Shown piece by piece: positions 1-27,081 of a stretch of 27,081 nucleotides of DNA. Under the pieces are notes generated by a model. That model searched no databases, was not told the DNA's origin, and saw only the letters and a list, made by a program, of their open reading frames with translations. This stretch comes from a virus, in the IMG/VR virus record IMGVR_UViG_3300035670_001072, positions 1 to 27,081 of that record. The stretch is one strand, 5' to 3'. A program made the position numbers and the translations under genes. The first letter of the stretch is position 1. Each line of letters starts with the position of its first letter.

Positions 1-25
1 ATGAATTTGCACTAATATCTGGCAT
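1..25 (-). CDS. Start of next late-operon gene (partial)
   Basis: Only the first eight codons, MPDISANS, are in the window, and the gene continues past base 1. The ATG is preceded at 5 nt by AGGAGA, and that Shine-Dalgarno overlaps the TAG stop of the upstream nozzle-like gene, the same tight coupling seen elsewhere in this operon. The product cannot be named. In related phages the next gene is usually another tail or internal virion protein, but that is inference only. Confidence 0.55.
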
Positions 26-34
26 TAGTCTCTC

Positions 35-2140
35 CTAGATTCCACCGAAGATACTACCTGAGACACCCCAACCGAGGAGTGTTACTGGAGCTTCGGCATC
101 GTTTTGTGTAAAAGCAAACTGCATCATCTGTGCTTTGCGATGCATGTTATATCGAAATTCGTTTAACGCTGGCCCGGTCCAATACATTGTAGTTCCAAGC
201 GGATTACTCGGAGCCCAATTAAAAGCACCCCATGTGGATGCAACGCCGGGTACTACTTTGCTAACGGTACCAACTTCATCAGGGGCAAGGTCGTATAATG
301 CCCCAAATTGAAAATCATAAGTTTGTGCTCTACCTTCAGCGTATACTTTAGCAGTTTTATACAGCTTTTTAATCATAGGCTGACCAAACATATAAGGCCG
401 ACTTACAAGTCGCATATAAATCTTATTGGCTGCAGTAGTAGCACTCACCCCATTCCACACTGTTTTATAGTCAGTACCACTCTGATTCATCTTATAGTAT
501 TGACCTTCGGTTGTTGCAGACCCAAAGTAAATATCTAAACCCCCATCTGCGGTAGCTTCTGTTTGAAAAAAGCACCCAGCTTTAATCCCGGGCATATCTG
601 CATCTGGACCCGCTTCATAGGTTGTCCAACGAAATGCGGGGTACTGCTGATAGTCACCAACTAATACTACATCTGGCTCAGTTGAGTTGATGTCTTTATA
701 TAGAGTTAAATAAATTCGACGGTATTTGGTGTCATTAACGGCGCTAAGTTTAGACGCCTTGTCATTAGTAAAATCTGAATTTAAAATAAGAGACTGAATT
801 GTACTTGCGATAGGTCTAACATTTTGCCCATCGGTTGCATAAATGTTATCACGTCCTAAAAACACAAGCTCATCAAATACCTGACATTGGGCATTGTGTG
901 AAACGGCCCCTACCGTTTCGGAAATCTCTCGGTAAATGTAAACCACGTTATCTTCACTATTTCCAAGATCTGGAAGACCAACTTCTTCTAAGCGACCAAT
1001 AGAACGCTCTTTAAGAATAATTGGCACCCCTTTAATCTGCCCTGCCCCTACCATACCGTCAGCAGCACCAAACTTACCTTCGACAGAAAACTCATTTTGT
1101 ACAGGAAAGCTTTCTGCTAATGGGCCTTCTAAACCGATTTTAGAAAATCGACCACGGTTAATTCGCGAATGAAATAGTAGCAATCTATTTCTCGATACCG
1201 TAGGAAATCTTGCTTCTTGATAACCATCATACTCTTCTAATTGAGTATTATCCAAAGGCATTTGCTCAGCCTCAAGAGCATTATCTGGTACGTCTGATAC
1301 ATATGTCGTAACATTCCCAGCAATCTCTTTTTCTAAAAATAAAATATTGCCGTTTGTTACCGTTCTCCAAATGCGGGTATATATGGTAACGTGTTGCAAA
1401 TAAGGTAGACCATAATCAGGAAATGCTCGTAGTGCTAATGAAAGTTTTCGATTTGCGCTATCGGTTGACGTAGGTAACGAGACATTTGATGGACTGCTTT
1501 CGGCTAATAAACGATTATCAAAATTGGATCTAAAGATATAAGTATATGCGTATACGTATTGACCGACATTTAACGCATCACTTCCGGCGTATGCCACTGG
1601 CGTTGCAACTGGCGTATCCACTTCGTTACTTACATTTACAGGATACTTAATTCCTAGCGGTCGTGTGTATAAACCATTCTCTTCATAAACAAAGGGATCA
1701 TCGACCCCATTGGCAACATATAAGCTATTATTAATTTGTGCAAATGCAGGTCGTCTAGTTGGTGAAATATTTAATACCACATTTGATTCGTCTGTAAACG
1801 GTGCAAAGACACCACCAGAAATTTTACCAAGTCGTCCTACACCACCGCCGCCTGAAATATTATTTGTCGCGTATAGTAAAATCTCAACCGTTGGCGTTGC
1901 TTGAACGGTAGTTCTTTTACGATACTCAAGTCCCTGTCTAATAGAAAAACCACCAATTACGTTTGCATCACTAAATTGATTTAAATAACCATCGCGTTTC
2001 GTATACCCGCCTGTAACCCCAAGGTTAACATTAACTGCCGTGCGCACGTACCCGGGCGAGAGTAGATTAATTGGGGAAGACGTATCAAGACCCTTAGCGT
2101 CTTGGTATTCTAATTCTTCAGTGTAATTCCTAGTTGACAT
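35..2140 (-). CDS. Probable podoviral tail nozzle / tail hub protein
   Basis: A 701-residue protein, the last complete gene of the leftward structural operon. It starts in a TAATG overlap with the adaptor stop. The sequence is beta-rich, with no signal peptide or membrane segment and few cysteines. The N-terminus (SPINLLSPGYVRTAVNVNL, residues about 22-40) and phrases such as TDGQNVRPIAS resemble large beta-propeller tail proteins that follow the adaptor in podoviruses (nozzle, T7 gp12-like or P22 gp10-like role). In that role it would extend the adaptor ring to close the short tail. Its size, position directly after the adaptor and composition support this; no catalytic motif is visible. It could instead be another tail hub protein. 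Family assignment is by gene order plus general resemblance, so the exact function is moderate confidence. Confidence 0.6.
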   Translation of the reverse strand: MSTRNYTEELEYQDAKGLDTSSPINLLSPGYVRTAVNVNLGVTGGYTKRDGYLNQFSDANVIGGFSIRQGLEYRKRTTVQATPTVEILLYATNNISGGGGVGRLGKISGGVFAPFTDESNVVLNISPTRRPAFAQINNSLYVANGVDDPFVYEENGLYTRPLGIKYPVNVSNEVDTPVATPVAYAGSDALNVGQYVYAYTYIFRSNFDNRLLAESSPSNVSLPTSTDSANRKLSLALRAFPDYGLPYLQHVTIYTRIWRTVTNGNILFLEKEIAGNVTTYVSDVPDNALEAEQMPLDNTQLEEYDGYQEARFPTVSRNRLLLFHSRINRGRFSKIGLEGPLAESFPVQNEFSVEGKFGAADGMVGAGQIKGVPIILKERSIGRLEEVGLPDLGNSEDNVVYIYREISETVGAVSHNAQCQVFDELVFLGRDNIYATDGQNVRPIASTIQSLILNSDFTNDKASKLSAVNDTKYRRIYLTLYKDINSTEPDVVLVGDYQQYPAFRWTTYEAGPDADMPGIKAGCFFQTEATADGGLDIYFGSATTEGQYYKMNQSGTDYKTVWNGVSATTAANKIYMRLVSRPYMFGQPMIKKLYKTAKVYAEGRAQTYDFQFGALYDLAPDEVGTVSKVVPGVASTWGAFNWAPSNPLGTTMYWTGPALNEFRYNMHRKAQMMQFAFTQNDAEAPVTLLGWGVSGSIFGGI

Positions 2141-3186
2141 TATACAATATTCCAGCTAGTACCGTTTGATACTATCGTAATGGATTCATAATTGATTACC
2201 ATCACGTAGTTTGCGTTTGAGTCAATTAACTGCCCGCTACTTGGAACAATAGTAATATTGTTCGCTGCAGCGTTGCCCGTTTCATCTTTAATAATATATT
2301 TCTTTCCAGAACCGGCAACCGAGGCAAGGGGTAGGTTGATGGTTACAGCGCCGGTATTGGTATTGCAACCAAGATAATAATCCGTGGCTGTGACTTCTAC
2401 CGTGCCAGTTAAATCCATGCGGGCATTGAAAGTCGTGGTGCTGCTGCTAGTCCCGCCAGAGATTGGGAACGAAGTCGGATACTGAGAGACCTCATAAATT
2501 TCAAACATGCTCTTAATTCGTGGATCTTCAGATCCGCCGATATTCAGCATATCAGCTTGTATGTCTTGTCTAATTAACAGCATAGCTTCCTGCTTTTTGG
2601 AAGCAGCGCGGTCATCGTTTTCTCGATCTAATGCCTGTGCCTTAACGTACTCCATAAACGCTTCTTGGTAGCGAAGGGGTATTTCAGGACTTGTCGAGTC
2701 AAATTCAACATCATTGTTAATAGGGGCTTTTAAAACCGGGGTAATCTTGCCGTCAATTTTTAACGTAGCGATCTTGGTCTTAGGTGGCCAAATCTCAATT
2801 TTGTTGTCGCCTGCAATTGCCCAGTACAGAGGCGGCTCATTTGCATCCCCATCATTAGCATCACTGTCTAATCTGCGTATTGCATTTAAATCTGTTTTTC
2901 TTAAGTAAATATTGTCGGTTTCAGAGCGAATACTTTCAATGTCGGTTGCTGCCATAAAATACCCAATAGTTGCAGCAGATAGATCGTACTGTTTGGTATT
3001 AAGAGCAGTAATCAAAGTCAAGTTGGTCTTTTTAAGAAATGACCAGTCATGCATTTTGTAGTATCGCATTTCGGCCATAACAATCAATTGTCGGACATAA
3101 TTTTTAAATTCTGTAGAATCATTGCCAACGTATGCAACGACATGATCTACAATTTGTCCGTATGTAAATCCACTATAATTAGGCAT
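2140..3186 (-). CDS. Head-tail adaptor (SU10/gp6-like) with extra C-terminal beta domain
   Basis: A 348-residue protein. The helical N-terminal part (about 1-225) has the look of gp6/SU10-type adaptors. It opens with a QIVDHVVAYVGND helix, then EMRYYKMHDWSFLKK, a beta section with YWAIAGDNKIEIWPP, and a final helix pair (RYQEAFMEYVKAQALDREND). Such proteins form a 12-mer under the portal and receive the nozzle. A Ser/Thr linker (about 243-255) then leads to an added domain at about 262-348 (KKYIIKDETGNAAANNITI, ending in TSWNIV). The same domain ends the 1102-residue fibre encoded at 12606-15914. It overlaps the upstream gene by 8 nt and the nozzle-like gene by 1 nt. The adaptor role is well supported by fold-like features and position; the function of the C-terminal domain is unknown. 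Confidence 0.75.
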   Translation of the reverse strand: MPNYSGFTYGQIVDHVVAYVGNDSTEFKNYVRQLIVMAEMRYYKMHDWSFLKKTNLTLITALNTKQYDLSAATIGYFMAATDIESIRSETDNIYLRKTDLNAIRRLDSDANDGDANEPPLYWAIAGDNKIEIWPPKTKIATLKIDGKITPVLKAPINNDVEFDSTSPEIPLRYQEAFMEYVKAQALDRENDDRAASKKQEAMLLIRQDIQADMLNIGGSEDPRIKSMFEIYEVSQYPTSFPISGGTSSSTTTFNARMDLTGTVEVTATDYYLGCNTNTGAVTINLPLASVAGSGKKYIIKDETGNAAANNITIVPSSGQLIDSNANYVMVINYESITIVSNGTSWNIV

Positions 3187-3637
3187 CCGCTAACCTCTTT
3201 GCAATTTCAATTTTACCGAAGAACCCTGCACGGTCGTAGTCGGATTCTCCAAGCCCTTTGCAATTAAAAACTTTGCGAACCTTGTCAAGCGTTGCTATCT
3301 TTTTTTCTACGAGTAGCAGTGCAATTGAGCGCCAACCCATAACAGATAACTTTGTATAGTTCATATTAAATATATCATATTCTGGGATAAAGTCAAGACA
3401 AATCGCAGTTACAAACGTATCAAATTCACCCCGTTCTAAAGCGTCTAAATATTTGGCATGTCCAGCGTGTATAATGTTTCTGTCTGATTTTTGAACATTT
3501 ACCTGTGCGCGCTTGGGGTTTTTAAAGTATAACCCACCGAACTTATACCCGTTTTCGCGAGTATCTGGTCTATCGGTTTTAACAAATAGTCGGGTATCTA
3601 GTCGTCGTAGCTTACTTTGAAAATCTGTTAATAACAT
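3179..3637 (-). CDS. Unknown late-operon protein between capsid and adaptor
   Basis: A 152-residue soluble protein I do not recognise. Visible features are a basic N-terminal half (SKLRRLDTRLFVKTD, then a YKFGGLYFKNPKRAQV stretch), an acidic segment with EFDTFVTAICLDFIPEYDIF, and a C-terminal GLGESDYDRAGFFGKIEIAK. It lies between major capsid protein and adaptor, where head-completion or scaffold-release proteins often sit, so a virion-assembly role is possible. The reading frame is open 11 codons further upstream to a TTG at 3670. I chose the ATG at 3637 because neither start has a clear Shine-Dalgarno site and ATG is the usual choice. Translation may rely on coupling. A strong hairpin separates it from the capsid gene, so it is probably expressed at a lower level than capsid. 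Confidence 0.6.
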   Translation of the reverse strand: MLLTDFQSKLRRLDTRLFVKTDRPDTRENGYKFGGLYFKNPKRAQVNVQKSDRNIIHAGHAKYLDALERGEFDTFVTAICLDFIPEYDIFNMNYTKLSVMGWRSIALLLVEKKIATLDKVRKVFNCKGLGESDYDRAGFFGKIEIAKRLADA

Positions 3638-3679
3638 AGTCGGTTGATTTAATGGTATTAGTGTAAACAATTTAAAGTC

Positions 3680-3703
3680 GGGGGTAGGCCGAAACCCACC
3701 CCC
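3680..3703 (-). terminator. Hairpin after the major capsid gene
   Basis: Read on the minus strand, GGGGGTGGG (with one G-U pair) matches CCTACCCCC, giving a 9-bp stem with a 6-base loop just 8 nt past the capsid stop. The following bases are only mildly U-rich, so this is more likely a partial terminator or an mRNA 3'-end stabiliser than a full stop. Such hairpins after capsid genes are common ways to give capsid more transcript than downstream genes. Confidence 0.5.
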
Positions 3704-3711
3704 TTCCCTAA

Positions 3712-4704
3712 TTAGAGCAACGAAGTAGCCCTGATTCGGATAACTCGCTTGGAGTTAGCATCTAAGTACTTCACAGCAAAGCCGTGAATCTTATAACCAA
3801 CTGTAGCAAATTGATCCAGAGGATCAGCAGTACCTGCGGAACCCTGTCTCTTGACAAACATCTTCATTGCATCGCCGTTAAGCTCTACAACTCCGAATGC
3901 TTCTTCGCCGATGACGAAAGATGAGCAAACATCTTTTCCAGCATCGCCTTGTCCTACTTCCGTAGGCATTTTGTCAGAAACGAGGAATCGCATTCCGTAC
4001 ATTCTTCCGATTTCTCCGTTAAGAAGAGGCTTGTTATCCACATTTTTGTGAATATCTAACCAGCTTCCACCAGTACTATCTGTCAACAGATCATACTCGG
4101 ATCGTGGGTGAAGAACGCAGACATAATCACCAGACTCATGTGGTCCAATGAAAGCAGCTTTTTGGCTGATCATTGCTTCCACTAACTCTTTGTGACTTAG
4201 TACAGCAGCTGGGGGAGTTAATCCACCAACTTGCTGCACTGCAGCGCTCATTCGAAGTTCTTGTACAATAAGCTCTTCGATTGTTTTAGATGCTGCGATA
4301 CCAAAGCGCTCTGATAAATTTTCCAACACAGGATCGATTGCTACGTCTGATAACATATCAGCAACGCGAGCAAACTGTCCGTATTGTTTAATATCAGCAG
4401 TTACGCTTGAGGTTTGGAACGCAGTTGCATCTGGGATTTGGCCTTCTGATAATTCGCTACCATAGCTAGTAATAGATGCAGAAGCTGCATTGATTACGTT
4501 ACCAGTTCCAATTGATGCATATCTTAGCCATTTAACCTGTTTACCATTTCCTTTTGGAAGTCTTTGTTTCTTTCCAAGAGGCATAAGGACTAGACGAGGT
4601 TCCAATGTGCTAAGGAGTTTTTTCTCATAATACAGGTGCAGATAATTTGCGTTATCTGATACCTGTGTCGATACCGTTGAGGTATTCGGGTATGAAATAG
4701 GCAT
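3712..4704 (-). CDS. Major capsid protein, N4-gp56 type
   Basis: A 330-residue protein with the hallmarks of the N4-gp56 major capsid family. It has an N-terminal YEKKLLSTLEPRLVLMPLG segment, the basic KKQRLPKGNGKQVKWLRYAS stretch, a SSVTADIKQYGQFARVADML segment, ECs such as VCVLHPRSEYDLL, and a late GMRFLVSDKMP strand. Members adopt the HK97 fold and build the icosahedral shell. No protease lies nearby, so maturation by cleavage is not indicated. The start follows AGGAG at 6 nt, and this Shine-Dalgarno overlaps the scaffold TAG stop, which couples scaffold and capsid translation. A hairpin follows the gene. Confidence is high from sequence and from the scaffold-capsid order. Confidence 0.88.
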   Translation of the reverse strand: MPISYPNTSTVSTQVSDNANYLHLYYEKKLLSTLEPRLVLMPLGKKQRLPKGNGKQVKWLRYASIGTGNVINAASASITSYGSELSEGQIPDATAFQTSSVTADIKQYGQFARVADMLSDVAIDPVLENLSERFGIAASKTIEELIVQELRMSAAVQQVGGLTPPAAVLSHKELVEAMISQKAAFIGPHESGDYVCVLHPRSEYDLLTDSTGGSWLDIHKNVDNKPLLNGEIGRMYGMRFLVSDKMPTEVGQGDAGKDVCSSFVIGEEAFGVVELNGDAMKMFVKRQGSAGTADPLDQFATVGYKIHGFAVKYLDANSKRVIRIRATSLL

Positions 4705-4713
4705 TTGTTACTC

Positions 4714-5529
4714 CTAATCGTCAGCTCGGCCTAAAGCTTTCCTCATTTCGTCTAAAGATAGACTTTGAAATGGGACTGCTCTATCGCCTTTCGATACAGC
4801 AGATTCAGACTGAGCCCGTTGTTTTTCAGATCGCACAGAAAGACCATCCTTCTGTACGCGCTCAACGGCCTGCTTTGCGTAGTAATCTACGTCTGCTCCA
4901 CGAGACATCAAGTCTAAAGCTCTTAACACTTTAGCAGAGTTAAGATACTCTGGCTTTACAATGTCTTGCAATTCAGAAGCAAGCTGTTGCATAAGTGGTT
5001 CTCGACGGGAGTAGTCTGGATTTTCCTTTTTCTGTTTCCAGTAATATTCAGAGCCTTCGGCTTGAATTTGCTGAATTGTTTGTTGCTTAAGTTTGGTATT
5101 CACCGATTGATTTAAGCCTTTAAGCGCTTGCTTAATAGCTTCTTTCGGATCTTCCTCAAACTTTCGCTCAAAGACAGAAAGTGGGTCCACTTCTTCTTCC
5201 ATCTCAACTACTTTTGGAGGTCGCTGTGTTGGCATCTGCGATTGAGCAATTCGTTCTCGCTCAAGCGATCGATACTGTTCCTCTAACGACTCCCTCTCTT
5301 TTCGAGTAGAACCCAATTCAGAAGCGAGCCTTCCGCGTTCTTTTTCAAGCTCACGGTAAGCATGGATAATCTCCAAAGGAGACTTTCCAACGAACTTCTC
5401 TGGAATTGCGTTTGCCTCTACCACCGCTTCAGGTTGACCTTGAGTAGAGATCTCAGGGGCCTGTGGCTGTTCTACAGCCTGACTTTCTTGCGAGGTCGCT
5501 TGTGGCTGCGCGATTTTCTCGTCTATCAT
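4714..5529 (-). CDS. Capsid scaffold / assembly protein
   Basis: A 271-residue, highly charged, Gln- and Glu-rich protein with no tryptophan-rich core, immediately before the capsid gene. Residues 42-62 carry the motif IPEKFVGKSPLEIIHAYREL, typical of podoviral scaffold proteins (PEKF-x-GKS followed by a helix). A coiled coil of about 40 residues follows (53-95), then a disordered proline/acidic linker and a long helix region (about 120-215), and the C-terminus is short and acidic. Scaffolds of this kind guide coat-protein assembly and leave the procapsid. The start is clear, with AGGAGG upstream at 5-6 nt, the strongest Shine-Dalgarno in the operon, which suits a product needed in large amounts. 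Its lack of a protease domain argues against a scaffold-protease fusion. Confidence 0.78.
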   Translation of the reverse strand: MIDEKIAQPQATSQESQAVEQPQAPEISTQGQPEAVVEANAIPEKFVGKSPLEIIHAYRELEKERGRLASELGSTRKERESLEEQYRSLERERIAQSQMPTQRPPKVVEMEEEVDPLSVFERKFEEDPKEAIKQALKGLNQSVNTKLKQQTIQQIQAEGSEYYWKQKKENPDYSRREPLMQQLASELQDIVKPEYLNSAKVLRALDLMSRGADVDYYAKQAVERVQKDGLSVRSEKQRAQSESAVSKGDRAVPFQSLSLDEMRKALGRADD

Positions 5530-5551
5530 GTTATCCTCCTACAGTTTAGCC

Positions 5552-5887
5552 CTATTCAGGGGACTGGTTTTTTTGTTCTTCCAAAGCTCTGCCTTCGGCG
5601 ATCTTATAATCGACAAAGGTCAGAACATTTTGGTAAGCTTTTACGGCTTCTTGGAGGCGCCGAAACTTTTCAAGATCTTGCTCATAAGCAAGTTTCTCTT
5701 TTAAATCAATGCAAGTACTCTTTAATAAATTCTCAAGTATTGCCCAACCCGGAGCCACTTTTAACGACTTTAGCAGTAAACCTTCTTCGATAATTCGATT
5801 TACTTCTTCGTTTTCGTATTCATCCTTACCAGACAATTCTCCAGTAAGTGGGTCCCAGACTTTTATTTGTTCGTTTTCGTAGAGCAT
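5552..5887 (-). CDS. Small helical late protein between portal and scaffold
   Basis: A 111-residue acidic protein that I cannot assign. It begins with an extended segment containing WDPLTGELSG and then appears almost wholly alpha-helical, with likely coiled coils at about 25-55 and 62-105. It lies between portal and scaffold and starts only 1 nt after the portal stop, with an AGGA site partly inside the portal end. Its position fits a head-assembly or portal-associated helper, but no motif proves this. No signal peptide or membrane segment is present. Confidence 0.6.
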   Translation of the reverse strand: MLYENEQIKVWDPLTGELSGKDEYENEEVNRIIEEGLLLKSLKVAPGWAILENLLKSTCIDLKEKLAYEQDLEKFRRLQEAVKAYQNVLTFVDYKIAEGRALEEQKNQSPE

Positions 5888-5888
5888 A

Positions 5889-7763
5889 TTATCCTAATCC
5901 TAAGCCTGCAAGAGCATCAAGGGTTGGTTGCACACCTAAATCAGGTTGCCCTGCGTTTGGTTGCGGTGCTGCCATACCTTGCTGCTGATTGACGGCTTGC
6001 TGTGCTGCCAATTGTTGCATTTGCATTTGTTGTCGTTCTTCAGGACTATTAACAAATCGCTTGATTTGGCGACCTAGTAAAGGTCTCAATAATGCCTCTA
6101 GGATTACTTCACTTTTAATCGTGCCGGGCTGACTGCTTTCAACGGCCTGTAAAATCTGAGACACGGTTTGGATTTTTTGAAACTGCCCCTCTGGGCCCCC
6201 GGATTCCAATGTCGTCTCAACAAGGAAATCGAAGGCCCTGAAAAATGCGTCTGGCGGTAACTCAACAAATGGATTTGGTGTATTAGGATCTAGTACACGA
6301 ACCCACTGGTTATTAGTTACAAACTGTCTATTAGTAAGCAGCATTAATTTAGCTACTTGTTTAAAATACATTTCTGCTAGCATTCTAGCTTTTAAGCTAA
6401 TTCGTGAACTAGCAAAGCTTTGGATAAAGTTAACGCCGGTTGCGGAGCGACCAAACTGCTTACCGAGGTTACTTGCTACAGGTGCTGCATTTACCATCGC
6501 GGTAGCGTTTTGGATGTCGTTCTGGATGAACGCCATTTCCTCGCGCGAACCAATTGACGGGTCCATGGGTGGTAAAGGCTTAATCGCATTGATATCATTA
6601 GTCCAGATAACCCCATTCGGTCGTGAGAACAAACTCTTAGTATTGATACCTGCCGCACGATCAGCGATCCACATGGGATTAACAGACAAGTTAATATTGT
6701 CAAGCCGTGCGTTGCGAAGGGTGTTAGCTTCTTTAATGAGCGACCTAACGGCCATAAGTTCAGGGATTCCATAAAACTCCGATTCGCGCATGTAATTTGG
6801 ACATGCGACAAAAGGCTTAAACTTATAGTCGTAGAAATTTTGCTCACAACGAAGTACGACGTCACCGTTTGCAATAACGATTATATACTCTTCAAAGTTA
6901 CCATCTTGATTAAGGTCAAATAAGCCCCAGTATTCCCATACTTCAATAGCCCCTTCATCTTTACGTTGGTAATCGTTATCGTTAAGACGCTCAAACTCAT
7001 CTTTGTATGAGTCGGAGTAGTAAGGGGTAGACCATGCGTCAAACCCTTTAACCGAGACGCTCATTTCTAGCTCATCGAGGTTTTTATAAAGGGGGTTGTT
7101 TTGCAGGCTAACCAAAGTCTTGTATGTACGATGTACGCACCCGCGCATGCTGGCCACGTCGCCGGGACGTTTGATTGACCAGTCTGGAAAAAAGTCGTAA
7201 ATAGGAATTAGCTCTAGGTCTGGCCCGTCAAATAACACTTCTACTTTAGGCATTTTTACCGACGTCTCAACACCTGACTGCGGGTCAACTTGAGTCATTC
7301 GTCGAACAGTTTCTAGTTCTTTATAGCGATAAGGGACCTTTGCAAAGGCTGTCCCATCAAGAAGCATTGCTTTGATAAAAGCAGCTGTCTTAGACTGAAA
7401 TCCCATTTCTTCAAACTGGTGAATATGGAAATCAGTCATAGCATCTTCGAAAACCGCGTCTTCTGCCCCCTGCCCCTTAAACTGTATAACGCTACCGCCT
7501 CTAAAAAAGATATCGACTAACTGCGGAGTCTGGGTTTCAATAATAGTAAAACCAAACGGCAATTTCAAATTAGCGCGTTGCACAAGTGAGCGTGTTGATG
7601 GAGACCAGTTTTCATACATTTCACGCGACTGGCGTGCGAGTTCCAAATGCGGATCGCGATAATCATCGCTATTTTTCATAAACGCTCGAACAACACGAAT
7701 AGCGTGCAATTCTTTTGTTCGTTCCTGCGGCTCGTTTATATCTCTATCAAAAGGATTTTGCAT
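5889..7763 (-). CDS. Portal protein
   Basis: A 624-residue protein directly after TerL, the usual portal position. Sequence features match large podoviral portals. They include an N-terminal helical domain, the LPFGFTIIETQTPQLVDIFF segment at about 87-106, a wing or stem region with IEVWEYWG and EYIIVIANGDVVLR, then FKPFVACPNYMRESEFYGIPE and the helical RSLIKEANTLRNARLDN stretch (about 330-350). The last 50 residues are Gln-rich (QQMQMQQLAAQQAVNQQQG), a low-complexity tail common in portals and often inside the head. Twelve copies would form the ring at the unique vertex and contact terminase and adaptor. The start has AGGG at 6 nt, and the gene lies 3 nt from the TerL stop. Assignment is strong on gene order and sequence. 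Confidence 0.82.
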   Translation of the reverse strand: MQNPFDRDINEPQERTKELHAIRVVRAFMKNSDDYRDPHLELARQSREMYENWSPSTRSLVQRANLKLPFGFTIIETQTPQLVDIFFRGGSVIQFKGQGAEDAVFEDAMTDFHIHQFEEMGFQSKTAAFIKAMLLDGTAFAKVPYRYKELETVRRMTQVDPQSGVETSVKMPKVEVLFDGPDLELIPIYDFFPDWSIKRPGDVASMRGCVHRTYKTLVSLQNNPLYKNLDELEMSVSVKGFDAWSTPYYSDSYKDEFERLNDNDYQRKDEGAIEVWEYWGLFDLNQDGNFEEYIIVIANGDVVLRCEQNFYDYKFKPFVACPNYMRESEFYGIPELMAVRSLIKEANTLRNARLDNINLSVNPMWIADRAAGINTKSLFSRPNGVIWTNDINAIKPLPPMDPSIGSREEMAFIQNDIQNATAMVNAAPVASNLGKQFGRSATGVNFIQSFASSRISLKARMLAEMYFKQVAKLMLLTNRQFVTNNQWVRVLDPNTPNPFVELPPDAFFRAFDFLVETTLESGGPEGQFQKIQTVSQILQAVESSQPGTIKSEVILEALLRPLLGRQIKRFVNSPEERQQMQMQQLAAQQAVNQQQGMAAPQPNAGQPDLGVQPTLDALAGLGLG

Positions 7764-7766
7764 GTG

Positions 7767-9479
7767 TTACCCTATTATAAACCCAGTTTCGGGATCGATC
7801 ATATACTCAGCAGGTTCATATGCCCCGTGATCATCGTTGTCCCAAGTTCTAGCACTACTCATCTCTTCTGCTAAAGCTGCGGCCATTACAAGATCATCGT
7901 GTGCATCAGCGGTTGCCTGACGTTTAACAGTGCCTCCGCTTTTGCCGGAAATCTGTACAAAGGTTGACATCTCTGATACAAGCTCTTTATCCAAGATTAT
8001 CAGTTTACCTTCTTTAGCAGCTGACTTGAACTTTTCGGTAATCATTATCTTGGTCTGATTCGTTGTAACAAAGCCGACTTTCTTAGTCGGTTTATTTGTC
8101 ATTTCGTCTATCGTCGATCTTTTGTAGAGATTGCGATAGCCCATCTCTTTTAAAACGTGTAGAACTACATGCCCATGATTATTGGCTTCAACGCATGCCC
8201 AAGCATTGTTATAAAATTTCCCAAGCTTGTACAGTTCTCTAGCAAAATCAGCAGGAGCAAGGTCACCCCAAATGCGAGCAACCAACTTGTTAGTCTTGTT
8301 GTCTTTAACATAGGCTGCTCCATTGTCTTGTCCTACGCCGCCACTAGGGTCGGCTCCCATTGAGTACGTGTGTGATGGATCTGGCTCTTCCCAGATAGCG
8401 ATAGCCCCTTTAGGATCATCGTGTATTTCCATCTTGTTACCATCTGCAATTAGATGACCTACAAAAATTGGATCTCGAGTATTGCGGTCTTGCATCTTTA
8501 AGATGCTACTTGAGAATACGTTTGCATCCCCGGTTAAGAAGCAGTCCTGATCATTTGTAGGATACTCATTCTCAAAGAGTTCCTCATCTCCTCCGCACTT
8601 TGCTTCTATACACCAGCGACGCCAGAAAATATGCGCTTCGTTAATCTTACCTTTGTAGCTAGCTAGTAGCTCCCGCTCTCGGTTAGTAAGTACTGCATCT
8701 TCCGGCATGTCCCAATCTTCCGGGTTTTCCGGATAGTGTTTATACCATGGAACAAAGCAGCCTTTGTAAGGAGCAACAGCTCCCTTAGCTCTCCAGCTTT
8801 GCCAGAGGCGGTAAAATTCTCCTGAACGCCCAGCAGCGGTTGACTCTAAAGTAATCTCGCCGTTATCTGGTACTCCGTTTAGCGATCCTACGAGCCGGTC
8901 TTTTTCGATACGGGCCGCTTCCGAAACGTGCATGAAATGAATCGTTTTACCTCGGAAATCATGAAGTACAAGAATAGAAGACTCCAAGGGACGACCAAGA
9001 CCATCGCTAGCAAAACTAAGCGCCGTATTAGAGTCGCTTTTTTCCACTGGCTTGTAAAGATGCCCCCAATCACGGATAAACCAATTATAACAGAATTTTG
9101 TGATATCGTTAAAAATCGTTTTAACAACTTGCAATTTATGGCACAGAATGCCAGTCCTCATGTTGCTTTCCCAGAGTGCGTAATCTAGGGCTCTGATACA
9201 GTTTAGCGTTGTAAAGCCAACCTGTCTGCACTTTAGGATAATGTTTCTATGAGCCTTCGTTTTTAAATACTGCTCTTGTGGCTTATTAGGCACAAAAAAC
9301 TTTGCTTGCTTAGTAAGCTTGTCTTGCACGCGGTACAGGTTTCTAACCCGCTCTTCGTGTCCTAGCTCTAACATAGCATCCCGAAAGGCCAGCATGCCCC
9401 TCTCTGGCCCTTCGAGTTCTGCTATCTGTAAAACCTTTTCGTAGGCTTCTTGAAACTTTTTTGTAAAATGTTTTGCCAT
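7767..9479 (-). CDS. terL: Terminase large subunit
   Basis: The 570-residue packaging motor. The ATPase domain has a variant Walker A, CRQVGFTT (84-91), in the Gln-Val-Gly-Phe-Thr-Thr form seen in many TerL proteins. A Walker B-like HFMHVSEAA follows (181-189), and then a coupling motif LESTAAG (211-217). The nuclease domain has the expected acidic residues: D377 in GADPSGG, E431 in CVEANNHG and D528/D529 in AHDDLVMAAA. It would translocate DNA into the prohead through the portal and cut the concatemer. It begins in a TAATG overlap with the C1q-like gene and has only a weak Shine-Dalgarno, so coupling is likely. Unusually, the small subunit is not adjacent: the TerS candidate is about 15 kb away in another operon. 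Confidence is high. Confidence 0.92.
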   Translation of the reverse strand: MAKHFTKKFQEAYEKVLQIAELEGPERGMLAFRDAMLELGHEERVRNLYRVQDKLTKQAKFFVPNKPQEQYLKTKAHRNIILKCRQVGFTTLNCIRALDYALWESNMRTGILCHKLQVVKTIFNDITKFCYNWFIRDWGHLYKPVEKSDSNTALSFASDGLGRPLESSILVLHDFRGKTIHFMHVSEAARIEKDRLVGSLNGVPDNGEITLESTAAGRSGEFYRLWQSWRAKGAVAPYKGCFVPWYKHYPENPEDWDMPEDAVLTNRERELLASYKGKINEAHIFWRRWCIEAKCGGDEELFENEYPTNDQDCFLTGDANVFSSSILKMQDRNTRDPIFVGHLIADGNKMEIHDDPKGAIAIWEEPDPSHTYSMGADPSGGVGQDNGAAYVKDNKTNKLVARIWGDLAPADFARELYKLGKFYNNAWACVEANNHGHVVLHVLKEMGYRNLYKRSTIDEMTNKPTKKVGFVTTNQTKIMITEKFKSAAKEGKLIILDKELVSEMSTFVQISGKSGGTVKRQATADAHDDLVMAAALAEEMSSARTWDNDDHGAYEPAEYMIDPETGFIIG

Positions 9480-10093
9480 TAAAATCCAACACGGTCGATG
9501 TCCAAATACGTGTGTGCCTCGTTGCCGTAAACAGTTGCACTTCCAGTGCCAGTGCTTCTAGAAAACTTTAGCTCAACATAATCGTTAAACTTTAAGTCAA
9601 CAATTGTGCTGCCTGCTAAACTTAAACCCATCCCACCAGTAAGATTGTGTGCTTGCTGCAAAATTGCAGTGTTGGCCCCATTTACTGACAAGATTAATGC
9701 AGGGTCTGCGTTGTTCCATAGCGAGCCTGCTGGTTGCACCGTAATCTTTGCAGAGATACGGTATTTACCCGGCAGTGTAACCTTAAACCGTGTACTAGTT
9801 CCAGTACCATAAACTAACTGCTCTGACTGAAACGTAGGAGACGAAAGCCCTAGCACGTCAATTGCACTTGGTGCTACCAGCTGATTTGCTGGAAGATAAA
9901 ATCTTCCGGTTGCTGGAGTTACAGCAGCTTCTTTGCTAACGCCTTGCTCGTCGACTTGGTATAGTATGCCGTCTTTAATAAACAGCTCTACTGTGCCAGC
10001 CTGTGGAGCGGTGTTAGCTTGCTTTCTAGTGCGCAGCCGTAAGCTATCTAGAGCGTATACGCTGCGACCGTCTTGTAGTTTAACGAATGACAT
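9479..10093 (-). CDS. C1q/TNF-like jelly-roll virion protein
   Basis: A 204-residue protein. The N-terminal part holds a short fibre-type module (LQDGRSVYALDSLRLRTRKQ, then GTVELFIKDGILYQVDE). The C-terminal 130 residues read as a C1q-like jelly roll: FYLPANQL, then FKVTLPGKYRISAKITVQ, then ALILSVNGAN, and DYVELKFSRSTGTGSATVYG followed by YLDIDRVGF. Such domains form trimers at fibre tips or on capsid or tail surfaces and often bind host glycans or other fibres. It starts in a TAATG overlap with the upstream fibre gene and ends in one with TerL, so it belongs to the fibre block. It could be a fibre tip, a fibre chaperone-like partner or a capsid decoration protein; I favour a receptor-binding or fibre accessory role. 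Confidence 0.6.
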   Translation of the reverse strand: MSFVKLQDGRSVYALDSLRLRTRKQANTAPQAGTVELFIKDGILYQVDEQGVSKEAAVTPATGRFYLPANQLVAPSAIDVLGLSSPTFQSEQLVYGTGTSTRFKVTLPGKYRISAKITVQPAGSLWNNADPALILSVNGANTAILQQAHNLTGGMGLSLAGSTIVDLKFNDYVELKFSRSTGTGSATVYGNEAHTYLDIDRVGF

Positions 10094-12588
10094 TATACGT
10101 TACGACCCAAAGTTGTTTGGAATTCTTGAACAATTGCGTATAATCTTCCAACTTGCGCAAGAGTTAATCCTTTTCCAATGCTTGCAAATGCATAATTTCG
10201 AGTACTATAGTCAACTACACTTGCACCTGATTTTCTAGCTCCAATAGTAATTGTCTCGGGAAATGTAAGCGATTCGGAGTTTACTGCAGCAGAATTTGCT
10301 TGAATTGCCGTATTTCTAAAAAATACCTGATTTGTTGATGTTGTTCTACTTACTGCAAATAGACCTTGAGTATTAGTTACTAAATTATTTACAGATGTTT
10401 GAGTTGCACTCGCTGCAAAACGTGTAGGGTTACTTGCAGCAGCAGTCCGAATTGAAAAATGCGATCCTTTGGTTCCACCAGCAGCAATTTCTGCTCCAAT
10501 ATCGGTAGCCGTTACAGAAGAATTAGTTCTGGAATATATCGATAAATGTTGATTATTTTGAAACAGTAAATTACCAGCAAGATTAGTATCTCCGTAACCA
10601 TCTATACCATCACCCGTAATACCATTTGCATCATGTGTTACAGTTCCACTCCAAGTAATTTGATACTCTGCTGGATTTTTTAAATTATAACTATGAGATG
10701 CAGAGGAACCACCAACAAAAGGATAAATTGCATACATTGCATCCCACAAACCTTGGGATTTTAAGGATGAAATGAGAGTTGCAATTGCACTGCGTTGAGT
10801 TGAATCAGAAATTGAGGCTGTAGTAATAAATGAAACATAATCTACATCTTCCGGATTAATAATAAACCAAGCAATGGATTGATCTGCGGCAACATTGCTA
10901 TCATGCTCCAGTTTAAATGAGCCAAGAGCTTTTGTTGTAACCGATACGTAATCTGTACTTGTTTGATTTGTCGCTAAAATAATCGAGTTTGGTCCGCAAG
11001 CATTGGTAGTAACTGTTACCTCGGCAGTACCATTTGCAATTGTAGCTAATCCAGCAGCAGCATTATTTCCAGTTGCCATTTGCAGACTTCGACCAAGAGA
11101 TGCAATACTTAAGTTTCCGGAAGAAACTTCAACACTTTGTGCGGGATTAAATTTGGCATTTCCAGTGTAATCAATTTCAAAAACTTCTGTATCATTTTGA
11201 TTTTGTGCAGACATCAGGGCTGGTAATATTGTTAAACTACTTAAGTTATACGCGGCATCCACTGCAGAATCTACCGTTAATTTATGCCCATTATTACCAT
11301 ACGTGGGTGTGTTTGAATCATTCAGAACGGTAGGGCTTTCTGCAATAATTTTTCGAGTAATGTCTAATTGTCCAGACTTGGTCAACTGTATTTTATCTCC
11401 ACGCCCCATGCCTAAGCCACGAAATGTCCGTAAAACTACGGTACTTCCGGAAAAAAAGGAATTATTAAAAATATCAACACTAGAATCAGTTAAAATAGTT
11501 CCATTAGTACCTACCGCTTCTTCATACCCATGCACGGAAACTATCCCGCCATCTAAAAAATACCCGGGATTTGCGACATTGCCAACATGCACTTTTTTTC
11601 GAAACGCCGCCGTAAAAAATCTTTGTAATCCTAGAACACCTAAACCGTTATGTGCAAGTAGTCCAAAATGTCCTGCTACATCATTAAACCAACCTTGGGA
11701 TGACTCAGCTGAACCAAAGGATGTTGGGCGATGTAAGTACATTTGACTTCGGTCTACACTTAAAAATGTAACTGGAGTTTGTGTATCCCAGCCAAATTTT
11801 AAACCGGCAGTTGATGTATTACTGATTGTAAAATTAGGCACACCAATCAAGCGAACTTCCGCAAGTGAACTTTGACGTAAATCAAAACGAATTCTTTCTC
11901 TATTTAATTTACTTCCAGAAAAAAGATTATCGGCTTCTCGTGCGGAAAAAGAGATTTGCCCCTCTGCAGGACTATATATTCCTAAAGTAGGATCGTTGGC
12001 AAATTGTATTGGAGGACTTGCAAGAGTCCCTGCTGGAATTGTAAGAAGCCCAGATTTAGATACGTTTAAGGCATTTGTACTCGAATTTACAAAACTTGTG
12101 TGTGATGGCTCGATATAAATTTCACGCGAAGACCCGTCCCCCATAACACGAGAAACTCGTACTTGTGTTGATGTGATTTTTTGTAATATAACGGCCCGCT
12201 CACTAAGACCATTTAAATAAATGACATCCCCAATTTGCAAAATATTTGTAATATCTGTATCAGTATTAATTAAAGTTTTATCAACGGGGTTAAGAGTCGG
12301 ATGATAAACAGGATTGGCGTATGGAACATACATAACTCCAGTTGCGATATCGGGCAATTCCTTTGCATTAAGCGCTGCTTTGGTATTGGCGGAATTAAAT
12401 ACTAATCTGTTAACACCCATGTTAAGATCTTGATTAACAGCCGTAGGCGCGGTCAAGTTATCTAGCGTTAAGCTAGCACCTGCAGGGATAGCTGCAATCT
12501 CTGATGCAACATGATCATGTACCGCATCACTTGAGATCGGATTCTTCTGACCGTCTGTTACTGTTTGGGATAGTGGTTTGTATGACAT
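10093..12588 (-). CDS. Tail fibre protein with C-terminal lectin-like domain
   Basis: An 831-residue protein. The N-terminus (SQTVTDGQKNPISSDAVHDH, residues 7-26) is a typical virion-attachment opening of phage fibres. The middle is repetitive, Ser/Asn/Thr-rich and beta-structured, as in trimeric shafts, with segments such as GLLTIPAGTLASPPIQFAND. The last 200 residues or so (after FVGGSSASHSYNLKNP) look like a concanavalin/LamG-type jelly roll. This region holds ITWSGTVTHDANGITGDGID, GYGDTNLAGN and SIYSRTNSSV, and fits a sugar-binding tip. AGGAGAG lies 7 nt before the ATG. It sits between the 1102-residue fibre and the C1q-like gene. Local base composition is more AT-rich than in flanking genes, which fits module exchange of receptor-binding parts. 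The target receptor is unknown. Confidence 0.7.
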   Translation of the reverse strand: MSYKPLSQTVTDGQKNPISSDAVHDHVASEIAAIPAGASLTLDNLTAPTAVNQDLNMGVNRLVFNSANTKAALNAKELPDIATGVMYVPYANPVYHPTLNPVDKTLINTDTDITNILQIGDVIYLNGLSERAVILQKITSTQVRVSRVMGDGSSREIYIEPSHTSFVNSSTNALNVSKSGLLTIPAGTLASPPIQFANDPTLGIYSPAEGQISFSAREADNLFSGSKLNRERIRFDLRQSSLAEVRLIGVPNFTISNTSTAGLKFGWDTQTPVTFLSVDRSQMYLHRPTSFGSAESSQGWFNDVAGHFGLLAHNGLGVLGLQRFFTAAFRKKVHVGNVANPGYFLDGGIVSVHGYEEAVGTNGTILTDSSVDIFNNSFFSGSTVVLRTFRGLGMGRGDKIQLTKSGQLDITRKIIAESPTVLNDSNTPTYGNNGHKLTVDSAVDAAYNLSSLTILPALMSAQNQNDTEVFEIDYTGNAKFNPAQSVEVSSGNLSIASLGRSLQMATGNNAAAGLATIANGTAEVTVTTNACGPNSIILATNQTSTDYVSVTTKALGSFKLEHDSNVAADQSIAWFIINPEDVDYVSFITTASISDSTQRSAIATLISSLKSQGLWDAMYAIYPFVGGSSASHSYNLKNPAEYQITWSGTVTHDANGITGDGIDGYGDTNLAGNLLFQNNQHLSIYSRTNSSVTATDIGAEIAAGGTKGSHFSIRTAAASNPTRFAASATQTSVNNLVTNTQGLFAVSRTTSTNQVFFRNTAIQANSAAVNSESLTFPETITIGARKSGASVVDYSTRNYAFASIGKGLTLAQVGRLYAIVQEFQTTLGRNV

Positions 12589-12605
12589 TTACTTACTCTC
12601 CTAAA

Positions 12606-15600
12606 TTAGATAATGAACCAGTTTGTGCCATCTGACACAAGGGTTAAAGCTTCATAGTCTACTGCCATGACGTAGTTTGCTGCGCCATCGATAGTACCTG
12701 AAACTGTGATATTGTTAGTTGAGGCGTCTCCGCTCTCGTCTTTGATTACAAGTTTTTTACCAGCAGCTGCCGTTGGCAAGTTGACTGTCTTTGCAGCTCC
12801 TGAGCAATCGACTCCAACATAGAAGTCGTCGTCGGCTACAGTGATAACATCTGCTGTTCCCGCTTGCGCGTGAGCAGAGTTTACGATAAGTCCGCATGAA
12901 AGATCTAAATTGTTTGATGCACTAATTTTAGCAGCTTCGGCTCCTGCGACTTTGAAAATCAACTCGCCGTCAGCGCCAGTACCGTGCTTAAGTCCACCTT
13001 GAATTGTAACGTCGCCACCGTCGTGATTTCCTGTAAGACCATCACCCCCGCGAAGAAGGATGTCGTGCTGAGCAGAGCCAACGCCGTCACGTGCGCGCAG
13101 CGTTTGTGTAATGACTGCGTGGTTAGAAACTAAAACATTACCAGCAACTTCAAGTTTTTCGCCGGGAGTTGCAGTTCCGATACCAACGTCACCATCATCA
13201 GTAACACGCATTCTTTCAACGTGCGCATTTAAAGAAGATCCAGAAGATACAGCGGGAGGTGCGGTTGCAATGATAACGTCACCGCCAGCACCGGTTCCCG
13301 TTCCTTGCGCTCCTGCAATCGTAAGCGTTCCAACTGACATATCAGTATCAGTACCGCTTGACCGCATGGTCATAATTTTTACAGCGTTTGCCGCAGTTTG
13401 AGATGCACCACCACGGCCAATTAGCATGGTGTTTATTTGAGCTGTTGAAGATCCGACTGCAAATTCATTACTACCAGCTTTTGCTTCTCGTCCTATTGCT
13501 ATACAATTAATAGCATTCCCAACATTACCTGTATTTGCGCCAATCCATACAACATTTGCGGCATCGCCGTTAACTCCGGCATTGTGTCCAATAGTAACAG
13601 AACTTGAACCTCTATTTAATGCACCAGATCCAATAACTACTAAATTAGACCCTTGATTTACTAAAGTGTTGGCTGCATTTGTACCAATTAATACGTTATT
13701 TGTAGAAGTTGTAATAACATTTGCCGCGCCATCTCCAATAATTGTATTTGCAGTGCCAGTTAAGCTTGCTGGTTTACTTCTTCCAAGAATTACAGTATTA
13801 GCCGGATATGCGGCACTTGTCGAACCCGTTCCAACTGTCCGCCATTCGGGTGCTGAAGCAGTTGAATACAAAACTTTGTCGTCAGAATACGCTGGTAGCG
13901 CGTCTTGTTTTGCATTAAATGTTGACCAATCAGTAGATGATAAATAACCGCTTTGAGCAGAGCCAGCCTGTGCAACAGCAATAGTTACACCAGAACCTAA
14001 AACAGCACTAGTTCCACCGCTAATTGTCAAAACACTGGAAGTAGTTTCAGAAAGATTGCCCTTTGTCAATGAAAGGCTTGTACCACTACCAATAACTGCC
14101 CCAACGCCCCCGGTAACGGTAATATCACTTGACGTTAAATCGCCAAAGCTTAACGCAGCCTGCTTGTTGTTAAAGGTATTCCAGTCTGTTGAGGACAAAT
14201 AACCGTCTTGAGCAGCGCCGGACTGCGAGATAGAAATATTTGGTGTTGCGCCACCACTGGATGCTACTGGTGCGCTTGCAGTTACGGCACTAACGCCAGT
14301 CGTAAGATTAACCCACGAAAGATTTCCACTACCATCATTTTGAATTACACTGTTTGCTGCTCCCTGTGCCGCCGGTAACTTGACTGTATATGGCGTCGTG
14401 GTTGCAGCTGCCTGTAACTTAATTGCACCAGAGGTTGAGCCGTCTAGTGATAACCCGTCAAATGCTGACTCACCACTTGCATCCCGTAAAACCAGCGTAG
14501 ATGCTGTTGACGCTGCTGTTGCACTATTTAATGATTCAAGTGTAGTTGTGCTTACTGCAGATGCTACTAATTTTTTATTTGCGTCTGAGACAAGTGCTCT
14601 CGATGCTGTTAAAGAAGAAAGAATTGCATCAGTTGAATTTAATTGTGATGCCCCACTAGCTGCGGTATTAACAGTAACCAAAACGGCATTTGCAGGAGCT
14701 AAGCTGGGTAAACCCACACAACCTAGTAATTGAACTTGACTTGCAACTACAGCACTGCTGTTAAAAGTTGCTCCAGTAAAATCGCACTGATTAAAAACTA
14801 CAACGCCTAGTAAATTAGCGTCAATAGAGACTGAGCCGGTAAATGTACAATTTTGAAATACGACAAAATTCTGTATAGCATTTTGCAACACAACCGAGCC
14901 AAAAACCATATCTCTAAAATAATGTCGGCCAGTTGTTGCGTTAATTGTTAAGCTGTCAGCTAAGAGGTTATATAAATGGATTCGTTCAGCAGTTCCTGAA
15001 ATTGTTATACTTCGACCTGTATCTAGCCGTGCAAAGTCCACACCACTAGCAGTACTTGGGCCGACAACCTGTAAAGTATTTTGACTTGAAAACGTTAAAT
15101 TTTCATTATATACGCCATTAGATACCTGTATTCGTTTCCTAGTACCTACAATTGCATTAATGCTGCTTTGAATGGATGCTGGTGCATTAACATAAAAAGT
15201 ATCTGTTGCTTCATCAATCTTTAAATCTAATTGGCTCTGTAATGCGCTTGTAACGCCTTTTACGTAGGAAAGCTCGGTAAGACTGGGGTAGGTAGCGGTC
15301 GATAGTGAAACGACGTTTTTAGAGGCGTCTGAAGCTAAAATTTCACTAGCTGTAAGAGAAGCTAGGTTAATAGCAGACTTGACATACAATGTCTGGGGTC
15401 TGGAAGCAGCAGCAGCACCGATGTTATAGCTGGTGTCGTCTGCAAATAAAAGCGATTGGTTGATACTGGTAGGCAGTAAGTTAGCGAGGTCACGGTCAGC
15501 TTTGTTAGCTAGGCCGATGAGAACGTCGGTAAAGGTTAATAAGTCAACACCTAAATTAATGGGTGCTACGTTAGGGCTAACTAATTGAAAAATCTTATCT

Positions 15601-15914
15601 GCGTTGGCGAACCCATCAGATACTGGGACCAGCATGTTTGGAAGAACTTCGTTTGAGTTATTAGCGTCTAGTGACCGGGTAAGAGTGTAATTACTACCAG
15701 AAACTGAATATACGTAAATTCCATTTTCAGCAGCATTTGTTTGGCCGCGTAGCAAAACGCGGTCTTTATCGGCTAATGCAATTGTATCGATTGTTAGTGG
15801 CGTTGGGGAGTGGGATCCAGTTAACGCTATGTTTTCAGGATTCCCAGTTGCTACGCGTACTGCGTCTTTGTATGTGGCTGACGCTCCGCCTGAAAAAGTC
15901 AATAAAAAGGCCAT
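12606..15914 (-). CDS. Large mosaic tail fibre protein, first gene of late operon
   Basis: A 1102-residue fibre made of recognisable modules. The N-terminal unit (about 10-130) has the pattern IDTIALADKDRVLLRGQTNA then ENGIYVYSVSG, found in many phage fibres. A beta-helix-like part follows (about 245-410, with VFQNCTFTGSVSIDANL and VVVFNQCDFTGATF). Two copies of a short unit come next, GYLSSTDWNTFNNKQ and GYLSSTDWSTFNAKQ (in about 555-670). Then come YadA-head-like repeats (about 690-850, e.g. VVIGSGALNRGSSSVTIGHN) and a GDVGIGTATPGEKLEVAGN segment. The final 80 residues (DESGDASTNNITV ... NYVMAVDYEALTLVSDGTNW) are homologous to the adaptor C-terminus. No chaperone peptidase domain is seen. 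The start has AAGGAGA 8 nt upstream and follows the operon promoter. It probably forms a trimeric side or tail fibre. Confidence 0.75.
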   Translation of the reverse strand: MAFLLTFSGGASATYKDAVRVATGNPENIALTGSHSPTPLTIDTIALADKDRVLLRGQTNAAENGIYVYSVSGSNYTLTRSLDANNSNEVLPNMLVPVSDGFANADKIFQLVSPNVAPINLGVDLLTFTDVLIGLANKADRDLANLLPTSINQSLLFADDTSYNIGAAAASRPQTLYVKSAINLASLTASEILASDASKNVVSLSTATYPSLTELSYVKGVTSALQSQLDLKIDEATDTFYVNAPASIQSSINAIVGTRKRIQVSNGVYNENLTFSSQNTLQVVGPSTASGVDFARLDTGRSITISGTAERIHLYNLLADSLTINATTGRHYFRDMVFGSVVLQNAIQNFVVFQNCTFTGSVSIDANLLGVVVFNQCDFTGATFNSSAVVASQVQLLGCVGLPSLAPANAVLVTVNTAASGASQLNSTDAILSSLTASRALVSDANKKLVASAVSTTTLESLNSATAASTASTLVLRDASGESAFDGLSLDGSTSGAIKLQAAATTTPYTVKLPAAQGAANSVIQNDGSGNLSWVNLTTGVSAVTASAPVASSGGATPNISISQSGAAQDGYLSSTDWNTFNNKQAALSFGDLTSSDITVTGGVGAVIGSGTSLSLTKGNLSETTSSVLTISGGTSAVLGSGVTIAVAQAGSAQSGYLSSTDWSTFNAKQDALPAYSDDKVLYSTASAPEWRTVGTGSTSAAYPANTVILGRSKPASLTGTANTIIGDGAANVITTSTNNVLIGTNAANTLVNQGSNLVVIGSGALNRGSSSVTIGHNAGVNGDAANVVWIGANTGNVGNAINCIAIGREAKAGSNEFAVGSSTAQINTMLIGRGGASQTAANAVKIMTMRSSGTDTDMSVGTLTIAGAQGTGTGAGGDVIIATAPPAVSSGSSLNAHVERMRVTDDGDVGIGTATPGEKLEVAGNVLVSNHAVITQTLRARDGVGSAQHDILLRGGDGLTGNHDGGDVTIQGGLKHGTGADGELIFKVAGAEAAKISASNNLDLSCGLIVNSAHAQAGTADVITVADDDFYVGVDCSGAAKTVNLPTAAAGKKLVIKDESGDASTNNITVSGTIDGAANYVMAVDYEALTLVSDGTNWFII

Positions 15915-15942
15915 TTCTAAATTCTCCTTGGCTATTTGTTAT

Positions 15943-15971
15943 AATATAGCACAGTTTAAATAAAATGTCAA
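15943..15971 (-). promoter_or_regulatory. Strong sigma70-type promoter of the late operon
   Basis: On the minus strand TTGACA (15971-15966) is followed at exactly 17 nt by TATATT (15948-15943), with an extended -10 TGC just before it. The predicted start is near 15936, about 20 nt before the ATG at 15914 with its AAGGAGA site. It would drive the whole leftward structural operon. It lies back-to-back with a plus-strand promoter, the two -35 boxes being 15 bp apart. Confidence 0.75.
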
Positions 15972-15986
15972 GTATTTATTTTTTTC

Positions 15987-16015
15987 TTGACAATTACAAT
16001 AATTTATGATATAAT
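15987..16015 (+). promoter_or_regulatory. Perfect-consensus sigma70 promoter facing right, no gene behind it
   Basis: TTGACA, 17-nt spacer, TATAAT, with an extended TGA before the -10, so all elements match consensus. The start is predicted at about 16022. The next 1.5 kb on this strand has no convincing ORF. The transcript would read through the GCTATAC element and the hairpin at 16077-16116 and then run antisense to the 16112-16423 gene. It may make a small RNA, an antisense RNA or a very long leader for the early genes at 17526. Confidence 0.7.
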
Positions 16016-16043
16016 CCATACTGTCCTTGGGCAGGGTGCTTAT

Positions 16044-16077
16044 GTATAGCATACGTTAGCTATACGTATAGCTATCG
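16044..16077. repeat. Nested GCTATAC palindromic element, copy 1
   Basis: A 34-bp block built from overlapping GTATAGC/GCTATAC units, containing the perfect 14-bp palindrome GCTATACGTATAGC (16059-16072). A second copy is at 26049-26082. In direct orientation 21 of 22 bases match (16044-16065 against 26061-26082). In inverted orientation a 19-bp stretch is identical (16059-16077 against 26049-26067). It lies about 75 bp upstream of the late promoter and just downstream of the plus-strand promoter start. An operator for a dimeric phage regulator is the simplest reading. Confidence 0.7.
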
Positions 16078-16116
16078 TTAGCAGCAGGTCAATAAAGACC
16101 TGCTACATGCGCTAAC
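16077..16116. terminator. Two-part hairpin between divergent promoter and DUF6321 gene
   Basis: AGCAGGTC pairs with GACCTGCT around an AATAAA loop (8 bp). An outer GTTAGC pairs with GCTAAC across a one-sided 6-nt bulge. The outer arm overlaps the stop codon of the minus-strand gene ending at 16112. There is no U-tract on either side, so it may be a weak two-way terminator or an RNA 3'-end structure rather than a classical terminator. Confidence 0.5.
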
Positions 16117-16423
16117 ACTTCCACCGGCGGAGAGCTGCTCCCTTAGGCGTTAGCTTGCCATCCTTGCTTGTCGGTCCCTTTACCCCGCTCATTCTAGCAC
16201 AAAATGACTTTCGACGTTTAGCATCCTTTGAGCCCGGTTTAACCTTGCCGGTAACCGGCGCTTGCAATTTGCTACCCGTTTCTCGATTATACTTACGGCG
16301 GTACTCGTCGTTAAGCCCACCCTCGCGAGAGTGTTTGCTCGGAGTATAGCCTACAAACGGATCTTCTGACTTACCCCGACGTCCCGCCTTTGCAAGCCTT
16401 AGTTTAGCTTTTAGTTTACTCAT
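16112..16423 (-). CDS. Small basic DUF6321-type phage protein
   Basis: A 103-residue, strongly basic protein (many Lys and Arg). The centre and C-terminus match the DUF6321 pattern as I remember it: RRKYNRETGSKLQAPVT (42-58), KDAKRRKSFCARMSGVKG (67-84), SKDGKLTPKGAALRRWKC at the end. Members are common in phages and have no proven role; the charge suggests DNA or RNA binding. I start at the ATG at 16423. The frame stays open to a GTG at 16495, but that extension lies in strong hairpins and has an odd composition (GTG GTG GGC GGC). The Shine-Dalgarno is weak (GGGG at 10 nt). It has its own promoter at 16610-16638 and stands alone between the late operon and the non-coding region. Confidence 0.75.
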   Translation of the reverse strand: MSKLKAKLRLAKAGRRGKSEDPFVGYTPSKHSREGGLNDEYRRKYNRETGSKLQAPVTGKVKPGSKDAKRRKSFCARMSGVKGPTSKDGKLTPKGAALRRWKC

Positions 16424-16603
16424 TGTTAATTTGCCCCATGCGAATATTATTTGCAATCCGCGAATGAACCCGGTAGCCGCCGGGCCGCCCACCACTTCTA
16501 GGAGAAGGGCTGCACTTCTCTTGCAGCCGGGTAGGTGGCACCAATCTAGCCAAACGAATGTCTGGCTTAGGAAGAAAACCGAACTGCAAAGTTCGGGTAT
16601 TTT
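16424..16603 (-). promoter_or_regulatory. Structured 5' leader of the DUF6321 gene
   Basis: From the predicted start near 16603 to the ATG, the minus-strand RNA has several hairpins. CCGAAC/GTTCGG spans 16579-16596. GGCTGCA/TGCAGCC spans 16508-16528 (7 bp). CTTCT/AGAAG spans 16495-16507. A CCGG/CCGG pair lies near 16480. A 180-nt structured leader before a 103-codon gene is unusual here, where most leaders are 20 nt or less. I see no tRNA cloverleaf and no known riboswitch. Confidence 0.45.
16579..16596 (-). terminator. Hairpin with U-rich tail near promoter start
   Basis: On the minus strand CCGAAC-TTTGCA-GTTCGG is followed by TTTTCTTC, the layout of an intrinsic terminator, but the stem is only 6 bp. 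It begins only about 7 nt after the predicted start of the 16610-16638 promoter. It could therefore stop leftward read-through from the right, or protect the 5' end, rather than attenuate this promoter. Confidence 0.4.
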
Positions 16604-16609
16604 AGCATA

Positions 16610-16638
16610 ACTATACCATACAATTGTCCGCTTGTCAA
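16610..16638 (-). promoter_or_regulatory. Sigma70-type promoter for the DUF6321 gene
   Basis: On the minus strand TTGACA (16638-16633), 17-nt spacer, TATAGT (16615-16610), with extended TGG before the -10. Predicted start near 16603. A second TTGACA faces the other way at 16657-16662, repeating the back-to-back -35 layout of 15966-15992, but it has no good -10 at 16 to 19 nt. Confidence 0.65.
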
Positions 16639-17525
16639 GCTTTTTTTGTTACAAACTTGACATTTTTTTACATTTGTGTCCAATAAGTAACATTTTTAGT
16701 AACTTATGTTACATTCGGCGCATGTCGTAACTGCCGTAACTTTGCTATAAATAGGTTAAATACTGTCATTTTGCGACAGTGTCTGCCTCAAATAGGTACA
16801 GTTTGCGTATCTAATACCTATTAATTAGGCTGTCGACGCTTGATAGTCCATTGTTTACAGTAAATGTGGTAACAAAGTAGCCTTCCCCTTCCAACCACCC
16901 GCCGACGGCCCGCAAAGTGGGATAGAATACGCTCAAAAATAGCCCTAGAATGCCTTACAATCGCTTGCTATCGCATACCCTAGGGGTACCCCACCACCCT
17001 ATGGTTTGCAATGGTTATAGGGCAATTTCGCCTTTAAGGCAAAATTAGCGATAGTAAGGAGGTAAGGGGTTATTTAGACCCGCCGTTGGTTTAGGCCTAG
17101 AAATACACACGTGCCCAAAAGTTTTATAAGACGTTCGTGTGGGGGGGACCATAGCAATTGGTGCTCCACCCCCTAGGGGTTGGGGTGTTTCTTGGGGGAT
17201 GCAATATTCATGCCCACACAATTGCAACACAATTGCATAACCCATTGATATCATTGCAGAATACCCGTGCGTTTAAATGGCTTATAGGCGATTGCAATTG
17301 CAAAGGTATACCTCAGGTACCCTTGAACCTAGGTATAAGTTTGACACTAGTAGCTGAAAGTTTGACGATTGCAATGATTGCTTAGCGATTGCAATGGGTT
17401 GGGATGCATGCGATTGCAATGGTGTACATAAGTTCTTCAAGTTTTAACAATTGCACGCGCATATTCACGCTTAATACAGTGGCATGCCGAATGCAGTTAA
17501 TAATAAACAATATATGAGGTGAAAG
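16639..17525. other. Non-coding control region, candidate replication origin
   Basis: About 0.9 kb with no ORF that looks real, flanked by leftward genes on one side and rightward genes on the other. It contains an ACTGTC/GACAGT hairpin (16762-16780), three AATAGGT-type motifs (16750, 16791 and inverted near 16826), and 8-10 bp perfect palindromes: CCCTAGGG 16978, GGGGTACCCC 16983, CCCCTAGGGG near 17170-17179, AGGTATACCT 17304, ACCTAGGT 17327. It also has G-runs at 17141-17198 and a cluster of CGATTGCAAT repeats, and ends in an AT-rich stretch before the first early gene. An extended -10 (TGCTATAAA, 16743-16751) may be a weak rightward promoter. Repeats plus position between divergent gene blocks suggest an origin; no replication protein gene is in view to confirm it. 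Confidence 0.45.
17288..17422. repeat. CGATTGCAAT iteron-like cluster
   Basis: The 10-mer CGATTGCAAT occurs at 17289, 17366, 17386 and 17411, with a fifth copy at 17675 inside the first early genes. Its core ATTGCAAT is a perfect 8-bp palindrome. Two copies extend to GCGATTGCAATGG. Looser relatives (TTGCAATGG near 17005, ACAATCGC near 16957, CAATTGCA near 17220-17236) surround the cluster. The spacing is irregular (77, 20, 25 and 264 bp). Binding sites for a phage initiator or regulator are the likely meaning. Confidence 0.55.
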
Positions 17526-17654
17526 ATGAAACTCTTAATACTTATAGCAATCTTAAGCATTATAGCTCTGGTTGCACTATATGATAAGAATAAAACGATT
17601 GATAATAACTTCAAACGTGAAGTGGAGAAGATGAACCGTGAACTTAACAGTTAA
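17526..17654 (+). CDS. Tiny single-pass membrane protein A
   Basis: A 42-residue ORF, first of the rightward gene chain. MKLLILIAILSIIALVALYD is a hydrophobic helix (residues 3-19). It is followed by a charged, helical tail (DKNKTIDNNFKREVEKMN). GAGGTG lies 4 nt before the ATG. It resembles the 41-residue protein at 17733-17858 in size, N-terminal helix and DK-containing charged tail, so the two may be diverged duplicates. It is too short for a family call. An envelope-directed early function is possible. Confidence 0.6.
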   Translation: MKLLILIAILSIIALVALYDKNKTIDNNFKREVEKMNRELNS

Positions 17655-17724
17655 ACAACTTAAGGGATTGCAAACGATTGCAATACTTGACGCAATCCTG
17701 ATAAGCATGCTAATATTATTCTGA
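17638..17724 (+). CDS. Possible 28-residue hydrophobic ORF with GTG start
   Basis: It begins at a GTG inside the end of the previous gene and ends 8 nt before the next ATG, filling the gap exactly. The tail (AILDAILISMLILF) is hydrophobic. GGAG lies about 10 nt before the GTG. Support is weak: very short, non-ATG start, and it spans a CGATTGCAAT repeat, so the gap may instead be regulatory. Confidence 0.25.
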   Translation: MNLTVKQLKGLQTIAILDAILISMLILF

Positions 17725-17732
17725 GGTGACTT

Positions 17733-17858
17733 ATGAAAGCATATGCGTACTTAATTACAATACTAAGCATAACTCTCTTCTTGGCGCTACTTGTCGCTAA
17801 CGACAAGATAAACAAACTTAAAGTTGAAGTTCAGAAGTGGGAGAATGTTTTTAAATAA
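17733..17858 (+). CDS. Tiny single-pass membrane protein B
   Basis: A 41-residue ORF: one N-terminal hydrophobic helix (AYLITILSITLFLALLVA, residues 5-22) and a short charged tail (DKINKLKVEVQKWEN). GAGGTG precedes the ATG at 6 nt, the same site as in the gene at 17526. Layout and tail resemble that protein. The charged tail next to the helix is not typical of a holin, but a holin-like or antiholin-like role cannot be excluded. Confidence 0.6.
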   Translation: MKAYAYLITILSITLFLALLVANDKINKLKVEVQKWENVFK

Positions 17859-17872
17859 CGAAAGGACTACTT

Positions 17873-18094
17873 ATGAGAGAATACAGGCTACAATACGGAA
17901 AGTTGAAAGAGGCAGTACTAGCAACACTATACGTTGAGAGCGGTTTTAAAGATGCGTACGTTGCTGAGGCTGTTTTTGAGACGACTGGCGAATACTTAAG
18001 CGAGCACGAAATATTGCTACTTGAGGCACAAAATGCAGACCTTATTCACGAGGCATGTTTAGAGCATGCAGAAAGCGAGAATATTTATGAGTGA
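17873..18094 (+). CDS. Small acidic helical protein
   Basis: A 73-residue acidic protein, unrecognised. It appears fully helical (KLKEAVLATLYVESGFKDAY, then EYLSEHEILLLEAQNADLIH) and has no cysteine cluster, only one Cys. The AAAGGA Shine-Dalgarno is at 6 nt. It overlaps the next gene by 8 nt. It is similar in style to small early phage proteins that bind host enzymes, but no function can be claimed. Confidence 0.6.
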   Translation: MREYRLQYGKLKEAVLATLYVESGFKDAYVAEAVFETTGEYLSEHEILLLEAQNADLIHEACLEHAESENIYE

Positions 18095-18269
18095 TGGTAT
18101 ACACTTAAAGTTCAAGACGGGCGAAGATCACGATTGGAAAAACTGCGACGACGAAGAATGCCAAGACTGTTGCACGCACGATGAGTTTGACCACTTCATC
18201 TGCTTGTATTGCGGCAAAGAGTTTGAGCCCGCAGACTTCTTTGATGAGGATTATGGGGAAGAACGATGA
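18087..18269 (+). CDS. Small acidic zinc-knuckle protein
   Basis: A 60-residue protein with Cys at 20, 25, 28, 29, 39 and 42 and His at 31. The C-terminal pair is ICLYCGKEFEP, a typical zinc-ribbon knuckle, and the first group is CDDEECQDCCTH. It is very acidic overall, so it is more likely a protein-binding factor than a DNA binder. I start at the ATG at 18087, which overlaps the upstream stop by 8 nt; an in-frame ATG at 18066 has no well-placed Shine-Dalgarno. It overlaps the next gene in an ATGA junction. Confidence 0.55.
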   Translation: MSDGIHLKFKTGEDHDWKNCDDEECQDCCTHDEFDHFICLYCGKEFEPADFFDEDYGEER

Positions 18270-18454
18270 AGACCTATACAATACTTTGGGACTATAATAT
18301 AACTGTTGCAATAAAAGCTAAGAGTAAAGAAGATGCCCTTAGAATTTTTCTTACTCAATGTGATTGGGTTAGTGAGGGGCATCAAGTCATTGGGTTAGAA
18401 GACGTCGTTGACAAAGGCATTAAATCTGATATAGTAAATAAAAAGGAGATATAA
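18266..18454 (+). CDS. Small unknown protein (62 residues)
   Basis: It starts in an ATGA overlap with the previous stop, which implies translational coupling. The predicted fold is beta-alpha-beta: TYTILWDYNITVAIKAKS (strands), KEDALRIFLTQ (helix), HQVIGLEDVV (strand). This pattern is frequent in small phage proteins with an edge-strand binding role, but I know no named family. The gene ends next to AAGGAG, the ribosome site of the next gene. Confidence 0.6.
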   Translation: MKTYTILWDYNITVAIKAKSKEDALRIFLTQCDWVSEGHQVIGLEDVVDKGIKSDIVNKKEI

Positions 18455-18455
18455 C

Positions 18456-18947
18456 ATGGGATATACGCACTATTGGAGTTTCACCGCGGCTAAACGTGGC
18501 GAGACTGCAAAAATTGAAAAAGCATACCAAGCGGCAATTAAGGATTGCGCAAAAATAGCACGCGCATACTATACCGTCAATGGTGGTCTATCAGGTTATA
18601 CCGCGCACACGCCAATTGGCTCTTATGGTGGTCTTCTCATCAACGGCAAAGGTGACGATGCTCATGAGCCCTTCTCGATGCGCGAGTACTTTAAGCAAAA
18701 CCTTGAAGATAATGGTGGTGACTTCTGCAAAACCGCGCGGAAACCGTACGACGTCGTCGTGACCGCATGTTTAATAGTGCTAGCCAATGCTCTACCTAAG
18801 AATTTTAGAGTAGATAGTGACGGGACCAAAGGTGATTTTGTCGCAGGCCTTGACTTAGCAAGGCGTGTACTTAAAAAAAGACTTGAAATTCCGTCAAACT
18901 TAAGAGACAATACAAGACTAAAGATAATTAATGGAGGTAAATCATGA
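18456..18947 (+). CDS. MGYTHYW-family phage protein
   Basis: A 163-residue protein opening with MGYTHYW, a start shared by a widespread family of uncharacterised phage and plasmid proteins. A helical segment follows (KIEKAYQAAIKDCAKIARAY, about 19-38), then GSYGGLLINGKGDDAHEPFS (56-75) and a helical C-terminal half (YDVVVTACLIVLANALPKNF). The near-invariant N-terminal Tyr-His-Tyr-Trp and the G-GDD-HE segment suggest a conserved binding or catalytic site, but no reaction is known. AAGGAG is at 8 nt, and it overlaps DUF932 by 4 nt. It commonly sits near DUF932 in such genomes, as here. Confidence 0.7.
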   Translation: MGYTHYWSFTAAKRGETAKIEKAYQAAIKDCAKIARAYYTVNGGLSGYTAHTPIGSYGGLLINGKGDDAHEPFSMREYFKQNLEDNGGDFCKTARKPYDVVVTACLIVLANALPKNFRVDSDGTKGDFVAGLDLARRVLKKRLEIPSNLRDNTRLKIINGGKS

Positions 18948-19669
18948 GTATTCTAAACGCACTAACAGCAACCGAGCCTAGCGCTCGAGTCTCTAGTAAA
19001 TACCGTTTCATTTCAAGCGGCCAATTCGTTGAGGACATGCGCCTTAACGGTTGGGAATTGACCAATACCGTCAACAGGACTAGAACGGGTTTAGGAAAGC
19101 ATGCTATGCGCTTTCGAAATCCTGAACTTAAACTAAAGAGCGGTGACTTTCTTGATATAGTAGTCTTGAACTCTCACGATGGGACTAGTTCATTCCAGCT
19201 CTCACTCGGCATCTATCGGCTAGTCTGCGCCAATGGTCTAGTGGTCGGTAAAGATATAGTACAGCCTATCTTCATTCGCCACGTGGGTTATGCTGCAGAG
19301 AAGGTAAAGACTGCTATAGCGGCTCTCTTAGAGCAGTCCGAGAAGGTGAATAGCTTAGTAGACCAATTGCAGGCACGCATCTTGACCATTGAAGAATACA
19401 CCGCGTTCGTTAACGCTGCTCTTATCATTCGAGGGTTAACACCTCATAAGGTGACTGCAGAACAATTGCACGTGCCACGACGTGAAGAGGATAAGGGCCT
19501 TAACGCATGGGCCGTGCTTAACCGTATTCAAGAATACAGCGTCAATGGGTTCGAGTATACGGACCTAGAGGAGCAGCGCCTTAAGACCGCGCGACGATTG
19601 ACGGGCGCTCAACCACAAATTAAGGTCAATGGTGCGCTCTTTGACGCAATCACAAAGATTGCCGCCTGA
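18944..19669 (+). CDS. DUF932 phage/plasmid protein
   Basis: A 241-residue protein matching DUF932: SSKYRFISSGQFVEDMRLNG near the start, MRFRNPELKLKSGDFLDIVV, then VLNSHDGTSSFQLSLGIYRL and VCANGLVVG (the 'N-S-H-D-G-S... R-L-V-C-x-N-G' signature, about 71-103), followed by a helical C-terminal half. Members are widespread on phages and plasmids. Their biochemistry is not settled, though a role in DNA metabolism is often proposed. The start has GGAGGT 8 nt upstream and overlaps the MGYTHYW gene in ATGA form. A clear terminator follows within 50 nt, so it may close one transcription unit. Confidence 0.8.
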   Translation: MSILNALTATEPSARVSSKYRFISSGQFVEDMRLNGWELTNTVNRTRTGLGKHAMRFRNPELKLKSGDFLDIVVLNSHDGTSSFQLSLGIYRLVCANGLVVGKDIVQPIFIRHVGYAAEKVKTAIAALLEQSEKVNSLVDQLQARILTIEEYTAFVNAALIIRGLTPHKVTAEQLHVPRREEDKGLNAWAVLNRIQEYSVNGFEYTDLEEQRLKTARRLTGAQPQIKVNGALFDAITKIAA

Positions 19670-19682
19670 ACGTACTGCTACA

Positions 19683-19716
19683 AAGGGGCAGTCAATTGGG
19701 ATTGCCCCTTATTTTT
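19683..19716 (+). terminator. Intrinsic terminator after DUF932
   Basis: AAGGGGCA (19683-19690) pairs with TGCCCCTT (19703-19710), 8 bp, loop 12 nt, followed by ATTTTT. It lies 13 nt past the DUF932 stop and ends 13 nt before the GP88 ATG. Because it leaves no room for a promoter before GP88, GP88 and the genes after it probably depend on read-through or antitermination, or on post-transcriptional release. Confidence 0.75.
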
Positions 19717-19728
19717 CACGAGGTTAAC

Positions 19729-20379
19729 ATGTTTTTGGTTCGCAATTCAAAAATCAAAAAGAGCGCTAAGCGCACGTTCAATTTCGGAATCCCTGCTTAT
19801 CAATCGAATACTGGACTTAAGACGTGCCCGAATGCAGGCGCATGCGCAAAGGGATGCTATGCGCTAGCAGGCGCGTATAGGTTTAGCAACGTGGCGCAGG
19901 CCTTTGAGAGACGCTTGACCGCTACTCAAGACGATGCATTCGTTGAACAGATGCTAGCAGATATAGATAAACAACGCGCTGAGAGAATCCGTATTCACGA
20001 TTCTGGTGACTTCTACAATGAAGAATACCTTGACCGTTGGCTTAGAATAATGCGGGAAAGGCCTGAAGTCGAGTTCTATGCGTACACTAAGATGGTCTCA
20101 CTGTTTAAGAAACGAGCTAAAGATTTACCTAAGAACTTTACCGTGATTTATTCCTTTGGCGGTACAGAAGACCGTCTCATCGACGTGACTAGAGACCGGC
20201 ATTCACTAGTATTCGAGAGTGAATTGCAACTAAACGCTGCAGGCTATGCAGATGCGTCAAATCAAGACGACGTGGCGCTTGGCTCTAACCCGCGCATTGG
20301 GCTTGTGTACCACGGCACAAAGAAGATTGAGAATACCAATTGGGCGAAAGTGCCTGAATTAAAAAGAAAGGTGGCATAA
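19729..20379 (+). CDS. GP88-family phage protein
   Basis: A 216-residue protein of the phage gp88 family. Diagnostic parts are FNFGIPAYQSNTGLKTCPNA (17-36), a cysteine cluster C33, C39, C43 in CPNAGACAKGCYA, RIRIHDSGDFYNEEYLDRW in the middle, and YAYTKM. The three-cysteine cluster near the N-terminus looks metal- or Fe-S-binding, and the HDSGDF motif may be catalytic. The enzymatic role is not known to me. I start at the ATG at 19729 with GAGG at 6 nt. An in-frame ATG at 19696 lies in the terminator loop and is rejected. Confidence 0.78.
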   Translation: MFLVRNSKIKKSAKRTFNFGIPAYQSNTGLKTCPNAGACAKGCYALAGAYRFSNVAQAFERRLTATQDDAFVEQMLADIDKQRAERIRIHDSGDFYNEEYLDRWLRIMRERPEVEFYAYTKMVSLFKKRAKDLPKNFTVIYSFGGTEDRLIDVTRDRHSLVFESELQLNAAGYADASNQDDVALGSNPRIGLVYHGTKKIENTNWAKVPELKRKVA

Positions 20380-20380
20380 C

Positions 20381-20593
20381 ATGGATGGATATGAGAGTGA
20401 ACGTTTCACGGTTAACGTCAATGGTGGCGAATACACTGCATATGTATTCTATCATCTTGACGGTGACTGCAGCATTGAAGTAGAAGGGGATTTAGATGCG
20501 CCTGCGCACGTATACGATGCAGCATGGGTGCAGGCTGAGAATCTCGGACTACTAGAAGTAGACGGTGATGGAGATTTTGGAGACAATACTTAA
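20381..20593 (+). CDS. Small acidic protein (70 residues)
   Basis: Very acidic and beta-rich: RFTVNVNGGEYTAYVFYHLD then DCSIEVEGDLDAP, with a helical VYDAAWVQAENLG and an Asp/Gly tail (DGDGDFGDN). The Asp-Gly tail could bind divalent cations, but no full EF-hand loop is present. AAAGGTGG precedes the ATG, 1 nt after the GP88 stop. The strong negative charge recalls DNA-mimic phage inhibitors, which is speculation from composition only. Confidence 0.6.
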   Translation: MDGYESERFTVNVNGGEYTAYVFYHLDGDCSIEVEGDLDAPAHVYDAAWVQAENLGLLEVDGDGDFGDNT

Positions 20594-20611
20594 TTAAAAA
20601 AGGAGAATACC

Positions 20612-21217
20612 ATGGGTGCATGTGACATTTACTTTACAATTGGTAAACAAGTGACTGCTCTTAAAGAGCTAGAAGGCTACTTAGAGCGAAAGCAAACTCA
20701 AGACCGTGAAGAGAACGGCTCTCAGAGCGGCTATAGCGGGGACTTTCAGACCGTTTCAGGCATCAAGACTGACTTTAGTCAAGTCTTCACTAGCTTTCGG
20801 CAGGCTCTTGACCACTGCCTTGAAAAAACAGAGAAGTGGGGAGATGCATTGGCGGTGCATTACTGCGAAATAACCGTGCCACTATCTAAAACACGTGAAA
20901 AAATCATTGAGCGCATCAAGGCTATGCAGACTGAAATAGCACAAATACAGATAGTGACCAAAAAAGAAGGCTATAGAACATGCACGAATTGTCGCTCTAA
21001 ATTGGCCAATTCGCATCTGCACTACAAAACGTGCCCGCTCTGCGACACTAGTCTCTTGAGTGCATCTGAAGAAAAGAAACTAAACAAAAAAACAGAGCAG
21101 CTTGAAAAACTAAAGACTAAACGTGACGAGCTGTACAAAAAAGACCACGATGCTGCTCTAAAAAAATATGGGCTTAAAAACGTCAAGACTTTAATTGCTG
21201 GATGGGGGGCATGCTAA
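20612..21217 (+). CDS. Coiled-coil protein with central zinc ribbon
   Basis: A 201-residue protein starting MGACDIYFTIGK. The N-terminal part resembles a phage family with an MGA-D start, a GYSGDFQTV segment (40-48) and a later EKWGDALAVHYCE stretch. A coiled coil at about 90-118 is followed by a four-cysteine zinc ribbon (C124, C127, C141, C144 in CTNC ... CPLC), and a second coiled coil of Lys/Glu heptads closes the protein (about 150-190). The role is unknown; a structural or nucleic-acid-linked adaptor is possible. AAGGAG is 7 nt upstream. Its TAA overlaps the next ATG (TAATG). Confidence 0.65.
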   Translation: MGACDIYFTIGKQVTALKELEGYLERKQTQDREENGSQSGYSGDFQTVSGIKTDFSQVFTSFRQALDHCLEKTEKWGDALAVHYCEITVPLSKTREKIIERIKAMQTEIAQIQIVTKKEGYRTCTNCRSKLANSHLHYKTCPLCDTSLLSASEEKKLNKKTEQLEKLKTKRDELYKKDHDAALKKYGLKNVKTLIAGWGAC

Positions 21218-21522
21218 TGAAAAAACTATTATTATTAATTGCAATCGTGCTAAGTGCTGAGTCTGGCGCCACGGAAACGGATAAAGTGGCGCATTTTGGG
21301 GTTTCGTACGCGTTACAAACGGGCATGTACGGGCTCTCGAAAAAGGCCTTCAGGCTAAAACGCGACGAGGCTCTAGTGTTTAGCATTGTGACAACCCTAC
21401 TCGTGACCAGTGCTGCGGAATACATGGGCGGTCCTAACTCGAAAGTGGATGGGAAGGACATACTGGCAAACGGGCTCGGTATAGGTGCGGCCTCGGCTAC
21501 TATATTAATGTTTGATTTCTAA
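21217..21522 (+). CDS. Exported/membrane protein resembling YfiM (DUF2279)-type lipoproteins
   Basis: A 101-residue protein with an N-terminal signal sequence (MKKLLLLIAIVLSAESGA, no lipobox cysteine). Then DKVAHFGVSYALQTGMYGL (22-40), a hydrophobic helix VFSIVTTLLVTSAAEYM, a KVDGKDILANGLGIG segment (76-90) and a hydrophobic end. The D-K-x-A-H-F ... E ... D-x-x-A-N-x-L-G layout resembles the YfiM/DUF2279 and VanZ-like families. It would act in the periplasm or inner membrane. I chose the ATG at 21217, in a TAATG overlap with GGGGGG 7 nt upstream, because it gives a clean signal peptide. A role in lysis or superinfection exclusion is inference. Confidence 0.6.
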   Translation: MKKLLLLIAIVLSAESGATETDKVAHFGVSYALQTGMYGLSKKAFRLKRDEALVFSIVTTLLVTSAAEYMGGPNSKVDGKDILANGLGIGAASATILMFDF

Positions 21523-21540
21523 ACTAAAACATGGTATAAT
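21512..21540 (+). promoter_or_regulatory. Internal extended -10 promoter with palindrome over the -10
   Basis: TTGATT, 17-nt spacer, TATAAT, with extended TGG before the -10. The -10 sits in the centre of GGTATAATATACC (21533-21545), an inverted repeat around one A. Predicted start near 21547. A GAAAGGA site and ATG follow at 21559. A repressor bound to the palindrome would block this promoter directly. Confidence 0.6.
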
Positions 21541-21558
21541 ATACCAGAAAGGATACAT

Positions 21559-21687
21559 ATGTCGATTAAACCTTATTTTGTAAACGGGAAAGCTCGGTAC
21601 GTTGTAAAGTTGTCACCTTCGTTTAGTGCAGAGGCTGGCAATTTAGCAGCAATTTTAACCCTACTTTTTACATACGGGGGGGAATAG
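21559..21687 (+). CDS. Short 42-residue protein
   Basis: It starts MSIKPYFVNGKARYVVKLSP and ends in a small hydrophobic segment (GNLAAILTLLFTY). GAAAGGA lies 5-6 nt before the ATG, which is the first after the internal promoter. The last segment is too short for a sure membrane helix. It is a good gene candidate by ribosome site and position, with unknown function. Its G-run (GGGGGG) near the stop serves as ribosome site for the next gene. Confidence 0.55.
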   Translation: MSIKPYFVNGKARYVVKLSPSFSAEAGNLAAILTLLFTYGGE

Positions 21688-21689
21688 CG

Positions 21690-21953
21690 ATGCATAAATG
21701 TAGCATTCTTGGCTGTAAATGGCATTTTGTAACTGAAGAGAAAGCGAAATTGCATTCGGCTACCTCTTGGCATTGCATCCGCTGTGGTTACAGTGACGAC
21801 AGAGAACTTACGATAGAGAATATTGCAACACCATGCTTAGATTGTGCCTCGAAATCTAAAAAATGTATTCGAGTGGACTTTCGAAAGAAAACCTACGTAG
21901 TGTCTGGTCGTCTAAGTGTTAAAGAAGGTGATAGGTGGATTCATTATGAATAG
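21690..21953 (+). CDS. Small multi-cysteine zinc-finger-like protein
   Basis: An 87-residue basic protein with Cys at 4, 9, 29, 32, 49, 52 and 59. Paired knuckles are CIRCG (29-33) and CLDC (49-52), which could hold one zinc. C4/C9 with H12 and H22 (CSILGCKWHF ... KLH) could form a C2H2-like second site. The C-terminal third is basic and beta-rich (RVDFRKKTYVVSGRL). Zinc proteins of this size in phages often bind nucleic acid or host polymerase; that is inference. The start follows a GGGGGG run, and the end overlaps the next gene by 8 nt. Confidence 0.65.
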   Translation: MHKCSILGCKWHFVTEEKAKLHSATSWHCIRCGYSDDRELTIENIATPCLDCASKSKKCIRVDFRKKTYVVSGRLSVKEGDRWIHYE

Positions 21954-22158
21954 TCTGTTAGCATTAATTGCAGTAATACTAGGTATTATCAATCTGATAA
22001 TGGGGAGTAAAAAGTCTAGCGCGGAAAGACGAGTACGCGAATTAGAAAAGGAGCATCATGATGAAAAGCTTAAAATTATTCAAAAAGAGCGTGACGCTGC
22101 TCGTGATAGGCTGCGTGATTACCTCAACAACTATCGCGGGCCAGAAGGAAAAGCCTAA
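21946..22158 (+). CDS. Single-TM protein with coiled-coil tail
   Basis: A 70-residue protein: an N-terminal membrane helix (LLALIAVILGIINLIM, 4-19), then SKKSS and a charged coiled coil (ERRVRELEKEHHDEKLK, continuing to about 62). This has the layout of inner-membrane spanins, and its last third is overlapped in another frame by a lipobox-bearing gene, as in Rz/Rz1 pairs. Against that, the Lys pair right after the helix favours a cytoplasmic tail by the positive-inside rule, and it is short. I start at 21946 with AGGTGG 6-7 nt upstream; an in-frame ATG at 21916 has no good site. The membrane and coil features are certain; the spanin role is a hypothesis. Confidence 0.6.
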   Translation: MNSLLALIAVILGIINLIMGSKKSSAERRVRELEKEHHDEKLKIIQKERDAARDRLRDYLNNYRGPEGKA

Positions 22159-22351
22159 CTGCGATGCGGTTCTGGGAGCGTGTCTTGACTATGCAAAGAC
22201 ACTAGAAGTTGAACGTGATTTTTTGGCTGCCGCAATCAAGCGCCAAGATGAAACGATTAAAGAACTTGAAGACAATCAACCATCGCAACCTTGGTATTTC
22301 TGGGTACTGATAGGGGCTGCTAGTGGTATTGTGATAACAGGAGTACGGTAA
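22061..22351 (+). CDS. Lipobox plus C-terminal TM protein, u-spanin-like, nested start
   Basis: A 96-residue protein. The N-terminus is a lipoprotein-type signal (KSLKLFKKSVTLLVIGC) with lipobox VIGC at residues 15-18. The middle (about 25-70) is a charged helix with two Cys (CDAVLGACLDYAK). The C-terminus is a membrane helix after PWYF (about 77-95). An outer-membrane lipid anchor plus an inner-membrane helix in one chain is the design of unimolecular spanins such as T1 gp11, but the periplasmic part is shorter. AAGGAG inside the upstream gene lies 7 nt before this ATG (4 nt before an adjacent ATG at 22058), so the 98-nt overlap is a real nested start. It ends in a TAATG overlap with the FmdB-like gene. 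Confidence 0.6.
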   Translation: MKSLKLFKKSVTLLVIGCVITSTTIAGQKEKPNCDAVLGACLDYAKTLEVERDFLAAAIKRQDETIKELEDNQPSQPWYFWVLIGAASGIVITGVR

Positions 22352-22542
22352 TGGCAAAGTATGACGCAAAATGCGAAAAATGTCAACATGTATTCGAGTA
22401 CGAGGCGCCGATGTGTAACTCTGGAGACCCCCCGCCGCCGTGTCCCAAGTGTCACCATGAAGAGACTAAAAAACAGTTTGCTTTAAATAGTGGTGGCTTT
22501 ATCTTAAACGGGCAAGGTTGGTTTAAAAAGGGAGGCTACTGA
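22351..22542 (+). CDS. FmdB-family zinc ribbon protein
   Basis: A 63-residue protein with a zinc ribbon of C8, C11, C31 and C34 (CEKC ... CPKC), plus an extra Cys at 22. It ends in SGGFILNGQGWFKKGGY, the typical tail of FmdB-type proteins. The family is common in bacteria and phages and was first noted as a regulatory protein; its exact action is not settled. Length is normal for phage forms. It is coupled on both sides (TAATG before, TGATG-type overlap after), in the middle of the exported-protein group, though it is itself cytoplasmic. Confidence 0.78.
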   Translation: MAKYDAKCEKCQHVFEYEAPMCNSGDPPPPCPKCHHEETKKQFALNSGGFILNGQGWFKKGGY

Positions 22543-22838
22543 TGGTCTCATCTATACTAGCCGCAGTGTGTGGCGTTGCGCTGAGTACACAAGTCCGCAT
22601 GTGCACTGCTACTCTGCAACAACTTACTGCCCCATACCACCAGCGTCTTGAAAGTCAATTGACACCTATTGTAGAACATTTTGGGGATAATTATCTTGCA
22701 AACGGTATTGCAGTAGGTTATAATATTGGTTACAGGCGACAGATAGACCTTGGGCAGCGTATAAACTATATTGAGGCTGATGCCCGTGTTACGTTAGGAC
22801 AATCTTATGTAGGTACTCAACTATCTTGGAGATGGTGA
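22542..22838 (+). CDS. Small exported beta-barrel-like protein
   Basis: A 98-residue protein with a hydrophobic start (SSILAAVCGVALS) that reads as a weak signal peptide. A short helix follows (ATLQQLTAPYHQRLESQLTP), then alternating amphipathic strands (GIAVGYNIGYRRQIDL, NYIEADARVTLG, YVGTQLSWRW). The last strand ends in an aromatic residue, as in outer-membrane beta-barrels. With about three or four strands it would need to oligomerise to form a barrel. An outer-membrane phage protein could block superinfection, but that is inference. It could also be a secreted beta-sandwich. The start overlaps the FmdB-like stop. Confidence 0.5.
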   Translation: MVSSILAAVCGVALSTQVRMCTATLQQLTAPYHQRLESQLTPIVEHFGDNYLANGIAVGYNIGYRRQIDLGQRINYIEADARVTLGQSYVGTQLSWRW

Positions 22839-22894
22839 TGACTTATATTATTATCGTAGTACTATTAATCTATTACATAGTGGTGAAAAAATGA
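22838..22894 (+). CDS. Eighteen-residue membrane micro-protein
   Basis: MTYIIIVVLLIYYIVVKK: one membrane helix ending in two Lys, in full. The ATG overlaps the upstream stop (TGATG) and its own stop overlaps the next ATG (ATGA), so it is stitched into the coupled chain. GGAG lies about 8 nt before the ATG. It is far below normal gene-finding limits. The exact fit at both ends argues it is translated. Confidence 0.5.
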   Translation: MTYIIIVVLLIYYIVVKK

Positions 22895-23127
22895 ACATAA
22901 AAACTGACGACTTAGAACTCTTATTATGGTATCTAAAGAAAGAAAAGGCAGACCATAGTGCAGTAATGCAGGTCACCGCCAATTTTGAACTTATCTTTGA
23001 ATTTAAGGACGAAAAAGGGCGCGACTGTGAAATTATTATATATGATATGCAGATGCGCAACAAGCCCGTGCGTCTTAAGAAAGAGATGGACTTAGAAACT
23101 AGACTTGAAAAGGAGGACAAAGAATGA
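22891..23127 (+). CDS. Small unknown acidic/basic protein (78 residues)
   Basis: It starts in an ATGA overlap. The predicted pattern is an N-terminal helix (DDLELLLWYLKKEKADHS), strands (AVMQVTANFELIFEFKD, then RDCEIIIYDMQM) and a charged helical tail. No family is recognised. The end overlaps the next gene by 4 nt, and its last codons contain AGGAGG, the next gene's ribosome site. Confidence 0.6.
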   Translation: MNIKTDDLELLLWYLKKEKADHSAVMQVTANFELIFEFKDEKGRDCEIIIYDMQMRNKPVRLKKEMDLETRLEKEDKE

Positions 23128-23363
23128 GCGATGGAATGAGCGAAGCCTTTGGTAGTGCAAGGCGAAAAGAACGAGAGGCAGAGGCAAAGAAGTACATAGT
23201 ATTCTATGTGCTTAGAGCTACGCCCAAACTTAAAAAGTTTGAGACGCTGAAAGAAGCTAAGAAGTTCGGTGAAAAGATTAACAACATCGACGGCCAGACT
23301 GATAGCTGGGTTGATGCAATCGTGAAAGGAAAAGTATTATGTTCACCCGGATACTCGCGTTAG
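23124..23363 (+). CDS. Small basic unknown protein (79 residues)
   Basis: AGGAGG lies 7-8 nt before the ATG, so the start is clear. An N-terminal charged helix (ARRKEREAEAKK) leads to an alpha/beta part: YIVFYVLRATPKLKKF, KEAKKFGEKINN, WVDAIVKGKVL. Soluble; function unknown. It overlaps the following exported-protein gene by 25 nt in another frame. Confidence 0.6.
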   Translation: MSDGMSEAFGSARRKEREAEAKKYIVFYVLRATPKLKKFETLKEAKKFGEKINNIDGQTDSWVDAIVKGKVLCSPGYSR

Positions 23364-23524
23364 TATTTGTATTAGGCGTTACTCCCTTAACTATGGGAGA
23401 AGAAGACGAGCTAAGCGATTATAATATAACTATACCTTATGAACAGCAAGATAAATGGGATTGTATTATAGTTGAAGTCTGTAACTCAGAAGGAGATTGT
23501 GAATGGAGAATAACATGTCCATGA
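23339..23524 (+). CDS. Secreted peptide with four evenly spaced cysteines
   Basis: A 61-residue protein with a clear signal peptide (MFTRILALVFVLGVTPLTMG). The mature part of about 41 residues is acidic and carries Cys at 42, 48, 54 and 60, each exactly six apart, in WDCIIVEVCNSEGDCEWRITC. This reads as a beta-hairpin with turn NSEGD and nested pairs C48-C54 and C42-C60. It would be periplasmic. I know no named family. AAAGGA is 8 nt upstream. The start lies inside the upstream gene and its last codons overlap the longest version of the next frame. Confidence 0.6.
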   Translation: MFTRILALVFVLGVTPLTMGEEDELSDYNITIPYEQQDKWDCIIVEVCNSEGDCEWRITCP

Positions 23525-23541
23525 TTGACTTGGAGGAACCA

Positions 23542-23793
23542 ATGACTAAAGAAGAAACTAAAGAGTTAGCTAAGGCGTTGAAAGACATTAAAGAAGACGG
23601 TGTGCTATTGCAAGACGTACTCTTTAAAGTACTGCAGGTAAATGGTTATGTTAGCGTTTATCACAACGACAAGTACATTATCATTGAGAACACTAAAAAG
23701 TTTACTAGCAGCGTACCATTGAAGGTACGCACGTTTGATAAGATTGCAAAAGCGTTAGGTTACTCCTTGAAACGGTCATCCAAGTCGGGATGA
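23542..23793 (+). CDS. Small unknown protein closing the rightward chain
   Basis: An 83-residue protein: an N-terminal helix (KEETKELAKALKDIKED), a helix (VLLQDVLFKVLQVN), beta strands (GYVSVYHNDKYIIIEN) and a basic end (KIAKALGYSLKRSSKSG). I start at 23542, where GGAGG is 5 nt upstream; in-frame ATGs at 23503, 23515 and 23521 would overlap the secreted-peptide gene. The end overlaps the convergent dATP/dGTP-type gene by 34 bp, so the two transcripts share a short antisense region. Confidence 0.6.
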   Translation: MTKEETKELAKALKDIKEDGVLLQDVLFKVLQVNGYVSVYHNDKYIIIENTKKFTSSVPLKVRTFDKIAKALGYSLKRSSKSG

Positions 23794-24113
23794 GAGCTAT
23801 CATAAGATAGCAGCATAAGCAGGTTGACGCATGCATGGGCTAAGTGGTTGTGACCACTTTCCTCATCGTGCGTCTCGCCTGCATTCCATTTCATCATGTG
23901 TCTTTGGGCCGCAGCATAAAGTCTAGACCAAGCCATCCCTTTACGCCAGTTGTGCTCACCATACTTGCTAGCACCGAAGGTTAATACCTCGGCTACTGCA
24001 AATAAACTTTCAGAAGGTAACAGGTCCACGCGGACCTTGCCTTCGTCAAACTTTTTTCCTCCGCATTGCGAGACGTTTGCTTGCTGGGGATTTTGCTTTT
24101 TGTTTTTCTTCAC
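23760..24113 (-). CDS. dATP/dGTP diphosphohydrolase-type (MazG-like) protein
   Basis: A 117-residue protein matching the phage dATP/dGTP diphosphohydrolase N-terminal family (DUF5664). The pattern is KFDEGKVRVDLLP (21-33), then VLTFGASKYGEHNWRKGM (43-60), RHMMKWNAGE, and DEESGHNHLAHACVNLLML (83-101), whose Glu and His residues fit a metal-binding helical NTP pyrophosphatase. It would hydrolyse deoxypurine triphosphates to monophosphates, shifting nucleotide pools. Relatives (MazZ) occur in phages with modified purines, but no purZ gene is in the window. The start is a GTG with GGGAG 6-7 nt upstream. Its first 68 nt overlap another ORF, and its end overlaps a convergent gene. Confidence 0.75.
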   Translation of the reverse strand: MKKNKKQNPQQANVSQCGGKKFDEGKVRVDLLPSESLFAVAEVLTFGASKYGEHNWRKGMAWSRLYAAAQRHMMKWNAGETHDEESGHNHLAHACVNLLMLLSYDSSHPDLDDRFKE

Positions 24114-24216
24114 GTTGCTCTCCCATCTTCATGCATGAACCTTCGCTGCAAGGCTTGGTGCCCGGCACGCGTTTATAGCCTTTCCAGCATCCGCATTTGC
24201 GTTTTGCTTTAGCCAT
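24046..24216 (-). CDS. Hidden 56-residue basic Cys protein overlapping the diphosphohydrolase start
   Basis: An ORF from ATG at 24216 to TGA at 24046 that overlaps the next gene by 68 nt in another frame. It starts MAKAKRKCGCWKGYKRVPGT and has Cys at 8, 10, 23 and 28, then a Lys/Arg-rich end SPASKRLAMRRKK. That end closely matches the C-terminus of the neighbouring DUF6496-type protein (SSAAKRLAMMRKK). The gene begins 1 nt after that neighbour's stop and fills an otherwise empty 100-nt gap. The shared tail is strong evidence that it is translated. The four Cys suggest a metal site. The ribosome site (GAAGAAG) is weak, so coupling is likely. Confidence 0.65.
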   Translation of the reverse strand: MAKAKRKCGCWKGYKRVPGTKPCSEGSCMKMGEQREEKQKAKSPASKRLAMRRKKV

Positions 24217-24217
24217 A

Positions 24218-24406
24218 CTACTTCTTCTTTCGCATCATAGCAAGGCGCTTAGCTGCAGAGGACGGCTTTGCCTTTGAGTATCCGGCCTCACTCATCGCGA
24301 TTGCAACGGCTTGCTTTCGGCTTTTAACCTTAGCGCCACTGCTACTCTTAAGTTTTCCTTCTTTGTACTCACCCATTACTTTTTTGATTTTACTTTTGTT
24401 TGGCAT
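24218..24406 (-). CDS. Small basic DUF6496-type protein
   Basis: A 62-residue, very Lys-rich protein. KIKKVMGEYKEGKLKSSSGA and VKSRKQAVAIAMSEAGYSK (residues 27-45) match the DUF6496 pattern common in phages and some bacteria. The tail KPSSAAKRLAMMRKKK is shared with the overlapping 56-residue ORF downstream. High charge suggests nucleic-acid binding, perhaps packaged with DNA; this is inference. AAGGA is about 7-8 nt upstream, and it overlaps the previous gene by 17 nt. Confidence 0.72.
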   Translation of the reverse strand: MPNKSKIKKVMGEYKEGKLKSSSGAKVKSRKQAVAIAMSEAGYSKAKPSSAAKRLAMMRKKK

Positions 24407-24686
24407 TCTTCTTTCCTTTCTTTCGTTTGACTTCAGAGCGAGGAAGGTATTCCTCTATATCCTTGTACTCATCGACTCTCTCAATCCATTCTTCTGGCAG
24501 CTGCTCACACTTTTCTTTTTGAAATGCATACTCCCCAGCAAGATATTCCCCTATATCAATACCTTGTACGATATAGCCACAGCCTTGCAAGAAGTGTACA
24601 AAGGCATCAGCAGCTTCAGTCCATGAAGCTTCTTCTGAAACTTTCATTTGAATATAACTTTCACCATGTTTCTTTTTGAATATCAT
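24390..24686 (-). CDS. Unknown 98-residue protein after TerS
   Basis: It starts in a TAATG overlap with the TerS stop and has a strong GGAGG site 6 nt upstream. The protein has an alpha/beta start (IFKKKHGESYIQMKVSEEAS), a helical WTEAADAFVHFLQGCGYIVQ stretch, a middle containing GIDIGEYLAGEYAFQKEKCE, and a Lys-rich tail (KRKKGKKNAKQK). I do not recognise a family. Because it is coupled to TerS, a role in packaging or DNA handling is possible. Confidence 0.6.
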   Translation of the reverse strand: MIFKKKHGESYIQMKVSEEASWTEAADAFVHFLQGCGYIVQGIDIGEYLAGEYAFQKEKCEQLPEEWIERVDEYKDIEEYLPRSEVKRKKGKKNAKQK

Positions 24687-25078
24687 TATTCCTCCGGAAG
24701 TTTAAATTTATCTCGTAGCGTGACGTTAAGACTTGCGTGCTGACTTGGCGCCTGCCACCCACAAATTTTAGAAAGCACTTCAATTGCCTTCAATACCTCA
24801 CCGGGACGCGTAGTATCATCAATCAAAACATTTACCAATCGTCGTGCGGCCAGTTGTGGGACATTAGGAAACTCTTCTTGAATAGCAGCCGCCAAAGCAT
24901 TCTGAATCTTAGGGTTAGCTAGCATGATACTGCCAAGAGATTGCGCACTCTTTTCGGTTGTTACATTGTACCCCGCAGCAACCACAGCATCCTTTGCAGA
25001 CATCCCTTGTGAATGGGCTGCCACAAACTTCTGTTGTTTTACTGTAAGTTGTGGTTTATTTTTCAAATCTTCAGACAT
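24686..25078 (-). CDS. terS: Terminase small subunit
   Basis: A 130-residue protein with the terminase small-subunit pattern: LTVKQQKFVAAHSQGMSAKD (11-30), then AVVAAGYNVTTEKSAQSLGS and IMLANPKIQNALAAAIQEE. Residues 11-48 form the helix-turn-helix that binds the packaging site. The following helices (to about 115) form the oligomerisation part. The last ten residues or so are probably the TerL-contact tail. TerS normally sits right before TerL; here it is in a separate leftward operon about 15 kb away. The start overlaps the preceding gene by 16 nt, with only a weak ribosome site. The assignment is good on sequence alone. Confidence 0.8.
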   Translation of the reverse strand: MSEDLKNKPQLTVKQQKFVAAHSQGMSAKDAVVAAGYNVTTEKSAQSLGSIMLANPKIQNALAAAIQEEFPNVPQLAARRLVNVLIDDTTRPGEVLKAIEVLSKICGWQAPSQHASLNVTLRDKFKLPEE

Positions 25079-25257
25079 AAATTATCTTCGAAACCCCTAC
25101 CCCATATGTAGTCCATAAATTGCCGACGCTTTTCTTCAGTCTCTTTGTACTCGTTAACAATAAATCCAATGATTAACCAAGGCTCATCTTGTTGATGCTC
25201 ACTACAATAAGTCATTAAAGTCAATGCTGTTGCATACGGCGCTTTAGAATACTTCAC
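25063..25257 (-). CDS. Small unknown protein before TerS (GTG start)
   Basis: A 64-residue protein starting at GTG with AGGAG exactly 7 nt upstream, inside the end of the preceding gene. It contains PYATALTLMTYCSEHQQDEP, a hydrophobic WLIIGFIVNEY stretch and a charged helix with KRRQFMDYIWGRGFED. No family is recognised. Its end overlaps TerS by 16 nt, so translation of the two is probably linked. Confidence 0.58.
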   Translation of the reverse strand: MKYSKAPYATALTLMTYCSEHQQDEPWLIIGFIVNEYKETEEKRRQFMDYIWGRGFEDNLCLKI

Positions 25258-25735
25258 GTATTAACTCCTCGATGATAGCAACTTGATCTTGCAGTTTCTT
25301 TTCGTGCTTTTTGCTAGCATACTGGAGCGCAGTTTGTAACCGCTTTAAAAACTCTTCCGCCCTGCCTTTAGGTCCAAGTGCAGTTTGCTCTAAGATGCGT
25401 TGGCTTTCGACTGCAATACCGACAGTCGTTAGTTTAACATCCTTCTGTGTGGGTGAAGGGGTATTTGGGTTACTGGCCTTCATCATTGCAGCCGCCTGAT
25501 TAATCACTTCTTGGCTCGGCACATTCACATTCTGTGGTCGCTCTTTTTCTTTTAAAAACACAAACTCGGAACCGGGAAATTGGGCTCTCAATTCGGCCTC
25601 AGAAGTGCACGTGAACGGAAAGCCCGGTGGGTCATCATCCACACTTGAAACCGGGATAGCGCGCCCGGTTGCTATGTCTAATGGGACCGTATATACATTG
25701 CCCCTTTGCTGGACGTAAACTTTATTGGCGGGCAT
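25244..25735 (-). CDS. Unknown protein with C-terminal coiled coil (163 residues)
   Basis: The N-terminal part is beta-rich (KVYVQQRGNVYTVPLDIATG, then PGFPFTCTSEAELRAQFPGS). A disordered, Pro/Ser linker (SNPNTPSPTQ) follows, then a helical C-terminal third (EFLKRLQTALQYASKKHEKK and on) that looks like a coiled coil. The frame extends two codons upstream to a TTG at 25741; I use the ATG at 25735, which has GAGG 6-7 nt upstream. It overlaps the AT-hook gene by 14 nt. The function is unknown; a virion or packaging accessory is possible from its place in the TerS operon. Confidence 0.62.
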   Translation of the reverse strand: MPANKVYVQQRGNVYTVPLDIATGRAIPVSSVDDDPPGFPFTCTSEAELRAQFPGSEFVFLKEKERPQNVNVPSQEVINQAAAMMKASNPNTPSPTQKDVKLTTVGIAVESQRILEQTALGPKGRAEEFLKRLQTALQYASKKHEKKLQDQVAIIEELIREVF

Positions 25736-25958
25736 GTTCAACCTCTTTTAACCACCGACGTTTGTTAATATTCTTATAGCGCTCGCGGAGAGAAGGGTAC
25801 TTCATAACATACACCAGCGCATCCTCATACGACTGGTCACGCTTTTTTCGTGTAACCCCTTCCAGAGGCAGACCAAGTTCAAAACGCAAAACGTCCTCGA
25901 CAGCTTGCGCCAAGACTAATAAGTCTAGGATATGTTTTGGCCTGCCTCTACCACTCAT
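25722..25958 (-). CDS. AT-hook protein, first gene of TerS operon, apparently leaderless
   Basis: A 78-residue basic protein. The start MSGRGRPKHI contains an AT-hook core (R4-G5-R6-P7 followed by K8), known to bind the minor groove of AT-rich DNA. The rest is helical (LDLLVLAQAVEDVLRFELGL, then DALVYVMKYPSLRERYKNIN) and ends in a basic patch (KRRWLKEVEHARQ). The ATG lies only 7 nt after the -10 box, so the predicted transcript begins at or 1 nt before the ATG and has no ribosome site. No other in-frame start with a Shine-Dalgarno exists before residue 50. A DNA-binding regulator or packaging-site factor is plausible; the AT-hook is visible, the role inferred. Confidence 0.62.
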   Translation of the reverse strand: MSGRGRPKHILDLLVLAQAVEDVLRFELGLPLEGVTRKKRDQSYEDALVYVMKYPSLRERYKNINKRRWLKEVEHARQ

Positions 25959-25965
25959 AATACAT

Positions 25966-25993
25966 ATTATAGCACAAGCTTATAAAAAGTCAA
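25966..25993 (-). promoter_or_regulatory. Promoter of the TerS operon with -10 next to the ATG
   Basis: On the minus strand TTGACT (25993-25988), 16-nt spacer, TATAAT (25971-25966), with extended TGC. The spacer and -10 zone (TTTTATAAGCTTGTGCTATAAT region) resemble those of the late promoter at 15943-15971, both having TGTGCTATA. The predicted start is 25959 or 25958, that is, at the ATG. Confidence 0.7.
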
Positions 25994-26045
25994 GCTTTTT
26001 TTATAATCGATTGCTATTGTCTATGTTTTATACACATGCAGGGGC

Positions 26046-26082
26046 TATCGATAGCTATACGTATAGCATACGCTAGCTATAC
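26046..26082. repeat. Nested GCTATAC palindromic element, copy 2
   Basis: A second copy of the element at 16044-16077, with the same 14-bp palindrome GCTATACGTATAGC (26054-26067) plus CTATCGATAG (26045-26054) at its left edge. GGGG and CCCCCC runs bracket it, so one strand could fold into a long hairpin. It lies between the leftward TerS-operon promoter and the rightward promoter at 26136, the same kind of divergent site as copy 1. Confidence 0.7.
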
Positions 26083-26135
26083 CTCCCCCCAACAACACTT
26101 GTTATTTTATCAAAATAAAATAGATTTGTCAAGAC

Positions 26136-26164
26136 TTGTAAATTTAAAAGTCGTAGTGTATAAT
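26136..26164 (+). promoter_or_regulatory. Rightward promoter, AAGACTTG type, copy 1
   Basis: TTGTAA, 17-nt spacer, TATAAT. The -35 sits in AAGACTTGTAA and the -10 continues as TATAATACAAG; both blocks recur in the promoter at 26529-26557. Predicted start near 26171, giving a 20-nt leader with AAAGGA before the ATG at 26191. Confidence 0.7.
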
Positions 26165-26190
26165 ACAAGTATCTTCACGAAAGGAATACT

Positions 26191-26418
26191 ATGTTTGTTA
26201 AACTAGCGTTAGTATGTATGGCTCCGATAATTATTAACAATACCGATAGCTGGACTCCAAGAGATTCAGAGGTAGTAAAAGAAGCAGCTAAACGCTGCGA
26301 GATTAATTACCCTGCTGCACCATGTGTTAAGTATTTTATTAAAAAAGCAGAGCTGGATTATCATGTAATCTGTGGCGCACCAGAGCCTGAAGAAAGAGAA
26401 GGAGTAGAGATACAATGA
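26191..26418 (+). CDS. Small Cys-containing, probably exported protein
   Basis: A 75-residue protein with a hydrophobic N-terminus (KLALVCMAPIIIN) that may be a short signal or anchor. Three further Cys follow (36, 45, 61) in EVVKEAAKRCEINYPAAPC and HVICGAPEPEE. Even Cys number and the N-terminus suggest a disulfide-bonded periplasmic peptide. Unrecognised. GAAAGGA lies 7 nt before the ATG. It ends in an ATGA overlap with the next ORF. Confidence 0.55.
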   Translation: MFVKLALVCMAPIIINNTDSWTPRDSEVVKEAAKRCEINYPAAPCVKYFIKKAELDYHVICGAPEPEEREGVEIQ

Positions 26419-26525
26419 TTATTTATTTTTATGCAACACAAATGTTTCAAACGTGGGAAAACGGAAAACTTGTGTACGAGGGTCCAAGTTTTGAAATGGC
26501 TAAATATGCAACCGTTCCATTTTAA
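26415..26525 (+). CDS. Short 36-residue ORF
   Basis: It starts MIIYFYATQMFQTWENGKLV in an ATGA overlap with the preceding stop, with AAGGAG about 10 nt upstream. Aromatic-rich, no cysteine, no full membrane helix. It ends 3 nt before the next promoter's -35. The size is too small for a family call; the coupled start and exact fit before the promoter support it. Confidence 0.5.
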   Translation: MIIYFYATQMFQTWENGKLVYEGPSFEMAKYATVPF

Positions 26526-26528
26526 GAC

Positions 26529-26557
26529 TTGCAATGTAAAAATTGGTATGGTATAAT
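26529..26557 (+). promoter_or_regulatory. Rightward promoter, AAGACTTG type, copy 2, next to ATG
   Basis: TTGCAA, 17-nt spacer, TATAAT with extended TGG. It shares AAGACTTG-AA and TATAATACAAG with the promoter 393 bp upstream. The predicted start is 26564, one base before the ATG at 26565, so the message appears leaderless. Confidence 0.7.
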
Positions 26558-26564
26558 ACAAGAT

Positions 26565-27081
26565 ATGAAAACATTAATACAAGCAATGCAAACAATGGTA
26601 TCAGAAACAGACCGTGTAAATTATCGAGATCGTCGAGCGCATTATGCGAGCGGCAATCTTACTTGTTTACGTGACCAGTTTTGGCAATGGAAAAAAGAGC
26701 CTGAGACAAATCCTACAGATTTTCTCGGCAGCATGAAGATGATGGTTGGTAATGCAATTGAAGATGGGCTAGTTAAGAATTTAATTTCCAGACTACACTT
26801 CATTGGTTGGCACATCATCGGGACTCAGGTTCCTGTGGGCGGTAGCAATCCAAACTGGGATGGTTATCTTGATTTGTTAATGGCAACTAAAACTGATTCT
26901 GGTTGGGACAAGTTTGTCGTAGAAATCAAATCTAAATCCGGGTTTGGTGCAGATTTATTTTGGCAAAAACCAGAACCATCGCCTGAATATATGACTCAAT
27001 TGGGTTTATACTTGCGCGATTTACACCACAAAGGGGTAACAAATCATGGGCTCTTTCTTTATTTATTATTGTCTGACAGTA
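26565..27081 (+). CDS. PD-(D/E)XK nuclease, RecB/Cas4-like (partial at 3' end)
   Basis: 172 codons are in the window and the gene continues beyond it. The nuclease core is visible: E66 in GNAIEDG, D99/D103 in WDGYLDLL, E120 and K122 in VVEIKSKSG, and Q145 in MTQLGLYLRD, the RecB-type Gln motif. This order fits Cas4/RecB-like single-strand or end-processing nucleases used in phage recombination and replication. The cysteines of a Cas4 Fe-S cluster are not seen so far (one Cys at 34), but the C-terminal part is missing. The ATG is 7 nt after the -10, with no Shine-Dalgarno; later ATGs at codons 8 and 11 also lack one. Good confidence in the fold; exact role open. Confidence 0.78.
   Translation, partial: MKTLIQAMQTMVSETDRVNYRDRRAHYASGNLTCLRDQFWQWKKEPETNPTDFLGSMKMMVGNAIEDGLVKNLISRLHFIGWHIIGTQVPVGGSNPNWDGYLDLLMATKTDSGWDKFVVEIKSKSGFGADLFWQKPEPSPEYMTQLGLYLRDLHHKGVTNHGLFLYLLLSDS

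Follow-up and report, generated by a model that had tools for sequence, protein, structure and literature searches.

The adaptor and fibre genes of the window

The window, that is, the whole stretch of DNA analysed here, is a linear record of 27,081 bases from an uncultured virus of bacteria. Its structural genes form one block on the minus strand, which includes both the adaptor and the large fibre and runs in the order fibre, P0004 (10093-12588, minus strand), P0005 (9479-10093, minus strand), terminase, portal, a 111-aa protein, a 271-aa protein, major head protein, a 163-aa protein, adaptor and nozzle-like protein. The terminase, portal and major head protein were assigned via PHROGs. The fibre gene (12606..15914, minus strand) encodes 1102 residues, and its residues 15-280 match the tail fiber protein family phrog_11518 (E 3.2e-20).

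The adaptor gene (2140..3186, minus strand) encodes a protein of 348 residues. PF24175 (SU10_adaptor) matches residues 8-201 with 42.3 bits against a cut-off of 27, and the best Foldseek match is the SU10 adaptor 7z47_A (E 4.6e-6). The gene context fits as well, with a portal, a capsid, the adaptor and a tail protein (phrog_3287) all present. Together, these results support the assignment of the protein as an SU10-type head-tail adaptor, in line with an earlier note that had called it a head-tail adaptor from the letters of the DNA. The protein can be divided into three parts: a body of residues 1-230 (2497..3186, minus strand), which aligns with the bare adaptors of relatives; a Gly/Ser/Thr-rich linker of residues 231-253, YEVSQYPTSFPISGGTSSSTTTF (2428..2496, minus strand), delimited by pLDDT and sequence; and a C-terminal XD1-type β-sandwich of residues 254-348 (2143..2427, minus strand), delimited by pLDDT, structural similarity (Z 13.6 in VIA) and identity to the fibre.

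Directly after the adaptor lies a gene for a 701-aa tail protein (35..2140, minus strand), which matches phrog_3287, a virion structural protein family (E 1.1e-13), and is called nozzle-like here from its position beside an SU10-type adaptor. The adaptor stop and the start of this gene overlap by one base (TAATG); in two related contigs, L004 and L005, there is instead a gap of 16-18 bases. The nozzle-like protein is 65% identical to the product of the gene that follows the bare adaptor in L005.

A search of 50,697 cultured-phage records with the full adaptor gave no match, and in bacterial and archaeal genomes a pattern occurred in 47 stretches, none of which was confirmed. The portal matches cultured phages at low identity only, the first one listed being Microcystis phage MaAM05 (26.5%).

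The adaptor and the fibre end in homologous domains

Residues 269-348 of the adaptor align with residues 1030-1102 of the fibre in BLASTP, with 40 of 80 positions identical and 60 similar (77.8 bits, E 1e-19). When the last 95 residues were compared, the local alignment score was 201, against a maximum of 57 when the fibre end was shuffled 2,000 times. Chance or compositional similarity was ruled out by the BLASTP E value and this shuffle test. A protein search of the entire record found exactly two places, the adaptor end and the fibre end, and the domain profile likewise matches exactly two of the 77 window ORFs of at least 60 aa.

The earlier note had proposed that the two proteins share an end of 80-85 residues. 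The alignment, the gene coordinates and the quoted peptides are all correct; the full domain is slightly longer than proposed, at about 88-95 residues, and comprises adaptor residues 254-348 and fibre residues 1015-1102 (12609..12872, minus strand), the latter delimited by BLASTP to the adaptor end and by the record-wide search.

Over the 80 aligned codons, the identity between the adaptor and fibre copies is 0.57, 0.72 and 0.36 at codon positions 1, 2 and 3, respectively. Since the third positions have diverged while the amino-acid-defining positions are kept, the copies are old and have been held by selection on the protein. A recent duplication of the 3' end was ruled out by the third-position identity of 0.36.

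The shared module is an XD1-type β-sandwich

In the AlphaFold2 model of the adaptor, pLDDT lies at about 77-97 across residues 254-348, with block averages of 93-97 from residue 261 onwards. The preceding stretch, residues 211-252, has pLDDT below 50 and is disordered, and the adaptor body is poorly modelled (pTM 0.35). A disordered or unfolded adaptor end, which would have undercut the reading in the earlier note, was ruled out by these pLDDT values.

Structural comparison with VIA matched the adaptor domain to the XD1 domain of CBA120 tailspike TSP4 (7rej_B 78-175; Z 13.6, 2.2 Å, 94 aligned residues), T4 gp10 (residues 49-146, Z 11.1) and T4 gp9 (residues 67-163, Z 10.9). Further matches include a KP1-variant baseplate (9f4b, Z 12.6), the tailspike Solidus_gp83 (24qj 611-696, Z 11.4), the Pa223 capsid spike (9ny6 195-289, Z 9.9), CpaA (Z 8.8) and StcE (Z 7.2). 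A profile was built on 24 instances taken from viral contigs and the window: hmmsearch against the PDB recovered the gp34-type proximal subunit of the long tail fibre (residues 100-188, E 3e-4), T4 gp10 (residues 69-137, E 4e-3) and the CBA120 TSP4 tailspike (7rej/7rfv/7rfo, residues 100-167, E 0.013), and hhalign against four gp10 N-termini gave a probability of 95.8 (E 6.7e-9, 73 columns). PF07880 scored 18.7 bits on the adaptor as a single sequence, under its cut-off of 25; we did not file the module under PF07880 and kept it as an XD1-type relative.

Thus, the shared module is an XD1-type β-sandwich of the T4 gp9/gp10 family, and from the 50% identity the fibre copy is expected to adopt the same fold. 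The name "fibre-type tip" used earlier holds insofar as the fibre ends in the same terminal module. It fails insofar as the module is XD1-type in a terminal position and no fibre-specific tip, XD1-type modules also being found in T4 gp9 and gp10, gp34 and tailspikes. The presence of a fibre-type module at the neck is supported.

TSP4 XD1 was defined as residues 80-178 (Chao et al., PMC8825819). The same paper regards XD1 in gp9, gp10 and TSP4 as a probable spacer whose function is incompletely understood, and it describes domains of CpaA and StcE with the XD1 fold as binding glycans. Within the family, the residues conserved most strongly (KD, NN-I-I, TI-G) are for the most part present in gp10 too; hence they look fold-defining and give no pointer to a binding pocket.

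The module was added to the adaptor in the window lineage

Relatives of the adaptor body were identified in six viral contigs (L003-L008), and a rescan of viral contigs with an adaptor profile found no further adaptor. The L003 adaptor is 100% identical to that of the window. The other five are 53-57% identical over residues 3/4-230, and all lack the module, ending ...RYDGIGSLLDIPGFRPWD at lengths of 247 aa (L004, L005, L006 and L007) or 233 aa (L008, with an internal gap). The linker and module replace the short tail of about 18 residues found in these bare relatives. As all five diverged relatives are without the module, it was the window lineage that appended it to the adaptor, and the window and the identical L003 represent the one domain-bearing lineage found. 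That such an adaptor is unusual, as had been suggested from the sequence, is borne out within its lineage.

The fibre ends were compared with those of L005 and L006, the large-fibre counterpart being missing or cut in L003, L004, L007 and L008. In L005, the fibre is homologous to that of the window (37% over window residues 667-923) and has a different end. In L006, the upstream fibre ends in the module and the adaptor is bare, which indicates that a fibre module needs no adaptor module. The C-terminus of P0005 is likewise swapped, which points to C-terminal swapping elsewhere in the phage lineage.

The module recurs at the ends of many virion proteins

A wider search of the kind that the earlier note had suggested gathered 82 domain instances over the loci collected, copies of the window's own genes being left out. 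The module is carried by fibres, by small proteins (112-200 residues) and by neck proteins. In 75 of the 82 instances the module ends no more than 10 residues from the C-terminus of the protein, and in several contigs between two and four adjacent genes carry it. A domain tree was built from the 66 instances that passed the filter, reduced to 54 by the removal of near-copies; 14 of its 51 inner branches are starred. In this tree, the two window domains, of adaptor and fibre, group as sisters with a support of 88/95, below the 95/80 mark for a starred branch. The closest kin found of the adaptor module is thus the phage's own fibre-end domain. This relationship fits a history in which the adaptor captured a fibre end and the two copies then diverged for a long time.

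The domain search also met a protein of 310-321 aa in L016, L018, L026 and L029. Viral contigs contain at least 596 relatives of its N-terminal core of about 165 residues; the best 80 by similarity to L018 were used, so that the share of module carriers among them is not a frequency. Over all loci, the family comprises 89 ORFs: 13 carry the module, and of the 76 without it nearly all are bare cores, about 161-171 residues long. Ten of these 13 (L016, L018, L026, L029, L042, L043, L045, L046, L048 and L049) consist of core, linker and module. In L031 and L032, the gene for a bare core (171 and 169 aa) precedes one for a paralogous core that is joined to a module-ended fibre (527 and 608 aa), and L030 encodes a single 1243-aa fusion of core and fibre ending in the module. 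Seven of the 13 domain-bearing loci were found through the domain and six through the search with the neck core (L042, L043, L045, L046, L048 and L049).

The model of the L018 protein has a disordered linker and an end that matches TSP4 XD1 (Z 14.1). Its core matches neck or stopper proteins, namely those of phage 812 (Z 10.2), Pam3 (9.7) and XM1 (9.6), and the T4 gp13-gp14 neck complex (Z 8.4); rank 2 in Foldseek is a chain of the T4 portal-neck-tail complex. From its length, the matched chain of the gp13-gp14 complex is presumably gp14. We therefore infer from these predicted structures that the second core is that of a gp14-like neck protein and is not related to the SU10-type adaptor. These proteins resemble the window adaptor in their arrangement of neck core, linker and terminal module; they differ in having an unrelated core and in belonging to phages of another type, with the L016 and L018 copies lying among fibre genes. 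The module is mobile: it ends many virion proteins and has been added independently to a gp14-like neck protein.

In the gp14-like family, all 13 domain-bearing loci have a further domain gene close by. The bare loci compared with them are the 54 that extend 2.5 kb or more downstream, and one of these has such a neighbour; 18 bare loci whose flanks are shorter, all lacking a further domain gene, and the ambiguous L044 and L047 stand outside this comparison. On the core tree the module state changes twice, and the association between neck and fibre modules amounts to one independent pair on starred branches and two on all branches. Because of these one or two independent pairs, we do not use the coupling of neck and fibre as proof.

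Possible functions of the adaptor module

Our preferred explanation, held with moderate confidence, is that the module forms an accessory surface-contact device displayed around the neck and appended to an SU10-type adaptor. The β-sandwich is joined to the adaptor C-terminus through the flexible Gly/Ser/Thr linker, and if the adaptor is a dodecamer, as reported for SU10 (PMC9509320), twelve tethered copies would surround the neck. These copies may then act as an accessory multivalent module that makes weak contact with a surface. The most likely class of ligand would be a glycan, on the host surface or extracellular and of the same kind as the fibre end touches, the pointer being the similarity of the predicted fold to those of CpaA and StcE. 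Receptor binding at the neck is plausible, and the module might help adsorption or retention, acting neither as the main receptor binder nor as part of the DNA channel. Several observations tell against a surface-contact reading: the probable spacer role of XD1 elsewhere, the conserved residues shared with gp10, and the neck fibre of cyanophage A-1(L), which has a carbohydrate-binding module and, as reported in PMC10966104, did not bind the host. The single domain-bearing adaptor lineage found, the sub-threshold support for the sister pair and the poor model of the adaptor body also weigh against our explanation.

The module could instead be a structural spacer or an assembly cap, providing a stable solvent-facing end or trimeric register and having no ligand of its own. 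This is how XD1 in gp9, gp10 and TSP4 has been described, as a spacer (PMC8825819), and both the residues conserved in common with gp10 and the presence of the module on many unrelated virion proteins, including some of 141-191 aa, agree with such a role. However, in 75 of 82 instances the module is terminal, with nothing beyond it to space, and bare adaptors and bare gp14-like cores manage without it, which makes this explanation rather unlikely, if still one to be reckoned with. A like-to-like contact between fibre and adaptor, as the earlier note had envisaged, would let the fibre tip bind the adaptor domain and keep folded-back fibres at the neck. The whiskers of T4 have been proposed to hold the long fibres. 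In its favour, the adaptor domain is most closely related to the fibre domain and vice versa, and the clustering of domain genes in the gp14-like family (13/13 versus 1/54 bare loci that extend 2.5 kb or more downstream) points the same way. That clustering, however, reduces to one or two independent pairs, with seven of the 13 loci found by the domain search itself; L006 pairs a module-bearing fibre with a bare adaptor, and in SU10 the fibres attach by their N-termini (PMC9509320). The claim of such contact does not fare well against these findings, and we consider it improbable.

We give similarly little credence to neutral mosaicism, in which recombination gave the adaptor a fibre 3' end that is merely tolerated. 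C-terminal swapping elsewhere in the phage lineage, as in P0005, speaks for such an event, but the codon positions (0.36 identical at the third versus 0.72 at the second) indicate that the protein sequence has long been held, AlphaFold2 predicts an intact fold, and a parallel gain occurred on another neck protein.

To return to surface contact, it is tempting to speculate that unrelated phages share one XD1 module, interchangeable and deployed as a matched set on fibre ends, small accessory proteins and, through independent gains, the neck ring (the SU10-type adaptor in the window, a gp14-like stopper elsewhere), so that the neck joins the adsorption or fibre-retention apparatus, and that fusion of core and fibre makes neck fibres (L030-L032). 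We regard this broader scenario as doubtful at present. The case would gain in significance should a single adhesion system, common to neck and fibre, lie behind the parallel gains.

Head-tail connector proteins are usually seen as plain seals or gates, and the results here indicate that they can carry surface modules shared with fibres, a gain that happened separately on two unrelated neck proteins. They also suggest a route to neck fibres, from a bare ring to a ring with a module and then to a ring fused to a fibre, all stages of which are present in metagenomic phages. The module cases further provide testable constructs for the role of XD1. The adaptor module is a real and somewhat surprising domain addition, XD1 modules and neck decorations being already known.

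Comparison with known systems

Among the open PMC papers listed, no title or abstract opening names an adaptor or neck protein that carries an XD1-type domain. The XD1 domains of TSP4, gp9 and gp10 have the same fold as the window module (88-94 aligned residues, Z 10.9-13.6, 18-24% identity); they lie internally in trimeric baseplate or tailspike proteins, whereas the window module is C-terminal, one copy on a neck adaptor. The Pa223 capsid spike (9ny6) and Solidus_gp83 (24qj) have the same fold late in the chain; both, known here from structures alone, are spike proteins and form no neck rings. A literature search on Pa223 turned up no paper describing its structure.

SU10 gp11 (PF24175) shares the adaptor body with the window protein. 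Its modelled chains comprise 222-228 residues, compared with 348 aa in the window, and the available part of the SU10 paper mentions no appended domain on it (PMC9509320). According to that paper, the N-termini of the long SU10 fibres dock on loops in the dock domain of the adaptor.

The closest functional parallel comes from lactococcal 936 phages, whose neck passage structure is described as having interchangeable C-terminal carbohydrate-binding modules, so that a conserved N-terminus is combined with several alternative C-termini; one of these modules bound host cells weakly (PMC6669499). It works like an accessory C-terminal adhesive module around the head-tail connector, and the window adaptor has the corresponding feature of a neck-borne decoration, a terminal module on a neck protein. 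The 936 collar is a separate protein of about 500-900 residues with carbohydrate-binding modules of BppA, β-helix or esterase type; the window carrier has no BppU-like N-terminal domain and no separate collar protein, being the PF24175 adaptor. The window adaptor may thus work like a neck passage structure, but it is none: unlike in the 936 collar, the module sits on the adaptor itself and is of XD1 type.

Copies of the XD1-type β-sandwich domain, the T4 gp9/gp10-family fold that ends the adaptor and the large fibre of the window, recur in other viral loci. In L021 (4294-6584), three are found within a single 646-aa protein, and the 112-aa gene that follows carries one more. L031 (4133-6246) and L032 (2312-4666) each carry tandem paralogues of the gp14-like neck protein, the second neck family, in which one copy is bare and the other is joined to a fibre with a terminal XD1-type domain.

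In L045-L049, the neck gene is followed by a 141-aa ORF with the domain at its end (for example, L045:7023-7448). If translation of this ORF begins at its first start codon, its first 16 bases are shared with the 3′ end of the neck gene, which itself bears the domain; this suggests translational coupling and perhaps a partnership.

P0005 of the window (9479-10093, − strand) is another case of a C-terminal swap. Its residues 1-58 share 66% identity with a 106-aa protein at the equivalent position in L005, a relative with a bare adaptor, while the remainder is unlike that counterpart and bears a weak BclA_C likeness (21.6 bits, below the cut-off of 38). L005 also encodes a 367-aa protein (2307-3410) built from near-identical repeats (GGVLLPDGRVFCVP..ARIYDPVTD), located in the variable stretch between the fibre gene and terminase.

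Elsewhere in the window, a dense block of small ORFs (17873-23793, + strand) shows a GC skew that is the reverse of that of the structural block.
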